Of a stretch of 64,000 nucleotides of DNA, positions 1-64,000 are shown one piece after another (position 1 is the first letter of the stretch; each line of letters starts with the position of its first letter). The stretch comes from Candidatus Baltobacteraceae bacterium. Its GTDB lineage: Bacteria; Vulcanimicrobiota; Vulcanimicrobiia; Vulcanimicrobiales; Vulcanimicrobiaceae. The position numbers were made by a program, and so were the translations under genes. The stretch is from assembly GCA_036488875.1 (NCBI GenBank), contig DASXGW010000012.1, positions 248,001 through 312,000 on the forward strand. Direction: 5' to 3'. The notes under the pieces were generated by a model that ran no database searches, had not been told where the DNA came from, and saw only the letters and a program-made list of their open reading frames with translations.

Positions 1-1
1 T

Positions 2-271
2 GAAGCGGCTTTCAAACTCGCCGTCGACGTTGGCGCGCATGAAACGGCCGCGCAGATCTATGGCTACGCGCAACGACAGCGGCATAACAGTGGCACGCCG
101 CTTCAGCCCGACGAAGCAGCCGTACTCCAGACGCGTAGCCGACGCCTTACGCAGAGCGTAGACGAAGCAACGTTGGCGTCGCTAGTCCGACACGGGACGA
201 CGCTGGATACGACGGCGATAAAGGAGCTGATCGAGAGTCTCGACGCTCCTTGCCGTCTTTTTTGCGCCTAG
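2..271 (+). CDS. C-terminal end of a SARP/LuxR-type ATPase-TPR transcriptional regulator (partial)
   Basis: The frame is open from the window edge and gives 89 residues before TAG. The segment reads as a TPR-like helical tail: an AAxIYGYAQRxR stretch, then a PDEAAVLQTRSRRL helix, then an ASLVRHGTTLD end. Large regulators that combine a SARP or LuxR DNA-binding domain, an AAA-type ATPase and a TPR array typically end with this organisation. The rest of the protein lies outside the window, so the DNA-binding class cannot be seen. The stop codon overlaps that of the convergent micro-gene at 268-399. A decayed relative of the same C-terminus lies at 2319-2540. Confidence 0.6.
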   Translation, partial: EAAFKLAVDVGAHETAAQIYGYAQRQRHNSGTPLQPDEAAVLQTRSRRLTQSVDEATLASLVRHGTTLDTTAIKELIESLDAPCRLFCA

Positions 272-399
272 GCGATTTTTATCAGATTATCCGCGCCTAA
301 GATCACGAGCGCTTCCAAGAATTGTTGGAGCTCTTTGGAAAGCGTCTCTTCGAAGCTCGTACTGGTCCGTTTTGGCGGCTGCGGCATCACGTAAGGCAT
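268..399 (-). CDS. 43-residue micro-protein, paralogue A
   Basis: An ATG-to-TAG frame of 43 codons with a GGAG ribosome site eight bases upstream. The product starts MPYVMPQP and contains TLSKELQQFLEALV and a C-terminal IKIA. It is clearly paralogous to the frame at 434-568: the N-terminal PYVMPQP block and the C-terminal TLSKELQQxLEALV...KIA block are shared, while the middle ten or so residues differ. That conservation pattern argues for translation. The C-terminal half could form an amphipathic helix. No signal peptide and no known family was recognised. Its stop codon shares a CTAG palindrome with the stop of the convergent regulator gene. Confidence 0.6.
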   Translation of the reverse strand: MPYVMPQPPKRTSTSFEETLSKELQQFLEALVILGADNLIKIA

Positions 400-433
400 G
401 GTGTTCTCCCTATCGTCTTGCAGGTATGTAACT

Positions 434-568
434 CTAGGCGATTTTGGAAAGAGTCTCGACGTCGAAGAGCACCAGCGCTTCCAAGAGCTGCTGGAGCTCT
501 TTAGAAAGAGTGTCCTCTCGCGCTACGGGCGACTGTTTTTCGCTGGGTTGCGGCATCACATACGGCAC
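434..568 (-). CDS. 44-residue micro-protein, paralogue B
   Basis: A GTG start preceded by a strong GGAGG Shine-Dalgarno site eight bases upstream opens a 44-codon frame ending in TAG. The product shares PYVMPQP at the N-terminus and TLSKELQQLLEALV plus SKIA at the C-terminus with the downstream copy at 268-399. The two genes run in the same direction 34 bases apart and probably share a transcript starting somewhere in 590-680. Function is unknown. They could be signalling peptides, precursor peptides or small regulators; nothing in the sequence decides among these. Confidence 0.6.
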   Translation of the reverse strand: MPYVMPQPSEKQSPVAREDTLSKELQQLLEALVLFDVETLSKIA

Positions 569-762
569 TGTTGGTTCCTCCAAGAAGCAAGAGGGTTCTA
601 TATTGGCACCCCTAGGAAAGGAACCTTGGCGCGATAATTATGGCTTTCAAGGAAGAAACTGGTCGCCTATTCGCCATTCTTGAGAGCGGCCGGTCTGTTC
701 GTCGCTGCTGGCGCCGTTAGAGTGATAATCGAAAGAATTGCGAAGAGAAGCGCGCAAGAAAA

Positions 763-1188
763 GTGCGGACGGCGTCTGAGTCGATCTACCGACGGTCTGC
801 TCGCAATGCGAGCTGGATTCGGCATGTACTGCGCTGCCGTGCGCAACAGTGGCTTGACGCGGAACAGCTGATTGACTACGAGCTAGCAGTCGGTGAACTG
901 CTGGCCAATGCCGTCGAACACGGTAGCGGCGAAACGATTCGCGTCGCCTGTTGGTACGAGCATCCTAGCCTCATCACAGAGGTCAGCGATAGCGGTGCAG
1001 GCCCGACGTTTTCCGACAATCCAGCGTTACGCACGAACGGTCGTGGCCGAGGCTTCGGACTCTTTCTCATTCGTACGCTCGTCGACGAGCTGCAGCTCGT
1101 CGACGGCGGTAAGAAAGCTCGCTTGCGGAAAATCGTTTATCGTCACCAAATCCCCAAGGCCGACTCGACGCTCGCGAGGTCCCCTTAG
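763..1188 (+). CDS. Anti-sigma regulatory factor, RsbW-like serine/threonine kinase (HATPase_c)
   Basis: A 141-residue protein with the single-domain GHKL ATPase fold of anti-sigma kinases. The N-box is visible as ELLANAVEHG (around residues 45-54), the G1 box as VSDSGAG (75-80) with its Asp, and the G2 region as NGRGRGFGLFLIRTLVDEL (92-110). Such proteins sequester a sigma factor or phosphorylate a STAS-domain antagonist. No partner is adjacent; a STAS protein lies far away at 22893-23186. GTG at 763 is used because an in-frame stop sits at 718-720 and no ATG lies between. The Shine-Dalgarno site is weak. Confidence 0.8.
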   Translation: MRTASESIYRRSARNASWIRHVLRCRAQQWLDAEQLIDYELAVGELLANAVEHGSGETIRVACWYEHPSLITEVSDSGAGPTFSDNPALRTNGRGRGFGLFLIRTLVDELQLVDGGKKARLRKIVYRHQIPKADSTLARSP

Positions 1189-1333
1189 CACTTATTCATC
1201 GCGTGGGATCGCGTCGTCTGGATTTTGGTCGAAGATCGAAGTTTAATCCTCGGCGAGTAAACGTCATCCCGAACGGAACGTCATTGGGCGCGGCGAGATG
1301 CGAGCCGCGCGTCTAGACATCAGCGCGGACACG

Positions 1334-1356
1334 AGAAAAGCCCAAATTAATGGGCC
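1334..1356 (-). terminator. Rho-independent terminator beside the tRNA-Glu 3'-end copy
   Basis: On the minus strand a GCCCA/TGGGC stem with an A/T loop is followed by a short T run, just downstream of the tRNA-like 3' end at 1362. A nearly identical hairpin lies beside the copy at 5571. Each insertion therefore seems to supply a terminator together with the restored tRNA end. Confidence 0.6.
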
Positions 1357-1361
1357 GAATA

Positions 1362-1389
1362 TGGTAGCGCCAACGGGAATCGAACCCGT
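1362..1389. repeat. Attachment-site copy: 28-bp duplicate of the tRNA-Glu 3' end
   Basis: These 28 bases, beginning TGGTAGCGCCAACGGGAATC, match 20770-20797 exactly. That stretch is the CCA end, acceptor strand and T-arm of the intact tRNA-Glu. The rest of a tRNA is absent. The position, facing the intact gene across 19 kb of accessory genes, is what integration at a tRNA 3' end leaves behind. This is taken as the distal att site. Confidence 0.75.
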
Positions 1390-1399
1390 TATTGAGATT

Positions 1400-1511
1400 G
1401 CAGATTGATGCAACCTATACGGGAAATCGGCGGACTTCGACCGCTTTATCGTTTTATCACATGCAGATTGATGCAATCTGATGCAAGTACTTGGTAGACA
1501 TCTGGGTAGAC
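1400..1511. repeat. Direct repeats beside the distal att site
   Basis: A 14-base sequence GCAGATTGATGCAA occurs at 1400-1413 and exactly again at 1463-1476. A GGTAGAC heptamer occurs at 1493-1499 and 1505-1511, twelve bases apart. Short direct repeats next to an att core are typical of recombinase arm-type sites, though they could also belong to a decayed gene. The whole interval 1189-1520 has no convincing gene. Confidence 0.45.
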
Positions 1512-1520
1512 GTGGGAAGG

Positions 1521-1889
1521 CTAACCAACGAGTTCCTTCGCTGCCTTAGCGACGACCTTCTTGCGCCGGGCAGGGTCACGCGGCATCAAAAGCGTGACGA
1601 CGTCGTAACCCACGGCATCAGCCAGCTTGCGAACGCGACCAAGTTTGGCTTCACTGAGGCCACCGTGCAGGTCGCGGGAAATCGATGCCGGCTTACTTTT
1701 CACGCGCTTTGCCAACTCCGCTGCTGTTATCTTTTGTTCGTCCATCGCATCGATAAACTGCTGCTCCAGGCGAATCTCTTCTAAGTACCGGTCAATGCGA
1801 GCAGCCCTCTTCGGATCCTTACGCAGGCGCTCAGACAGACTAGGGATTCCCTTTGCACATCGTGCTTCTCGAGCCTCACGCGCGTTCAT
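1521..1889 (-). CDS. HigA-like XRE-family antitoxin
   Basis: A 122-residue protein with a helix-turn-helix of the Cro/C1 type (about residues 52-100: ITAAELAKRVKSKPASISRDL...). An N-terminal charged helix precedes it and a Lys/Ala-rich tail follows. It overlaps the toxin gene by 14 bases, giving the toxin-first order usual for HigBA. The antitoxin would neutralise the toxin and repress the operon from the palindrome at 2308-2321. As island cargo it probably stabilises the element. Confidence 0.8.
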   Translation of the reverse strand: MNAREAREARCAKGIPSLSERLRKDPKRAARIDRYLEEIRLEQQFIDAMDEQKITAAELAKRVKSKPASISRDLHGGLSEAKLGRVRKLADAVGYDVVTLLMPRDPARRKKVVAKAAKELVG

Positions 1890-2295
1890 AGTACATACCT
1901 TCCTTCACTCTGTGCTCATAGTCCGTTTTCGCTCTGACCGTCCTCTTTATGGATGCCTTACCAATCTTGTCGAGCTTTCGTTTCTGCTTCTTGTAGTAGT
2001 CGCAAATGATCCAAGTGTCGTCGCCTGCATGAAAAGCGCTAAATCGGTGAGCACCCGCCTTGATTGCGTAGATCGGCGGGTCATCATTTTCTCGGTTTAC
2101 CCTGGTCTCCGAAGTACGCTTGCCCTGCTCCAGATCTCCCCAATACTCGATCGACGCCATGACCGCGTCCTGATCGTCCTCGTCGAGCGCCTCATACGCG
2201 TCAAGCGCCGGCATCTCGCCGCTGCCGTCCCAATACCACTCAAAACTTCGCGTTCTCCCGTCGTAAATCGAAAGACTCCCGCCCGTACGTGGCAT
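1876..2295 (-). CDS. HigB-like toxin (RelE superfamily, Gp49-like)
   Basis: A 139-residue protein placed directly upstream of, and overlapping, the antitoxin gene. The stretch WGDLEQGKRTSETRVN...PPIYAIKAGAHRFSAFHAG...WIICDYYKKQKRKLDK follows the beta-strand/basic-helix pattern of Gp49/HigB-type mRNA interferases that act on the ribosome. It is longer at the N-terminus than the minimal family. ATG at 2295 begins about a dozen bases downstream of the operator palindrome. Assignment rests on pattern and context, as the active-site residues of this family are poorly conserved. Confidence 0.75.
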   Translation of the reverse strand: MPRTGGSLSIYDGRTRSFEWYWDGSGEMPALDAYEALDEDDQDAVMASIEYWGDLEQGKRTSETRVNRENDDPPIYAIKAGAHRFSAFHAGDDTWIICDYYKKQKRKLDKIGKASIKRTVRAKTDYEHRVKEGMYYERA

Positions 2296-2307
2296 CTATG
2301 CTAATAA

Positions 2308-2321
2308 TAACACTAGTGTTA
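2308..2321. promoter_or_regulatory. Palindromic operator of the HigBA pair
   Basis: TAACACTAGTGTTA is a perfect 14-base palindrome in an A/T-rich stretch just upstream of the toxin ATG. Its position is that of an operator bound by the HTH antitoxin. Confidence 0.55.
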
Positions 2322-2540
2322 ATACCAGGCAAGGGGGCGAGCCCTGGACGCCTGAAGAGGTCGCGTAGCTACGAGCGATGCTTCCTCGACCGCGCGATCT
2401 TCGGACCACGTCGCACCTTTTGCGGACAGCCGTGCGATCTCGTCTTCCTGTAACGTCTCGCGCAGCACGGCAAGCAGCCTGTCGCAGCACCATTGCTCCG
2501 TTTCAACCGCGCTGTCAAAGCCGCCTAAATGGAGTCGTCC
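2319..2540 (-). pseudogene. Remnant of a SARP/LuxR-type ATPase-TPR regulator, C-terminus only
   Basis: Minus-strand translation gives LHLGGFDSAVETEQW, then CCDRLLAVLRETLQEDEIAR, then LSAKGATWSEDRAVEEA and a TAA stop inside the HigBA operator. The TEQW...LRETL...EIARLSAKGA.WSEDRAVEEA pattern is the usual C-terminal helix pair of the large ATPase-TPR regulators, as in the partial gene at 2-271. No start codon or upstream domain remains, so it is a fragment left by insertion or deletion. Confidence 0.55.
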
Positions 2541-2844
2541 GCAAGAATCGTTGGATCGTGCAGATCAACAACTTTGGGCAGCGGATTATACGGCGCCCGT
2601 TCAGGCCCTGTAGCGGCCGCTAAAGCGTGACCTTTATCCTAGCGACGCGGTCGCCGCCGCCGTAAACTTGTTTTTCGTAGTCGCCACCTTTGCGGCGGAG
2701 GCGGAAAGCGAAAGACGTACGACCTGCCACGAGGTAACTCGTGTTATAGGTAGGTCAAAAGTCTGCTTCCGCGCGTTCGTAAGAGGGGCCGAACAGGCAG
2801 GCGTAGTATAAGGGATCGGTCCTTTCTCGGCCCCTGGAGCAGCT
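2541..2844. other. Intergenic region upstream of the NHL lipoprotein
   Basis: No convincing gene is seen. On the minus strand a short open stretch reads APYNPLPKVVDLHDPTILADDSI before TAG at 2525-2527. It may be the tail of another decayed gene, in a different frame from the regulator remnant. A TATAAG box around 2808 could be the -10 element for the lipoprotein gene. Confidence 0.3.
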
Positions 2845-3912
2845 GTGAATATTCGCACTTTCGCGATCGTTATGATCGCGTTTTTCGTATCCGCGTGTAG
2901 CGCAGATCAGTCGCTGCCGACGACGGCGTGGTCATCCGCTGTCCGTCACCAACCCGCGGCCACTTTTGCCAACCTGTACGTCGATTATGGCAGCGGAATA
3001 GGTGTTTTCAAACCGGGTATTACGAAGCCGTTCAGAACGATCAAGGATGGTGTTTCCGCCGCGAGCGGCGGCATGGCAATCGATTCTAGAGGTTACGTAT
3101 ACCTAGCAAACACTAATGCCGTAACCGTATACGCGCCGAAAAGTGGGTCCGTGCTTCGCAGCCTTGTCAAAGGTATCGTAGGACCCGGCGCCATTACGCT
3201 CGACAAAATTGGAAACGTCTATATATCCACGTGTAATGCGTGCTCAGGTAGCACCCATGGCGGCGGCATTACGATCTACGGCCCGGGCGGGTCCGCCTTT
3301 AAGCGCAGAATCACCCAGGGTATTTCGGTGGCTTGGCGGCTCGCAGTCAGCCCAGATGGCAAACTGTATGTCGCCAACTGGTCCCCGATTTGGGATGTCG
3401 CAATCTACCCGCCCGGCGCTAAGACGCCGAGACAAACCATTACGAAGTTTACGTCGGGCGTTCAGGCACCCAGCAGCTTGGCGTTCGACAGTGCGGGCCA
3501 TCTGTTTCTGGGCGTGTCGGGCGGCGAATACGGCAAGAACGTCATCCGAATCTATCCACCAAACAGCATCACACCCAGTGGGGTTATTAAAGGTCTGCAC
3601 TACCCGGGCTCCATGGCGATTGATGAGAACTCGGGCTTACTGTACGTCGTCAACAGCAATGTGAGCAGTTCTGCGCAGGGCAGCATTGCGGTCTATTCGC
3701 TAAGCACCCATAAGCTCGTCAGCAGTATCATAAACGGCGTAGCGAATCCGTTCTGCATCGCTGTTGATAGCACGGGCCGCCTCTACGTGGGGAACTGGGG
3801 ATATGGCAGTGCCTCTACACCTAGGGTGACCGTTTACTCGCCCGGGGGAACTTCCCTGATTGGAACTATCGTTCTTGGACAACGGCCCAGTGCGCTTGCG
3901 TTCGGTCCATAG
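2845..3912 (+). CDS. NHL/SMP-30-type beta-propeller lipoprotein
   Basis: A 355-residue exported protein. The N-terminus has a short basic region, a hydrophobic core and the lipobox FVSAC, so it should be lipid-anchored after Sec export. The body carries about six repeats of the type GxMAIDSRGYVYLANTN, with IYPPG, VYAPKSG or VYSPGG strands, as in NHL/SMP-30 propellers. Start GTG 2845 follows GGAG seven bases upstream. Role unknown; such propellers often bind ligands or cell-wall material without catalysis. It lies in the tRNA-Glu island. Confidence 0.75.
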   Translation: MNIRTFAIVMIAFFVSACSADQSLPTTAWSSAVRHQPAATFANLYVDYGSGIGVFKPGITKPFRTIKDGVSAASGGMAIDSRGYVYLANTNAVTVYAPKSGSVLRSLVKGIVGPGAITLDKIGNVYISTCNACSGSTHGGGITIYGPGGSAFKRRITQGISVAWRLAVSPDGKLYVANWSPIWDVAIYPPGAKTPRQTITKFTSGVQAPSSLAFDSAGHLFLGVSGGEYGKNVIRIYPPNSITPSGVIKGLHYPGSMAIDENSGLLYVVNSNVSSSAQGSIAVYSLSTHKLVSSIINGVANPFCIAVDSTGRLYVGNWGYGSASTPRVTVYSPGGTSLIGTIVLGQRPSALAFGP

Positions 3913-3929
3913 GCTTTTCGTCGTCGTCG

Positions 3930-4063
3930 CAGGCAGTTCGCCTTACGACATCACAACGGGGGCGGATAAGGCGCTATGGTTTACCGAGAACACCGGCAAC
4001 CGAATCGGATGCCGCGCTATGGTTCACGAGCAAAACGGCAACAAGATTGGACGTCTACAATGA
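3930..4063 (+). pseudogene. Remnant of a virginiamycin-B-lyase-like propeller gene
   Basis: The frame reads GSSPYDITTGADKALWFTEN then TGNRIG, a typical Vgb repeat. It then jumps into a stretch ending EQNGNKIGRLQ before TGA. Two partial repeats are joined with a disrupted WFT motif, so this is a collapsed C-terminal remnant. The stop codon overlaps the start of the next gene (ATGA). A similar end (DGNQIGRLQ) is found at 20966-21058. Confidence 0.6.
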
Positions 4064-4845
4064 AATTCGGGATTCGTTTTCGCGCGATCGGTATGATGCT
4101 CTTCCTGTCTGCTTGCGGTGGCCCTATTCCACACGAGCAGTTTTCGGCCTCGATACCTCAGGGAGGTACCGCGTTGGCGGTGCGCCCGTCCGAGCGATCG
4201 CGAATCCGATTCGAGATATCCATTCCATCCAACGTGACGATCATGAAGTCGATTGCAATAGATGTGGTTCCGTGGGGTGGGACGACCAGGCGTGTCACGT
4301 ATGCCAATCTTGTCGGCCCCACCGCTACGGTCGATGTCAAGGCGCCATTCGGCAAATACGACGCAAGGTTTATGACATTCAGCGGGGCTCTCAAGAACGG
4401 AAAACCGAGTGGAAAGCTCCTGTCCTCGAATCAAAATGTGCCGGTTATTACATTTCGTGATGGTGCGTACAACACGAACCTTACGCTGGCTTCCGATTTG
4501 CATGCCGCTATAACACTCGGAGACAGTCTTGCGATTGAAGGCACGGGTACGCTGTTTGCCTCGAGGTGTATGACGTCAGGTCAAGTTGCCGTCGTGGGCA
4601 TGGATTCGAATCGACGAATTCTTGTAGGAGTAAACGCTCCAAAGCCCTCCCTGACGTCCGAGGATTCCAAGCTGGCCATTGCACGCGACAAGAAGGCGGG
4701 CCGAAACGCATTTACCCTAACTCTGCACGCGATCCCAAATCCCTCGGCATCGATCCCCTTAACGGTCACTGAAACGCCTAAAGAGGGACCGCCAAAGTCG
4801 AGGATTATGACGCTGCAGTTCGGCGCCCAAACATGCGCCGTATAA
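4060..4845 (+). CDS. Exported lipoprotein, beta-rich, unknown function
   Basis: A 261-residue protein starting MKFGIRFRAIGMMLFLSACG, a lipoprotein signal with lipobox LSAC. ATG 4060 is chosen over an upstream in-frame start because it places the signal peptide at the N-terminus. The rest is rich in beta-strands. The order of an N-terminal strand block (KSIAIDVVPWGG), a YDARFMTF strand and a SSNQNVPVITFRDG segment resembles the N-terminal half of the Vgb-type lipoprotein at 26438-28189. It may be a stand-alone version of that domain. Function unknown. Confidence 0.65.
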   Translation: MKFGIRFRAIGMMLFLSACGGPIPHEQFSASIPQGGTALAVRPSERSRIRFEISIPSNVTIMKSIAIDVVPWGGTTRRVTYANLVGPTATVDVKAPFGKYDARFMTFSGALKNGKPSGKLLSSNQNVPVITFRDGAYNTNLTLASDLHAAITLGDSLAIEGTGTLFASRCMTSGQVAVVGMDSNRRILVGVNAPKPSLTSEDSKLAIARDKKAGRNAFTLTLHAIPNPSASIPLTVTETPKEGPPKSRIMTLQFGAQTCAV

Positions 4846-4876
4846 GGGAATTCTCAGCAACGGCCGCACAGTTCCC

Positions 4877-5499
4877 TTATCGGAACGGGTCGCGGTGTTC
4901 GTTAGCAGCTCTAAGCCCACGCATGGAAAAAAGCCAAACTAAATGGGCGGAAGTTGGTAGCGCCAACGGGAACGTGCGGCCGCCCAATTTGTGAATCGCC
5001 CACCACGCGATGATATGGCCGAACGACGCGGCGCCGCTCTCCTCGGGAAACGGCCACCCCATCAGCGCCACGGACGCCCGCGCGTCGGCGTTTTGGCGGG
5101 CACGCATTTCATCATTGGGCGGGTTCGACCATTCTTCGTAGTGCCGAAAGTGTTGCTCACAGCAGCTAAAATGCGCGGCACTGAATAGCCGTTGATGAAG
5201 GGACCGGTCTCGTTCTTTCCACCCACGTCTTTGTCTTTGTAAGCGCGACGAAGCGACTTGACGATGTCGTCGTAGGCGAGCGCGACCGCGCTGGCATAGA
5301 TATCAGCAGCGCCGCGTGCGGATTCAATGTCCTCAAGCGTCGCCATGACGTTCCCTAGATCACCGGGCGGTTCTGTGGCTTCAACTTCGCGAAAACGTGC
5401 ACTCAGATGCGGGACTCCCGCCTCCATTCTTGCGTAGGCAGCTTCGGCTAAGGTGAAAAGCGAACCGAGGATGCCACTCTGCTGGTGAAATGGTCGCAC
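4877..5499 (-). pseudogene. Frameshifted alpha-helical gene, possibly HEPN/Abi-like
   Basis: GTG 5499 opens a frame with LGSLFTLAEAAYARMEAG, DIYASAVALAYDDIVKSLRRAYK and GPFINGYSVPRILAAVSNTF. Around 5145 the protein-like reading moves to another frame, RHYEEWSNPPNDEMRARQNADA, followed by SFGHIIAWWAIHKLGG. One extra T in the TTT run would join the halves as SNTF-RHYEEW, a sensible helix. So a one-base deletion, or a sequencing error, is likely. The C-terminus reads through the truncated tRNA copy at 4955-4972, so the original end has been replaced. The HEPN-like idea is only an impression. Confidence 0.5.
4955..4972. repeat. Truncated att-site copy (18 bp of the tRNA-Glu 3' end)
   Basis: TGGTAGCGCCAACGGGAA matches the first 18 bases of the 28-base att core. 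It is preceded by a degenerate version of the same terminator hairpin (AAGCCAAACTAAATGGGC). It looks like a decaying third attachment site 600 bases from the copy at 5571. Confidence 0.6.
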
Positions 5500-5540
5500 G
5501 CTGTGAGGGTATGGGATAGGCCCCAATCGCGCACAAGAGA

Positions 5541-5568
5541 CGAAAAAAGCCCAAATTAATGGGCCAGA
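5541..5568 (-). terminator. Rho-independent terminator beside the second att copy
   Basis: The minus-strand GGGCC..TTAATTTGGGC hairpin followed by a T run is nearly identical to that at 1334-1356. It lies immediately downstream of the tRNA 3'-end copy. Confidence 0.6.
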
Positions 5569-5570
5569 TG

Positions 5571-5598
5571 TGGTAGCGCCAACGGGAATCGAACCCGT
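5571..5598. repeat. Attachment-site copy: 28-bp duplicate of the tRNA-Glu 3' end
   Basis: An exact 28-base match to 20770-20797 and 1362-1389. It divides the accessory region into a left segment (1390-5570) and a right segment (5599-20769), as expected for tandem or successive integrations at the same tRNA. Confidence 0.75.
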
Positions 5599-6015
5599 CC
5601 CGCTCCATGCTAGGTAGTGATCTTTAGACTTGTTGCAGCCGATCCTCCTTACGCACTCTCGAATCGCAGCGACACATAGGGGCAACCAGACCCATTTGGA
5701 CACATGTAGTTTGTGCCCATTTCGTGCCCATGGTAGCGTCGTGGCGCGGGTCTACAAGCGGTGTGGAGTGATTCCGAAGAAGCCTGACCGGGAACCGCGG
5801 CGTCGGAAACGGCGTAGCTGCAACTCCTAAAGGCGCCCGGAAGAGTGGTCCGCAACTGGAATATGCTAACCGCACAGAAATAATGGCGGGTGAAGTCCGA
5901 CGTAGACCAGTTGAGCCGGTCGAGTTCCACCCGTCGAGTCGACGCTCATTGCCCCTTGACGCGTCTCGTGAAACTTTCTTGGGAACGGCTCACTTGAACC
6001 CGGTCATTGACTATG
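5599..6015. other. Gene-free stretch with paired GTGCCCA repeats
   Basis: No convincing gene. GTGCCCA occurs at 5713-5719 and 5724-5730 with 11-base periodicity. The same pair with the same spacing stands next to the intact tRNA at 20706-20723. Such pairs beside att cores are typical of tyrosine-recombinase arm sites. No integrase is encoded nearby. Confidence 0.4.
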
Positions 6016-6033
6016 CTACGCTAAAGTGCGTAG
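6016..6033. promoter_or_regulatory. Inverted-repeat operator at the XRE gene start
   Basis: CTACGC-TAAAGT-GCGTAG is a perfect 6-6-6 inverted repeat covering the probable start of the XRE gene, next to a TATGCT -10-like box. A longer version of the same palindrome lies at 6438-6457, before the next gene. The pair suggests a regulator that controls both itself and its neighbour. Confidence 0.6.
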
Positions 6034-6374
6034 TGGGCAGTGCTAGGAATAAGAAGCCGACCTTTGGTCAGGCTGTCATCGCGTTGCGCCGGGAGCAAGG
6101 ACTCAATCAGCGGGAGCTTGCCGCGCGCATACAGAGAGAGGACGGCGCGGGTACCATTTCGCCTCAGTATCTTAGCGACATCGAACACGACCGGCGTAGC
6201 CCCTCCAGCGACCACATGATGGAAGAAATTGCGCGTGCCCTCCAGGCAGATACGGCCTTCTTAAGTTTTCTTGCGGGCCAACTGCCCGCTGAGCTGAGGG
6301 ACATTCAGCTGGATCCTATGAGGCTACGAGCGGCGATCGCGGCCTTTCAAAAAGCCGCAAGAGTTAGACCGTAG
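6033..6374 (+). CDS. XRE-family transcriptional regulator
   Basis: A Cro/C1-type helix-turn-helix runs through FGQAVIALRREQGLNQRELAARIQ...ISPQYLSDIEHDRRSPSSD, followed by MMEEIARALQADTAFLSFLAGQLP. The frame stays open upstream to 5883. That part is not protein-like and overlaps the putative promoter, so GTG 6033 (113 residues) is preferred; translation could be leaderless. The palindromes at 6016-6033 and 6438-6457 are its likely binding sites. Confidence 0.7.
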   Translation: MGSARNKKPTFGQAVIALRREQGLNQRELAARIQREDGAGTISPQYLSDIEHDRRSPSSDHMMEEIARALQADTAFLSFLAGQLPAELRDIQLDPMRLRAAIAAFQKAARVRP

Positions 6375-6437
6375 TTCCCCGGGGACGATCCTGCGGCCGG
6401 CTTGACGGCTAGGTTTCGACCGGTTATGCTGTACGCA

Positions 6438-6457
6438 ACTACGCTGATGTGCGTAGT
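6438..6457. promoter_or_regulatory. Inverted-repeat operator upstream of the 69-aa gene
   Basis: ACTACGC-TGATGT-GCGTAGT is a perfect 7-6-7 inverted repeat. It shares its arms and spacing with 6016-6033 and again follows a TATGCT box. It lies 40 bases upstream of the next start codon. Confidence 0.6.
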
Positions 6458-6497
6458 CAAATTCCCAACTTCGACTTCGGCCAGCTTGGAGTGAGCA

Positions 6498-6707
6498 ATG
6501 CAAAAGGGTGATGGACTCGATGGCCGCGCGCGAGACGACAGCGGCCGTACGAGAGCTAAAAATGGAACAACGCGAGTTGATACCTTGCGGAAAACCTATG
6601 GCGACGACTTCGCCGACGAAGTTAGGGGTGATATGAAGCTCGACACATTGCTCGATCGCACCGGAGCCTCTTCCCTGACCGACTACCTCAGGAGATCTAA
6701 ACGATGA
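6498..6707 (+). CDS. Small protein of unknown function (69 aa)
   Basis: ATG 6498 follows a GGAG site. The N-terminal third is charged and probably disordered. The C-terminal part, TLRKTYGDDFADEVRGDMKLDTLLDRTGASSLTDYLRR, is compact and resembles small conserved proteins seen in many bacterial accessory regions. The gene sits under the second operator of the XRE regulator and overlaps the following micro-gene by four bases (ATGA), so the two are probably translationally coupled. Confidence 0.65.
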   Translation: MQKGDGLDGRARDDSGRTRAKNGTTRVDTLRKTYGDDFADEVRGDMKLDTLLDRTGASSLTDYLRRSKR

Positions 6708-6847
6708 AAGCTCAACATGTTCTCGGCGTCGTTGCTAGCGTCGCCATCGCGGCAGTACTCGTGGAAACTTTCTACCAACATCCGACTTATGGTAACGGCA
6801 TCCAGGCAGCATACGCCGTAGCCAAGGCTGCTCTGGCGATCGGGTAG
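6704..6847 (+). CDS. Small single-pass membrane protein (47 aa)
   Basis: Starts at an ATGA overlap with the upstream gene, with GGAG 8-11 bases before it. The 47 residues begin MKAQHVLGVVASVAIAAVLV, a single hydrophobic segment. A short tail (ETFYQHPTYGNGIQAAYAVAKAALAIG) follows. Tight coupling to the 69-aa gene and the operator upstream suggest a small regulated unit, perhaps toxin-like. No family was recognised. Confidence 0.5.
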   Translation: MKAQHVLGVVASVAIAAVLVETFYQHPTYGNGIQAAYAVAKAALAIG

Positions 6848-6918
6848 TCGCCGAGTTGGCAGTCGTCGGGACTCGCTCTTGTCATTTTAGACGCTGCCAG
6901 CATCGCTAGAGGTATCAC

Positions 6919-8301
6919 TTGACCAAGTCCAACGATCATTGGGTTCCCCAATCGTATTTGCGCCGATGGACGACACTCCCGACCAATCGGCTCATTGCTT
7001 TGTGGCGCCAGGGCAAAATCGAACACACATCGCCGTGTTCGACGAAACGCGTACTGTCGGAGGACCACCTTTACACCATTTACGGGGAAGACGGGAGCCT
7101 CGTCTTACACGGTGAGACGAAGGTCTTCCAGGATATCGACAATGACGCTTCCGAGGCGCTCCGCTGGCTGGCTGATCGTGACTGGCGCGAGATGCCGGAT
7201 GCGACCGCTGAACCCTTTTACCGCTTTATTCATACGTTGGCTCCTCGCAGCCAACGGATGCGCGATGACTTCCTGAAGAAAGACGAGCGCATGCAGGCGG
7301 ACGTTATTGGTGAACTGCGTCGCCTCGGGGTTCCGAACGCTGAAGTCGTTGGACGGATGTCCGCCGGATCGGCCCGCGATCGCGCAGTCATGCGAATGTT
7401 GATGATCGCTAAGTTTGACGACTCTTGGCGCAAATTCTTTAACGGGATACCGTCATATGTGTACGACATCTCGGCGTACGATGCGGAGTTTTTTACCTCG
7501 GACTACCCGCTCTCGAGCACGCCGGCGATTGACGCACCGGGCGCAGTCCATGTCTTTCCCGTGTCACCGAGTCGTTGCTGGGTCGCCTCACATGACCCAG
7601 CCGCGGTTGAGAGGTTATGTGGGATGCCTCCTGCCATCTTCACTTCGGTTGTGAACCTGCGGACACTGGCAGGTGCGCATAGAGCCATTGCTCGCGACAA
7701 ACGATACCGCGAGCAAATCTTCAAATATCTTGGATGCGATGTGAACCCTGAATATCTCAAGGAAGCGTTGAGGGGCGCCTTCGCCGGAAGCGTTCGAACT
7801 GGTGTTGGCCCTGACGTCCCCGCCGAATGGCGCCATGAGGATCCTGATCCCTCAGGCTACAGGACACGCAAGGAAGCGTTTTGTGCCGGCATGGATGGCG
7901 TGTTATGGACCCAGGCGACAAAGGAGCCGGTCCTGCATACGGTCGGGCCGTGTGAGGCGCTCATATGGACTGTTCGCGATTGGTCGCTTCAGGTATCCAG
8001 TTATCGCGAAGCATACCAGCTTGGTAGGGGGCTCAGCTACATCTTCTTTCAGCTCGATAGATGGGGGCAATCGAAAGACGTTGGAGAGGAGATGCTCAAG
8101 CGTTTACGCCACGAGGCTGTGCGATCGGTAACACAACAGCGACGGACCGGGCAAAACGCGGTCTACGATCTTGATACACTACTTCGAACCTTCGCCGAAA
8201 TTACTCAGGTTTCGCTTAGCCAGATTTATCCGAACATCGAAGATCACGCGCGCGAGGTGTGGCTGTACGTTAATCGAGGTTTTCCTTTAGTATCCGCATA
8301 A
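6919..8301 (+). CDS. DUF4238 family protein
   Basis: A 460-residue protein whose N-terminus, NDHWVPQSYLRRWT, is the signature of DUF4238 (HxVPxxYLRxF). The family is widespread in accessory regions, and a nuclease or defence-linked role has been suggested but not shown. Further family-like segments are STKRVLSEDHLYTIYGEDG, FFTSDYPLSSTP and FPVSPSRCWV. The start is TTG 6919, seven bases after an AGAGG ribosome site; no ATG suits the conserved N-terminus. It follows the XRE-controlled pair in the same direction. Confidence 0.75.
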   Translation: MTKSNDHWVPQSYLRRWTTLPTNRLIALWRQGKIEHTSPCSTKRVLSEDHLYTIYGEDGSLVLHGETKVFQDIDNDASEALRWLADRDWREMPDATAEPFYRFIHTLAPRSQRMRDDFLKKDERMQADVIGELRRLGVPNAEVVGRMSAGSARDRAVMRMLMIAKFDDSWRKFFNGIPSYVYDISAYDAEFFTSDYPLSSTPAIDAPGAVHVFPVSPSRCWVASHDPAAVERLCGMPPAIFTSVVNLRTLAGAHRAIARDKRYREQIFKYLGCDVNPEYLKEALRGAFAGSVRTGVGPDVPAEWRHEDPDPSGYRTRKEAFCAGMDGVLWTQATKEPVLHTVGPCEALIWTVRDWSLQVSSYREAYQLGRGLSYIFFQLDRWGQSKDVGEEMLKRLRHEAVRSVTQQRRTGQNAVYDLDTLLRTFAEITQVSLSQIYPNIEDHAREVWLYVNRGFPLVSA

Positions 8302-8319
8302 GCGCTTGATAGCGACAAG

Positions 8320-9648
8320 TCATAGGTCGCGCCAGCGCACTCGCACGTCGCGTATCTCGAAGACCGTTCCACAACCCCCTCCACCATAGGCTTTCGGGCA
8401 ATGGCTGCCACCTTCGGCGGTGGTTCCATAGAGTATTCCATTGCTCGCGATGACCCCGCGCACGGGTTGCTCGCCATCCCTGCCTCGAAAGCTATGAAGT
8501 ATCAAAGGCTTGCCGGTTAGCGAACCTGCCGCAAACTCAAATACCGTTCCGCACCCGCCGGGACAGCGCCGACTGCTTATCGGTCCTCCAAATTCGGTCG
8601 TTCCGAAAACGTCCCCGTTTGCGTTCACGATGACGCCGTCGGGGGAGCAGCCCTCCGAAGACGTAAAATTATGAAGAACGCGATAGGATTGCCGATGACC
8701 GGCGGTGATCTCGAACAGTAAGCCGCAAGATGATACTACCGTGACGCCGTACAAGGCGCCGCTTCTGCCCAGCGTCAAACCGTCCCAGTCCGAACCTTCG
8801 GCGGCCGTAAAGCGATGGAGGACGCGCTCTTCATAACCAGAGTTCGTGCGATGCAACTCGTATGCGATCCCGCAGCCCGTGCCTTTACATCCGTGGTTGC
8901 CGCCCGCCATCGTCGTACCAAAGACATTGCCCAACGAATCAACGGCTAGGGTCCCCGAAGGCCAATAGCCATCGCGTCCTCCAGCAAACGCGTAGAGGAC
9001 GGCCGCCGTGTACCCTGTCGACGTCGGCGTGAGCTTGAAGACCGTTCCAAAGCCGCCGGGTCCTCCTTCGACGGTTGCACCGTAGATTGCACCATCCGGC
9101 TCGACGATCGGGGCGGACCGCGGCGCACATCCGTCGCCTCCGTGAAACGCGTACAGCGTTTTCGTTACGTACTGTGCGCCGGCCGGAACGATCGCGAAGA
9201 CCGTTCCGCAGCCGTTTGGCCACGTAAAGGACGTGGTCCCGTACAGCACGCCTCTATGCAGCGAAAGCCCCGCCGGCTCGACGCCGTCACTAGCTTGGCG
9301 AAATCGATGAATAACCTCTTCGCCATATGCTGTTCCGGAACGTGTGAGCTTAAATACCGTGCCGCACCCGCGAAGGTCCGTCGCCGCGCAGGCGCCGTCG
9401 CCCCCACGCTGCGTAATCCCAAAGATGTTACCATCGGCGTCGGCGACGAGAGAAGTCGGCTCTTCGCCATCGTGGCCTCGGAATCGAAATAGTGTCGCAA
9501 ACCTCGGTGAAGGGCTTCCCGCATATTGATTAGCACTCGCGCTATCGTTGCGCGTACCGATAGGAGGCACGGTGGCTGGCCCGCCACAGGCGACGAGGGC
9601 GACCAAGAGAGCAAAGAGCGGGACTCGTCGGTTTACGATTTTCGGCAC
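8320..9648 (-). CDS. GloVer-repeat (TIGR03803-type) beta-propeller lipoprotein
   Basis: The protein is built of about eight repeats with the hallmark GTVFKL or GTVFEI strand followed by a LYxFxG segment, and loops of the type YGTTxxGG. This matches the GloVer choice-of-anchor tandem repeat family. The N-terminus has a hydrophobic stretch FALLVALVACGG with a lipobox. An earlier ATG at 9729 lies inside a long hairpin (9713-9749) and would put 40 residues before the signal, so GTG 9648 (442 residues) is preferred. Function unknown; probably anchored to the envelope. Confidence 0.8.
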   Translation of the reverse strand: MPKIVNRRVPLFALLVALVACGGPATVPPIGTRNDSASANQYAGSPSPRFATLFRFRGHDGEEPTSLVADADGNIFGITQRGGDGACAATDLRGCGTVFKLTRSGTAYGEEVIHRFRQASDGVEPAGLSLHRGVLYGTTSFTWPNGCGTVFAIVPAGAQYVTKTLYAFHGGDGCAPRSAPIVEPDGAIYGATVEGGPGGFGTVFKLTPTSTGYTAAVLYAFAGGRDGYWPSGTLAVDSLGNVFGTTMAGGNHGCKGTGCGIAYELHRTNSGYEERVLHRFTAAEGSDWDGLTLGRSGALYGVTVVSSCGLLFEITAGHRQSYRVLHNFTSSEGCSPDGVIVNANGDVFGTTEFGGPISSRRCPGGCGTVFEFAAGSLTGKPLILHSFRGRDGEQPVRGVIASNGILYGTTAEGGSHCPKAYGGGGCGTVFEIRDVRVRWRDL

Positions 9649-9712
9649 ACAGAGCTCGGCTGAAGCACCAACGCGATTCGACGTTGGGTCAGTTCGATTC
9701 AAGGAGCGCGAG

Positions 9713-9749
9713 AGCATCCGCTCCCGCATTACACGCGGGAACGGATGCT
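9713..9749. terminator. Long inverted repeat between two lipoprotein genes
   Basis: The 15-base arms AGCATCCGCTCCCGC and GCGGGAACGGATGCT pair with one mismatch around a 7-base loop. The hairpin lies just beyond the end of the minus-strand gene 9758-11524 and is probably its terminator, although no T run follows. Confidence 0.5.
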
Positions 9750-9757
9750 TCCCGGCT

Positions 9758-11524
9758 CTACATAGTACCCTGCTTCACGGTTACTTGTATCGCGGTAATG
9801 CCGTAGCCGTGGAACGTCACAGTGCAGTTAGCAGGAAATGGCCCCTTGGTCGTTCCGCCGAGAATCACGTAGGCGCTCGGTCCGTTCATATTGCCGTCGA
9901 GCCAGCCGTAGAGCTCGAGGGAATTGCCGCACGCGTTACCGATCGACACGGTGAACGGTCCCGTGTACCCTGCCTCATACAAGTGAATGCTGGGATTGTG
10001 CTCCTGAACGACGTGCGACCCATTCCACCTCTCGCATCCGTAATCGTTGACCGACAACTTGGTCTGATCGCCGAAAGAGATGTCAGGATCGACGTCAGCC
10101 GACGTCATGCCGGGGATGTCGGGCTGATCGGCATTTGTGCAATTGAAGCTGGTAAGAGTGTACCCCGCTTTGGGATAGGTGATCTCCGAACCCGGTCCCG
10201 GAGTCGGCCAAACGTCGAACGTACCAGGCGTCGGAGTTGGCGTCGGAGTCGGTACGGGAGTCGGCGTCGGCGTTGGCCTCGGTGTGGGCGTCGGAGTCGG
10301 TACAGGCGTGGGGCTTGGCGTCGGCGACGGTGTTGGCGGCGTCGGGATCGACGCATGCACTAAGGCCTTGGCGGCGACGTCCAAAAACCAGGCGGTACCG
10401 TCAGATGCGGTGGTCATACCCCATGACGGCGTATTCGGGCTGCGCCCGTAGGTAAGTTCCTCGGAGGTTCCACCATTGGTCGCAAATGCGAGCTGCGCGT
10501 TCGTTATCCAAAGCCCAGCGCTTCCGCCGGCGATGGCGGTACCACAACAATATCCGGAGTCCATTGAAAGGTTGGCGACTGTGCCAGACATGGACAGTTG
10601 CAAAAGGTGCGTGCCAGATGTGACCCAGACGTATCCGCCGCTCGAGGTGATGCTAACGGCCGAACCATCCGTCGTCGGCAGCGCGTAAGTAGCGTACGAT
10701 CCTGACGTCGTCATACGTACCACCTGATTCGCGCCCGGCGCGACGCACCACAAATCGCCGTCAGGGCCAAGGGTAATGTCTGTGCACAAATCCGGTACCG
10801 TAATAGCGGTGGCGCTCAGCGTACTGACGTTGACTTCAACTATTGCGGGAGACCCGCTATAGGAACCGGTGAGCCACACGAAGCCGTTCGCGGTAGCTAT
10901 TCCGCCTGACCCCGAAAGGCCGGTTAACTGATACAGATTATAAGTGCCGCCCGCATTTGACATTTGCAACAGCAAATTGCCACCGGCCGGCGACCAGAGC
11001 GCGGCGTCTGGGCCGAGGGCCACTCCGATTGGACTCGGATAGTACGTGGATCCATTGAAAATCTTGGAGTGAAGGGAAAATTGCTGGAACGTGTCGGTTC
11101 CGGGAAAGAACTCGCTCATGATTCCCGATCCGTCCGGTGCGCCACTCTGCTCCGCAAACCAGAGGTTGGAGTTTCCGTCAAAAGCGAGGCCCTGGAGACC
11201 GCTGCCGGTAGGAACGCTGAATGCAGACGAAATGACCGACGTCACGTTCGGAGCAAACCCTTTTCGACGCTGGTGCGAACGAGTTGGAACGATCTTGCGG
11301 TGATCTATGCGCTCGAGTTTTATATGCTTTCGCCTGGCGTGACTGGTCTTAAGCGGCATCTGTCTCTGCGCAAGTTGTGGCTGTTGTTGCTGCGTCTGCG
11401 TCGCCGGCAACATCTGTGCTGTAGGAAGCGAAGACGGACTGCTGCTACATGCGCCGGCTCCTATAATTGAAGCAGCTGCTAAGCATATCGACAATGCACG
11501 CAGCGGCGATCGTTTACTAAACAT
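9758..11524 (-). CDS. Virginiamycin-B-lyase-like propeller lipoprotein with Pro-Thr linker
   Basis: From ATG 11524 the protein (588 residues) begins MFSKRSPLRALSICLAAASI with lipobox GAGAC. A Gln- and basic-rich spacer follows, then Vgb-type repeats (FDGNSNLWFAEQS, LGPDGDLWCV, SGGYVWVTSG, SDGTAWFLD). A low-complexity linker of PTPTP repeats (coding bases about 10225-10345) leads to a C-terminal domain of about 130 residues with several Cys. The start at 11626 would put 34 residues before the signal peptide. True Vgb enzymes cleave streptogramins, but here the propeller is part of a larger envelope protein and catalysis is not implied. Confidence 0.75.
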   Translation of the reverse strand: MFSKRSPLRALSICLAAASIIGAGACSSSPSSLPTAQMLPATQTQQQQPQLAQRQMPLKTSHARRKHIKLERIDHRKIVPTRSHQRRKGFAPNVTSVISSAFSVPTGSGLQGLAFDGNSNLWFAEQSGAPDGSGIMSEFFPGTDTFQQFSLHSKIFNGSTYYPSPIGVALGPDAALWSPAGGNLLLQMSNAGGTYNLYQLTGLSGSGGIATANGFVWLTGSYSGSPAIVEVNVSTLSATAITVPDLCTDITLGPDGDLWCVAPGANQVVRMTTSGSYATYALPTTDGSAVSITSSGGYVWVTSGTHLLQLSMSGTVANLSMDSGYCCGTAIAGGSAGLWITNAQLAFATNGGTSEELTYGRSPNTPSWGMTTASDGTAWFLDVAAKALVHASIPTPPTPSPTPSPTPVPTPTPTPRPTPTPTPVPTPTPTPTPGTFDVWPTPGPGSEITYPKAGYTLTSFNCTNADQPDIPGMTSADVDPDISFGDQTKLSVNDYGCERWNGSHVVQEHNPSIHLYEAGYTGPFTVSIGNACGNSLELYGWLDGNMNGPSAYVILGGTTKGPFPANCTVTFHGYGITAIQVTVKQGTM

Positions 11525-11727
11525 AAAAAAGCGAGCGCCGTTGTAGCGCAATGTTGCCTCCCCCGGCCGAATGAAGCGAGCGGCCGGCACAAGCTGAATG
11601 ATAGCGGACGCAAACGGCAGGGTCAAGTGACTTTTTTCCTACGAAGTCGACTACCGAAGTTCATACTAAGAGGGAAGCGCCTAATGCGGTCGCGCGCCCT
11701 TTGAGTGAACGGACGCTCTCTCGTGTA

Positions 11728-12684
11728 CTAGAAACTAACCGGAATCATCCAAATAATCCCATTGGAGATATCAGACACGTAGAGATCGCCGCGTTTGTTA
11801 ACGATGACGCCATAAGGACGTTTGAAGCCAGATCCGATTTGTCTCAGCACTTGACCGCCAGGGGACACCTCCACCACCGCACTATTGCCCGTATCTGCGA
11901 CGTAGAAGTTACAGTTCGTCGTGCAACGCGGATCTGACGCCACTCCGCGGGGGTAAGAAAATCCCGAGAACCGAGCCACGGCCGGCAAACAGATCAGCCC
12001 AGAAGGGCAGGGTGACATTGCAGGGACTACCTCGAACACGTTGGGTTGGACGAACCCGTTGCTGGTGCGCTCGGGTATAGCACTTGTGCCGTACACATGC
12101 CCAATCGCATCCACGGAAACCGCGGCGTCAGCCTCGGCTGTTGTCACGATAATAATTGTACGGGGCTTCGAGCCAGCAATGATCTCAGCTATTCTATTGT
12201 TGCCGTAGTCTGCGACATAGACGTCGCCCTTATTGTCGACGGCGAGGCCCATGGGAGAAGAAAATCCATGGCCAAACACACTTGAGGCGCCGTTCTTCTT
12301 GATTCGCCAAACTTGATTGCTGCCAGTATCCGAGACGTAAACGTTACCCATCGCGTCGACGGCAACGCCGGACGGTCGCTTAAGACCTCGAGCCACCGTC
12401 GAGATGGTTCCATGAGTTGCACCCGTGAACGGAGGAGCTATCTTCTCGACCGTCTGCTTGCGGCTGTCAGCAACGTAGACGTTCCCAGCAGAGTCGACTG
12501 CAATGCTCTCGGGATCCTTGAATCCAGAACCAATCTGGATCATGGACGCGCTCGACCGCGACGCCGGCTGCAGCATGTTAGGAATCTGAGCTTGGGAGAG
12601 GGGCGGAAGTTGCCCGGAGGCGCATGCCGATAGAAGTGCCAGGAGCCCAAGTGCGACCACTCGTCGAACAACTAACAAGCTCAC
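11728..12684 (-). CDS. NHL-repeat lipoprotein
   Basis: GTG 12684 lies six bases after a perfect GGAGG and gives MSLLVVRRVVALGLLALLSA with lipobox LSAC. The GTG at 12699 would overlap the Shine-Dalgarno site. The mature protein has NHL repeats of the form FKDPESIAVDSAGNVYVADS, RPSGVAVDAMGNVYVSDTGS and SPMGLAVDNKGDVYVADYGN, forming an approximately six-bladed propeller of about 300 residues. It probably acts at the outer face of a membrane; ligand unknown. It is the second same-strand propeller gene in a row. Confidence 0.8.
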   Translation of the reverse strand: MSLLVVRRVVALGLLALLSACASGQLPPLSQAQIPNMLQPASRSSASMIQIGSGFKDPESIAVDSAGNVYVADSRKQTVEKIAPPFTGATHGTISTVARGLKRPSGVAVDAMGNVYVSDTGSNQVWRIKKNGASSVFGHGFSSPMGLAVDNKGDVYVADYGNNRIAEIIAGSKPRTIIIVTTAEADAAVSVDAIGHVYGTSAIPERTSNGFVQPNVFEVVPAMSPCPSGLICLPAVARFSGFSYPRGVASDPRCTTNCNFYVADTGNSAVVEVSPGGQVLRQIGSGFKRPYGVIVNKRGDLYVSDISNGIIWMIPVSF

Positions 12685-13358
12685 GAAAGACCTCCGCACG
12701 AAGCTAGCGCTATTTCTGGGAAGCCTTCAATCAATCGGGCTTCACCCGCAACCTCACCTTCGTGCTAAGGTGTCCGGCAGCGCTAATCCCAATGTTCGGC
12801 AGCCGTTTCAGGGATTTTAGCGCAACGCGCAACGGGTATCTGAAAACGGCCGCACCCGTCCGTTCGCCACTGAAATCGTTCCGCTTCGCGGATTCAGGTT
12901 CGTCCAAGGAACGCGAGCGACCCAAGCGTCGTTCTGTCACCGACCCCTTTCGGATACTGGCCACTTCATAATTAGATCGCCAGCAGCAGATCGCGAACTG
13001 GGTTCTCCTGGCGGCCGTTATCGGACGGCTTGAACGCAATCTGAATGTCGCACTCCCGCCGGGAGCCCTCGTAAATCTTCGAGAGGGCGACGCTCGTTTC
13101 GAGGAGGGAGCGCTCGACGTGAAGGTGTGGCAGCTCCTCGAAGCGCTGTGCGTGTGCGCCGCGATTTCGACGGTTCGGACGCCTATGGGGACGAATGGTA
13201 TTACGGCGCGCACGAGACGCGCGGCGAGGGCGCGCCGCACGTTTTGCTCGCGTCCACTCGCCGCACCGAATACGCCGGTGGCGACGGACGATGAAGACGC
13301 TGTTCCCTGCGGACCACCGCCGACCGGAATCCATCGACGTACGACAGAAACGAGCGGC
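12685..13358. other. Gene-poor stretch between lipoprotein cargo and the ABC-3C block
   Basis: No intact gene is seen in these 670 bases. The left part (12740-12960) has only arginine-rich frames in all readings. The middle contains the coding remnant described at 12972-13145. Between 13167 and 13300 a plus-strand stretch reads DFDGSDAYGDEWYYGAHETR, which is protein-like but has no start. The stretch looks like a junction where genes were deleted. Confidence 0.4.
12972..13145 (-). pseudogene. C-terminal remnant of an unidentified gene
   Basis: The minus strand encodes RFEELPHLHVERSLLETSVA, LSKIYEGSRRECDIQIAFKP and a short end NGRQENPVRDLLLAI before TAA. Composition is protein-like, but upstream the frame dissolves into arginine-rich low-quality sequence with no start. 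The family was not recognised. Confidence 0.4.
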
Positions 13359-14027
13359 ATGGCAACCTTCGTTCGCAGCAAGTCAGCTAGGTTGGAATGG
13401 AACATCAATCCGCATACGGAGTATGGATATCGTCAGGCGTTAAGCCTGGGGGACTCGCTCCGCGCCGGCGGATTTGCTGATGATGACCAGCGACGCTATT
13501 TCGCTGCTGGCTACGAGTCGCGAATGCAGCCGAGTCAAGAAACCCACGCGATAATCGAGGCGCTTGGAACGAGCGTCGCTGCCGTTGCCGTCATGATTCC
13601 GAAGACGGCGTCTTTGCTCTCCGCATTCGTCGCGCTCGCATCCGATCAGGACTTCCTCGAGGCTCGCATTCAATCTCGAACGCTGGGTGCCATCATGCTG
13701 CAGATGCGCGATCAGCATGTTACGTCGCCGACCCCTCTCGCCCATCTCTTCAATGATCTCGCTCGTCTCGTCGAAAATCCAACGAACAGCGCTTTCGGCC
13801 TGATCATCGCTCTTGCACTCGTCATGCTCCTTCGACTCACGCCGAAGGGGCCGGCAACGCTGGGAACATTCGAAGCGATTCTAAGCCACGCGGAGACGCA
13901 GCCTATGGCAGTGCTAGCCAACGCTGGGAGAATGAAAGGCTTGTCACCGCAGAGAATCATCGCCGAAACCTCCCTGGAAACCGCGGGTGGTGGCATCATG
14001 CCTCAGGAGGAAGACGGCGATGAGTAG
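13359..14027 (+). CDS. First protein of an ABC-three-component-like module (222 aa)
   Basis: ATG 13359 is preferred to starts further upstream because the upstream residues are arginine-rich and overlap the decayed region. The protein is mainly helical. It has two hydrophobic stretches (IIEALGTSVAAVAVMIPKTA and NSAFGLIIALALVMLLRL) that could be membrane segments or buried helices. Its end overlaps the next gene by eight bases. Position suggests that it is the variable or effector component of an ABC-3C conflict system. No catalytic motif was seen. Confidence 0.6.
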   Translation: MATFVRSKSARLEWNINPHTEYGYRQALSLGDSLRAGGFADDDQRRYFAAGYESRMQPSQETHAIIEALGTSVAAVAVMIPKTASLLSAFVALASDQDFLEARIQSRTLGAIMLQMRDQHVTSPTPLAHLFNDLARLVENPTNSAFGLIIALALVMLLRLTPKGPATLGTFEAILSHAETQPMAVLANAGRMKGLSPQRIIAETSLETAGGGIMPQEEDGDE

Positions 14028-14676
14028 CGCCTCAGATGCGCACATAAGCCGAAAGCGCGACGCTGTTCGCATTCTTCACATATTGAACGAATGCGGCGAC
14101 CTTCTGCACAAACCGCCGCTGGGTGTTCCGGACGCAGTGAAGGTGATCAACTCGCAGAAGAAGTTACAAGCGCTCGACTTCTGGGTCCGCAACCCCGACT
14201 ATCTTGCACACGAACTCATTAACCAGTACCGAAGCCGCAAGGATGAGTCGTTGCTCGACGCGGCGGAAACCGTGATGGCCGGCAACGAGCCTGAACTTCG
14301 GCGACTCGGAATGCTGCGCTTCTACTTTGGTGCTTTCGAAAGCATCGTTGACACCGTGGCTAGCCTGAAGATGCTCGGCCTCGCCGACCTCACTCGGAAA
14401 ATCAGTGGGAATCCACCGACCATAAAGCAACGCGACTACTATCTGCTCAAGGCTGGCGAAGAGAAAGCCGCCGAACTCGCGCAGGACCCAATACTCAAGT
14501 GGTATGCGGAACGCGCGGCTCTCGTCGGACGCGTAGCCAACCAGCGCAGCGGAGCCGTCCTAAAGAAAGAGCAGCATAAGGTCGCCAGCTATCACAATGC
14601 CAGATGGGGCGAGATCATTGCTCCGATCACGAACGAAGTGCGCGGCGAACTCGCTAAGGCGAAAGCAGAATTATGA
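14020..14676 (+). CDS. ABC-3C middle component-like protein
   Basis: ATG 14020 follows a strong GGAGG and overlaps the end of the upstream gene. The 218 residues contain KLQALDFWVRNPDYLAHELI, EPELRRLGMLRFYFGAFESI and YYLLKAGEEKAAELAQDPIL, then WYAERAALVGR and a KKEQHKVASYHNARWGEII helix. This is the organisation expected of the winged-helix middle component of ABC-three-component systems, which links the ATPase to an effector or nucleic acid. It ends in a four-base overlap with the ATPase gene. Confidence 0.65.
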   Translation: MSSASDAHISRKRDAVRILHILNECGDLLHKPPLGVPDAVKVINSQKKLQALDFWVRNPDYLAHELINQYRSRKDESLLDAAETVMAGNEPELRRLGMLRFYFGAFESIVDTVASLKMLGLADLTRKISGNPPTIKQRDYYLLKAGEEKAAELAQDPILKWYAERAALVGRVANQRSGAVLKKEQHKVASYHNARWGEIIAPITNEVRGELAKAKAEL

Positions 14677-16601
14677 GCAGCGGATCGTTCATCGAGGCAG
14701 TCGCCGAACGGTCGGGACAAGGCGCTGACGCCGTTGACGAAATCCTGGAAAGGAATCGGATCGTTTCCGATGCTGTGCCATCGGTGGCGCGACGTCTCAA
14801 GGTCACGCGGATTGCGTTCCGCGGCACGAAGACTCTTCACGACGAGAAGATTCCATTCGACTTCGAGCGTAGCGATCTCGATGACGGCCTCTGGCTCATC
14901 GCTTCCGAGGACAACTTGGTTGGTAAGTCCAGCATTCTTCAAATCATGCTATGGGCGATTCGAGGCGAACCGAAATCCCTTGCCACCGACGTGCGAGCCT
15001 GGCTCGACCATGTCGAGGTTGATCTCGTCGCAGATACACGAAGCATCGCTGTCAAATTCGACATTGCGAACGGTACGCCGGCTGGGTCCGTAACAATCGA
15101 AGGTGAGCCCACGCCTCTGGAGTTTGGAAACAGCCCGTCATTCAAACGCATCATGCAGGACGTCATGCTGAAGACTTTGGGGTTCGATCCCATACCAGCG
15201 ACGATGAAAATCAATCCTGAAGGCGACATCAAGCTCTATCAGGACGGGTGGACTTCGTACACTGGTGCGTTTCTCTCGGACCCGAAGAGCAACTCCATCA
15301 TCGGTGAAGACGTACCGGAGACCAACTTGACGCAGCGACTACTTCAGGTATTTCTCGGCATACCATGGGCAACCACTCACTTTCAGGCGCGTGCCGCAAA
15401 GAGAATTCTAGAGAATGAAGCGGCGCAACAAAAACGTCGACTTGCCTCGGTAGGTGGCCGAACGGTAGCGAGCCTCGAGAGCGAGATCGCGATGATCGAC
15501 GCTCAGATTTCGGACGAGGGTGCTCGCCAGGCGACCGTGGCGGAATTGACGGCGAAGCAACGTCAGTTGGACAGCATCCTCGAGCAGTTGACGATGACTC
15601 GCATGGACCTGGCCGAACGCGAAGCACTTGTCGCGGATCGTGAGGACTCGGTCGTTCGCAAAGAGCGCCTTCTCCTCGACGCGAAGGAAGAATCCACATC
15701 TAGCGCATTCTTCAAGCAACTCAATCCTGTTGTCTGCCCTCGGTGCTCAACGAAAATCACCGAGGAACGGCGCAAGCGAGAGGCGGCCGAGCACCATTGT
15801 TCCGTTTGCACGACAATGGTGCTCGAATCCGGAGAAGACGTAAGCGCCGCGGAAATTGCCGAGGCGGAAGACGCCCTTGCCACGGCCAAACGCGACCTCG
15901 AGTCCGCTCGAAAAGCCAGCAGCGATAAAAGAGCAATCATCATCAACCTTACTTCGGAGCGAGAAGAGATCGCGAGAGACGTCGCTCGACTCGGCCGTCT
16001 CGGAACATCTGCAGACGTTCAGATACTGGAAAAGCAGAAAGAACGCCAGCTGGGGATGCTCGAAATCGTCACCTCGGTTCTGGGAGAACAAAACCAAAAC
16101 GATCAGGAACTAGCGGTCGTTTCAGCCGCCGAGGCAGAAGCCGAAGCGCGCACCAAACAAGCCGCGGACACGGTGCTCGAAGTCGCCTCCCAGGAAATTA
16201 CGCGCATCGTCCAAGCACTAGGGGCCAAGGCGTTCGATAGCGTGCACCTCGACCGAGCAGCACACTGCAAGGTCAGCAAAGGCGGCGAGACCAGCCACTT
16301 CAGCAAACTGACCGACGGCGAGCAACTGCGTCTGCGGATTGCGACCATCCTCTCCCTCATGCACACCACCGGCAAGAACAAGACCGGACGGCACCCAGGC
16401 TTCCTGCTCATTGATTCGCCGGGCGCAGCTGACCTGAAGGCCGAGAACGTCGCTGAAGCCATTCGAGAGATTGCTGCTGTTGTAGAAGACCTAATGAACA
16501 TCCAGGTTTTCGTGGCGATGCGGGGGGTCGAGCTAGCCAAGAGCGTCGCCCCGCGGCCTGAACGGGTCATCGCCGCTGCCGAAGGCAAGTATATCTGGTA
16601 G
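14673..16601 (+). CDS. SMC/Rad50-like ABC ATPase with zinc hook, ABC-3C type
   Basis: A 642-residue ATPase. The P-loop is degenerate in its first half but keeps GKSS (SEDNLVGKSSILQI, residues 78-91). Long coiled coils (about 240-345 and 390-510) flank a zinc-hook-like CPRC (355-358) and CSVC (376-379). The C-terminal half has an ABC signature-like LTDGEQLRLRIATI and a Walker B region GFLLIDSPGAAD. These are features of compact Rad50/SMC-type ATPases found in conflict systems. The gene overlaps the middle-component gene (ATGA). It probably acts on DNA ends or as a nucleoprotein sensor. Confidence 0.75.
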   Translation: MSSGSFIEAVAERSGQGADAVDEILERNRIVSDAVPSVARRLKVTRIAFRGTKTLHDEKIPFDFERSDLDDGLWLIASEDNLVGKSSILQIMLWAIRGEPKSLATDVRAWLDHVEVDLVADTRSIAVKFDIANGTPAGSVTIEGEPTPLEFGNSPSFKRIMQDVMLKTLGFDPIPATMKINPEGDIKLYQDGWTSYTGAFLSDPKSNSIIGEDVPETNLTQRLLQVFLGIPWATTHFQARAAKRILENEAAQQKRRLASVGGRTVASLESEIAMIDAQISDEGARQATVAELTAKQRQLDSILEQLTMTRMDLAEREALVADREDSVVRKERLLLDAKEESTSSAFFKQLNPVVCPRCSTKITEERRKREAAEHHCSVCTTMVLESGEDVSAAEIAEAEDALATAKRDLESARKASSDKRAIIINLTSEREEIARDVARLGRLGTSADVQILEKQKERQLGMLEIVTSVLGEQNQNDQELAVVSAAEAEAEARTKQAADTVLEVASQEITRIVQALGAKAFDSVHLDRAAHCKVSKGGETSHFSKLTDGEQLRLRIATILSLMHTTGKNKTGRHPGFLLIDSPGAADLKAENVAEAIREIAAVVEDLMNIQVFVAMRGVELAKSVAPRPERVIAAAEGKYIW

Positions 16602-16631
16602 CATGAGCAACCGTCGAGCCGTACCTACGAC

Positions 16632-17789
16632 ATGAGCCCCATCGTAGAGATCGCGAAAGAGGCGATATCCTTAGGAAGCCCTATGGATCTCGCGCTTTTC
16701 GGCGGGGAGACGGCCATTTATGCAGATCACTTCTGGCCGAATTCGCCCGTCTTCGGAGACGTAGCCGAGATGCTGCTCGATAGTTGGCAGGATCTCGACC
16801 AGCCGAGTGAAGCCTATGACTCGATAATGGCCGGGTTGCGAGACAATAGCGACCGCGACGCCTTCCAACACGCCCTCGAAGCCATCGCCGCTGCGCCTCC
16901 GCCGGACCTCGCTAGAATCGTAGTAACACTCGAAAAGCGCGTTCGCGACGAACACACGCACGAACTACTGCGAGCGGCATCCGCTTCCGCGATCCTGCGA
17001 TTCTCCATTGCTGACGACCAGTGGCAATCTTCTGCGGAGGCGGCCATTAGAGCGACAGAGGATTTTACGGACGAATATGCGCTAGCGATGATTCTCAGGC
17101 TGGCATCCGTCGGCTGGGAGCACTTCAGAAGTGCAACGCTAATCGCCATGCTCGAAAGACACGCCGCTCACCCACAGGCATCGTACGAACGCGGCGTCAT
17201 TGGCCTTGCGCTCGCGATGGAACACGAGAACCTTGCCGATATCGCTCTTGGCTTGACCGAAGCAGCCAAATGGCTGCGACGCTCGGTCTCGGCGGATGCG
17301 GAACGTCGAGATGCCATCGTCTACCTTCAGCTCACCGAGGCGTTGATGGCGATATCGAATCATCAACGAGCATCGCGCGACATCGCAATCAAGCTCCGCG
17401 AAGAAGCGACGATACGCTACCTCTGGGACAAGCCTACTCCCGGAAGCGAATGGCTGCTTCCACCACCCGAGGCCGTACTCCAATGGATTCCACTCGTTGA
17501 CGCTATCGTTTCCGTCAGCGAACGGCTCACCGAGCCCTCTTGGGACGATATCGCAATGTCGCTCGCGCTCATGCTCAGAACTTATACGTCGGTACGCTCC
17601 GTGCAACCCGGCATGCCCGGCGTCGAGCGAGTCGTGCATCCCGCCATTGATGCCGCGTTCGTTCAAGAACGAGGCTTCCTCGCGCTTCTCACGCAGTGGC
17701 TTGACGCTCATCCTGACATCATAGAGGCGGATGACGCACGCACCCTCCGAGAGAACATCGGCAGAAGGCTCCGAACCGAGGGAAAATAA
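16632..17789 (+). CDS. Alpha-helical repeat protein of the ABC-3C/retron block
   Basis: A 385-residue soluble protein that is almost entirely helical. Ala/Leu/Glu-rich stretches are spaced about 35-40 residues apart (FQHALEAIAAAPPPDLARIV, HELLRAASASAILRF, SYERGVIGLALAMEHENLAD), which suggests HEAT- or TPR-like repeats. It lies 30 bases after the ATPase gene and 41 before the nuclease gene, on the same strand. A scaffold or sensor role within the locus is likely. No known family was recognised. Confidence 0.6.
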   Translation: MSPIVEIAKEAISLGSPMDLALFGGETAIYADHFWPNSPVFGDVAEMLLDSWQDLDQPSEAYDSIMAGLRDNSDRDAFQHALEAIAAAPPPDLARIVVTLEKRVRDEHTHELLRAASASAILRFSIADDQWQSSAEAAIRATEDFTDEYALAMILRLASVGWEHFRSATLIAMLERHAAHPQASYERGVIGLALAMEHENLADIALGLTEAAKWLRRSVSADAERRDAIVYLQLTEALMAISNHQRASRDIAIKLREEATIRYLWDKPTPGSEWLLPPPEAVLQWIPLVDAIVSVSERLTEPSWDDIAMSLALMLRTYTSVRSVQPGMPGVERVVHPAIDAAFVQERGFLALLTQWLDAHPDIIEADDARTLRENIGRRLRTEGK

Positions 17790-17830
17790 ATCGGGACGAG
17801 CCTGACCGGCAAGACTCGCTCCCTGAAGAT

Positions 17831-18535
17831 ATGACAGCCGGCATCAGCACTGCCGGCCTCCTAAAGATCAAGACGGCAACTGGCTTCTCCATTGCAATGC
17901 CTCTGGCTATGTCGCTTGTGGAAGACGCCGTTTTCGAAAGGCTCCGAGGCGAGTTGCCTTCCGCACCGGCCTACAAGGAAGAGGTTGCGGTTCGATTCGA
18001 TTATCTACTGGTAGCGCTCATTCGCTTTCTGTATTCGCGAATGCACACCGATTCCGAGATCCAACCGTACCTTGCCGCGTTCGGAGATGGCACAGCACCG
18101 GTCGAGGGCAAACTGGAAAACGATCTCTACCTCGCGCTGTCCATGATTTTCCGCAGCGACATTCAACGACGCGCCGTTTCCGCTGGCAGAACCGATATCG
18201 TCATTCGCGAACACAACTTCAATTTCGTCATCGAAGTCAAACGAACGTTCGACGAGTGGTCCATCGCGGTTCCGGGGTTCCTTGGGCAGACCACGGCATA
18301 TCAGCAGGCCGACGTGAAGATCGGTGTTCTTTCCATTCTCGATCTCACCGAGCGCGATGCTGGTGTTCCAGGCTTCGAATACTGCTTCGAAGTCCACGAG
18401 CGAACCATCCCGAACGAGAGTGGTCGATGGGCGCTCGTCATGCGCGTGCCAGGCAACAGAACCCTACCCTCGAAAATGAGCAAACCACGAGCACCAGCCA
18501 CCAAATCCAGGCGACGCAAAAGCCAGTCCGGGTAA
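17831..18535 (+). CDS. PD-(D/E)XK-type nuclease
   Basis: A 234-residue protein with AGRTDIVI (Asp122), then FVIEVK (Glu135, Lys137) as the core PD-(D/E)XK motif. A QTTAYQQADVKIGVLSILDL helix-strand unit follows, with the Gln and Tyr (153, 157) seen in related restriction-like enzymes. An upstream Glu-rich helix (LENDLYLALSMIF) may supply another metal ligand. The C-terminus is a basic tail. It should cleave DNA and is a good candidate for the effector of the upstream module. It ends 78 bases before the retron RNA. Confidence 0.7.
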   Translation: MTAGISTAGLLKIKTATGFSIAMPLAMSLVEDAVFERLRGELPSAPAYKEEVAVRFDYLLVALIRFLYSRMHTDSEIQPYLAAFGDGTAPVEGKLENDLYLALSMIFRSDIQRRAVSAGRTDIVIREHNFNFVIEVKRTFDEWSIAVPGFLGQTTAYQQADVKIGVLSILDLTERDAGVPGFEYCFEVHERTIPNESGRWALVMRVPGNRTLPSKMSKPRAPATKSRRRKSQSG

Positions 18536-18613
18536 ACCGCCGAAACCCCGGGATTGACTACGAACCTCGCAGATCTTGCCTTGTAGGGTACTCCATGTTA
18601 CAGTCCGCTATGA

Positions 18614-18750
18614 AGACTCACTGGTAGATTATTGTGTCATGCTTCGTGACACGTGAGGCAAAGGGTAGGACCTATGCTGCCTCTCAGTTGCCCCATTGCA
18701 CCAACGTGCTATCGCTTCAGCGCTTGCAGCGTAAGAGTACCAGTGAGTCT
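18614..18750 (+). ncRNA. Retron msr-msd RNA
   Basis: The interval is bounded by a perfect 13-base inverted repeat: AGACTCACTGGTA at 18614-18626 and TACCAGTGAGTCT at 18738-18750. These correspond to the a1/a2 repeats of retrons. A G follows a1 directly (18627), the position of the branching guanosine. Inside are a hairpin GTGTCA-loop-TGACAC (18634-18652), a longer GAGGCA/TGCCTC hairpin (18655-18683) and smaller stems GCAC/GTGC and CGCT/AGCG (18698-18731). It ends 13 bases before the reverse transcriptase start. The msd part would be short, about 50 bases. Confidence 0.75.
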
Positions 18751-18763
18751 CTTTATTTTTTGA

Positions 18764-20509
18764 ATGTCCAATCTTAGCGAACTGAAGGCAACGAAGACGC
18801 TTCGGGGGCTCGCCACGCTGCTCGGGCATAACGCGCAGACGCTTTCCTACATCCTCTACAAGATTCCGCCGGAGTCGAAATATCAGACATTCCTGATACC
18901 CAAGCGGAGCGGCGGTCAACGCTCCATAAGCGCTCCCACGGAAAAACTTAAACGCCTGCAGCGCAATCTTGCCGACCTGCTCCAAGACTGCGCAGAAGAG
19001 CTAGCCGTCTCCAAGAAGCGCATCGATTATCTTTCGCATGGATTCACGCGCCAGAGATCGATCGTATCCAATGCGCGCATGCATCGCGGCCGGCGCTGGG
19101 TGTTGAACCTGGACCTCCAGGATTTCTTTCCGACCTTCAACTTCGGTCGCGTGCGCGGATTCCTGATAAAGAACCGGGATTTCGAACTGAACCCGTACAT
19201 CGCAACGCTCATCGCGCAGATAGCATGCCATGATGGCCGGCTTCCGCAAGGAAGTCCATGTTCGCCCGTTCTGGCCAACCTCATCGCGCACGTGCTCGAC
19301 ATGCGAATCGTAGCACTCACCAGAACGCTGGGCGTCAGATATTCTCGCTACGCCGACGACCTCACGTTCTCCACGAACAAGCGTCAGTTCCCATCGCAAC
19401 TCGCCGTCCCAAAGCCAGATGACAACGGTGCCGCAACGCATGCCTGGGTGCCAGGCGATGAACTTCGCGGCATCATCGAGCGGGCCGCATTCCGCATCAA
19501 TGAGCAAAAAACCAATATGATGTACTGCGCGTCGCGCCAAGAGGTCACCGGGCTCGTTGTCAACCGCGCCATACGCGCGCAGCACCGATACCGTCACGGG
19601 CTCAGAGCGATGGTGCACAAACTCGTTAGAAACGGAACGTTCGACGTATTCGGAATCGTCCACAAAGACGGCACGAGTGTCATGGAAAAGCGTGAAGGAA
19701 CTGTCAAGCAATTGCACGGGATGCTCGGCTTCTCCGATTTCATCACCAACGACAGCAAGGCGGGTGGACCGCAGCCCTTCGGCAAGCACTCGTCGTCTGA
19801 CGAAAGAACCTATCGAACATTCCTGTTCTACAGCATGTTCTATGCGCCGGATCGGCCCGTTATTCTGTGCGAGGGCGGTACGGATAGCATCTATCTCACG
19901 TATGCCATCAAACGATTAGCTGCCGAGTACCCCGATTTACTGGAAACTGTGGATGGCAAAATGCGCCGTGCCATCAAGATTTTCGAATATAGGGATTCCA
20001 GCACGGGTCGCCTTTTGAATCTCAATGAGGGTGGGAGCGACGTTCTCAAGAAGTTTCTGTACGCCTATCGTAGCGAAACAAAGAACTTCGGGCCTGGGCT
20101 TCAACGCCCGGTTATCGTGCTTTTCGATCACGACAGAGGAGCGACAGAACTTCGCAAGGCCATCAAGAACTTCACTGCTGCGCCCGATCTGTCGTGCGAC
20201 TTTCCATCTGTCCACGTCATCAAGAATGTGTACGCTGTCCCGATTCCCGGCGAAAACTCGAAGATTGAGGACCTCTTCAAGCCCGAAACGAAGAACGTCA
20301 TCATTCGCGGCAAGTCCTTTGACTCGACCAATCAGTACGACACGGACGGATTCTACGGGAAGATGATATTCGCTCGCGAAGTAGTTGCACCCCATTACGA
20401 GACGATTGACTTCTCGGGCTTTCGCCCACTGCTGAACAACATTTTATCGGTAATCCGCGAACACCGCAGACTGCTCGTCACGAAGGGTTTTGAGCCAAGC
20501 GCACTCTAA
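18764..20509 (+). CDS. Retron reverse transcriptase fused to a TOPRIM domain
   Basis: A 581-residue protein. The N-terminal half is a retron-type reverse transcriptase: NARMH (103-107) matches the retron NAxxH motif, LDLQDFFPTF (116-125) the first Asp motif, LPQGSP (160-165) motif 4, YADD (196-199) the catalytic motif and VTGLVVN (261-267) the retron VTG motif. After a linker, residues 363-480 form a TOPRIM-like domain with VILCEGGTD (Glu370, Asp374) and LFDHDRG (Asp455, Asp457). I recall RT-TOPRIM fusions from type I retron subgroups linked to ABC ATPases. It should use the RNA at 18614-18750 as template and primer. Confidence 0.85.
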   Translation: MSNLSELKATKTLRGLATLLGHNAQTLSYILYKIPPESKYQTFLIPKRSGGQRSISAPTEKLKRLQRNLADLLQDCAEELAVSKKRIDYLSHGFTRQRSIVSNARMHRGRRWVLNLDLQDFFPTFNFGRVRGFLIKNRDFELNPYIATLIAQIACHDGRLPQGSPCSPVLANLIAHVLDMRIVALTRTLGVRYSRYADDLTFSTNKRQFPSQLAVPKPDDNGAATHAWVPGDELRGIIERAAFRINEQKTNMMYCASRQEVTGLVVNRAIRAQHRYRHGLRAMVHKLVRNGTFDVFGIVHKDGTSVMEKREGTVKQLHGMLGFSDFITNDSKAGGPQPFGKHSSSDERTYRTFLFYSMFYAPDRPVILCEGGTDSIYLTYAIKRLAAEYPDLLETVDGKMRRAIKIFEYRDSSTGRLLNLNEGGSDVLKKFLYAYRSETKNFGPGLQRPVIVLFDHDRGATELRKAIKNFTAAPDLSCDFPSVHVIKNVYAVPIPGENSKIEDLFKPETKNVIIRGKSFDSTNQYDTDGFYGKMIFAREVVAPHYETIDFSGFRPLLNNILSVIREHRRLLVTKGFEPSAL

Positions 20510-20705
20510 CGCGCATGGTATTGAGCCAAAATTTAAAAAATCGGGTTTTGCGCCAGAGCCACCAGGTGCTCAAAGTGGGCCATCACCGTTGGGTCTTTTC
20601 GACGATCGCATTCATCGGAGCTCCGGGCCTCGTTATTGCCCTCTTTTCCGCTTGCCGCGGCGTATCGCCGGCGAGTACGCTAATAACCCCTTGCGAGCCT
20701 GTTCC

Positions 20706-20723
20706 GTGCCCAATCCGTGCCCA
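20706..20723. repeat. Paired GTGCCCA repeats next to the tRNA-Glu att site
   Basis: GTGCCCA occurs at 20706-20712 and 20717-20723, 47 bases from the tRNA 3' end. The same pair with the same 11-base periodicity stands beside the copy at 5571 (5713-5730). They are probable recombinase arm sites. The stretch 20510-20705 holds no other feature that I can recognise. Confidence 0.45.
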
Positions 20724-20740
20724 CTCTGGTACAACGAAAC

Positions 20741-20768
20741 GAAAAACGCCCGTTAGAATGAGCGTTTC
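20741..20768 (-). terminator. tRNA-Glu terminator
   Basis: On the minus strand an AAACGC/GCGTTT stem with an inner CCG loop is followed by a T run, directly downstream of the tRNA 3' end. Its sequence differs from the terminators at the two other full att copies. Confidence 0.65.
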
Positions 20769-20769
20769 T

Positions 20770-20844
20770 TGGTAGCGCCAACGGGAATCGAACCCGTCTT
20801 TCCGCCTTGAAAGGGCGATGTCCTAACCGATAGACGATGGCGCC
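20770..20844 (-). tRNA. tRNA-Glu (anticodon UUC)
   Basis: 75 bases with the CCA encoded. The acceptor GGCGCCA pairs with TGGCGCT (first pair G-U). The anticodon loop CCTTTCAAG shows UUC, and the T-arm GGGTTCGATTCCC is canonical. The 3' 28 bases are duplicated at 1362 and 5571 and partly at 4955, marking this gene as the integration site of the accessory region to its left. Confidence 0.95.
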
Positions 20845-20860
20845 TCAGTGACAGGAGGTA

Positions 20861-20889
20861 GGCTAACCGGCGCGGCGGGTCCTTGTCAA
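20861..20889 (-). promoter_or_regulatory. Promoter of tRNA-Glu
   Basis: The minus strand has TTGACA (20884-20889), a 17-base spacer, and TTAGCC (20861-20866), 16 bases before the mature 5' end. Confidence 0.6.
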
Positions 20890-20965
20890 CGCTTTTAATG
20901 GCTCGGCTGCTTGGAAAAGGGAGGGGCGGCCTGGAGGGTTGCGGCTTCCCTCGGAGGGCAATACC

Positions 20966-21058
20966 ATGACGGTCGGTTGCCGGTCCCCCTTCGTCGTCTC
21001 ACGCGGGGACCATCTGGTTCACGACCTCGACGGCAATCAAATCGGACGTCTACAGTAA
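20966..21058 (+). pseudogene. Remnant of a Vgb-like propeller gene end
   Basis: A 30-codon frame with GGAGG upstream ends HDLDGNQIGRLQ before TAA. In a neighbouring frame GTIWFT can be read, the usual start of that repeat. The conserved NxIGRLQ end matches 3930-4063. It is a frameshifted C-terminal scrap, and its end overlaps the convergent recQ stop. Confidence 0.45.
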
Positions 21059-22864
21059 CTCGGTCGCTGTCGCGCGGATAGCCTCCAGGAACGTCGCTCC
21101 GTAGCGATCGAGCTTGACGTCGCCGACCCCGCCGACCGCGCGGAACTCTTCGAGCGTGGTTGGGCGCATCTGCACCATCTCGCGCAGCGTCGTATCCGAA
21201 AAGACGACGTATGGCGGAACACCTTGCTCGTCAGCGATGTGCTTGCGCAACCTTCGTAGTGCTTCGAAGAGATCGCTGCCGTCCGTGGAAACCGTGCTCG
21301 GCACCACAACCTTACGCCCGCGACGCGAGCGCGCCTTGCGCGCTTTTACGAAGTCGAATGCGCGCCGTTCGCGCAAAGCTTGTAAGCCCTCCTGCGTCAA
21401 CACCAACGTCCGATGCTCGGCCTCTTCGACGCAGCCGCTCCGCTCGAGCTCCGAGAGCAGCGCAAGCCATTCGTCCTTGGTATACTCGGCGCCGACGCCA
21501 AAGGTCGAAAGCCGTTCATGTCCCCACGACAGCACCTTCTCGGTCCGCTTTCCGCGCAGGACGTCGACGATATGGTGAGCGCCGGTGGAGAAACCGCTGT
21601 GTGCGCGTACGCGATAGATGCACGACAGCAGCTTCGCCGCCGGGATGGTGCCGTCGACGCGTTCGGGCGGATGCAAACAGTTGTCGCAGTTGCCGCACTC
21701 CGGCGACACCGCCGGCTCGCCGAAATAGCGCAGCAGGAGCGCGCGCCGGCAGTGCGGCGTCGCTGCGTAATCCAAGATTTGGCGCAGGAGCGTGTCGGCT
21801 CGGCTTCGCTCGGATGGATCGGTAATTTGTCGAATGAAGAATCGCTGCTTCGCGGCGTCCCCTCCATTGAAGTACAGCGCGCAATCGCTGGGCAGACCGT
21901 CGCGGCCGGCGCGACCGGTCTCCTGATAATAGCCCTCGAGGTTTTTGGGAACGTCGTAGTGCACGACGTATCGTACGTTCGGCTTGTCGATGCCCATTCC
22001 AAACGCAATCGTGGCGCAGATCACGCGTACCTCATCGCGAATGAACAGCTCTTGGTTGCGCGACCGCTCCCCTGACGTCAAGCCGGCGTGATACGGCAGC
22101 GCGGACGTGCCTGCCGCCGACAGCATCTTTGCGAGACGCTCGGCCGAGTCGCGACTCTGCACGTAGACGATTCCGCTTTCACGCGACCGCTCGCGAACCC
22201 AGGCTGCGAGCTGCGCGGGGCCATCCCGCTTTTCGAAAACTGCGTAACGCAGATTCGGCCGATTGAAGCTGCCTACAAAACGCTGCGGCGCCTTCAACCC
22301 GAGGAAGCGCTCGATGTCGACGCGGACGCGCGACGTCGCAGTCGCCGTTAGGGCCAGCAGCGGAGCAGAAGGGTGGGCCGCTCGCAGCGAGGCGATCTGT
22401 CGATATTCCGGACGAAAATCGTGTCCCCATTCGCTGACGCAATGAGCTTCGTCGACGGCGATCCGTCGCAAGTTCCAACGCTGCAACCCGGAGAGAAACC
22501 CGGAGAGCACGACGCGCTCGGGCGCGACGTACAGAAGCCGGTACTCGCCGCGATCGAGCCCGTCGATACGACGAGCCGCCGTCGCGGTGTCGATCGAGCT
22601 GTTGAGAAAGGTTGCCGCGATCCCGTTTGCCTCGAGGGCGTCGACCTGATCTTTCATCAGCGCAATGAGCGGCGAGACCACCAATGTGAGTCCGTCCTCC
22701 ATCAATGCTGGCAGCTGATAGCACAGCGATTTTCCACCGCCGGTAGGAAGCAACGCCAAGACGTCGCTCCCGGCCATCGCGGCCTGCACGATCTCTCGCT
22801 GGAGCGGGCGGAACGAAAGATAGCCAAAGTGACGCTTCAGCGCGTCGTCGAGGCTCGCCGTCAT
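21050..22864 (-). CDS. recQ: ATP-dependent DNA helicase RecQ
   Basis: 604 residues with the complete RecQ layout. The Q-motif/LSFRPLQREIV start precedes Walker A LLPTGGGKSLCYQLPA and a DEAH box VDEAHCVSEWGHDFRPEY. Motif VI with its QETGRAGRDG is present. The RQC zinc-binding cysteines appear as SPECGNCDNCL, followed by the winged-helix region and a C-terminal HRDC domain (LRRLRKHIADEQGVPPYVVF). It unwinds branched DNA in recombination and repair. The length is normal. Confidence 0.95.
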   Translation of the reverse strand: MTASLDDALKRHFGYLSFRPLQREIVQAAMAGSDVLALLPTGGGKSLCYQLPALMEDGLTLVVSPLIALMKDQVDALEANGIAATFLNSSIDTATAARRIDGLDRGEYRLLYVAPERVVLSGFLSGLQRWNLRRIAVDEAHCVSEWGHDFRPEYRQIASLRAAHPSAPLLALTATATSRVRVDIERFLGLKAPQRFVGSFNRPNLRYAVFEKRDGPAQLAAWVRERSRESGIVYVQSRDSAERLAKMLSAAGTSALPYHAGLTSGERSRNQELFIRDEVRVICATIAFGMGIDKPNVRYVVHYDVPKNLEGYYQETGRAGRDGLPSDCALYFNGGDAAKQRFFIRQITDPSERSRADTLLRQILDYAATPHCRRALLLRYFGEPAVSPECGNCDNCLHPPERVDGTIPAAKLLSCIYRVRAHSGFSTGAHHIVDVLRGKRTEKVLSWGHERLSTFGVGAEYTKDEWLALLSELERSGCVEEAEHRTLVLTQEGLQALRERRAFDFVKARKARSRRGRKVVVPSTVSTDGSDLFEALRRLRKHIADEQGVPPYVVFSDTTLREMVQMRPTTLEEFRAVGGVGDVKLDRYGATFLEAIRATATELL

Positions 22865-22892
22865 TGCCGCTAGTATAGTTCCCTGGCGCGCG

Positions 22893-23186
22893 CTACGGGG
22901 GCGCTTCGAGATTGCCGAACCTGCAGGTCATCGTGATCCCGCAAATATCGAAGAGTTTCCAAACGGCGTCGGTTGGACGACTGGCCACCAAGGTTAGCGA
23001 GGGTAGACCCTGTCGACGGCGCCACTGGCTCAAGGTCACAAGCTCTGCAATCAAGCTCGAATCGGCGTCGGAGAGATACGTGACATCGATCACCGACTGC
23101 CATGCGGTCTCCGCCGGCTCGAGTTGCCGCTGAAGCTCTCGTCGCGAAGCGCGGCGGTAACTGCCTTCGAGCGCTACGATCATCAC
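22893..23186 (-). CDS. STAS-domain protein (anti-sigma factor antagonist-like)
   Basis: A 97-residue protein with the STAS core VIDVTYLSDADSSLIAELVTL, a strand, a DSS motif (the usual phosphorylation region) and a helix, followed by SLTLVASRPTDAVWKLFDICGITMTCRF. Such proteins bind HATPase anti-sigma kinases in partner switching. The RsbW-like gene at 763-1188 could be a partner, but they are not linked. It is separated from recQ by 28 bases. Confidence 0.75.
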   Translation of the reverse strand: MMIVALEGSYRRASRRELQRQLEPAETAWQSVIDVTYLSDADSSLIAELVTLSQWRRRQGLPSLTLVASRPTDAVWKLFDICGITMTCRFGNLEAPP

Positions 23187-23252
23187 CCCAAACGTAATGT
23201 CTGCGGCGCGACATTGTTATCACGCGAATTACCTAAAAAGAGCGGCAGTTCA

Positions 23253-23324
23253 TGGGCCTGGTAGGATTCGAACCTACGCGCAACCAGTTATGAGCCGGCC
23301 GCTCTACCGCTGAGCTACAGGCCC
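23253..23324 (-). tRNA. tRNA with CAT anticodon (Ile-lysidine or Met)
   Basis: 72 bases without an encoded CCA. The acceptor GGGCCTG pairs fully with CAGGCCC, the anticodon loop is CTCATAA and the T-arm is TAGGTTCGAATCCTA. The G/C-rich acceptor resembles tRNA-Ile2, whose CAT is modified by TilS. Elongator Met cannot be excluded by eye; the initiator is unlikely because the first pair is G-C. Confidence 0.9.
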
Positions 23325-23330
23325 CAGCGC

Positions 23331-23353
23331 CCACCCGGTTTCACCCTGGGTGG
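23331..23353. terminator. Hairpin between a minus-strand gene and the tRNA
   Basis: CCACCC and GGGTGG form a 6-bp stem with an 11-base loop downstream of the gene ending at 23385 and just upstream of the tRNA. It may terminate or separate the two transcripts. No T run follows. Confidence 0.35.
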
Positions 23354-23384
23354 CCATCCTTCCCGCGAACGTCGCGCGCTGTCG

Positions 23385-26318
23385 TTACTTATAGCAGGTT
23401 TCCAGCAATTCTTGAAGGCGCAGCTTCATTTGTACTAAGCGCTTGCATTCGGGGCAACCAGGTCCTCCGGTGATGAGATGTCCTCGATAGTACGCGGCTT
23501 CCAATTCCATTTGAGTCGCGTCGTTTAGCTCCGTCATCAAACCGCGAAGAAAATCGCCCTCTTGACCGACGAAGAAGAACTCGCTACAACCTTTGGGATT
23601 GCCGCGCGGCGCGAGCGTGTTTTCCATGTTCGTTTCATATTCGGTGTCGCCTTGATGGTAACCACTCTCCATCACGCCGACTGAATCGCCCGAAACCGGA
23701 TCCACGCGCCACCAACCAAAGTGCTGTCTGCCGTCGATGTCGATTGGGTCGCTTGGTGCGACGACGGCATATCCCATTGCTAAATCATCTTGGATGCGAG
23801 CGAGCACGTCTGCGTCGACGTGCAGCGACTGCAAGTTCGGATCGCCCTTCTTTGAAATAACGACTGGTGTTTTCCCTTGCGCTCCGTACGCCGCTAAGAG
23901 ATCGGCGGTGTTCTCGCCCGCTGCGGGGGACGGCAACGCGGCCTGCTCCGCCAGAGTGTCGGCTACTCCTTGTTCGAGTCGCACGCGGTTGGGATTGGGT
24001 GCGGCGGGCGCAACCGCGATCTCATTGTTTACAATGTCGAGATTCTCTCGCTCCACCAAACGATTTTGGCTCATTACTGGACCGCGCAAAGAAAGAACCA
24101 CGTTCGGGCGATCCAGATAGCGATCGGAGCGCACGGGACTCAACCGCTGACGGTCGAGCGCAAAGGCATACAACGACCACGGCACCGAACCGAGCGCGTT
24201 GCGAAACGCGCCGCGATTCGGTACGAGCGCCTCGCTCGTCTGATGCAGCACGAACTCCGGCGAGATATCGCTTACCAGGGGCAGTATGCGTACTTGCGTG
24301 AGAAGAGCCAGCGCGCGCTCAAACCTCGTGGAATCTGAAATCGTAGCGCCAGGAGTTGCGGCATTTCGAGCCGCCGGACCGCGAATATCCATGATTTGCC
24401 GGCGAATCACACGCGATTGCAGGCCGGGAGAGCGCAGCTCGAATTCCAACCACACAGCAGTGAGACCGGCGTCGGTAAACGTACCCTGCGATACGATCCG
24501 GTCGCCGATGCGAAGAGCCGGCTGCCATTGCTTCATCGCCACCGCTTGTGCTTGGCTCGTATCGGTTGGAGCGAAGGTCAGTGCGATCGGCTGACCGATC
24601 GCGTCGCTTGGCCGCATGGAGTAATCGAGAACGGTGTTTTCGCTAAAACCATTGCCCTGTTGGCTTTCGGTGACGACACGAATGCCCAGCTCGTGGAACA
24701 ACGCTGAATCCAGCTGCTGCGGTGGCGTTACCGAAAGCGCCGTCAGGCCGCTCGATCCGGCTTGAGCGGCTTTATCGGAAGGATCGAAGCTCGACCACGC
24801 CCCGTTTTCATTTACCTGCACGAACCAGCGATCTTCGATCGCTGCAAGTTGCCCGTTTTCAACGGCTGGATTCGCCGGACCGGCGGGAACCAGTGATGCC
24901 AGCATGGCGACCTGCGCGTCGAGCGCATCTTGCTGCTGCTTACGTTGACGGTGCCAATCGTCGACGACTGCGTCGACTTGCGCACCCGGAATATCGCCGG
25001 ATTTTAACTGACCTCGCAAATCGTCGAGGAATTGGGATTCCGGTGGAGTTGAAGCCGGTGCGGGCTGAGCTTGCTGCATGGTCGAGAGCACGCTGCGGGC
25101 CTGCGCTTCGCTCAGCCGTGCGCGCGCCAATCGGACTTGTTGGCCTGCGCGTCGATCGAGGTCGGCTAACAAGAGCGCTCTATCGAGACTGCTGCCGACG
25201 CGGTCCATCAGCACGCCAACCGGTCCGCGCAGCGACCCCTGATACGGAACCAGCGTTGTGTTGTCGCGAACCCATTCAAAAAGTTTTTCAGGATCGCGTC
25301 CGACCCGGTCGACGACGGCTTGAGGGTCATACGTATCGCGCGCCGCACTCGCGTCGTTTGCCTGCAAGTCGTCGAAGAACTCGTTCATGCCGGCCTTCAC
25401 GTCCACTGCCGCGCCGCTTGGGCTCGGTGCCGCGGCAACGGTGGTGACGCAAGGCGCAGGTGCGGGCGTCGCTGCTGACCCCTGCGCGTTGCCGCTTAAC
25501 CCGCCTCCTATCCCACCACCTAAACCAGAAGCGGCGCCCATTTGGCCAAGCGACGATGCACCCGGCGCAACGGCGTCGATTGCGCTGGACCCACCGCTGC
25601 ACGCCGTTACCGCCGGACGCTCGAAGGCGACGATCGTGGGAAGACTCCGCGCACCCGCTTCATACGCACCGATTTGAATTGCCAGCAGCGTGGCAACGGC
25701 AATGAGCAAGATGCTCAAAAATCCAGGCCGGCGACGAACGGCAACAGTCGCCGCGGTTATAAGTGCCGAGAGTAGCAATACGGGCAGTACCACCTCGACC
25801 ATGAGGTAGGCACCGCGCAACCAATACGGATGAGCGATAGGCGCGGTCGTTCCGGCAAGCGCCGCATCGACGCCCGCGCCCCCGGAAATGGCTAACGCGA
25901 AGGGAGCGATCAAATACACGCCGAGCAAAGCGGCTCCCAGCCGCAACCAGAGCGGAGTCCTATTCGTGAAGAGCACGGCTGCAGCTGCGACGCCGAAAAT
26001 TATGGGGAGGATTGCTTCGCCCACGACACCGGCCGGCTGTCGCGCGAGAACGATCCCGCCATCCGCGAGCGAGCCCAGTTTCCAACCCGAATAGGCCGTG
26101 ACGATTTCGAGAACGACGAGCGAGGCCAGGATTTTCGGTACGACGCCGAAGCGCTTCCACAAGACGGCCGTGAGCAGAGCATAAGCAACGACGATGCCCG
26201 CAACGATCCAGCGAATGGTACTGCCGGTTAGGGCGGTCTCGATTGCCACGTCGAGCAACGCGATGTAGAGTGCGACGTTTGCGATCCAGCCGAGAACGCG
26301 CTGCGTTTGGTTCATCAT
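23385..26318 (-). CDS. Large membrane protein with transglutaminase-like region
   Basis: 977 residues. The first 230 hold six to eight hydrophobic segments. A Gly/Ala/Ser-rich linker follows, and from about residue 330 a region WVRDNTTLVPYQGSLRGPVG then SSLDRALLLADLDRRAGQQVRLARARL. That pattern resembles bacterial transglutaminase-like domains, but the usual catalytic Cys before the ALLLADL helix is replaced by Ser/Leu. The C-terminal third contains GYAVVAPSDPIDIDGRQHFGWWRVDP and a Cys-rich end (GGPGCPECKR). It is probably an envelope protein with a non-catalytic transglutaminase fold. It is divergent from the gene at 26438. Confidence 0.6.
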   Translation of the reverse strand: MMNQTQRVLGWIANVALYIALLDVAIETALTGSTIRWIVAGIVVAYALLTAVLWKRFGVVPKILASLVVLEIVTAYSGWKLGSLADGGIVLARQPAGVVGEAILPIIFGVAAAAVLFTNRTPLWLRLGAALLGVYLIAPFALAISGGAGVDAALAGTTAPIAHPYWLRGAYLMVEVVLPVLLLSALITAATVAVRRRPGFLSILLIAVATLLAIQIGAYEAGARSLPTIVAFERPAVTACSGGSSAIDAVAPGASSLGQMGAASGLGGGIGGGLSGNAQGSAATPAPAPCVTTVAAAPSPSGAAVDVKAGMNEFFDDLQANDASAARDTYDPQAVVDRVGRDPEKLFEWVRDNTTLVPYQGSLRGPVGVLMDRVGSSLDRALLLADLDRRAGQQVRLARARLSEAQARSVLSTMQQAQPAPASTPPESQFLDDLRGQLKSGDIPGAQVDAVVDDWHRQRKQQQDALDAQVAMLASLVPAGPANPAVENGQLAAIEDRWFVQVNENGAWSSFDPSDKAAQAGSSGLTALSVTPPQQLDSALFHELGIRVVTESQQGNGFSENTVLDYSMRPSDAIGQPIALTFAPTDTSQAQAVAMKQWQPALRIGDRIVSQGTFTDAGLTAVWLEFELRSPGLQSRVIRRQIMDIRGPAARNAATPGATISDSTRFERALALLTQVRILPLVSDISPEFVLHQTSEALVPNRGAFRNALGSVPWSLYAFALDRQRLSPVRSDRYLDRPNVVLSLRGPVMSQNRLVERENLDIVNNEIAVAPAAPNPNRVRLEQGVADTLAEQAALPSPAAGENTADLLAAYGAQGKTPVVISKKGDPNLQSLHVDADVLARIQDDLAMGYAVVAPSDPIDIDGRQHFGWWRVDPVSGDSVGVMESGYHQGDTEYETNMENTLAPRGNPKGCSEFFFVGQEGDFLRGLMTELNDATQMELEAAYYRGHLITGGPGCPECKRLVQMKLRLQELLETCYK

Positions 26319-26437
26319 TCTGCGCCTCTTTTGAAATCTTATCGGACTGTAGTCCGACCATTCATACGGCGTTGCGATTCACCTCTTGGGGGATGGGTGA
26401 GACGAGTGCCGAAAAAGGTGCTCCTGACCGGAACGAG

Positions 26438-28189
26438 GTGAAAGCGTTGCTAAGCTCTCTTCGCGCTCTTCTTATACTCCCATTGGCGCTAGCCATCGCC
26501 GCGTGCAGCTCGACGGCGCCTGCCGGCGGCCCCATTCCGCCGCCGCAAATCGGAGGAGACGGGGCGAAACACAAGCTCAAGGCAACGGTTCGCATCGTGA
26601 TTCCCAAACGCAAACGCGGTCGCCGCGTGCTGTTGCACGGACATTACGTTTCGCTTTCTACCAAGTCGATTGCCATGGCCGTAACCGCGTCGACGGGCGG
26701 CAGCCCCGAGAACTTCAACGCAGATCTAACGGCGGCGACAAACCCGGATTGCCTCGCCTATTCCGGTTCGACGGTGTGCACGCTTCCGCTCAGACTTGCA
26801 GCCGGAGATTATACGATAATCGTTGCGACGTACGACGGACTGCTTGCGGGCGGAAACGCTCCGAATAATCCCCCAACCGGCAAAAAGCTATCGGCTCACC
26901 AAAGCGTACCCTTCGCCATCACTCGCGGCAAAACAAATCAGCTCAGCGTGACCCTCGACGGCATTCCCACCGGCGTCGCGCTGGTGCCCGCAAGTTCGAC
27001 GCTCACCGGCAACGACGCGTCGGGATTCGCGCTCGCGCGATGCTCGCAACCGGCACAGAACGTCGAGGTGTACGGCGTCGACGCCGATGACAACTACATT
27101 CTTGGGCCCGGCGCGCCCACGCCGGCGCTCGCGTCAAACGATGCCGGCAATCTTCCGGTTACGGCGACTCCGGGGCCGTCGGCCCCCAACCAGTTTACGC
27201 TGACGCCGCCGGCATATCCGACCAAGAACGCGGTCGTCCAACTGACTGCGGGTGTTACACCGAAAGCGGGAATCGGGGCGTCGTCACAGTCTGCGAAGGT
27301 CAACGTCACGTTTGGTTCGACGACCTGCTATTCGATCTCTGAGTACTCGGCATCGAGCAGCAGCAGTAGCGGCAGCAGTCCGAGCGCTATCGCCTCAGAC
27401 GGCACCAATCTGTGGTTTACGGTAGGAAACTCGGTCACTAAAATGACGACTGCCGGAGCGGTGGTGGGGAACTATTCGGCCGGAACCAATCCCGGTAGCC
27501 TTGCTTTTGATGGAACCAACATGTGGGTCGTCGACAGCATAAGTTCCGGCACGGTCACCAAGCTGTCTTCGACGGGAACGACGTTGGGGACGTACGGCGT
27601 AGGAAGTTATCCGAACGGGATAGCCTTCGACGGGACCAATATGTGGGTCCCCAACAGCAGCGGTTTAAGCGTCACGAAGTTGTCGCCGACCGGAGCAACG
27701 CTTGGGACCTATACCGTCGGAAGCGGACCCGGTGCGATCGCGTTCGACGGGACCAATATGTGGGTCGCGAACTATAGTGCCAGCCCCGGCTCGGTCAGCG
27801 AGCTGTCTCCCACAGGCGCAGCGTTAGGGACGTTCGACGTCGGGAGTCATCCCGCCGCCGTCGCGTTCGACGGAACCAACATGTGGGTTACGAACCTTTT
27901 CGATAACACCATCACCGAACTGTCGCCGGCCGGGTCGGCGCTCAATACGTTCACGATTCCAACGAGCGCTAGCCATCCGGAGTTCATTGCGCTGGGCGCA
28001 GATAGCGCGATGTGGTTCACCGAAGCCAACGGAAACAACATCGGGCGGGTCACGAGTGACGGAACGTTTACCGAAATCCCCGTCCCGACGGCCAGCAGCG
28101 AGCCGATCGGGATCGCCAAGGGCCCGGACGGCAACATGTGGTTTACCGAAAAATCCGGCGACAAAATCGGAACGGTGGTAGTACACTAG
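26438..28189 (+). CDS. Vgb-type propeller lipoprotein
   Basis: From GTG 26438 the protein (583 residues) begins with a lipoprotein signal ending in lipobox AIAAC. An alternative TTG lies two codons on, with an AGGTG site at better spacing. Residues to about 260 form a beta-rich domain like the stand-alone protein at 4060-4845. The rest is a Vgb-type propeller with six near-identical repeats built on AFDGTNMWVxN and TLGTYxVGSxPxxI, ending in GPDGNMWFTEKSGDKIG. The repeats are so similar that recent internal duplication is likely. Confidence 0.75.
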   Translation: MKALLSSLRALLILPLALAIAACSSTAPAGGPIPPPQIGGDGAKHKLKATVRIVIPKRKRGRRVLLHGHYVSLSTKSIAMAVTASTGGSPENFNADLTAATNPDCLAYSGSTVCTLPLRLAAGDYTIIVATYDGLLAGGNAPNNPPTGKKLSAHQSVPFAITRGKTNQLSVTLDGIPTGVALVPASSTLTGNDASGFALARCSQPAQNVEVYGVDADDNYILGPGAPTPALASNDAGNLPVTATPGPSAPNQFTLTPPAYPTKNAVVQLTAGVTPKAGIGASSQSAKVNVTFGSTTCYSISEYSASSSSSSGSSPSAIASDGTNLWFTVGNSVTKMTTAGAVVGNYSAGTNPGSLAFDGTNMWVVDSISSGTVTKLSSTGTTLGTYGVGSYPNGIAFDGTNMWVPNSSGLSVTKLSPTGATLGTYTVGSGPGAIAFDGTNMWVANYSASPGSVSELSPTGAALGTFDVGSHPAAVAFDGTNMWVTNLFDNTITELSPAGSALNTFTIPTSASHPEFIALGADSAMWFTEANGNNIGRVTSDGTFTEIPVPTASSEPIGIAKGPDGNMWFTEKSGDKIGTVVVH

Positions 28190-28213
28190 CACCGGTATCG
28201 CGAACGTCGGCGC

Positions 28214-29398
28214 ATGAAGTACCTGTGCGTCGCCCTCCTTTTAGCCGTCGCCGTGTCGCCAATGAGCGCGCCGGCAGCCGCAAGCGAACCATCAGTCGCG
28301 GCGATCGACCGCGCCGCGCGTGCCGCGATGTCCACGTACTCGCTCGAGGGCATGATCGTTCAAGTCCGGTCCAACGGGCGAACGGTGTTCCAGCACGGCT
28401 ACGGCGAATCGATGACGGGCGTTCCGGCGACCACCGACATGCACTTTCGCAACGGCGCTATGGCGTTCACGTATATGGCCGTGCTCTTGCTCGAAATGGT
28501 CGACCAAAAGAAGACCACGCTCGACACGAAGCTGTCGAAGTACTTTCCGAACCTTCCCAACGCGAATAAAGTCACGCTCAGAAACCTCGCAAACATGACG
28601 TCAGGCTATGCCGACTACGTCTATCAGCCGGCGACGCTCAACGGGACGATGCTGTACCCATTTCGCCAGTGGACTCCGCAAGAGCTCGTCCACATCGGCA
28701 TCAGCGGTAAGCCGATGTTTGCGCCGGGTTCGAACTGGGGCTACTGCCACACGAACTGGGTAATCATGGGCGGCGTACTCGAGAAGATCACGGGAATGCC
28801 GCTGGCACAGGCGTTGCAGCATTACGTTCTCGGGCCGATGGGATTGCGTCAAACGCAAGCCTTCACCACGGCGTACATTCCGCATCCGATTCTGCACTCG
28901 TTCGATTCCGAACGCCGCTCCGCGCTGGGTGTAAAAGCCGGCGTACCGTTCATCGAGGAGTCGACGTTTTGGAATCCGTCGTGGACGACGGTCGAAGGCG
29001 CCGTCGAGGTGACCGACATCACCGACGAAAGCTTAAGTCTCGAGGCCGTTGGAAACGGCAAACTGCTGTCGCCCGCGTCGAGCGCCGCGCAGATCAAGCC
29101 GCATCTCATCGGCTTCGGTCACGCGCAAAGTGGCTGCGACGCCTGCCGTCCCGGTACGACGGCGTTCAGCTACGGCTTGGGCATCATGCTCGTCGGAGGG
29201 TGGCTCGCGCAAACGCTCGGATTTGCCGGCGCGTCGGGCGCGGTCGCATACCTTCCCTCACAGAAACTCACGATCGCGGTCGAGGCCACCGATGGCGCCG
29301 GCGCCTTCGACGAGCACGGAAACTTCAAAGTCGGACTGCCCGCAAACAACGTGCTGATCGGACTAGCCAAGCAGATCGCGCCGGGGACCATGCCGTAA
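28214..29398 (+). CDS. Exported beta-lactamase-fold protein lacking the catalytic motif
   Basis: 394 residues with a Sec signal peptide (MKYLCVALLLAVAVSPMSAPAAA). Class C/serine beta-lactamase family features are clear: MIVQVRSNGRTVFQHGYG, VTLRNLANMTSGYADYV and WGYCHTNWVIMGGVLEKITG. The expected SxxK segment (FRIGSVTKxFTA) reads FRNGAMAFTYMA, so the nucleophile Ser and Lys are missing. The YxN triad member reads YCH. It may be a pseudoenzyme that binds peptides. It is coupled to the next gene by a one-base TAATG overlap. Confidence 0.75.
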   Translation: MKYLCVALLLAVAVSPMSAPAAASEPSVAAIDRAARAAMSTYSLEGMIVQVRSNGRTVFQHGYGESMTGVPATTDMHFRNGAMAFTYMAVLLLEMVDQKKTTLDTKLSKYFPNLPNANKVTLRNLANMTSGYADYVYQPATLNGTMLYPFRQWTPQELVHIGISGKPMFAPGSNWGYCHTNWVIMGGVLEKITGMPLAQALQHYVLGPMGLRQTQAFTTAYIPHPILHSFDSERRSALGVKAGVPFIEESTFWNPSWTTVEGAVEVTDITDESLSLEAVGNGKLLSPASSAAQIKPHLIGFGHAQSGCDACRPGTTAFSYGLGIMLVGGWLAQTLGFAGASGAVAYLPSQKLTIAVEATDGAGAFDEHGNFKVGLPANNVLIGLAKQIAPGTMP

Positions 29399-30054
29399 TG
29401 ATTCATGCACTCGTACTCGCGCTAGCGACGGCCACGCCAACGCAAACGGCTTCGGGAATCCCGCTCGACGCTCCGTGGAAAGTCACGATCTACGATCTGG
29501 CGCGCACGAAATTCCATCATCCCGCTTGGGGATGGCAGCATTCGGAGCGCAACTATCAAATCGCGATGCAGATTGCCAAGAGCGAGCGCATGCACGTCGA
29601 TACCGACGTGCTCTTCGCCGCGGCGATGCTGCACGATATGGCAGCGTTTATGCCCTGCGCGCAGTCGGCCAAACTCGAGCACGGTGACTGCGCCGCGCTC
29701 CAAAGCCCCGACGTCCTAAAAAGCGCGGGCTTTCCGATGGAGAAGATCGCAGCGGTGCAGGCGGCCGAACGGGGACACATGTACTACAGCGATCCCGGAA
29801 CGCAGCCGGAAGCGATTCTGCTGCACGATGCCGATTCGCTCGACTTCCTCGGCGACATGGGCGCCGCGCGCATGATCGCACTCACCGGCGAAAACGCTGA
29901 AAGCTTCGACGGCGCGATCAAGTCGCTGCGCAAGTTCGTTCACGACATTCCGCCGCGCCTGATAACGGCAACGGCTCGTAAGATGGGCGCGCAGCGCGCC
30001 GACGAGCTGCAGCGGTTTCTCGACGCGCTCGGCGCCGAACGGTACGGAACCTAA
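29398..30054 (+). CDS. Exported HD-domain phosphohydrolase
   Basis: ATG 29398 overlaps the upstream stop (TAATG). The 218-residue product has a short signal-like N-terminus (MIHALVLALATATPTQTA). It then shows HD-domain ligands: WGWQHSERNY, LFAAAMLHDMAAF and, later, LLHDADSLDFLG. This spacing fits metal-dependent HD hydrolases of small phosphorylated compounds. Location outside the cytoplasm is suggested by the signal but not proven. Confidence 0.7.
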   Translation: MIHALVLALATATPTQTASGIPLDAPWKVTIYDLARTKFHHPAWGWQHSERNYQIAMQIAKSERMHVDTDVLFAAAMLHDMAAFMPCAQSAKLEHGDCAALQSPDVLKSAGFPMEKIAAVQAAERGHMYYSDPGTQPEAILLHDADSLDFLGDMGAARMIALTGENAESFDGAIKSLRKFVHDIPPRLITATARKMGAQRADELQRFLDALGAERYGT

Positions 30055-30056
30055 CC

Positions 30057-31828
30057 TTACGCCGTTCCGGTAAGTTCCGAAAGGCGACGCCGCAGATCCT
30101 GGATCTCTTCGCGCGCGCGCTGCGCGTCGAGGTGGTCGAACGTCGCCGCGGCGCTCGACACCAGCGAGCCCAACAGCGCACGTTCGTCAGAGTTCAATAC
30201 CGCACCGTCGCGACGCGCACCGTACAACGCGAACGCGTAGAGATCGCTGCGCGCGAGCGCCGGGACGGCCAGCACCGGGGCCTGGGCGCCGACCGGCATT
30301 CCCTCATGCGACCAGCCTACTTCGTGAAGCGCCAACGGCTCCCGCTCGGATCGCAGTTGGGCGACGAGCGGATCGTCGGTCGATATCGTAATCATCGCGT
30401 CTTGCGGCCACGCCCGCATCGCCGCGCAGGCGTAAACGTTACGATCCTCGTCGAGCTTGAACAGTGCCGCCGACGACAGCTCCAGTGCCTCCAGAGGCTC
30501 GTCCAAAATCATCTCGATCACCGAGCGTTCGCTGGTGACGAAGGCCAACGCACGCGCGTCGCGTTTGAGGCGCCGTTCGGCTAAGAACTCGCGCCTGAAG
30601 AACAGCCAATCGAGTATTGCGTCGATACGGTGATGTATCGCGCTGAACGAGAATGCCCCCAGAAGCGCCGCCGCCAGCGTGGCGTAAGCCGCTAAGTGCG
30701 AGTCGGCAAAGAGCTCTCCTACCGCCCATTCGCTAATCGCCATGAACAAGACGAGCAGCGCCGACGTAATGGCGTATCCCGTCGCGCGCCCGATCGCAAA
30801 GCCGATGTCGATGATGCGTTCGTTTACGAACGCGTACGAAACCGCCACCGCCCCGATGAAGGCCGCCCACGGCTCGAGCACTTTAAACAGTGGAGTATAA
30901 AGAAGGGCGCCGGTCCAGTGAAAAACCAACTCTTGAACGAGGTTTTGCAGCGAGTTCAGAATGACGACTATGGGCTGAAGGCCCAGACCGGCGACGATCC
31001 AGCGAGCGCGCACTCGCATCTCTTCGCGTGCGCGCCCAACGATGGTAGAAAGCAAGTAGAGCACGGCCGCTGCAAGCGCGATGTCGGCGAGCTGCCCGGC
31101 GACCGCAACGCCGAACGGCCACGTCGGCAGCGCTAGCGTGTAGCCGATCATGAAATAGTTCCAGATGGCAAAGTCCACGATCGCAAGCGCGACCAGCAAG
31201 GCTTCCCATCGGCGCTGCAGACGGCGGTCCGGATTGATCACGCGCGTAGCAAATATCGCCAGCGTCAAGAGCGCGGCGGCAAAACTCAGATCGTAAAGCG
31301 TTTGAACGGCGAGCTGTATCGCGACCGATCCTTTGACGTAGAAATAGTCTTGGAACGCGAGGATCGTCGATAGCCAGACGAATGCGTAAAAGGTCCACGT
31401 CGCGCGCCCGGGACGCAGGAGCAGAACTGCGGTCGCCAAGCAAAGGGCAAAGAAGACCAGCAACGGATGGACGATGAGGTGGAGCGATCGTAAAATACCG
31501 CGCTCATGCTCGGCGGCCGCGGTAAGTCGAACCGTACGCGGCGGCGTCCCTTCCAGCGTTACCGTCACGGTGTCGCCGGCGTTTGGGAAGAGGAACGACA
31601 GCCGGTCTTCGGGCGTAACCGCGGTCCACGCTACCCGATTGCCCGCGACGATACCCGCCTTAGCGGCCGGCCCGTTAGGATCGACGTCGTGAACGACTCC
31701 TTCGGCGCCCCACGTTAACCCGTACGTTCCGAAGGTCAGATCGTTCCACTCGACCTGCGCCAAGGCCAACAGCGCCAGCACGTTGAGCAGCACAAGCACG
31801 ATGACGCCGGCCGCATTGAGGCGTTTCA

Positions 31829-31829
<1 letters not shown>
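30057..31829 (-). CDS. PDZ, multi-TM and GAF-like membrane sensor
   Basis: 590 residues. After an N-terminal anchor there is a PDZ-like domain (GVVHDVDPNGPAAKAGIVAGNRVAW, about residues 44-68). Eight or so membrane segments cover residues 110-405. A cytoplasmic C-terminal region then resembles a GAF domain (EALELSSAALFKLDEDRNVYACAA) and ends in a short coiled coil (LDAQRAREEIQDLRRRLSEL). No output domain follows, so it may signal through a partner. Its ATG overlaps the eno stop by one base, making it part of an ndk-eno transcript. Confidence 0.6.
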
Positions 31830-33139
<1,310 letters not shown>

Positions 33140-33595
33140 TTAGTCCTTGATCCAGCGCTCGAGATCGTGCCGGCGAGAAACGAAGTCGTTGTCGTTGAAG
33201 AAAATCGCCAGCTCGCGTTCGGCGCTCGCGGTACTGTCGCTGCCGTGAATCAAATTACGCCCGATCGTCTGCGCGAGATCGCCGCGAATGGATCCGGGTG
33301 CCGCGCTCAGCGGATTGGTCGCCCCAATGAGCTGGCGGCAGCCGTCGACCACGTCTTTGCCTTCCACCGCCAGCGCCACCAGCGGTCCGCTCGTGATGAA
33401 TCCCACGAGATCGCCGAAGAACGGCTTGTCTTTATGCTCTTCGTAATGCCGGCGCGCGCGGTCGCCGTCGAGCTGCATCAACTTCATTGCCGAGACGATG
33501 TAACCGCGCCGCTCGAAGCGCGTGACGATTTCGCCGACGAGACCGCGTGAAACGGCGTCGGGCTTACACAGAATCAAGGTACGTTCGATAGCCAT
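33140..33595 (-). CDS. ndk: Nucleoside diphosphate kinase
   Basis: From ATG 33595 the protein is 151 residues, the usual size, starting [20 protein letters not shown]. The active-site segment [17 protein letters not shown] carries the phospho-accepting His. The family's P-GxxxR pattern is present ([12 protein letters not shown]). It equilibrates NTP pools and lies directly upstream of eno. Confidence 0.95.
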
Positions 33596-33634
33596 AGGAC
33601 CGCGCAATACCACCCGCCAAACGCCTTTGCCTCC

Positions 33635-34408
33635 ATGCAAGATTCGGGGCCGTACGCCGGCGTGGCACGGGAGCTTTCGGGCAGCGCGTTCGCGCCGATC
33701 CGTTACGTGGCGGAAACCGGCAGCACGAACGCCGACGCCGCCGCCCTCTTAGGTGAGGCCGGCGCCGCCGGTCTGACGATCGTCGCCGACTACCAGATGC
33801 ACGGCTCCGGCCGTAAAGGTCGCAGCTGGGTGGCGCAGCCCGGCACGTCGCTGCTCTTCACCACGATCTTGCCGCAGCCGCTCGCCGCGCAGGACCTGTG
33901 GATCGTTCCGTTTTGGACGGTTCTCGCGGTAAAGTCGGCGCTCGGCGAGTGCGGCATCGACGCGTCGGTCGTCTGGCCCAACGATCTGCTCGTCGCCGGG
34001 GGGAAAGTCGCGGGCGTGCTTTGCGCGTCGCGCGTTGCCGGCGACAGCGCATGGGTCGCGTGCGGCGTCGGGATCAACGTTCGCCGCCCCGACCGCGCGC
34101 CGTTGGTCGTTCCACCTCCGAGTTATTGCGACGACGTCGCGGCGATCGAGCGCCCGCAGCTCTTACGCGGTATTCTTCTCGCGTTCGGCGCATCGCTCGA
34201 CCTGCTCGGCAACCCGCAGCGCGTGGCCCGACTATGGGAACGCGCGGCCGGATTACCCGGCGCGCGTTACACGCTGCTTGCCGACGGAACGACCGATGCG
34301 TTTAAGGCGACGGCGGTGAGCCTTGCGACGGGCGGGGGGCTCGTCGTCACACGCGACGACGGAACGCGCGAAACCGTCTCGCTCGCCGACGTACGAGCGC
34401 TGCGCTAA
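33635..34408 (+). CDS. birA: Biotin--protein ligase without DNA-binding domain
   Basis: 257 residues. The catalytic core is clear: the biotin-binding loop [19 protein letters not shown], then [21 protein letters not shown] and ACGVGINV, followed by the small C-terminal SH3-like domain. The N-terminal winged helix of bifunctional BirA is missing, so it attaches biotin to carboxylase carrier protein but should not repress bio genes. It is divergent from ndk with a 39-base gap. The WPND motif lacks the usual preceding Lys. Confidence 0.9.
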
Positions 34409-34412
34409 GACG

Positions 34413-34631
34413 CTATTTGACGATGCCGCCCAGCGCGACGCCCGCGGTAGTGAGTGCGGTTTTCGCTTGAGACTCGACGCCGGCATCGATGCTCAAGCAC
34501 AGGTTCGAGGACGCCGCGACGTTGGCCGGCTTTGGAATCATCTTCGCCGTCACGCCCGCGTCCTTGAGCGTCTTGGTGGCGATCATCGTATCGGCGTTCG
34601 TGCCGAAGAACAAAATCACGTCTGCCATCAC
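34413..34631 (-). CDS. DUF3343 (putative Se/S carrier-like) protein
   Basis: A 72-residue protein with the DUF3343 pattern: ADVILFFGTNADTMIATKTL, KDAGVTAKMIPKPANVAASS, then NLCLSIDAGVESQAK. The family is thought to be a small carrier related to SirA/TusA. The Cys lies in the SSNLCLS position rather than a CG pair. It is the last gene of the chemoreceptor operon, five bases after the sensor gene. Confidence 0.65.
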   Translation of the reverse strand: MMADVILFFGTNADTMIATKTLKDAGVTAKMIPKPANVAASSNLCLSIDAGVESQAKTALTTAGVALGGIVK

Positions 34632-34636
34632 CGCAC

Positions 34637-35965
34637 CTACGCCGACTCACCCGTTACGAGTTGGTTTAGGCCTCCGGCAACTTCGTTGAGTTCCGCGACG
34701 CGATCCACCGCTTGTTTCATGCGGTTTGCCATCTCTTGCGAGAGCGTGTCGATGACGATCATGTCGCTCTGCAGCTCGTCGTTGAGCGATTTCAGCTCGC
34801 CGACTTTGCTCAAATCGCCGCCGCTGATTTGCGCGATGACGCTTCCGCTCTTCTCGACCGCCGCTTTCGTGGCGGTGACTTGATCGCCCGACACCTCGGC
34901 GCCCACGACGATAACGCCGAGCTCCTTAGCCGCGTCGCGCACTTGATGGCTGCGCTGCGCGAGGTTCTTGGAAACCGCCTGTACGATCGGAATCGCGATC
35001 GCCAGCGCAATGATCATCGCGATGAAACCCCACAGCACCAGGGTCAGCACCGTGTGGTTGATGATGTCGTCGATGCGCGACATGGGGATGCCATACCAGC
35101 GCGCGCCGATGACGTTGTTCTGGTCGTCGGCGACCGGATCGATGTGCACCAAATAGAGCGTGCCGCCTTGCGAGTCGGCGCCGGTGTACGCCTGCCCCGT
35201 CTTGGCGACGTTCGCGGCTTCGGGCACGACGGCGTCGACGGCACGCGTTCCGTCGGGCTGCTGAATGGTGCTCGCCACGATCGCGTCGCCGTCGAGCAGC
35301 GCCGCAGCGCCGCCCAGGGCGCGCGTCGCTTGGTCGACGAGGTCGTAATAATGGTTCATCAGGATGCCGCCGTAGATGGCACCGATGGTCCGCTCGTTCT
35401 GGTCGCTGATCGGCGCCGCCGAAACTATGGCGATGCCTTTGTCGACGTGCTCGACGACCTTACCCGAGGCGTCCTTGATGTCGGACTGCGCTTGGGGCGC
35501 GAGCCCCTCGCCCTGCAGGAACGACGAGTCGAGCAGCGTGGCCGTACTGACGGTCTCGCCCGTCAGCGCGCGTTGAATGAGCGCGTTGCTCTTGAGCGAT
35601 CCGCGCTCGGGGCCGTTGGCACGCGCGACCACGTTTCCGTTGGCGTCGACGACGGTCAGGAACGACAGGCCCGAAGTCCGCGCGACGTTCGACAACTGGT
35701 CTTGCAGCGCGGCCATGTTTCCGGACTGGACGGCGTGGCGAAGCGCGTCGGAAAGCGCGTCCTGCGCCACCAGCAGCCGGATCTGATCCTTCCGCGAGTC
35801 CCAATAGCCGCCGAACGCGCCGCCGCCGTTGGTGACTTGCGTCTTCCCCAAATCGACGAGATCGCGTTGGAGCACGAGTCGTGCCGCAACGACGCTAATG
35901 ACGAAGAATAACACGATCGCGCCGATGATCGTCCCCAGGAGCCGTGCGCGTAGACTCATCTTCAT
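34637..35965 (-). CDS. Cache-domain sensor lacking a signalling hairpin
   Basis: 442 residues: a transmembrane helix at 9-31, a large extracytoplasmic double-Cache-like domain (35-300, with [20 protein letters not shown] and [20 protein letters not shown]), then a second transmembrane helix ([20 protein letters not shown]). A cytoplasmic coiled coil of about 110 residues ends [19 protein letters not shown] chemoreceptor would continue into a long signalling hairpin, which is absent. The upstream gene encodes that part and overlaps this one by four bases. Confidence 0.75.
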
Positions 35966-37656
35966 GCCGTGACTTCCTCCGTGCCGCTGTCGTTGACTTT
36001 GAACTCCCTAAACCTAGTATCGATCTGTTTGGCCAGATCGTTCATCTGCTCGACCGAGGTCAGCATCCTCTGGGCCGCATCGGTCACTTCCTTATTGACG
36101 TAGGTGAGGACCTCGACCGACGACGCGTTCTGCTGCGATATCGAGGCGATATCGGAGAAGGCCTTGTTGACCTCGTCGGATTGGCGGGTCATCCGCTGGG
36201 TCGCGGACATGTTGTCCCCGACCGATTTGGTGATCTCTTCGATCGATCGGATGACTTGATATGAATTAGCGCTCATCGCTCGGGCCACCGAGCTGATCTC
36301 GCCGATCTGCTGGTTGGCGGTCAGAACCGCCGACACGATGTCTTGCAAGGCGCCCGACGCCGAGGTGGTGCTGTTCGCGCCTTCCTCGACGCGATCGGTC
36401 AGCCGCTCCATCGCGGTGACGACCTCGCCGATGACCGCTTGGGTCGACGCGATGTGCCCCGCGATTTCCTTAGTGGCTTGCACGCTGCTGTCGGCAAGTT
36501 TCCGGATCTCGCTCGCGACGACGGCGAAACCGCGGCCGTGTTCGCCGGCGCGCGCCGCCTCGATCGCGGCGTTGAGCGCGAGCAGGTTCGTCTGTTCGGC
36601 GATGCGGTCGATCACTTTGACGATATCGCCGATTTGATCGGAGTTGCTGCCGAGCTGCGAGATGTCGCTCGCGAGTTCGTTGATCGTGGAGCGAATCGTG
36701 TGCATGCCGTCGACGATCGTTCCGATCGCGCTGCCGCCGCGCTCGGCCGTGCGCGACGTCTCGGTCGAAATTGTCGACAGCGAGTCCACTTGCGCCGCGA
36801 CCTGCTCGATCGAGCTCGCCATATTCGAAACGGCGAGTGCCGTTTCGTCGAGGCTGCGCGTTTGCTGTTCGGCGGCGGCGGCAATCGACGCGATCGCTTC
36901 GGTCAACGACGTTACCTTTGCGACGGCCTCGTCGACGATCTTGGATTGTTCCTGAACGCCCTCGTCGAGCTGACCTTGGGCGACCGCGGCGCCTTCGATT
37001 ACGGCGAGCGCCGTCGACGCCGTGGTTTGCAGCCCGCCGCCGGCGGATCCGAGTTTCGCGGCACGGTCGTGCAGCTGACCCAGAAAGCTGCGAATCCCGA
37101 AGATGAGCTTGTTGAGCGCGACGGCGAGATCTTGGAGCGAGGCGTCCGCGACGGCGATGTTCTTGGTGAAATCACCCTGCGCCACTTCGCGGATCCCGGC
37201 CGCCATCGACGCAAGGCTGGTGTGCAGGTTGGCGACGCTATCGCCGCGCGGCAGCGCGACGCGCGAGCCGCCGAGGAACGCCACTTGGCCCGGCGCGATG
37301 TCACCCCACTCTTCGTAAGGCGGCGGGTCGCCGTGAAAGATCAGCGCGACGCCGATCCCCACGAAAATCAGGATGATGCTGTCCCAGACCGCGCCCGGGA
37401 GCTGATGCGTGACGCGCGCCTCGTATTCCGCGACCCCCGCGGCAGCGGCGACGATCGAACCGAGGGGGAAGCCCGCAAGCGCTGCGGTGAGGGCGATCAG
37501 CGCGATCAGCACCACCTCAACCGCCGCAGCGTTGCCGTACCAGATCGAACCATACCACGCTACCGCCGCGCAGAGTGCACCACCCAGCACTGCCAGCACG
37601 ATACGACTCGGCAATGAGAGCCGAGCTCGCAAGCCGGAAAAGTAGGCGTAGATCAC
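35962..37656 (-). CDS. Methyl-accepting chemotaxis-type signalling protein
   Basis: 564 residues. Three to four membrane segments at the N-terminus (residues 18-107) have no sizeable periplasmic domain. A HAMP-like region is followed by a long coiled coil. The signalling tip is [24 protein letters not shown] then [18 protein letters not shown], the canonical MCP hairpin that contacts CheA/CheW. The gene overlaps the Cache sensor gene by ATGA, so the two proteins probably form one receptor unit. Confidence 0.85.
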
Positions 37657-37704
37657 GGGCTACAATATTATGGAAAGCCTTAAGAAAGTCCGCCCCGGCC
37701 CAGG

Positions 37705-38250
37705 CTACTGCTTTTGGTTCCTCGCCCTGGCAATGCGGCGGTCGCAGACCTCGCAGAAGTGCGGCATCTTATTGTCGGTTTCGAAGATGGAGTTCGAGTT
37801 GTACATCGCGCAGCGCGCGTTGTAGCAGTGCTTCAGAGCGAAGGCGTGCCCGAGCTCGTGCACCGCCTCTTTGAGCGTCCGCTGAAAGAGCAGGTTCGCG
37901 TCGGGTTCTTCCCCGTAGAACTCGGCGCGCAACCGATGGAGCGAGACGGCCGCGACCCCTTGCGCGTCGTCGCCCGCGCCGAAGATGAAGCGGTGCGACG
38001 TCTTGTAGAGATCGTAATCGGTGATCGCCAAAAGGATACCGTCGTCTTCGGGGAAGGCGCGCAGCACCTTCGCCGTCAAGGTCGCCAGAAAGAGCTGCTG
38101 CCGGGTCGCGTTGAGCGCGCTGCGCGGTACGACGAGCGATCGCTCGACGCGCACGCTTGCCAGGAAACGTTCCTCGAGGCAGAGCGCAAAACGGTCCAAG
38201 AATAGCGCGTCGATGGTGTTGACCGGCACGATGCGAATTCTGGAATCCAT
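37705..38250 (-). CDS. Archaemetzincin-type metalloprotease
   Basis: From ATG 38250, 181 residues. The extended zinc motif HELGHAFALKHC and the trailing cysteine array (NARCAMYNSN, FCEVC) with a following Met-turn match archaemetzincins (HExxHxxGxxxHCxxxxCxM). The first His pair and Glu are intact. The physiological substrate is unknown in bacteria. ATG 38250 is chosen because upstream residues are not conserved-looking. It is divergent from acpS. Confidence 0.85.
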   Translation of the reverse strand: MDSRIRIVPVNTIDALFLDRFALCLEERFLASVRVERSLVVPRSALNATRQQLFLATLTAKVLRAFPEDDGILLAITDYDLYKTSHRFIFGAGDDAQGVAAVSLHRLRAEFYGEEPDANLLFQRTLKEAVHELGHAFALKHCYNARCAMYNSNSIFETDNKMPHFCEVCDRRIARARNQKQ

Positions 38251-38290
38251 TCGTGGAGGATGCTTCGACCCTGCAGCGGGATACTCCGCC

Positions 38291-38653
38291 ATGATCGTTG
38301 GTATCGGCATCGATCTCGCCGAGGTCGATCGCTACCGCTTCGACGAGTCGACGCTCGCGTGGTTCGCGCGCAAGATTTACACGGACGACGAGATGCGCTA
38401 CGCGATGCGCAAGCGCCACTGGGCCGAGCGTCTTGCCGGCTTCTACGCCGCCAAGGAGGCAACGCGCAAAGCGTTCGGCCACGCGATACCGTGGCGCTGG
38501 GTCGGCGTCGCGCACGAACGCAGCGGCAAGCCGATCATCGAGCTTTACGGTAAAGCGCAGCGTCTGGTCGCCGACCGCGGCATCACGAACATTCATCTGA
38601 CCATCACGCACACCGCGACCACCGCTGCCGCTGTCGTCATTCTCGAACGATGA
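38291..38653 (+). CDS. acpS: Holo-[acyl-carrier-protein] synthase
   Basis: 120 residues starting MIVGIGIDLAEVDR, which is the signature start of AcpS. The second signature WAERLAGFYAAKEATRKAFG supplies the Glu/Lys for Mg-CoA binding. It transfers 4'-phosphopantetheine from CoA to apo-ACP. It overlaps nnr by ATGA, a common acpS-nnr pairing. Confidence 0.93.
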   Translation: MIVGIGIDLAEVDRYRFDESTLAWFARKIYTDDEMRYAMRKRHWAERLAGFYAAKEATRKAFGHAIPWRWVGVAHERSGKPIIELYGKAQRLVADRGITNIHLTITHTATTAAAVVILER

Positions 38654-40206
38654 TCTACGTTCTCGAGCCCGACGCCATGCGTGCGGCCGACGGCGCAGCG
38701 ATCGCCGCCGTCGGCGAAGATGCACTGATGCGCAACGCCGGCGCGCGGATCGCGGAGCGCCTGCGCGCGATCGCGCCGCGGGGCGGCCGCATCGTCGCCT
38801 TCGCCGGGCCCGGAAATAACGGCGGAGATGCGTTTGCGGCACTAGCCGAGTTGGGCAGCGAGTTCGACTGCGCGGTGTACGCGGTCGCCGGGGGGCGGAC
38901 GTCGGCGGCGCGCGCAGCGGCGGAGGAACGCGCGCGCGCTGCGGGCGTTACGACGCGACCGCTGCCGTCATCGGAACGCGATGCGCGCGCCGCGCTCGAA
39001 GGCGCCATCGCCGTCGACGGTCTCTTCGGAACCGGCGCGCGGCTGCCGCTTCCCGATACGTACTCCGGCGCGGTGCGCGCGCTCGATGCGCGCGCGCATC
39101 CGGTAGTGTCGATCGACATCCCGTCGGGAGTCGACGCGTTGACGGGCGCGGTCGCCGGCGACGCGGTACGCGCGACCGTCACGGTAACGCTGGGCGCGGC
39201 AAAGCCCGGATTGCTGCTGGATCCGGCGCGCGAACGCGCGGGCGAACTCTGGTACGCACGCATCGGCATTGGGGACGCAATCCTTTCGGGTGCGCCGCAC
39301 ACGTACGCCGCACTCGACGACGACGCGTTTCTGCGCGCGCTTCCGGTCCGTGCGACGAGCGCGGACAAGCGCAGCGCCGGTGCGCCGTTGATCGTCGCGG
39401 GCTCGGCGCAGTTTCCCGGCGCTGCGGTGCTGTGCGCGCTGGCCGCCGCCCGCGCCGGTGCGGGTTACGTTACCGTCGCGGCGCCTTCGAGCGCTGCGGC
39501 CGTCCTGCGCGCGCACCTCGTCGAGCAAGTCGTCGTCGAGATACCCGACGATCTACCGGTAGAGCGCGCGGTCGACGAGCTGCTCGAGATCGAGAAGCGA
39601 AATACGGCCGTCGGGATCGGGCCGGGTTTGGGACTCGATAACCGCACCGGCGAGATCGTCGCGGCGTTTCTCGCTCGCACGACGCTGCCCGCGGTCATCG
39701 ACGCCAGCGCGCTTTTCCATCTCGCAAAGCGCTTAGACGTGCTGCGCGGTAAGCCCGCGGTCGTCACGCCGCACGCCGGCGAGTTCGCGCGTCTCTCCGG
39801 CAAGGGCACCGTCGCCCCTGAGGACCGCATGGCGCGCGTGCGCGAGTTCGTCGGGCGTACCGGAATCACGACCTTGCTCAAGGGTCGCGATACGATCGTC
39901 GACGACGGCTCGACGGTTCACCTGAACGTGACCGGAACCAACGCACTCGCGACCGCGGGTACGGGCGACGTCCTCACCGGGACCATCGCGACCCTGCTCG
40001 CGCAAGGCTTGTCCCCGGTCGATGCGGCCCGGACCGGCGCGTACTGGCACGGCCTCGCGGGGCAGATCGCGGCCCGGCACCGCCCCGTCGGGGTCATTGC
40101 CGGCGACGTCGCCGCCGCGCTGGCCGCGGCACTCCCAAGCGTCGACGCCGAGAACCGTGCGGCATTCCGGCAATCGCGGCGCGGCGACCTCTGGCGTATT
40201 TATTGA
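38650..40206 (+). CDS. nnr: Bifunctional NAD(P)HX epimerase/dehydratase
   Basis: 518 residues with both halves of the metabolite-repair enzyme. The N-terminal YjeF-type epimerase shows AFAGPGNNGGDAFAALAEL and SIDIPSGVDALTGA. The C-terminal YjeF/CARKD dehydratase shows VGIGPGLGLD, VTPHAGEFARL and the NVTGTNALATAGTGDVLTGT nucleotide-binding motif. It repairs hydrated NADH/NADPH using ATP or ADP. It follows acpS with a four-base overlap. Confidence 0.93.
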   Translation: MIYVLEPDAMRAADGAAIAAVGEDALMRNAGARIAERLRAIAPRGGRIVAFAGPGNNGGDAFAALAELGSEFDCAVYAVAGGRTSAARAAAEERARAAGVTTRPLPSSERDARAALEGAIAVDGLFGTGARLPLPDTYSGAVRALDARAHPVVSIDIPSGVDALTGAVAGDAVRATVTVTLGAAKPGLLLDPARERAGELWYARIGIGDAILSGAPHTYAALDDDAFLRALPVRATSADKRSAGAPLIVAGSAQFPGAAVLCALAAARAGAGYVTVAAPSSAAAVLRAHLVEQVVVEIPDDLPVERAVDELLEIEKRNTAVGIGPGLGLDNRTGEIVAAFLARTTLPAVIDASALFHLAKRLDVLRGKPAVVTPHAGEFARLSGKGTVAPEDRMARVREFVGRTGITTLLKGRDTIVDDGSTVHLNVTGTNALATAGTGDVLTGTIATLLAQGLSPVDAARTGAYWHGLAGQIAARHRPVGVIAGDVAAALAAALPSVDAENRAAFRQSRRGDLWRIY

Positions 40207-40236
40207 TTCTTCATCTCTTCGAGTTACGTCTAAGCC

Positions 40237-41574
40237 GTGGAACGTATACGTCCGACGCTCTTCTTCATCGCTATTGTCGCCGGCGCGCTTTTGGCCGCGT
40301 GCGGCGGCGGCAGCGCTCCGGCCGGGTTCTTTTCATCCGGCTCGCCGCTTCCCGGGCTTCGGCTTTCGCCCGAAGCAGTTACAGTCGTCGTCAAGCCGCA
40401 CGCACTCTCGTTTAGCAGCCTCGGAACGTCGTTCGCACAGAAAGTCGTCGTCTCCGAAAAAGGCTACAAAGACAAGTTCGTCGAGCACACCACGTGCAAA
40501 GGCATCGCCAAAGCGGCACCGCTCTCCGGCGAAGGGCCGAAGCTGACGGTAAAGGTGACGCCGCTCGGTACGGGCACGTGCGCGATCACGTTTCAAGACG
40601 CCAAAAAGCATAAATCGAAACTTGCAATCGTCGTCAGCACCACCAAGCCGACGCCGTCCCCGAGCTCGTCGCCGACGCCTTACTCCACGCCCACGCCCAC
40701 ACCGTGCCCGTCTTGTCCCACCCCGACGCCCCGACCAACCTCCACGCCGAATGCCGGAACGATCTTCGTTACGTACGCGGCTTCCACCGCGCACCCCAAC
40801 GTCGTCGCCTACGACGCCCAAGGTAATAAGAAAACGACCGGCACGTGGGGCAGCTCGGGAAGCAGTCCGCAGAGCATCGCATGGGCGCCAGGCGATCTGA
40901 ATTGGTTCTACGTGGTCAACGGTGGCACCAACACCGTAAAAGTCTATTCATCATCGGGTGGACAGCTCTCCAGCTTCTTCACCGGGGTAACTGCAGCCGG
41001 AGCGATGGCGTACCCGTCGGGAGTTTCGAACCTCCTCTACGTCGCGTCGACGAGCCAGCATACGATCTACGCGTACGACGAAGACGGCAACGTCAAGTCT
41101 GCCGTTACGTTCCCGAGCAGCGGCATCGACACGAACCTCGGCGGGATCGCGTACGATTCGCACATGTCGCGAATCTACGTGGCGAATACGTCGAGCGGCA
41201 AAGTCGAATATTACTCGACGAGCGGTTCGCTCGGCAGCTCGATCTCGTCGCCGTGCACGTGCACGCCCAGCACGATCGCGTTCGATTCGAATAACAACCA
41301 CATCTATGTGTGGTGGAGCGGGACCGGCGGCGGCATGTCGGCGTACGACGAGACCGGCAGCACCGTGACGCTAACGGGAGGTTCGGGAACCCCCTTCGGC
41401 GGGTTGTCGTCGCCCAATGCCATCGTCGCCAACACGGTTAACGGCTATCTCTATATAACCGACGGCACGAGCGTCAAAGTCTTCGATGCAACTGGCGCGA
41501 CGATCTCAACCCTAGGAACGTTCTCGCCCGGATTTACCGTCACGTCGGCTAACGGCATGACCATCAAGCCGTAG
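40237..41574 (+). CDS. Propeller lipoprotein with Pro-Thr/Ser linker
   Basis: 445 residues from GTG 40237. A lipoprotein signal (FFIAIVAGALLAAC) is followed by a beta-sandwich-like domain of about 100 residues (VVVKPHALSFSSLGTSFAQK) resembling BACON/Ig-type modules. A PTPSPSSSPTPYSTPTPTP-type linker leads to a YncE/NHL-like propeller (VVAYDAQGNKKT, SIAWAPGDLNWFYVV, GIAYDSHMSRIYVANTS). Domain order resembles that of other exported propellers in the window. Function unknown. Confidence 0.7.
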   Translation: MERIRPTLFFIAIVAGALLAACGGGSAPAGFFSSGSPLPGLRLSPEAVTVVVKPHALSFSSLGTSFAQKVVVSEKGYKDKFVEHTTCKGIAKAAPLSGEGPKLTVKVTPLGTGTCAITFQDAKKHKSKLAIVVSTTKPTPSPSSSPTPYSTPTPTPCPSCPTPTPRPTSTPNAGTIFVTYAASTAHPNVVAYDAQGNKKTTGTWGSSGSSPQSIAWAPGDLNWFYVVNGGTNTVKVYSSSGGQLSSFFTGVTAAGAMAYPSGVSNLLYVASTSQHTIYAYDEDGNVKSAVTFPSSGIDTNLGGIAYDSHMSRIYVANTSSGKVEYYSTSGSLGSSISSPCTCTPSTIAFDSNNNHIYVWWSGTGGGMSAYDETGSTVTLTGGSGTPFGGLSSPNAIVANTVNGYLYITDGTSVKVFDATGATISTLGTFSPGFTVTSANGMTIKP

Positions 41575-41616
41575 CGGGGCTGCGGCCGAGCCGTCGATTC
41601 GTCCGATACCTTAGGG

Positions 41617-44812
<3,196 letters not shown>

Positions 44813-44823
44813 GGTTGTGAAGG

Positions 44824-47775
44824 CTAAGCTTCGACGGCGACGCGTTCGCCCTTCGCGAGATCGTCGAGAACCGAGAGGTTCTCGCGTTCGAGCCGCTCCA
44901 GTTCGGCGGCGTCGGGAAGGTGATGCCCCACCGCCCGCTCGTCGCTCAATACGGGCGCCAGATAGCGTCCGGTGAACGAAGCGGCCGCCGTCGCGACTTC
45001 CTCCGGCGTGCCGGTCGCGATCACCGTACCGCCGCGGTCGCCTCCTTCGGGACCAAGGTCGATCAAATAGTCCGCGGTTTTGATCACGTCGAGGTTATGC
45101 TCGATGACCAGAACGGAGTTGCCCGTGCTCACCAGTCGCCCGAGCACCTCGAGCAGCTTGTGGATGTCGGCAAAATGCAAACCGGTCGTGGGTTCGTCGA
45201 GCACGTAGAACGTTCGTCCGGTCGACCGGCGCGAGAGCTCCGTCGCAAGCTTGACGCGCTGCGCCTCGCCGCCGGAGAGCGTGGTCGCCGGCTGGCCCAT
45301 TTTGATATAGCCTAAGCCGACGTCGCAAATCGTCGTGAGCTTGTTGCGGATGCGCGGAATGTTTTCGAAAAACGCATTGGCTTCGTCGACCCGCATCTCG
45401 AGCACGTCAGAAATCGTCTTTCCCTTATATTTGATTTCGAGTGTCTGCGCGTTGTAGCGCTTGCCCTTGCAAACTTCACACGGCACGTAGACGTCGGGCA
45501 AGAAGTGCATCTCGATCTCGATGATGCCGTCGCCTTCGCACGATTCGCAGCGTCCGCCCTTGACGTTGAAGGAGAAACGCCCCGGCGTGTAGCCGCGCAT
45601 GCGCGCGTCTGGAACCATGGAGAACAGCTCGCGAATGTGGTCGAACGTCCCCGTGTACGTTGCCGGATTGCTGCGCGGCGTTCGGCCGATCGGCGATTGA
45701 TCGATGACGACCAGTTTGTCGAGCTGGTTCGCGCCCTTGACGGTGCCGTACGTTCCGCCCGGCGCCTGTCCGTGCAGATGCTGGTTGAGCGCGCGAACCA
45801 AAATGTTGTTGACGAGCGTCGACTTCCCGCTGCCGCTCACCCCCGTCACGCAGGTAAACGCGCCGATCGGAAAACGAACGTCGACGCCGCGGATATTGTT
45901 GGCGTTCGCGTTGCGCACTTCGAGCCAGCCGCGCGGCGTCCGGCGGTGCTTCGGAATCGGGATGAACTTGCGCCCCGACAAATACGCGCCGGTCTCCGAC
46001 GCGGGGTTCGCGAGGATCTGCTCGAGCGTTCCCACCGTGAGAATCTCGCCGCCTTCGGCGCCGGCGCCGGGCCCGATGTCGACGACGACGTCGGCGGTGC
46101 GCATCGTATCCTCGTCGTGCTCGATGATGATCAGCGTGTTGCCCAGATCCCGCAGCGTCTTGAGCGTCGCGAGGAGCCGGTCGTTGTCGCGTTGGTGGAG
46201 ACCGATCGACGGTTCGTCGAGAATGTAGAGGACGCCGACGAGCGCGCTTCCGATCTGGGTCGCAAGCCGAATGCGCTGCGACTCGCCGCCCGACAGCGTC
46301 GTTGCCGATCGCGACAACGTGAGATAGTTCAGTCCAACGTTGTTGAGGAATCCGAGCCGCGCTCGGATCTCCTTGACGATTTGATGCGCGATCTGCGCTT
46401 GGCGCTCGGTCATTTGCAGCCTGCGAAAGAACGACTCGACGTTCTCGATCGACATCCGCGTGAGCGCATCGATGTTCGAATCGCCCACCGTTACGGCCAG
46501 CGCCTCGGGTTTCAGGCGCGCGCCCTTACACGCCGGACACGTCGAAGCCGACATGTACTTTTCGATGTCTTCCTTGACGTATTCGCTCGACGTTTCCGAG
46601 TAGCGCCGCTGGAGATTGTTGACGACGCCCTCGAACGAGGATTTGTACTCCCACGTCTTGCCGCCGCGCGAGGTGTACTCAAACGTCTGCTCGCGATCGG
46701 TGCCGTAGAGAATTAGGTCGACGACCTCTTCGGGCATCTTTTCGATCGGAGTCGACATCTTTACGCGGTACCGCCGCAGCACGCGCTCGAGCTGCTGCAG
46801 GTAGTAGGGATTCATCGACGGGTACTTGCCCGTACCCAGGCTGCGGCTCCACGGAACGATCGCGCCGTCGGCAATCGACTTACTGTGATCCGGGATCACT
46901 TTCCACGGATCGATCTCGATCTTTTCGCCGAGACCGCTGCACGCAGGACAAGCGCCGTACGGCGAGTTGAACGAAAAGAGCCGCGGCGCCAGCTCTTCGA
47001 ACGAAAGTCCGCAGTAGACGCACGCGAACGCTTCGCTAAACGTCAGCTCCTTGGCATCAGTGACGACGGTGACGATGCCGGTCGATAAGCGCAAGGTCGT
47101 CTCAACCGAATCGGTCAGCCGCTTGCGAATGTCGGGCTTCATGACCAACCGGTCGACGATCACTTCGATCGTGTGCTTGCGCTTCTTGTCGAGAACGATT
47201 TTGTCGCGCAGCTCGCGCGTCTCGCCGTCGACCCGAACGCGCGCGAAACCCTCTTTCGCGGCTTCCTCGAACAGCTTGGTATGCTCGCCCTTGCGGCCGC
47301 GCACGAGCGGCGCGAGCAGCTGAATCCGAGTCCCCTCGGGCAGCTCCAGAATCGAGTCGACGATCTGTTCGCTCGACTGCGTGCTGATCTCGCGACCGCA
47401 CTTGTAACAGTGCGGCGTCCCGATGCGTGCGAAGAGCAAGCGCAGGTAATCGTAGATTTCGGTGACGGTGCCCACGGTCGAGCGCGGGTTGCGCGACGTG
47501 GATTTCTGATCGATCGAGATCGCGGGGGACAGCCCCTCGATGTAGTCGACGTCGGGCTTCTCCATTTGCCCCAAGAACTGCCGGGCGTACGACGACAGCG
47601 ACTCGACGTAGCGCCGCTGTCCCTCAGCATAGATCGTGTCGAAGGCAAGCGACGATTTCCCGGAACCCGAAAGTCCGGTAACGACGATCAGACGGTTGCG
47701 CGGCAGCACTAAATCGACGTTCTTGAGGTTGTGCTCTCGCGCGCCCTTAATAACGATGGAGTCTAGCGGCGGCAT
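44824..47775 (-). CDS. uvrA: Excinuclease ABC subunit A
   Basis: 983 residues with two ABC ATPase halves. The Walker A motifs are [14 protein letters not shown] and [13 protein letters not shown]. The signature motifs are [17 protein letters not shown] and [16 protein letters not shown]. Zinc-binding cysteines include [13 protein letters not shown]. It scans DNA for bulky lesions and loads UvrB in nucleotide excision repair. uvrB is at 52780-54828 and is not co-transcribed. Confidence 0.97.
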
Positions 47776-47783
47776 CTACTTCC

Positions 47784-48527
47784 TTACGAGACACTCTGGG
47801 AGGGCGGGAGGTTGCCGAGCAGCACCCGGGAGACCTCCAAGATCGACGTACAGGTCGCGTCGGGAGGAGTGCAACCGTCCGGTAGGACCTCGTCGCGGAC
47901 TTTCAGGTAGACAGTGAAGAGGCCGGCGGCGGCGGCGCCCTTCACGTCGCGATCGTAACGGTCGCCCACCATCGCGGTTCGGGCAGGGGCGCTCCCCAAG
48001 GTCGTGCACGCATGCGCGAACAGCAGCGGGTCGGGCTTGAGCATGCCCAGCTCGTCGGCGATAAAGAGCGCGTCGAAGAACTCGCCGATGCGCAGCAGCG
48101 CGATTTTTTCGTAGTGCGTCTCAGCAAAACCGTTCGTAACGATGCCCAGTTTCTTTCCGGCCGCGCGCAGTTCGCTCAGCAACTCGATCACGCCGGGAAA
48201 AACGGCGTAGTACCTCTTCCGGTATTCGTCGTACATCTGCGCGGAACGGTGCGCGAGCGACGCGTCTTGAAGTCCCACCGTCTCGAGCGCCGCGCCCCAG
48301 AGCTGGGGCCGGATGTTGGCAAGCTTTATCGCGAACGCCTCGGGAGAAAGCCGTTTCCAAAAACCTTCGGCTTGCGCGATGTACGCCGCTTTGAGCGCGA
48401 TCGCGTCGACGCCGTGCTCGGCGGCAATTTCGTGCGCCACGTCTTCGGCAGCGCTTTGATAGGCCAACGTATCGTCGTGCAGCGTGTCGTCGAGATCGAA
48501 CAACACCGCATCGATAGTCCGAGTCAA
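47784..48527 (-). CDS. HAD-superfamily hydrolase
   Basis: 247 residues from TTG 48527, which overlaps the stop of the mannosidase gene (TTGA). No ATG or GTG gives an intact N-terminus. Motif I is [12 protein letters not shown], motif II GIVTNG, and motif [16 protein letters not shown] followed by [19 protein letters not shown] helical cap lies between motifs I and II. It is likely a small-molecule phosphatase; the substrate may be a sugar phosphate given the neighbouring glycosidase. Confidence 0.85.
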
Positions 48528-50974
48528 AACCGCACCCGAAACGATCGCAGCGCATAGGGACCGGCGGTAAAGACGAGCGACTCGTTGTCGATCGCGACGT
48601 CGCCGTCCACCGGCCGCTCCAGCGCGTCGACCGGTACGGCCTCGCGAACGCGGCCTCCGCACCGCAACGCTGCCTGCGCGCCGGTGCCGTTACATTCGCG
48701 AACGCGCACCACGACGCCGTCGCCGTCTTCGGCCGGTTTGCACGCAACGATCGCAACGTTCGCGTCGTCGCTCGTGAAGAGCCGCACGCCGCCGCCCCCC
48801 GCGAACTGGAGCCAAAGGCGCTCGATATCGCCTACCGACGCATCGCGCAGCGGCGCGAACGCCCACGACAACGCGTGCTCGCCGCGATCGGCGTGCGGAT
48901 CCGGCCACGTCGTGGAGCGCAGCAGCGAGTGCCCAAGCCGGATGCCGCCGGCGGGGAGCGCGCGGGCACTCCAACCGTACGTATCGAGCGCGAGAATCGC
49001 CACCGCAGCTTCGTCCTCGCTGCGGGCCACGGCGAAGCGCTGTCCCGGCACTTCAAACCGGGCGCGCTCGTAGGGCGTGTCGGCGCGCGCGGTGCGTTCG
49101 ATGCTCCCGTGCGGCGCACCGTATCGCACCGTCTGGGCGCCGGCCGCAAACCAGTTTTCCAGCCGTAACAAGGTACGGCGTTCGCGCCAGTCGACGGCGA
49201 GATCGACGCGCAAGAACGCGTCGTCGTCGCCCAGCGCGACGCGCATCGTCGCGCGCGATCCGCCGAGGTCGAACGGAATCTCGAGCGCACCGTCGACGAC
49301 GCCGGGCGATTTTGGCTTGCCGGCACGACGCCTTCGCTGGTAGCCGTCGTCGATGTTCCACGCTTCCCAGCGCTTGGGCCGATCGCGATACAGCGCGAGC
49401 GCGTTTGCCTGCGCGACGAGATTGCGCCCGTCCTTGCACGCTAGTTCCACGATCGTGCCGGATCGCCGTACGCGCGCGTGCAGCCGGCGGTTCTCGAAGA
49501 GAAAATCGCCGTCGCGTTCCTCGGGCGCAACGATCGCGGCGGTTCGCTCGCGCGCGGCCCGCGGCAACATCGCCTGGGCCGCGGCCCCAGCCGTTTCCAG
49601 CAGCTCGCGCGCCCGCGCGTACTCCGCGTTGGCGTCGACGTACACGTCGGCAATCGACGTTCCGGGCAGCACGTCGTGGAACTGATTGCGCAACACGATC
49701 TCCCACACGTCGCGCAGGGCCGCGCGTACGCGTGCGAGCGTATCGCCGGGCGAACGAACGGCGACGCACCAGGCCGCGAGCTCTTCGACCTCGCGAAGCC
49801 GGCGTTCGAGCGACGCGTTTTGCGCCTTGATGTCGTGGTGCGTCGTAAAGACGCCGCGATGGTATTCGAGATAGAGCTCGTCGTCGTGTACGGGCAGCTC
49901 GGCGCGCCGCGCTTCGAGCCGTTCGAACCACGCGCGCGGTCGCTCCCAGCGGCCGCCTTCTTCGGCTCGATCGACCTGCGCGCGCGTCGGGCCTCCGCCG
50001 CCGTCGCCGTAACCGATGACCAGCGGTTCCCCGCGCTCGCTCGCCGTCGCGAGGCCCGACGGCACCGAGCGGCAATCCATTCCGGCCAGCGATGCGGAGA
50101 CGATCTGCGCACCGTCCGGTCCGCGCCACACGAACTGCGCGTGCGGGAATCGCGTCGTGTCGTTCCAGCCGAGCTTGGTGGTCGCGAAGTAACGCACCCC
50201 GGCGTGCGCGAGCAACGTCGGCAGCGTGCGCGGGAAACCGAAGGTGTCGGGCAGCCATGCGATCGCCGGCTCGGTTCCGAAATGCTCCAGGCAGTAGCGA
50301 TGCGCGAACAGCATTTGGCGCAACAACGATTCGCCCGACGGAACGTTGCAGTCGGGCTCAACCCACATTGCCGCCACGTCGGGATCGAATCGACCCTCTG
50401 CAACGCGGCGCGCGACGCGCTCGAACAAGTCGCCATCGCGCGTCCGAACGAAATCGTACAGCTGCGGCTGGCTCTGCATGAACACGAACGCGTCGTCGTC
50501 GTCCATGAGCGCCAGCGCGTTCACGAAAGTGCGCGCGGCTTTGCGTTTGGTTTGGTCGTAGCTCCACAGCCACGCGACGTCGAGGTGACTGTGCCCCCAA
50601 AGCGTGACGTCGCCTTGGCGCGCCGCCGGCAGCCGCGCGGGTTCTCCGAACGTAACATCGAGGGTACGGCGCGGCGGCGTCGCGGCGCGCCGGTTTATCC
50701 ACGCCCACCACACTCCTGGCCCAGGCGGCAAGCCGTTGGTCGGCAGCGAGCGGCGCTCGACTTCCACGAGCAGTTCGCGCGGCTGCGTCGCCGGCGGCAG
50801 CGCGACGTCGTGGTGCTCGAGATCGAACGCGCCGGCCGTCCGGCCGTCGACGCGCAGCAGCGCGCCCGCGGGGGCGTCGTAATGGACGATCGTGGTTGCC
50901 TGCGAGGGCGGAAGCGTCGCGCGGAACGTGACGGTTGCCTTGCTTTGGTCGCACTCGGCGAGTCGCAGTTTCAC
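48524..50974 (-). CDS. Alpha-mannosidase, GH38 family
   Basis: 816 residues with no signal peptide, so probably cytoplasmic. The zinc-binding HSHLDVAWLWSYDQTKRKA motif and the nucleophile region AIAWLPDTFGFPRTLPTLLA identify GH38. The central helical domain (YHRGVFTTHHDIKAQNASLE) and C-terminal beta domains follow. It would release alpha-linked mannose from oligosaccharides or glycolipids. It heads the minus-strand run HAD-uvrA-VOC-ligA. Confidence 0.9.
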   Translation of the reverse strand: MKLRLAECDQSKATVTFRATLPPSQATTIVHYDAPAGALLRVDGRTAGAFDLEHHDVALPPATQPRELLVEVERRSLPTNGLPPGPGVWWAWINRRAATPPRRTLDVTFGEPARLPAARQGDVTLWGHSHLDVAWLWSYDQTKRKAARTFVNALALMDDDDAFVFMQSQPQLYDFVRTRDGDLFERVARRVAEGRFDPDVAAMWVEPDCNVPSGESLLRQMLFAHRYCLEHFGTEPAIAWLPDTFGFPRTLPTLLAHAGVRYFATTKLGWNDTTRFPHAQFVWRGPDGAQIVSASLAGMDCRSVPSGLATASERGEPLVIGYGDGGGGPTRAQVDRAEEGGRWERPRAWFERLEARRAELPVHDDELYLEYHRGVFTTHHDIKAQNASLERRLREVEELAAWCVAVRSPGDTLARVRAALRDVWEIVLRNQFHDVLPGTSIADVYVDANAEYARARELLETAGAAAQAMLPRAARERTAAIVAPEERDGDFLFENRRLHARVRRSGTIVELACKDGRNLVAQANALALYRDRPKRWEAWNIDDGYQRRRRAGKPKSPGVVDGALEIPFDLGGSRATMRVALGDDDAFLRVDLAVDWRERRTLLRLENWFAAGAQTVRYGAPHGSIERTARADTPYERARFEVPGQRFAVARSEDEAAVAILALDTYGWSARALPAGGIRLGHSLLRSTTWPDPHADRGEHALSWAFAPLRDASVGDIERLWLQFAGGGGVRLFTSDDANVAIVACKPAEDGDGVVVRVRECNGTGAQAALRCGGRVREAVPVDALERPVDGDVAIDNESLVFTAGPYALRSFRVRF

Positions 50975-51031
50975 GTGCCTGTGATGCGCGGCCGCGCGGG
51001 TCCGTTCCCGTGGTCTCGCGAAGGTTTATCG

Positions 51032-51958
51032 ATGTTCGCGCCGGCCTTGGCCGCCGCAACGCTTTTGGCGCTCGGCACGCCGTCGTTGGATTTACGCATT
51101 TCGATCACGCGCGACCGCTTGATCGCGGAATCCCCCTTGATTCGAACCGAGGGCGTGAACCCGTACGACTTTGTTTTTCGCCTCGACTATTTGCGAGGGC
51201 AGTTGTCGTCCGTGACCGACGACGCGCGCCGGGCCGATCTCGAAGCCGAAGCGAACCTCGAGTTAAGACTCGATGCCGAGCTGATGTCCAATCTCTGCCC
51301 CGTCTTCGCTGCGATCGACGGCGTCGACGAAAGTTTTTACAACGACGATCCGCACGCGGCGCCCGATCCCGTGGCCTTTTATCTCCCCAAAAGCGATCAA
51401 CACCGCAAGTACGCGCTGGTTGTCGTTCTGCACGGGCGGCAACAGACCGAAACCGATATCGTATCGCGCGCCGTGCTGCGCGAGCTCGCCGACAGCAAGC
51501 ACGCAATTCTGGTCGCGCCGTGGGGTATCGGCAGTTCTTTATGGGGCAAGGAATCGGCCGGCGAAATTGCTGCGATCGTACGCGAGATGGAACGTGGGTT
51601 CTCGATCGATCCGACTCGCGTGTACTTGGCAGGCATCGGCCTCGGTGGCGACGGCGTCTTTAGAATCGCCTCTTCGCACCTTCAACCGTTCCGCGCGATT
51701 TTGAGCGTCGACGGCGGCCTAGAGCAGGACGACGCCTTCGCCGCCCTAACCGCGCTGCGCAGCAACTACGTCTATCTCATCGGACACGGCGAAACGTACG
51801 ATGCGCTCGCCCGGAGCTGCGTGCTAGTCTCATACTATCCTTTCGAGGAACGCGGGGCCGGGTTTTACCAAATGAACGCGCAGCTGCGCCAGGCTTGGGA
51901 GGACATGTTCGACGGCACCGTTCGCAACTCGAGCACGCACGAATGTACGGCCCTTTGA
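51032..51958 (+). CDS. Exported alpha/beta-hydrolase-like protein, nucleophile altered
   Basis: 308 residues from ATG 51032, with a short hydrophobic N-terminus (MFAPALAAATLLALGTPSL) that may be a signal. The fold of PHB-depolymerase/feruloyl-esterase-type hydrolases is suggested by KYALVVVLHGRQQTETDIVS, HAILVAPWG and VYLAGIGLGGDGVFRIAS. At the nucleophile elbow G-x-S-x-G reads GIGLG, so the catalytic Ser is Gly. A later SVDGGLEQDD and YLIGHGETYD keep the order of the fold. It is either inactive or uses other residues. Confidence 0.6.
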   Translation: MFAPALAAATLLALGTPSLDLRISITRDRLIAESPLIRTEGVNPYDFVFRLDYLRGQLSSVTDDARRADLEAEANLELRLDAELMSNLCPVFAAIDGVDESFYNDDPHAAPDPVAFYLPKSDQHRKYALVVVLHGRQQTETDIVSRAVLRELADSKHAILVAPWGIGSSLWGKESAGEIAAIVREMERGFSIDPTRVYLAGIGLGGDGVFRIASSHLQPFRAILSVDGGLEQDDAFAALTALRSNYVYLIGHGETYDALARSCVLVSYYPFEERGAGFYQMNAQLRQAWEDMFDGTVRNSSTHECTAL

Positions 51959-51970
51959 CGCGCGCCCGCG

Positions 51971-52762
51971 CTATGGAATCTGGTTTAAGTGCTGCTGCAA
52001 GGCGATCCAACCGTCGTCGGAGATGCTTACCGAGCCGCTAAACGGGCCGTCGAACTCCTGAATCACGATGAACAAAATCGCGATGAGCCCCGCGAGGATC
52101 GCCGTCATCACTAGTTGCGCGGGCCGGTTCTCCGAGCCGAACAAGAAGGCGAAAGCCATCATCGATAGGGCGCCGGCGAGGAGCGCGAACCACAGGACGC
52201 CGGGCACCGACGGTGCCGAGTGGATCAGCCGTTCGCGCCGCGCGTCGAAGAGGCGAACGATCTGCGCCGTAGCGGCTTGCTGCGCGTTTGACTGCGCGGC
52301 CGTCTTCGGCACGTACGTGTCCACTTGATGCGCCGCTTGCTCGAGGATGACGACGTCGGGGTTGACGTCGACGTCGCGCGACATCAGCGGCCATTCGGCT
52401 TGAATCATTTGATCGACGTATTTCGAAAGCTCGTCGCGAATGTGCGCTCGTAACGGGTTGGGATACGCACCGACCGACCGGTAGAGATCCGAGACGGCGG
52501 CGACCTCATTTTCCACGTTAGCCACGGTGGCGTCGTACTTCTCCCATACGACCACGACGATGAATCCGAGCACGACCGCGTAAATGACGCCGACCGCGGA
52601 GAACAAGAAGCCCGCCACGTCGTTATGACGCCGCAAAACGTCGGATTTGAAGCGATGCTGAAAATATGCGTGCGCGAGCACGGCGACGACGATGACGGCA
52701 AAGACGATGAAGATCTCTCCGACCGCTTCGCCCAGGTAGAAGTTCGACCGCGTCAGTGTCAG
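51971..52762 (-). CDS. DUF4239 membrane protein (bestrophin-like region)
   Basis: The DUF4239 core is clear: RRHNDVAGFLFSAVGVIYAV then VLGFIVVVVWEKYD, a soluble helical middle and two C-terminal membrane helices (VPGVLWFALLAGALSMMAFA, MTAILAGLIAILFIVIQEF). A GTG at 52681 would cut the first membrane helix (FIVFAVIVVAVLAHAYF). The frame is open upstream, and a GGAGGAGG site at 52767-52774 points to CTG 52762 (or CTG 52756). It begins a few bases after the uvrB stop, so they probably share a transcript. Confidence 0.65.
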   Translation of the reverse strand: MTLTRSNFYLGEAVGEIFIVFAVIVVAVLAHAYFQHRFKSDVLRRHNDVAGFLFSAVGVIYAVVLGFIVVVVWEKYDATVANVENEVAAVSDLYRSVGAYPNPLRAHIRDELSKYVDQMIQAEWPLMSRDVDVNPDVVILEQAAHQVDTYVPKTAAQSNAQQAATAQIVRLFDARRERLIHSAPSVPGVLWFALLAGALSMMAFAFLFGSENRPAQLVMTAILAGLIAILFIVIQEFDGPFSGSVSISDDGWIALQQHLNQIP

Positions 52763-52779
52763 TATGCCTCCTCCGGCCG

Positions 52780-54828
52780 TCAGCTCTCGACCAGTTCTGC
52801 GAGCGCCCGATCGAAGATCTTGGGCGCCTTCCCTCCGAAAAGTAGTCCCTCGTTGCTGCCCGTCTGTCTACGCAACTCGATGAGTTCGTCGCGAAGGGCC
52901 GCGGCCTTCTCGAATTCGAGATTTGCGGCAAACTGGCGCATCCGGCGCTCTAGTTCGGCGGCCGTCCGGAGCGCCACGTCGCGCGGCAGTTTCTCCATCT
53001 TGGCCTTCTGCGCCGTTTCCTCGGTCGATCCGATCATGCTGAGGATGTCGCGCACCTCCTTACGCACGGAGCGCGGCTCGATACCGTGCTCGGCATTATA
53101 CGCCACCTGCATCTCGCGGCGACGGCGAGTCTCGCCGATCGCGCGCGCCATCGATTCGGTCACGCCGTCGGCGTACATGATGACCTTGCCTTCGACGTTG
53201 CGCGCCGCCCGGCCGATCGTCTGGATGAGCGACGTGCCGCTGCGCAGGTAACCTTCCTTGTCCGCGTCGAGGATACCGACGAGCGACACTTCGGGCAGAT
53301 CCAGGCCTTCGCGCAGCAGATTGATGCCGACCAGCACGTCGAACGTACCGATGCGAAGATCGCGCAGAATCGCTACGCGCTCGAGCGTGTCGACCTCGCT
53401 GTGCAGGTAGCGCACCTTGAATCCCATCTCGAGCAGAAAGTCGGTGAGATCCTCGGCCATCTTCTTGGTGAGCGTCGTCACGAGCACGCGTTCCTTGCGC
53501 TCGGCGCGCCCGCGGATCTCCTCCATCAAGTCGTCGATTTGATTGCGCGTCGGCCGGACCTCCACTTCGGGATCCACCAGTCCCGTCGGACGGATGATCA
53601 TCTCCACCGTTTGCGCGCTGCGCCCGATCTCGTACGCACTCGGCGTTGCCGAGACGTACACCACCTGGCGAATGTGATCGTCGAACTCATCGTACGTGAG
53701 CGGGCGGTTGTCGAGCGCGCTCGGCAGCCGGAAGCCGTGCTCGACGAGCACCTGCTTGCGGGACCGGTCGCCCGCGTACATGCCGCGCACTTGGGGAAGC
53801 GTGACGTGCGACTCGTCGACGAACAACAGCCAGTCGTCCTTCGGAAAGAAGTCGATCAAACACCACGGCGTCGAGCCGGGCTCGCGGCCGGTTAGATGGC
53901 GCGAGTAGTTCTCGATGCCGTTGCAGTAGCCGACCTCGCGCAGCATGTCGAGATCGTACCGCGTGCGCATCTCCAAGCGCTGCGCTTCGAGCAGCTTGCC
54001 GTGATCCTTGAAGTACCGCAGCCGTTCGTCGAGCTCGACTTCGATCGACGCGATGGCGCGGCGCAGCTTCTCTTCGGGCGTGATGAAATGCTTGGCGGGA
54101 AAGATCAGCAGCTCGTCTTTGCTCTCGACGTACTCGCCGGTGAGCAAGTTGACGACGTTGATCGCTTCGATCTCGTCGCCGAAGAACTCGATCCGATGCA
54201 CCAGCTCTTCGTCGACGCCGACGAACTCGAGCACGTCGCCGCGAACGCGGAACGTCCCGCGAACGAGATTGATGTCGTTGCGCCGATACTGCATGTCGAC
54301 GAGCTTGCGCAACAACACGTCGCGGTCGATAGAATCGCCGATTTTGATGCGGATCGACATCTCCATGTAGTCCGACGGCGAGCCCAAGCCGAAGATGCAC
54401 GACACCGAGGCGACGATGAGCGTATCGGGACGCGTCAGCAGCGATTGCGTGGCGGAATGGCGCAAACGTTCGATTTCGTCGTTGATGGAGCTGTCTTTTT
54501 CGATGTACGTGTCGGTCGAAGGGACGTACGCTTCGGGCTGATAGTAGTCGAAGTACGAAACGAAATACTCGACGGCGTTTTTCGGAAAGAAATCCCGGAA
54601 CTCGGCGCAAAGCTGCGCGGCGAGCGTTTTGTTGTGGCACAGGACGAGCGTGGGTTTCTGCACCAGCTCGATCGTCCGCGCCATCGCCATCGTTTTACCG
54701 CTGCCGGTAACGCCGAGAAGCGTCTGGGCGCGGTCTCCCCGCAGCACGCCTTCGGCCAGCGCCTGGGTCGCTTTGGGTTGATCGCCGGCCAGCGCAAAGG
54801 GCGAAACCAGCTCGAATCGTTGGGCCAT
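52780..54828 (-). CDS. uvrB: Excinuclease ABC subunit B
   Basis: 682 residues from ATG 54828 ([20 protein letters not shown] start). Walker A is [14 protein letters not shown], the beta-hairpin is [20 protein letters not shown], and helicase motifs include [10 protein letters not shown] and QTIGRAARN. The C-terminal UVR domain ([20 protein letters not shown]) contacts UvrC. It verifies damage after UvrA loading. It is divergent from prs across 92 bases. Confidence 0.97.
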
Positions 54829-54920
54829 ACGCACAAGGAAACCCCTTGCCGAAGGCACCCGGTTGCGGGGGCGTGAAGACCCGAGGCAGCCCGCTGCTCT
54901 CTACCGCCGGGAGAATCGCC

Positions 54921-55940
54921 GTGACGCATAATCCGCTGCTCTTTAGCGGAAACTCGAACCCTCAACTTGCCGAAGAGATCGCCAAGCGCCTCAAGCTGCA
55001 CGTCGGCAAAGCGCTCGTGACCGAGTTTAAGAATGAAGAGACCCGCGTCGAGATCGGCGAGAACGTTCGCGGCTCGGAAGTCTTCGTGATCCAATCGATA
55101 AGCAAGATGCCCAACGGCAAGAGCGGCAACGACGCGCTCATGGAGCTGCTGCTGATGATCGACGCGCTGCGCCGCGCGTCGGCGGCGCGCATCAGCGCGG
55201 TCATTCCGTATTACGGCTACGCCAAGCAGGACAAAAAGACCAAAGGCCGCGAGCCGATTTCGGCAAAGGTCGTCGCCAACCTCATCAAGGTTACGGGAGC
55301 GAAGCGCATCGTCACGATGGATTTGCACGCGGCGCAGATCCAAGGCTTCTTCGACATCCCGGTCGACAACTTGATGGCCATTCACGTGCTTTGCGAGCAT
55401 CTCAAGCATCAGGGATTGTGCGACGACCGCATCGTCGTGGTCTCCCCCGACGCCGGCGGCGTGCACCGGGCCGAGCTGTTTGCCAAGCGCCTCAACGCGT
55501 CGCTGGCGATCGTCTTCAAGCGCCGTCCGCAGCCCGACGTGGCCGAGGTTACCGACATCGTCGGCGACGTGAGCGGGCGCATCGCCGTCATCGTCGACGA
55601 TATGATCTCGACCGGCGGCACGCTCGCCAAAGCCGCAGAAGCGATCAAAGCGCGCGGCGCCACCAAAGTGTACACCGTCGCGACGCACGGCATCTTCGCC
55701 GGCGACGCGGTACAAGTGCTCGAACAGTCTGAGATCGAAAAGGTCGTCATCACGAACACGATCCCGCTCGCCAATCTCGAGCAGCATCCGAAATTCGTTC
55801 AGCTGTCGATCGCGCAGGTTTTCGCCGACGCGATCAGCCGCATCACGACGAATCGTTCGGTCTCCGAGCTGTTCGCAACGACGGAAGAAAACCCTAAGCT
55901 CGACGGCTCGGTGCTGTTGCCCGAACCCGTCATCTCGTAA
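54921..55940 (+). CDS. prs: Ribose-phosphate pyrophosphokinase
   Basis: 339 residues from GTG 54921, preceded by GGGAG. The PRPP synthase features are complete: LLFSGNSNPQLAEEIAKRL, YYGYAKQDKKTKGREPISAK, RIVTMDLHAAQIQGFFDIPV and the PRPP-binding loop VIVDDMISTGGTLAKAA. It makes PRPP for nucleotide, His and Trp synthesis. The C-terminus is about 20 residues longer than usual. It starts the prs-rplY-pth operon. Confidence 0.96.
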   Translation: MTHNPLLFSGNSNPQLAEEIAKRLKLHVGKALVTEFKNEETRVEIGENVRGSEVFVIQSISKMPNGKSGNDALMELLLMIDALRRASAARISAVIPYYGYAKQDKKTKGREPISAKVVANLIKVTGAKRIVTMDLHAAQIQGFFDIPVDNLMAIHVLCEHLKHQGLCDDRIVVVSPDAGGVHRAELFAKRLNASLAIVFKRRPQPDVAEVTDIVGDVSGRIAVIVDDMISTGGTLAKAAEAIKARGATKVYTVATHGIFAGDAVQVLEQSEIEKVVITNTIPLANLEQHPKFVQLSIAQVFADAISRITTNRSVSELFATTEENPKLDGSVLLPEPVIS

Positions 55941-55949
55941 AGGAACCTT

Positions 55950-56606
55950 GTGGCTACCAAAGACTTGAAACTCTCGATCGAAACGCGTGAGAAGCTCGGC
56001 ACGACCGGTGCCGCCGCGCTCCGCCGGCACGGAAAGATTCCGGCCGTCGTCTACGGGCACGGCACCGCGGCGCAGAATATCGCCATCGACGCGCGCGCGT
56101 TTAACGACATTCTGCACCATGGCGGCCGCAACTCGATCATCACGCTGACCGACGGCGGGAAGAAAGGCGAAACGGCGCTGGTGCGCGAGCTCCAGATCGA
56201 TCCGGTTAGCCGGCGCATCATTCACGCCGATCTGTTGCGCGTCTCGGCCGACGAGGCCGTTACCGTGGAGCTGCCGGTCGTTACGGTCGGCGCGGCACGC
56301 GGCGTACGAGAGTCCGGCGGCGTCATGGACGTGCTCAACCACACGCTCGAGATCGAGGGCCCCGCAAATCGCATTCCCGAGCACTTGGAAGTCGACGTAA
56401 CCGAGCTGGGCATCCACGAACACATCAACGCCGGCGACGTCAAGCTGCCGAACGGCTTCACGATGGTCACGCCCAGCGACACGGTTGTCGTCGCGATCGA
56501 GCCCTCGCGTACCGAACGCGAGCTCGAGGAAGCCGCGGCCGGACCGACCGAAGCGGCCGAGCCCGAAATCGTCGGCGCCGAAACGACATCGGAAGCGGGC
56601 GAATAA
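55950..56606 (+). CDS. rplY: Large ribosomal subunit protein bL25, CTC type
   Basis: 218 residues from GTG 55950. The N-terminal L25 domain (TREKLGTTGAAALRRHGKIP then AVVYGHG) binds 5S rRNA. The C-terminal TL5/CTC domain (VTVELPVVTVGAARGVRESG, HTLEIEGPANRIPEHLEVDV, LGIHEHINAGDVKLP) is complete and followed by an acidic tail. It lies between prs and pth, the classic order. Confidence 0.95.
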   Translation: MATKDLKLSIETREKLGTTGAAALRRHGKIPAVVYGHGTAAQNIAIDARAFNDILHHGGRNSIITLTDGGKKGETALVRELQIDPVSRRIIHADLLRVSADEAVTVELPVVTVGAARGVRESGGVMDVLNHTLEIEGPANRIPEHLEVDVTELGIHEHINAGDVKLPNGFTMVTPSDTVVVAIEPSRTERELEEAAAGPTEAAEPEIVGAETTSEAGE

Positions 56607-57184
56607 AACTCGTTGCCGGATTAGGCAATCCCGGCAAAGAGTATGCAGCGACGCGCCACAACGCCGGCTACATGGCAGTCGACGAGGTGGCGCGACGATT
56701 CGGCATTACGCACTGGCGCAAAAAAGACAGCGCGGAGCAAGCCGCCGACATGGCGCGCGGCGTCGTTCTCGTCAAACCGACGTCGTACATGAATCTCTCC
56801 GGCACGCCGCTGCGCTTGATTTCGTCGTGGTATAAAACGCCGCCCGAGGACGTGCTGGTCGTCGTCGACGAGATGGATCTCCCATTTGGAAAGCTGCGCA
56901 TGCGGGCGTTCGGCGGCCACGGCGGCCATAACGGTCTTCGTTCGGTGATTGCGACGATCGGTGACCGGTTTCCGCGGCTGCGCATCGGCGTCGGCCGGCC
57001 AAAACACGAAAGCGGCGACAGCATCAACCACGTGCTGGGCACGTTCGACGCCGACGAGAAGCAACGGTGGCCGGCAATACTTTCGGCCGCCGCCGACGGT
57101 ATCGAGCGGTGGCTATCCGGAGATCTAGACGCCGCGATGCGCTTTATCAATAGTTGGGAAGAACTCCAGAAACCGAGCACTTGA
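56603..57184 (+). CDS. pth: Peptidyl-tRNA hydrolase with apparent ATA start
   Basis: 193 residues if read from ATA 56603: IKLVAGLGNPGKEYAATRHN is the conserved Pth start with the catalytic His and Asn. VLVKPTSYMNLSG, VVVDEMDLPFGKLRMR and GGHGGHNGLRSV follow. The first ATG (56672) would remove the GLGNPG motif and the catalytic His. No ATG, GTG or TTG occurs in frame for at least 60 bases upstream of the ATA. The ATA overlaps the rplY stop as ATAA, where ATGA would be usual. GGAAG lies seven bases before. It recycles peptidyl-tRNA and is essential in most bacteria. Confidence 0.9.
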   Translation: MKLVAGLGNPGKEYAATRHNAGYMAVDEVARRFGITHWRKKDSAEQAADMARGVVLVKPTSYMNLSGTPLRLISSWYKTPPEDVLVVVDEMDLPFGKLRMRAFGGHGGHNGLRSVIATIGDRFPRLRIGVGRPKHESGDSINHVLGTFDADEKQRWPAILSAAADGIERWLSGDLDAAMRFINSWEELQKPST

Positions 57185-57220
57185 CCAAAAGCACTGTGCC
57201 CGGCTGGTGGCCAGAGATGC

Positions 57221-57250
57221 CTTTCGCGAATCAAACGGCTGTCGCGAAAG
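57221..57250. terminator. Inverted repeat after the prs-rplY-pth operon
   Basis: CTTTCGCGA and TCGCGAAAG form a perfect 9-bp stem with a 12-base loop, 37 bases after the pth stop. No T run follows. It may end the operon and mark the left limit of the second accessory region. Confidence 0.45.
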
Positions 57251-57380
57251 CAGCGGTCCCGCAACGGGCAAAGCAAAAACCAAGCTCGCACGATTGTACC
57301 TCCTCCTTGCGAGCACCACTAGGATGTTGGCACGCCTCTACCCCGGGGGTACCGATGCCTTCCGATAGGGCCTAGCGCTG

Positions 57381-57408
57381 ATGCAGATTTGCATGCCTGT
57401 GTTAGAAT
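57381..57408 (+). promoter_or_regulatory. Palindrome and -10 box upstream of the antitoxin-Fic pair
   Basis: ATGCA-GATT-TGCAT at 57381-57394 is a perfect palindrome, followed by TAGAAT at 57403-57408. This is the likely promoter with an operator for autoregulation by the toxin-antitoxin pair. Confidence 0.4.
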
Positions 57409-57444
57409 CGCACAGTACCTTCCTAATTTCAGGAGAATCCGCAA

Positions 57445-57624
57445 ATGCTTGACCGCCGGCTCGTGGCTGCGGCGCTCGCCGAAACCCAGGATCTTCCCGA
57501 GTCCGATCGCGGACAGGATGTCGCATTTGCTCGGGCGGTTTCGTCTTCGCTTCGCCTGGAAGGGATTGACGTGTCGCCAGAGCAGGTACTCGAGGCAAGC
57601 AAGGCTATTCCTGATAGCCAGTGA
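57445..57624 (+). CDS. VbhA-like Fic antitoxin (59 aa)
   Basis: ATG 57445 follows GGAG. The protein contains AVSSSLRLEGIDVSPEQVLE, which includes SLRLEG, the S/TxxxE(G/N) inhibitory motif of class I Fic antitoxins. VbhA of Bartonella has the same arrangement (as I recall, SQRLEG within a helix, followed by a short Pro-containing turn). The Glu would block the ATP gamma-phosphate site of the Fic partner. The stop overlaps the Fic start as GTGA, so translation is coupled. Confidence 0.75.
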   Translation: MLDRRLVAAALAETQDLPESDRGQDVAFARAVSSSLRLEGIDVSPEQVLEASKAIPDSQ

Positions 57625-58244
57625 CCGTTGAGGATCCGGGCGCCTTCGGGGCCCTCACCGCTTCGCAGATTGAGCGCCTATCTGGCGCTCTTTTTCATCT
57701 TCACTCGAAATTGGTGAAAACCGTACGCACACCTGAGGATTGGTCTATTCCGTTCCTTTACGACGTTCACCGATCAATTTTTCGGGGCCTATTCCGCGAC
57801 GAAGCGGGCCGTGAACGTCGCGTTGAAGTCGTGCTACGCGACCTTCCAGTACCACCGGTTACGCAGATCCAATATCGGCTCCAAACGATCGTGCAGGCAA
57901 TCCGTGACCTCGTCACACGCGCCGGTACTCTTAGCGGCGCCGAGAAAATCAACGCAGTTTTTGCCGAAGCTGCTCGGATTCACGCGGATTGCATCTGCGT
58001 TCAGCCGTTCGTGGACGGCAACAAACGGTGGGCGCGAGTGATCCTGAGCGCGTTTCTTGCAGACTGCGGCTACTCTCCCGGAACGGAAATCCCCGAGGTC
58101 GATCATGACCGCTACATGGAGGGCATCAGCAAGTCGGTTAACGAGGCTCATCCGGAGCAGCTAGCGGCCCTACTACTCGCCGGCTGGGTCGCGCTGCGGC
58201 AGGCATACAGAGAAGCCACGCGTTCGGGCTCTGTGTCATATTGA
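57621..58244 (+). CDS. Fic-domain protein with altered active site
   Basis: 207 residues from GTG 57621. The Fic core is visible: FLYDVHRSIFRGLF, IQYRLQTIVQAIRDLV, FAEAARIHADCICVQPFVDGN and KRWARVILSAFL. The family motif HxFx(D/E)GNGRxxR reads QPFVDGNKRWAR (residues 128-139), so the catalytic His is Gln and the second Gly is Lys. Normal Fic proteins AMPylate or otherwise modify hydroxyl side chains of target proteins. Without His the activity may differ or be lost. It follows the VbhA-like gene and precedes a ubiquitin-like operon by 65 bases. Confidence 0.8.
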   Translation: MTVEDPGAFGALTASQIERLSGALFHLHSKLVKTVRTPEDWSIPFLYDVHRSIFRGLFRDEAGRERRVEVVLRDLPVPPVTQIQYRLQTIVQAIRDLVTRAGTLSGAEKINAVFAEAARIHADCICVQPFVDGNKRWARVILSAFLADCGYSPGTEIPEVDHDRYMEGISKSVNEAHPEQLAALLLAGWVALRQAYREATRSGSVSY

Positions 58245-58269
58245 CACAATCGTGAATTTTTGGCACACT
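58232..58269 (+). promoter_or_regulatory. Promoter/operator of the ubiquitin-like operon
   Basis: TGTGTCA-TAT-TGACACA (58232-58248) is a perfect 7-3-7 palindrome overlapping a TTGACA -35 (58241-58246). A 17-base spacer leads to CACACT (58264-58269). ATTGACACAAT is shared with the promoter at 61037-61065, so one regulator may control both. Confidence 0.6.
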
Positions 58270-58309
58270 CTCTTACGGACCCTTTTGCGGGTTAGTAAGG
58301 AGTTTGAAA

Positions 58310-58684
58310 GTGCAAGAAGAGCGCGAGGAGCTAATCCTAAAGGAAACGCTCACCGAGGAGTTCATCGTCGACGGCGCGGTCATCGCCGAGGAGACGGTGA
58401 ACGCGGAGATCGAGGTCGAGGTCCGGGAAGCGCCCGAGATTACGATCGTGCTTACCAGCGGTGCGGAGCACAACTTCGTTTACCATCCCAAGGAACAGGT
58501 CGCAAAGCTGACAGATCAGGCGGTGAAATATTTTGCCAGCCACGGGAAGCTCGACCCCTCGAAGCAATATGAGCTCATTTTCGATGGGAACAAGCTCCAA
58601 CCACGCCTGACGCTCGCGGAAGCTGGAGTCAAGCCTGATGACAAGCTGACGCTTTCGCCGTGCGAACGCCCGGTCGACGGATGA
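58310..58684 (+). CDS. Ubiquitin-like protein of a bacterial conjugation-type operon
   Basis: GTG 58310 lies seven bases after AGGAG and is preferred to TTG 58304. The 124 residues have an acidic N-terminal extension (about 40 residues) and a beta-grasp domain: ITIVLTSGAEHNFVYHPKEQ, VAKLTDQAVKYFASH, YELIFDGNKLQPRLTLAEAG and DDKLTLSP, the strand-helix-strand order of ubiquitin-like multi-ubiquitin (DUF2604-type) proteins. The sequence ends in Gly, as needed for E1 adenylation. It overlaps the next gene by ATGA. Confidence 0.75.
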   Translation: MQEEREELILKETLTEEFIVDGAVIAEETVNAEIEVEVREAPEITIVLTSGAEHNFVYHPKEQVAKLTDQAVKYFASHGKLDPSKQYELIFDGNKLQPRLTLAEAGVKPDDKLTLSPCERPVDG

Positions 58685-59130
58685 GACCCGCGGTCGCGCA
58701 GGCGATCGCAGAAGACGAAGTCCAAAACGCGATCGCCTCTGGCGTTTTTACTGGCGAGTTTCGGCTGCATGTTTGGACGTTCCCGATGCTTGTTATCGAC
58801 GTTGCCAGCGTAAGTCGGGAAATGCGGTTCCGGCTACGCGTCGATTTTACCGACTATGATGCGCAACCTGTTCAGTTACGTCTCGTGAATGAAGACCGCA
58901 TCGAGATTTTCGATCCGTTCCCGCTACGGAACGGACAACCGTTTCCAAATCATCAGCCGGCGCAGCTGCCGCAGTTCTTCTGCATTACTGGTACGCGTGA
59001 TTACTACACGCATCAAGGACACAATCCGCAGGCCGGCGGTCCCAGTTGGGAAACGCATCGACAAGCACATCCTGCCCGAGTTGTTCTGCATGAGGTGGCT
59101 CACAAGTTTGCATCAGGAGAGTGGTCGTAA
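58681..59130 (+). CDS. Putative metal-binding (CEHH-type) or E2-like protein
   Basis: 149 residues between the ubiquitin-like and JAB genes, overlapping both. A beta-rich N-terminal part (FRLHVWTFPMLVIDVASV, MRFRLRVDFTDYDAQPVQLR) is followed by PQFFCITGTRDYYTH, with Cys101, His111, His114, Glu124 and His126. This fits a predicted Cys-Glu-His-His metal-binding family described in bacterial ubiquitin-like operons. A degenerate E2 fold with Cys101 as acceptor is the alternative. No canonical E2 motif is present elsewhere in the operon. Confidence 0.5.
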   Translation: MRPAVAQAIAEDEVQNAIASGVFTGEFRLHVWTFPMLVIDVASVSREMRFRLRVDFTDYDAQPVQLRLVNEDRIEIFDPFPLRNGQPFPNHQPAQLPQFFCITGTRDYYTHQGHNPQAGGPSWETHRQAHPARVVLHEVAHKFASGEWS

Positions 59131-59603
59131 TGCTTAACGCCAGATATGTACTTCCCCAGGCTCTCGTCGCACGATCGTGGCGGTTTCTCGCTGATCGAGG
59201 CTCTCATGGACACGAAGGGATGTTGCTGTGGGCGGGGCGCGCAACGCGCGGCGCGGCAACGATTTCTCGCCTCGTTATCCCAGCCCAGACGGCCATACGG
59301 ACAGCCGCCGGCGTCTGCGTCGCGATGGAAATGGAAGCTCAACGGGCGATGCCCCAGTCCCTGCGCGCCGGCGAAGAATACTTCATTCGCGTTCATTCCC
59401 ATCCATGTAAGGCGTTTCATTCCGATGCGGATGATGCGAATCTGGTACTGTCGCATAACGGCGCGATCTCGATCGTGGTCCCAAACTTCTGCCACAATGT
59501 GCCGACGGATCTCACGGCGTGCGCCGTCTTTGAGTACCGAATCGGACATGGGTGGAGAGAGCTCGATCTTAAGGAGCGCGGCGCAAGGTTTACCATAGTA
59601 TGA
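59130..59603 (+). CDS. JAB/JAMM-family isopeptidase
   Basis: 157 residues from ATG 59130, which overlaps the previous stop (TAATG). The JAMM zinc site is visible: Glu29 in HEGMLLW, then VHSHPCKAFHSDADDAN with His89, His91, Ser98 and Asp101. The gap between the second His and Ser is one residue shorter than the canonical seven. It would deconjugate or process the ubiquitin-like protein. It overlaps the E1 gene by ATGA. Confidence 0.8.
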   Translation: MLNARYVLPQALVARSWRFLADRGSHGHEGMLLWAGRATRGAATISRLVIPAQTAIRTAAGVCVAMEMEAQRAMPQSLRAGEEYFIRVHSHPCKAFHSDADDANLVLSHNGAISIVVPNFCHNVPTDLTACAVFEYRIGHGWRELDLKERGARFTIV

Positions 59604-61036
59604 TCGACCCGAGATTAGAGATTTTTGGCGCAATCGACGATGCTCAAAAACGGGAAGTCCTGTCGCGATTGAGTAGCACGGCGGTCTCGATCGTCGCCGA
59701 TCCGTCGATCCCCCAGCGACGTGAGCTGATGATCGCCGTAACCCATGCCACGGATCTCCTGGCGCGACTCTTTGATCACGTGGTAATCGATATCGACTGT
59801 CCTTGGGCGGACGAGCAGAATCAAAAAGCTCAGAGCCTCCGGCCTCTCGGCAACGCGGAGCCAACGACGCGAGTGACTCTTGGCTTCGGCGATGTCCCGG
59901 CGGACATCTACGCGGGTTACAGCGCGACCGGCGCGGCCATTTCGGTACGTGCTCCGCTCTTGTGCGACGAAGGCATTCTTGCTGCGCTCCTCGCTGGTTC
60001 CGCGGCGGCAGCCGAAGTATTCAAGCTCGTTTTCGAGAGCTTCTTGCCGGAAATCGTTCGCGCGGACTACGTTATCCCGATGACGCTTGAGTCGGATCTC
60101 TGCCCATCTCAGGGCGGGATTGTGCTAGACGCGATCGTTGCCGGCGGAGGCTCCGTCGGATTCGGGGTTGTGGAGGCGCTGGCAGCGCTAGATATTGAGC
60201 TCCGTGGACGGGTCGATATCATCGACAACGGCGTCATCGAAGAACGCAATCTTTACAAGTACGGTCATCTTAGTAGGCAGACCGCACTTTCCGGAGCTTA
60301 CAAAGTCGCTATACTTGCGGATCGACTTCATACGGCTCACCCTGGACTTGAGGTTCACCCGCATCCCGTAACCATCGAAAACTACGAAGGTCGCGATGCC
60401 GCCCTCGCGATTGTTTCTATGGATAATGTTGCTGCACGTAGGGCGGCGCAGGAGCTCCTAACGCGGGACATCGTGAACATCGCCATTGACGGGACGGAGT
60501 TCGAGGTAGCGTCGCTCACCTTCCAACAAACGGGCTGCATCTATTGCTACTATCAAAACAATCGCGAAGAACAGGCGGACTACGCGGCGATTTCAGAACG
60601 ATTCGGCCTCGACGTGAACCGCACTGAGCATTTATTGACGACTAATGAGGGCCTAATCTCCTCCGATATAGAGGCCATCAGTCGTGCCAACATTCTTCGG
60701 CAGGACGATGTTTCGACATTTCTCAATCAGCCGCTTCGTTCACTTATTCAGCGCGCGGCCTACGCACAAGCAGTTATCCAAAGCCAGCATGGATCGATGC
60801 GTCTTGCGACTGCATTTGTTTCCTCCATGGCCGGAACGATGGGAGCGATCGAGGCGCTTAAGAGCAGTATCCCCACTCAAAGACGCCAGCGTCTATCCGC
60901 TGCCGTAGATATGCTTGGAATATTTCACGCTCTTTGTGAGCGAAAAAACGCGAAGAATCCCACATGTGCGATTTGCAATAGCACATATCGGCTTAACGAA
61001 TATCGACGGCTTTGGGGAGACGGCGGCTGTGCATGA
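59600..61036 (+). CDS. E1-like ThiF-family adenylyltransferase
   Basis: 478 residues. An N-terminal domain of about 170 residues, which is not a Rossmann fold by eye, precedes the ThiF/E1 core. The core has nucleotide loop AIVAGGGSVGFGVVEAL (179-194), DIIDNGVIEERNLYKYGHLS with the conserved Asn-Leu, and IVSMDNVAARRAAQELL. Four cysteines in two pairs (TGCIYC at 313-316 and PTCAIC near the C-terminus) match the zinc site of ThiF/MoeB-type enzymes. It should adenylate the C-terminal Gly of the ubiquitin-like protein. It is the last gene of the coupled operon. Confidence 0.85.
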   Translation: MIDPRLEIFGAIDDAQKREVLSRLSSTAVSIVADPSIPQRRELMIAVTHATDLLARLFDHVVIDIDCPWADEQNQKAQSLRPLGNAEPTTRVTLGFGDVPADIYAGYSATGAAISVRAPLLCDEGILAALLAGSAAAAEVFKLVFESFLPEIVRADYVIPMTLESDLCPSQGGIVLDAIVAGGGSVGFGVVEALAALDIELRGRVDIIDNGVIEERNLYKYGHLSRQTALSGAYKVAILADRLHTAHPGLEVHPHPVTIENYEGRDAALAIVSMDNVAARRAAQELLTRDIVNIAIDGTEFEVASLTFQQTGCIYCYYQNNREEQADYAAISERFGLDVNRTEHLLTTNEGLISSDIEAISRANILRQDDVSTFLNQPLRSLIQRAAYAQAVIQSQHGSMRLATAFVSSMAGTMGAIEALKSSIPTQRRQRLSAAVDMLGIFHALCERKNAKNPTCAICNSTYRLNEYRRLWGDGGCA

Positions 61037-61065
61037 TTGACACAATTTGCCAAAAGTTTTATACT
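61037..61065 (+). promoter_or_regulatory. Strong sigma70-type promoter of the XRE-ImmA pair
   Basis: TTGACA (61037-61042), a 17-base spacer and TATACT (61060-61065) make a near-consensus promoter. The -35 region repeats ATTGACACAAT found at 58240-58250. The predicted start point is about 61072. Confidence 0.8.
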
Positions 61066-61072
61066 TTGGTTG

Positions 61073-61408
61073 GTGTTAAATAGAGATGAATTGTACAAAA
61101 AGCTAGCGGACGGCATTCGAAAGCATCGAGAAACAGAAGATTTAAGCCAAGAAGATCTTGCTAGCCGCGCAGGTTTGAGCAGAGCACAACTTGCCAATAT
61201 CGAAAAGCAGCGCCAGCGTCCACCGCTTGATGTCCTTTACAAGCTCGCCGGCGCGCTTAATGTAGACGTTACCGAACTCCTGCCTCGCCAGGATGAGGTC
61301 ATAGCAGTCGCCGACCAGGTTACCATGGACTACGCTGGCGATACGGTTAACGTGACTCCCGCGGCGGCCAGCTATCTCAGGGGCCTCGGGAACTCGCAGA
61401 ATCGCTGA
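61073..61408 (+). CDS. XRE-family regulator paired with ImmA/IrrE peptidase
   Basis: 111 residues from GTG 61073, at or next to the predicted transcript start, so translation may be leaderless; TTG 61091 is the alternative. The helix-turn-helix is ELYKKLADGIRKHRETEDLS, then QEDLASRAGLSRAQLANIEK and a VLYKLAGALNVDVTELLPR end. It probably represses the promoters at 61037 and 58232. The stop overlaps the peptidase start (TGATG), the usual ImmR-ImmA type pairing in which the peptidase relieves repression. Confidence 0.8.
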   Translation: MLNRDELYKKLADGIRKHRETEDLSQEDLASRAGLSRAQLANIEKQRQRPPLDVLYKLAGALNVDVTELLPRQDEVIAVADQVTMDYAGDTVNVTPAAASYLRGLGNSQNR

Positions 61409-61911
61409 TGGGCAGCGCGGTAGAAGCTGCCGTTCGTACGGCTCAGCGAATCCTCAAGCAGAATCCGCAGCGCCTTCCAATCGATGTTATCGCGATTGCG
61501 AAAGCGCACGGGTTTAGTGTCGATTTCGAGCCGTTCGAAGATACGTTATCTGGGATGTTCGTTCGAGAGCATCGAGTAATTGCAGTCAATAAGGCGCATC
61601 CACGGGTTCGACAGCGGTTCACAATCGCCCACGAACTTGGGCACGCATTGCTTCACGCCAAGTCCTCACCCTTGTTCGTCGATGATACGCAGATTTTTCA
61701 CCGCGAACAGGGGCGCAATTCCCTTCGAGAAGTTCAAGCCAACCGGTTTGCGGCAGAGCTCTTGATGCCCGAACAAGACGTGCGCCGCGTCGCCGGTAAC
61801 CACGTAGAGTTATATAATGAGACGCTGATCAGCCAGCTAGCGCGCCACTTCGATGTCAGTAGCCAGGCATTCTCGGCGCGCCTAGCGGCTCTAAACCTAG
61901 CGGTAATTTAG
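61408..61911 (+). CDS. ImmA/IrrE-family metallo-endopeptidase
   Basis: 167 residues with the zinc motif FTIAHELGHALLH and a downstream EVQANRFAAELLMP that supplies the third ligand. IDVIAIAKAHGFSVDFEPFE at the N-terminus is typical of the family. Such peptidases cleave their partner XRE repressor on a damage or infection cue. The gene is coupled to the XRE gene and converges on the 511-aa gene with a four-base overlap. Confidence 0.88.
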   Translation: MGSAVEAAVRTAQRILKQNPQRLPIDVIAIAKAHGFSVDFEPFEDTLSGMFVREHRVIAVNKAHPRVRQRFTIAHELGHALLHAKSSPLFVDDTQIFHREQGRNSLREVQANRFAAELLMPEQDVRRVAGNHVELYNETLISQLARHFDVSSQAFSARLAALNLAVI

Positions 61912-63443
61912 CCCCTTCTCAGGCGAACGTTCTCACCGGCCATGAATCGCGTAAGCTTCGATCCCCAAATCTTTACGACTGAATCTTTTTCCTCAGCGAT
62001 CAGCCTGCCAATCGCATCGCGAGTGCTTTCGCTATACCATACGATTCGGAAAAGAGGAAAGGAGTATTTAATATGCGCTTCGTCTCCAAAATCGGTAGCA
62101 TCGCCGAGCACGTCGAACAATAGCTGACCACTCATCCTTAGCGAAGCTCGCCAGAAAAAACGTGGTTGCTGTGCGCCAAGTATATCCGCCAAGTCTAATG
62201 GTGGCCGCTCGCGAGTCGAGCGTAGTTCTTTTTTGTAGAGATTCGTAGTAGTCAGCCGAATGTTCCACTCTAGTTCTTCACCTGGGAATCCCTGCTTGAA
62301 GACGCCCATGATCCGTTGGATCCATGCATGCATCTCAAGAAAGCGAAGGCGCACCTTTTCGTAGAGAGGTACGAGCAACACGCTCGGCACAAGGCGTACA
62401 GCCGAACCGTTGCGTTTCCATGATCCCTCTAAGATAAAGGGCACCGACTTCGCTTCGTCAGTGTCTTTGGGCGCTCGGATGAACATTCGAGCAAACGGGC
62501 CCACTTGGTCGTCATGACCGTAGAATTCGTTGATGCGGCTGGCGTACGAGTGGACGCCACTGACTGGCGGCTCGCGGAAATCGGATTCTTCTTTCGGAGT
62601 GGAATAACCGACGAGTGTGATTGCGTGGGATCCGACGCCGACAATGTCGCAGATGAGGATTGCGGGAAGCCCTGCCTCAAGATAGCCGTAGATTATTGAT
62701 GCCAGCGGTGTAGCGCCGCTGATCTGAACGACTTCCGTCTCCAAATGTGCGGCACGAATCGCCTCGCACATCTGCAAGACGTCCAAGCCGTGTGATGGCA
62801 CTGCACGCGTTGCGGTGCGTACGACATTTGCCATCTCTGTAATCATCGACGGACGTGGCCTGCGGGTTCCATCAAAGAGCCGACTGGTCATGTGGAAAGC
62901 TGACCAGAGCGCTACGGTTGCACACGCCGCGGTGACTCGGTCTTGCTCCTGAAAAGCAAGGCTTTTTACTGGCAGCTCGATGCCGGCGAGCACCGGGCGG
63001 TACAGTCTAATTACAGGATAGTGACGTCGATCAATGCTATCGTAAGTACGGAGAATCGTTCGTCCGATAATTGCGTCGGGCAAAGGTCGAGCCACGACAA
63101 AGCCAAGATAACTTTCTTGCAGAACTTTTATCGCGGAAGCATTTTTGTTACTAATGGCGGCCTTAAACAGCTCCTCGTCAAACGACGCGGAGAAAAAATG
63201 GAGTCGTTTGCAGAGACGCGGGTAGTTCTCAAAGCAGCTATAATAGTAGCTCGCATAATCGGATAGATAGTCGCCGTCGGTATAGTCGGTTTCCACGATG
63301 ATGCTACGAGCGCCAATGGTCGTAAGATAGCCGAATAAGTAGCGCGTCCGCTCGCGCACCTCTACCTCGTCGGGGGTGATGAACCCATTTGCGAGAGCCG
63401 CGGCAAGTTGCGCTTCGCTAAAGACCAGGTAGTCGAAAGCCAA
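61908..63443 (-). CDS. Papain-like (C39-type) cysteine peptidase-like protein
   Basis: 511 residues. An N-terminal part with Tyr/Asp-rich segments (ARSIIVETDYTDGDYLSDYA) precedes QESYLGFVVARPLP, then a papain-like core: FQEQDRVTAACATVALWSAF with Gln165/167 and Cys174, and VGSHAITLVGYS with His273. A further 230-residue C-terminal region has no recognised fold. The Gln-Cys-His order fits C39/bacteriocin-processing or transglutaminase-type enzymes. It stands opposite the ubiquitin-like operon and may process or deconjugate proteins, but that is inference. Confidence 0.6.
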   Translation of the reverse strand: MAFDYLVFSEAQLAAALANGFITPDEVEVRERTRYLFGYLTTIGARSIIVETDYTDGDYLSDYASYYYSCFENYPRLCKRLHFFSASFDEELFKAAISNKNASAIKVLQESYLGFVVARPLPDAIIGRTILRTYDSIDRRHYPVIRLYRPVLAGIELPVKSLAFQEQDRVTAACATVALWSAFHMTSRLFDGTRRPRPSMITEMANVVRTATRAVPSHGLDVLQMCEAIRAAHLETEVVQISGATPLASIIYGYLEAGLPAILICDIVGVGSHAITLVGYSTPKEESDFREPPVSGVHSYASRINEFYGHDDQVGPFARMFIRAPKDTDEAKSVPFILEGSWKRNGSAVRLVPSVLLVPLYEKVRLRFLEMHAWIQRIMGVFKQGFPGEELEWNIRLTTTNLYKKELRSTRERPPLDLADILGAQQPRFFWRASLRMSGQLLFDVLGDATDFGDEAHIKYSFPLFRIVWYSESTRDAIGRLIAEEKDSVVKIWGSKLTRFMAGENVRLRRG

Positions 63444-63452
63444 GAGTTTTAG

Positions 63453-63638
63453 CTAAACGCTGACTTGCTTCTTGAGCGTATCGGCGGAAACACGGTGCTC
63501 GAGCATAAACTCAGTAACCTGCTGATCGAGCTGCTGACCGATCTGCTCCGGATCCGAATCCTGAATGCCAGCCTTTAGCTGTTCGAAAGTCATGGCCTTT
63601 CCCTGATCGACGCCGGGTACGTTCCGGTTTTGGTTCAC
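63453..63638 (-). CDS. Small protein (61 aa) upstream of the peptidase-like gene
   Basis: GTG 63638 lies eight bases after a perfect GGAGG and overlaps the stop of the gene upstream (GTGA). The alternative ATG 63593 would give 46 residues. The product has MTFEQLKAGIQDSDPEQIGQ and LDQQVTEFMLEHRVSADTLK, a mainly helical protein with no signal or double-Gly motif. It ends nine bases before the 511-aa gene, so the three genes form one operon. Function unknown. Confidence 0.6.
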   Translation of the reverse strand: MNQNRNVPGVDQGKAMTFEQLKAGIQDSDPEQIGQQLDQQVTEFMLEHRVSADTLKKQVSV

Positions 63639-63811
63639 CCAGAAAGCCTCCGGTATAAACGACGGTACGCCGCGCGGGCATCCTTGCTCATCTCCGCCGC
63701 GATCGTTGGAGCGCCTTTCCGGCAAGCGGTCTGAAAACCCTGGATTGCCGCATCAAAATCGACCCGATTACTGGCAGCCGTGCCTCTGCGCGCTCTCCGC
63801 GTGAGGACCAT
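63635..63811 (-). CDS. Small basic protein (58 aa)
   Basis: ATG 63811 opens a 58-residue frame: an Arg-rich start, then VDFDAAIQGFQTACRKGAPT and EMSKDARAAYRRLYRRLSG. The stop overlaps the next GTG. No clear ribosome site is seen, so the start is uncertain. The helical Lys/Arg-rich C-terminus and coupling to the next gene support translation. Family not recognised. Confidence 0.45.
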   Translation of the reverse strand: MVLTRRARRGTAASNRVDFDAAIQGFQTACRKGAPTIAAEMSKDARAAYRRLYRRLSG

Positions 63812-63863
63812 CCATCGGCATCGTGTTAACGGTATTGTGGCAGAAATGGGCGCTCCTTCCTCA

Positions 63864-64000
63864 TCAATTCATATAGATAACTAATCCATCGCTCCTTGCC
63901 TTCAGCAGCACGTATGGCTGCATTAGCGGATTTGCGAAACGGAATCGTAGGCTCCTTGGTGTCCCCTTGCGCTCAAGAATACAGCCGCGCTTATCGCTTG
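63864..64000 (-). CDS. C-terminal end of an unidentified protein (partial)
   Basis: Open from the window edge for 44 codons to TGA: CILERKGTPRSLRFRFANPL then MQPYVLLKARSDGLVIYMN. The RFRFxNPLMQPYVLL pattern is like the winged-helix tail of some stand-alone P-loop ATPases. Too little is visible to name it. Confidence 0.4.
   Translation of the reverse strand, partial: SDKRGCILERKGTPRSLRFRFANPLMQPYVLLKARSDGLVIYMN

Follow-up and report, generated by a model that had tools for sequence, protein, structure and literature searches.

The window, a 64-kb stretch of DNA, almost certainly carries a complete Ec67/Eco2-family retron with one gene (PADLOC type I-C), whose mechanism we infer from Retron-Eco2. 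The locus is of a known kind: covalent fusion of a reverse transcriptase (RT) to a TOPRIM domain defines this family. It adds to the family a member from a bacterial group that is sparsely sampled, and it is no novel type of system. Its parts, in order along the window, are as follows.

18614–18626, plus strand: a1 arm of the retron inverted repeat, AGACTCACTGGTA, a perfect 13-bp complement of 18738–18750.
18627, plus strand: predicted branching guanosine, whose 2′-OH would prime cDNA synthesis; equivalent to Eco2 rG15 by homology.
18634–18652, plus strand: msr RNA stem-loop, GTGTCATGCTTCGTGACAC, the sole msr hairpin, as in Eco2; identified from the fold and from changes on both sides in 7 of 8 pairs.
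18664–18736, plus strand: predicted msd template for a 73-nt cDNA, positioned by homology to Eco2.
18738–18750, plus strand: a2 arm of the retron inverted repeat, TACCAGTGAGTCT, pairing with 18614–18626; identified from covariation and a covariance model.
18764–20509, plus strand: RT-TOPRIM fusion protein of 581 aa, with RT at about 1–330 and TOPRIM at about 365–581; identified from NF038237, PADLOC RT-Toprim_I-C, and the Eco2 structure 9i2f.

Curated family models and solved structures place the protein over its whole length. NCBIfam NF038237 (retron_Ec67_fus) scored 624.2 bits against a cut-off of 450 and covered positions 1–571 of 572, PADLOC RT-Toprim_I-C (PDLC02966) scored 672 bits end to end, and the top PDB matches were the Retron-Eco2/Ec67 entries 9i2f and 9lm3, each at E of about 1e-115 across the whole length (9i2f, E = 4.5e-115). 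An earlier note on this DNA had read retron hallmarks and TOPRIM residues from the translation, and both sets are present: NARMH (the NAxxH motif) at 103, YADD at 196, and VTG at 261, together with PQGSP at 161, and, in the C-terminal half, Glu370 and D455xD457. The Pfam OLD-like_TOPRIM match is subthreshold (13.7 vs. 23.2 bits). The effector has its TOPRIM fold in common with OLD/Gabija nucleases, to which the Eco2 study likened the Eco2 TOPRIM (PMC12405507), but the window protein lacks an ATPase. RT-TIR (type XII) and RT-protease (type XI) retrons are likewise single-gene fusions with related RT domains (about 300–320 bits); they differ in their effector domain, and the match covers the RT half only.

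Aligned globally with Eco2 from E. coli S10, the protein is 41% identical (RT, 46%; TOPRIM half, 36%). Functional residues of Eco2 were taken from the published study (PMC12405507) and mapped through this alignment. Ten of them—F46, R56, K66, R70, R184, Y199, D201, D202, R264, and Q329—are identical in the window protein, where F46, R184, Y199, D201, and D202 correspond to F43, R181, Y196, D198, and D199. Eco2 H281, E374, D378, D460, D462, and E515 correspond to window H285, E370, D374, D455, D457, and E502. The catalytic set (E374, D378, D460, D462, S513, and E515) is thus kept except at S513, a metal B ligand in Eco2 (PMC12405507), which is replaced by K500 at a position that varies in nine relatives too. 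The trimer contact R332 of Eco2 falls in an alignment gap, and K562, as quoted in the paper (PMC12405507), has no match under the numbering used.

We placed the RT by maximum likelihood among 24 RT domains, eight of them from group II-type RTs and none from diversity-generating retroelements (DGRs); the four group II-type RTs that were checked by family model all scored above the group II intron cut-off. The window RT groups with nine other RT-TOPRIM RTs (support 81/96), and this group is nested within the retron group (100/100). Placement among group II introns or DGRs had been named beforehand as evidence against a retron; in this tree the group II-type RTs are split from the RT-TOPRIM group at 100/100. 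The nearest row to the window RT is L003, an RT-TOPRIM retron from a genome of the same taxonomic family (G096), with 52% identity over the whole protein and 58% over the RT. Its a1/a2 repeat and msr hairpin lie at equivalent places with compensatory changes relative to the window, and it too adjoins a copy of a tRNA-Glu 3′ end; its ncRNA is 130 bases long against 137, and its neighboring genes differ.

On the RNA side, the perfect 13-base a1/a2 repeat reported in the earlier note does bracket a structured RNA of 137 bases immediately before the RT gene. The predicted fold of 18600–18763 has a free energy of −59.5 kcal/mol (z = −3.7; that is, 3.7 SD below dinucleotide shuffles). Among arms separated by 60–200 bases, a1/a2 is the sole perfect 13-mer inverted repeat in the window; such a repeat was also found in 2 of 10 shuffles. 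Because of this, a 13-base repeat is not by itself significant in 64 kb, and comparative evidence is needed; the assignment of a1/a2 is established by its location 5′ of the RT and by covariation among relatives. Rfam at gathering threshold reported only two tRNAs across the whole window, and the ncRNA was therefore assessed using a model derived from related loci. A scan limited to sigma-70-like sites found no promoter-like site at 18400–20800.

The comparison comprised the window and 12 RT-TOPRIM loci (13 sequences), drawn from plasmid records and whole-genome searches. One relative belongs to the same family and phylum, and the others are mainly from Alpha-, Beta-, and Gammaproteobacteria. 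A protein-pattern search of genome contigs returned one partial relative, and the same search of viral contigs returned none. The inverted repeat and msr hairpin are present, and identically ordered, in all 12 relatives, with spans of 121–147 bases. Across the 13-sequence alignment, 19 of the 22 pairs in a1/a2 and the msr hairpin changed on both sides (12 of 14 aligned pairs for a1/a2), and 94.8% of cells were paired, vs. 75.7% in shuffles; pairing fell to 28–45% when the partner was slid by one to three columns. The a1/a2 repeat and the msr hairpin are maintained by compensatory change. Absence of covariation in a1/a2 among relatives was the other result that the earlier note had named as counting against a retron, and the strong covariation runs the opposite way. 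In an RT-TOPRIM retron on a Caballeronia sp. SBC2 plasmid (L019), the gene is frameshifted after the RT palm and the ncRNA arms still pair well.

A covariance model trained on the 12 relatives, with the window excluded, recovered 18614–18750 (64 bits, E = 1.3e-12); the second-best match in the window had E = 1.3. The model also picked up three RT-TOPRIM loci outside the training set (L032, L033, and L034), and among the loci of group II introns and other retrons that it was run on, it matched none. These results bear directly on the proposal that the repeat is a coincidence, the C-terminal domain is unrelated, and the locus belongs to another retron type, a group II intron, a DGR, or some other RT. 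Its motifs are indeed common among RTs (family model TIGR04416 gave 65.7 bits, its cut-off being 300), and the repeat alone would be unremarkable in a stretch of this length. Covariation across a1/a2 and the msr, together with the match to an independently trained model, makes this proposal vanishingly improbable, and its group II intron component is refuted, including by the separation in the tree described above. None of the results speaks against membership of the Ec67/Eco2 family.

The landmarks within the ncRNA can be compared with those of Eco2. As in Eco2, a single-gene RT-TOPRIM fusion is preceded by an ncRNA with a1/a2 and one msr hairpin, a G follows a1 directly, an 8-nt spacer lies ahead of the cDNA stop, and a conserved GAGT lies ahead of a2 (window AGAGTACC, Eco2 GGAGTGCC); a second GAGT sits inside the window a2. 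G18627 is invariant across the 13 aligned ncRNAs, and the branching guanosine of Eco2 is rG15 (PMC12405507). The Eco2 cDNA has a length of 67 nt, and its final nucleotide is paired to rG52, which comes after a single-stranded spacer 3′ of the msr hairpin (PMC12405507). We therefore let the cDNA start opposite the A of the GA that precedes the conserved G-T/A-CC of a2 and stop opposite the G after the 8-nt spacer. This rule returned exactly 67 nt on the Eco2 sequence of E. coli S10, matching the published length, and 73 nt on the window, where the first base of the predicted cDNA would be a T opposite A18736 and the last a C opposite G18664.

The earlier note had taken the msd to be unusually short, which is wrong since the landmark rule yields 73 nt against 67 nt for Eco2; the 137-base span likewise lies within the range of the relatives, with 131 for Eco2, and the msd length is normal for the Ec67/Eco2 family. 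The msd sequence itself is unrelated to that of Eco2. The note's identification of a retron fused to TOPRIM stands; the novelty it implied does not, the fusion being the family's defining trait. A novel kind of retron, with TOPRIM newly joined to an RT and a short msd, is accordingly highly improbable: the fusion is real, but it is common to all 10 aligned proteins (the single RT-TOPRIM group of the tree) and to Eco2, the msd is longer than that of Eco2, and the curated models and published Eco2 work refute the reading. Weak folding of the cDNA was considered as a peculiarity of the locus and rejected (z against shuffles, +0.2 for the window and −0.1 for Eco2).

The function of the retron is most likely abortive anti-phage defense, with msDNA restraining a TOPRIM RNase, by analogy to Eco2, for which the structure and RNase effector have been published (PMC12405507). 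The window contributes anatomy, homology, covariation, and most of the catalytic residues; msDNA production, autoinhibition, RNase activity, trigger, and phage defense would carry over from Eco2. On this model, the ncRNA at 18614–18750 would fold with a1 pairing to a2, and the RT would prime at the 2′-OH of G18627 and copy the msd, starting at A18736 and ending near G18664; the product would be a branched msDNA whose DNA part is about 73 nt long. Together with the RT domain, this msDNA would then keep the fused TOPRIM nuclease inactive, probably with msDNA bridging RT-TOPRIM protomers into a trimer, as homology to Eco2 would predict. For Eco2, DenB-like nuclease activity of the phage has been proposed to break the msDNA and release the RNase (PMC12405507); here a phage product such as a DNase (DenB in the Eco2 case) might similarly damage the msDNA, and the freed TOPRIM would cut RNA and stop the infection. 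Given the differences from Eco2 in msd sequence, at one metal-ligand position, and in the trimer-contact loop, members in this sparsely sampled group could conceivably differ in the trigger sensed or the RNA cut, a tentative suggestion that we consider on balance doubtful.

A Lamassu operon (13987–18535), detected with PADLOC, lies directly upstream of the retron, and a tRNA-Glu gene lies downstream.

13987–14676: LmuC of the Lamassu operon.
14673–16601: LmuB of the Lamassu operon.
16632–17789 and 17831–18535: LmuA of the Lamassu operon, in two frames.
20770–20844, minus strand: tRNA-Glu gene, 260 bases from the retron end.

The two LmuA pieces cover profile positions 1–401 and 402–654 continuously in overlapping frames, with the break near 17741–17831; this looks like a frameshift, a split gene, or an assembly error. 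An ORF at 13119–14027 overlaps the start of lmuC, has no Pfam or PADLOC match, and is possibly a further gene of the operon. Copies of the tRNA-Glu 3′ end occur at 1363 and 5572 (identical over 27–28 bp), position 4956 has a 17-bp match, and farther to the left the contig contains two more exact 22-mers (G000:C12:219465 and 223031). The arrangement suggests several islands stacked at one tRNA-Glu attachment site, the last of which, about 15 kb long, would carry Lamassu and the retron. G096, from another genus of the same family, has att copies at 161205 and 187381 (L035, G096:C29), with the retron beside one and a tyrosine integrase at 161366 beside the other, as might be expected of the same tRNA-Glu hotspot with different cargo.

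A further reading is that the locus is a genuine Ec67-family retron that is nonfunctional in its host and is decaying as a passenger in the tRNA-Glu island. The adjoining split lmuA and the lysine in place of Eco2 S513 would fit this account, but the RT-TOPRIM frame is unbroken for all 581 codons, pairing between the a1 and a2 arms is perfect, and the protein retains the residues that are invariant in the alignment; we regard decay as unlikely and an intact retron as the better description.

RT-TOPRIM retrons were found in only 2 of 149 sampled genomes of this bacterial group, and TOPRIM is the commonest fused retron effector in a published survey (37% of fusions; PMC12405507). The locus opens no new mechanism; with it, a retron family of solved structure reaches into a sparsely sampled group. 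It also yields divergent, strongly covarying ncRNAs that can help to set the family's msr/msd boundaries and to pick new msDNA-producing scaffolds.

Elsewhere in the window, a DUF4238 protein (6919–8301) and a nearby HTH regulator (5883–6374) lie in the same island. Predicted secreted beta-propeller-like proteins (NHL, Vgb-lyase-like) are encoded at 2845–3912, 9758–11626, 11728–12699, and 26243–28189, the last judged from its repeats only, and some of them lie inside the tRNA-Glu islands.

Follow-up and report, generated by a model that had tools for sequence, protein, structure and literature searches.

A probable Bil-type ubiquitin-like conjugation operon from a diverged clade without the E1 catalytic cysteine

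In ubiquitin-like cascades the cysteine thioester formed on the E1 enzyme is a step treated as fixed. A stretch of DNA of 64,000 nucleotides from a Candidatus Baltobacteraceae bacterium (GCA_036488875.1, DASXGW010000012.1:248001-312000), hereafter termed the window, carries a compact operon of ubiquitin-like genes in which the E1-like protein has a tyrosine where this cysteine would be expected. To which known system does such an operon belong, and how might its tag be passed on?

The operon and its relation to BilABCD

Four open reading frames on the plus strand encode a ubiquitin-like protein (Ubl) of 124 residues (58310-58684; positions are those of the window), an E2-like protein of 149 residues (58681-59130), a JAB/JAMM peptidase of 157 residues (59130-59603) and an E1-like protein of 478 residues (59600-61036). 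The first frame starts with GTG at 58310, with a Shine–Dalgarno-like AGGAG about 8 nt on its 5' side. The overlaps, of four bases between the Ubl and E2 genes (ATGA), one base between the E2 and JAB genes (TAATG) and four bases between the JAB and E1 genes (ATGA), confirm the one to four bases described in an earlier, sequence-only reading of the locus. Overlapping starts and stops of this kind are typical of a translationally coupled operon, as this one is predicted to be.

The sequence-only reading recognised a Ubl, a JAB, an E1 and a CEHH-like protein with Cys101 and noted a kinship with Bil operons, all of which stands. It went on to state that the set could not be matched to a characterised system, and here we differ, since the gene order, the sequences and the predicted structures are those of BilABCD, the bacterial ISG15-like system (PDB 8tyx, 8tyy, 8tyz and 8tz0). 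The two share the order Ubl, CEHH-like E2, JAMM deubiquitinase and E1 with two adenylation domains, together with the catalytic cysteine and histidine of the E2 and the folds of the E1 and E2. We consider it very probable that the locus is a Bil-type BilA-B-C-D conjugation operon, situated in a mobile defence island and representing a diverged clade that lacks the E1 catalytic cysteine. The kind of operon is already known; the unusual part is that the absence of this cysteine is conserved across a clade.

The same four genes occur in about 95 loci from many phyla, gathered from plasmid searches and from a scan of genomes in which a BilC alignment served as the query, a recurrence that places the gene set far beyond chance. 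The alignment used in the scan was a narrow one, a broader first alignment having proved too diverse. The loci derive from Pseudomonadota, Bacteroidota, Actinomycetota, Acidobacteriota, Bacillota and Armatimonadota, from haloarchaeal plasmids and from one viral contig, and they include that of plasmid NGR234 (L013), from which operon type 6c was predicted in 2006 (Iyer et al., 2006; PMC1779556). No match was returned by single-sequence scans of genome contigs with the E1 or of viral contigs with the JAB, by tblastn of the window E1 against phages or by a search of viral sequences with an alignment of the tyrosine-bearing E1s discussed below; the same holds for tblastn of the actinobacterial members of that group against plasmids.

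Several variants were seen among related loci. Two haloarchaeal plasmids (L017 and L023; Halomarina and Natrinema) carry Bil-like four-gene operons with E1s that are without a Cys domain, and a viral contig (L025, from IMG/VR) encodes Ubl, JAB and E1 proteins, with no recognised E2 and no E1 Cys domain. At three further loci, from an Acetobacteraceae MAG (L042:3167-4357), Hymenobacter profundi (L043:4556-5950) and a Bacteroidetes MAG (L085:1526-3232), the Ubl and E2 profiles match the same open frame, and these may be Ubl-E2 fusion proteins.

The BilA-like Ubl consists of an acidic N-terminal extension of 43 residues followed by one beta-grasp domain (residues 44-116). This fold, on which the sequence-only reading had made its interpretation depend, holds, with a match to Pfam Rad60-SLD (7.1e-7) scoring 29.4 bits against a cut-off of 23.8. 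The protein terminates as ...RPVDG-stop with a bare glycine, Gly124. Because this residue is already exposed in the translated product, trimming would be unnecessary. The ISG15-like BilA has two ubiquitin-like domains, in which the window Ubl, with its single domain and bare glycine end, differs from it; the number of domains is nevertheless not discriminating, because many other Bil-type loci have single-domain Ubls.

The sequence-only reading found no canonical E2 and put forward the 149-residue protein with Cys101 as the only candidate. The choice was right, and the protein is in fact recognisable as a BilB-like E2. PADLOC assigns it to BilB (6.8e-7), the profile of its family matches BilB of 8tyz at 1.1e-58, and its AlphaFold model (pLDDT 77) has BilB as the top PDB match (Foldseek probability 1.00, E 2.7e-4; VIA Z 11.1), with eukaryotic UBC E2s next (VIA Z about 7.7). 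By itself the sequence gives a weak match to BilB (E 0.14), but one that coincides exactly with the catalytic residues (FFCITGTRDYYTHQGH.. with FLCMAGVREYHDNPAH..). BilB, the E2 of BilABCD, is a CEHH protein with Cys138, Glu144, His146 and His151 (review, PMC11354881), and therefore the CEHH protein of the window corresponds to the E2 of a characterised system. A metal-binding role, the older reading of CEHH proteins, was dropped given that BilB shows such a protein to be an E2. Cys101 is the sole invariant column among 36 E2 sequences. Of the four CEHH residues, Cys101 and His114 (+13) are present in the window protein with the spacing of BilB, while Asp107 (+6) stands for glutamate and Tyr109 (+8) for histidine, giving C-D-Y-H.

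The third product, a putative deconjugase, resembles BilC of 8tyx (1.3e-21) and is assigned to BilC by PADLOC (1.9e-12). It displays the complete motif E29 ... H89-S-H-P-x5-S98-x2-D101, including H91, and the JAMM columns are invariant in the JAB alignment.

The BilD-like E1 retains the whole BilD architecture of an inactive and an active adenylation domain and a helical Cys domain. Its sequence matches BilD of 8tyz at 1.8e-18 (about 23% identity). The model (pLDDT 86) matches BilD in Foldseek (1.8e-27) and, in VIA, with Z 44.3 over 452 residues of 8tz0_B, while UBA1/6/7 give Z about 25; the E1 fold, which the sequence-only reading had also put up for testing, therefore holds. The residues seen in the E1 are G-x-G-x-x-G, D209, K235, D275 and the zinc-binding pairs C313/C316 and C456/C459, with K235, D275 and an arginine, R56, conserved. 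The Ubl glycine, the JAMM residues of the JAB and the adenylation loop and two Cys pairs of the E1 had all been identified correctly from the sequence.

Type II CBASS also brings E1, E2 and JAB activities together in defence. There, however, Cap2 is an E1-E2 fusion accompanied by a CD-NTase, whereas the E1 and E2 of the window are separate. Neither a CD-NTase domain nor Cap2 turned up in the set of neighbouring genes analysed, and the assignment to Cap2 was dropped.

A tyrosine at the position of the catalytic cysteine

Cys417 of BilD is the catalytic residue (review, PMC11354881). The window E1 has Tyr388 in its place, a point that the sequence-only reading overlooked, and for this reason we assign the operon to a diverged Bil-type clade and not to canonical Bil. 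The lowest confidence of the E1 model (pLDDT under 50) is at residues 388-394, the key loop. Two profile-profile alignments set the tyrosine opposite the cysteine; in a third it is one residue off, a shift due to the helix before it, which differs by one residue from clade to clade.

We aligned the window E1 with 48 dereplicated relatives (49 E1s). Among the E1s that retain a Cys domain, the Cys417 position is cysteine in all but seven, which have tyrosine: the window E1 and those of six Actinomycetota (Rhodococcus, Kribbella, Egibacteraceae, two Acidimicrobiales/-aceae and one unclassified). A sequencing oddity was dropped as the source of Tyr388, which is common to seven genomes. The surrounding motif is [AVTL]-Y-A-[EQ] in all seven proteins, and the only conserved cysteines in them are those of the zinc pairs. 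They form one clade, with support of 99/98 in a tree of the E1 and 99/96 in a tree of the E2 and deubiquitinase without the E1; because the clade recurs in both trees, it appears that the cysteine was replaced once and the change maintained, and not that one gene decayed. The E2 cysteine, the histidine at +13 and the JAMM residues are kept in all seven members, and the Ubl C-terminus follows the pattern P-x(0-1)-[VT]-D-G; six Ubls were recovered, and in five of them the final glycine is bare. The clade has seven known members within the reach of these searches, and spans Actinomycetota and the phylum of the window, taken to be Vulcanimicrobiota/Eremiobacterota.

A tyrosine at this site might simply mean that the E1 has decayed, in the window copy or in the clade, and that the operon is inactive. 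The window E1 has Lys220 in place of the usual arginine of NLxR, an ATP-contacting residue equivalent to MoeB Arg73 that is present in nearly all other E1s including the rest of the tyrosine clade. It also lies on a long branch (2.05 in the E1 tree). These two features make a partial decay of the window copy possible, and the two altered CEHH residues point the same way. Against this, the four frames are intact and tightly overlapping, the catalytic residues of the E2 and deubiquitinase and the adenylation aspartate and lysine are kept, and the tyrosine is maintained throughout a deep clade whose operons are intact. Decay is possible for the window copy and unlikely for the clade; on the whole we regard a decayed E1 in an inactive operon as quite improbable.

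Routes for transfer of the tag

With a conserved tyrosine in place of the catalytic cysteine, the tag would have to be handed on by an unusual route. According to the mechanism that we propose, BilD would bind ATP and the Ubl and adenylate Gly124 of BilA, after which the acyl group would pass to Cys101 of the E2, either straight from the adenylate or by way of an ester on Tyr388. The charged E2 would then attach the Ubl to its targets at lysine residues, the targets being phage virion proteins if the analogy with Bil holds, and BilC would take the tag off.

The first of these routes, on which the E1 would only adenylate, Cys101 would attack the adenylate directly and Tyr388 would be structural or assist docking of the E2, appears plausible to us, if short of probable. 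MoeB/ThiF-type E1s act as adenylation modules and supply a precedent. The standing of Cys101 as the one invariant E2 residue is in keeping with direct attack, as is the persistence of operons at four loci (L020, L022, L023 and L025) where the E1 is without a Cys domain. Direct transfer nevertheless leaves the clade-wide conservation of the tyrosine and of the helical domain unexplained.

That conservation would be accounted for were Tyr388 the true nucleophile, carrying the Ubl as an aryl ester (Ubl~O-Tyr388) on the E1 before its transfer to Cys101. We put this forward tentatively. The tyrosine and the alanine that follows it are invariant in all seven E1s, in a clade of two phyla in which the Cys domain is retained; an aromatic residue may, on the other hand, be conserved for packing. 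Aryl esters are activated acyl donors, which makes transfer from such an ester to a thiol chemically reasonable. The Bub pathway reportedly uses an oxyester intermediate.

Bub offers a parallel of another kind, in that one of the solved Bub complexes (BubCD; PDB 9ea4, 9ea5 and 9eav) has a Y370F E1 (9eav). We located Y370 by way of a Bub-like JAB-E1 protein from a related genome (L119). This residue immediately precedes the re-entry helix, within the crossover segment (GYITG...APSVIT), and is phenylalanine in 9eav and tyrosine in 9ea4. Since this residue was mutated for structure determination, a tyrosine would appear to matter in another lineage of bacterial E1s, and a functional tyrosine in the window E1 thus has a counterpart, though at another alignment position. 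Both E1s have the tyrosine in the crossover segment but the distances to the re-entry helix differ, that of Bub being about 13, not 20, residues before the re-entry serine or threonine, and this detracts from the case for a nucleophile. The systems differ further: the E1 is fused to the JAB in the BubCD structure whereas the two are separate genes in the window, and the fold match of the window E1 is 1.8e-27 to BilD against 4e-7 to Bub. A search for DUF6527 in the genome of the window gave no match. In three related genomes that do have DUF6527 (L116, L117 and L118) we observed an E1-like protein in which the segment 'DDYA.NIQVADLNALNAALAVIRWKK' is conserved, the tyrosine again just before the re-entry helix.

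Extended to the whole clade, an ester route would amount to a mixed oxyester-to-thioester relay, the E1 handing its Ubl~O-Tyr ester to the E2 cysteine, a proposal that we hold to be doubtful but worth stating. Otherwise complete E1-E2-deubiquitinase operons with a consistent tyrosine and an E2 cysteine constitute a natural test of whether the thioester step can be skipped or another nucleophile can serve. The clade may form a link between Bil of the thioester type and Bub as well.

The island and the probable control of the operon

The operon lies inside an insertion of about 9.3 kb between pth and the next conserved gene, of which 57165-64000 falls in the window; the insertion reaches about 66492 in window numbering. 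A genome of the same genus (G001) is without it, window position 57164 being joined directly to 66493 there (L132:12955/12962), with flanks of 77% and 76% identity by blastn. The GC content is 0.53-0.59 within the island against about 0.65 outside. Besides the operon the island encodes a Fic-family protein, upstream, an HTH/M78 pair, an nSTAND1/AAA ATPase, a zinc-ribbon protein and a protein of 511 residues that fits no family.

The HTH/M78 pair follows the operon on the same strand. The first gene (61073-61408, start approximate) encodes a CapH-like HTH repressor of 111 residues (Pfam HTH_3, 1.4e-14; PADLOC capH, 1.5e-14) and the second (61408-61911) a CapP-like M78/ImmA metalloprotease with an intact HELGH (HExxH) motif (Pfam Peptidase_M78, 1e-24; PADLOC capP, 4.1e-33). 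In related systems ssDNA activates CapP, which then cleaves CapH (PMC13373217). An HTH repressor followed by an M78 protease, with a promoter element common to the adjacent operon, is the arrangement of CapH+CapP, under which, or under CapW, Bub operons are often found; the window pair differs in that it lies downstream of the operon and has a promoter to itself, and downstream genes of this type are a further difference from BilABCD.

The predicted promoter/operator region of the Ubl operon (58233-58269, plus strand) has a palindrome, GTGTCA-TAT-TGACAC (58233-58247), that overlaps a -35-like TTGACA (58241), and a weak -10 element, CACACT (58264-58269). The HTH gene has a predicted sigma-70-type promoter, TTGACA-17-TATACT (61037-61065, plus strand; 11 of 12 consensus matches), which begins right after the E1 stop codon. 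Within the 64 kb the decamer TTGACACAAT has only two copies, at 58241 and 61037, one in each promoter. Its expected number is 0.09, and two copies were reached in 1 of 100 shuffles; the sharing is only moderately improbable because the element contains the common -35 hexamer. The 18-bp site that contains the palindrome is absent from the HTH promoter even at three mismatches, and only the TTGACACAAT half recurs. The arrangement of the sites is consistent with one repressor acting on both promoters.

HTH/M78 genes also adjoin other Bil-type operons (L018, L019, L022, L094, L099, L101 and L102), and within the tyrosine clade they are near two operons (L031 and L046), with an HTH gene at a third (L076). 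By analogy with the related systems, the HTH repressor would silence its own gene and the Ubl operon, and the M78 protease, once DNA damage or ssDNA had activated it, would cleave the repressor and release transcription. Control of the operon by DNA damage is probable on this comparison and would extend Bil-type systems with such control to a little-studied phylum.

What would the operon be for? Phage defence, shown for other Bil clades, is the function that we infer here. Regulatory tagging of stress or host proteins is the rival in purpose, though not in chemistry: CapH/CapP-type control answers DNA damage in general, and protection against phages was not shown for the related Bub operons (PMC13373217). 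The neighbouring Fic and nSTAND1/AAA ATPase genes and other defence-like genes of the island, and the defence against phages by Bil homologues, weigh against a regulatory role, which we think rather unlikely.

The Fic-family protein (57621-58244, plus strand; Pfam Fic, 4.7e-12; PADLOC PDC-S04, 9e-13) has the motif QPFVDGNKRWAR, in which glutamine replaces the catalytic histidine. The 511-residue protein (61908-63443, minus strand) has no Pfam, NCBIfam or PADLOC match and no relatives in the fetched loci; inspection by eye suggests a possible papain/C39-like pattern (ACATVALW ... GSHAITLVGY). Near its gene and on the same strand, an AAA_16/nSTAND1 ATPase (63864-65072 in window numbering, running past the window end; L123) possibly forms a second defence unit in the island. 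The G001 genome has its own stretch of about 8 kb (L132; G001:C3 about 3917-12253) a few hundred bases away, placed against 67202-67228 in window numbering, and the comparison suggests an insertion hotspot after pth.
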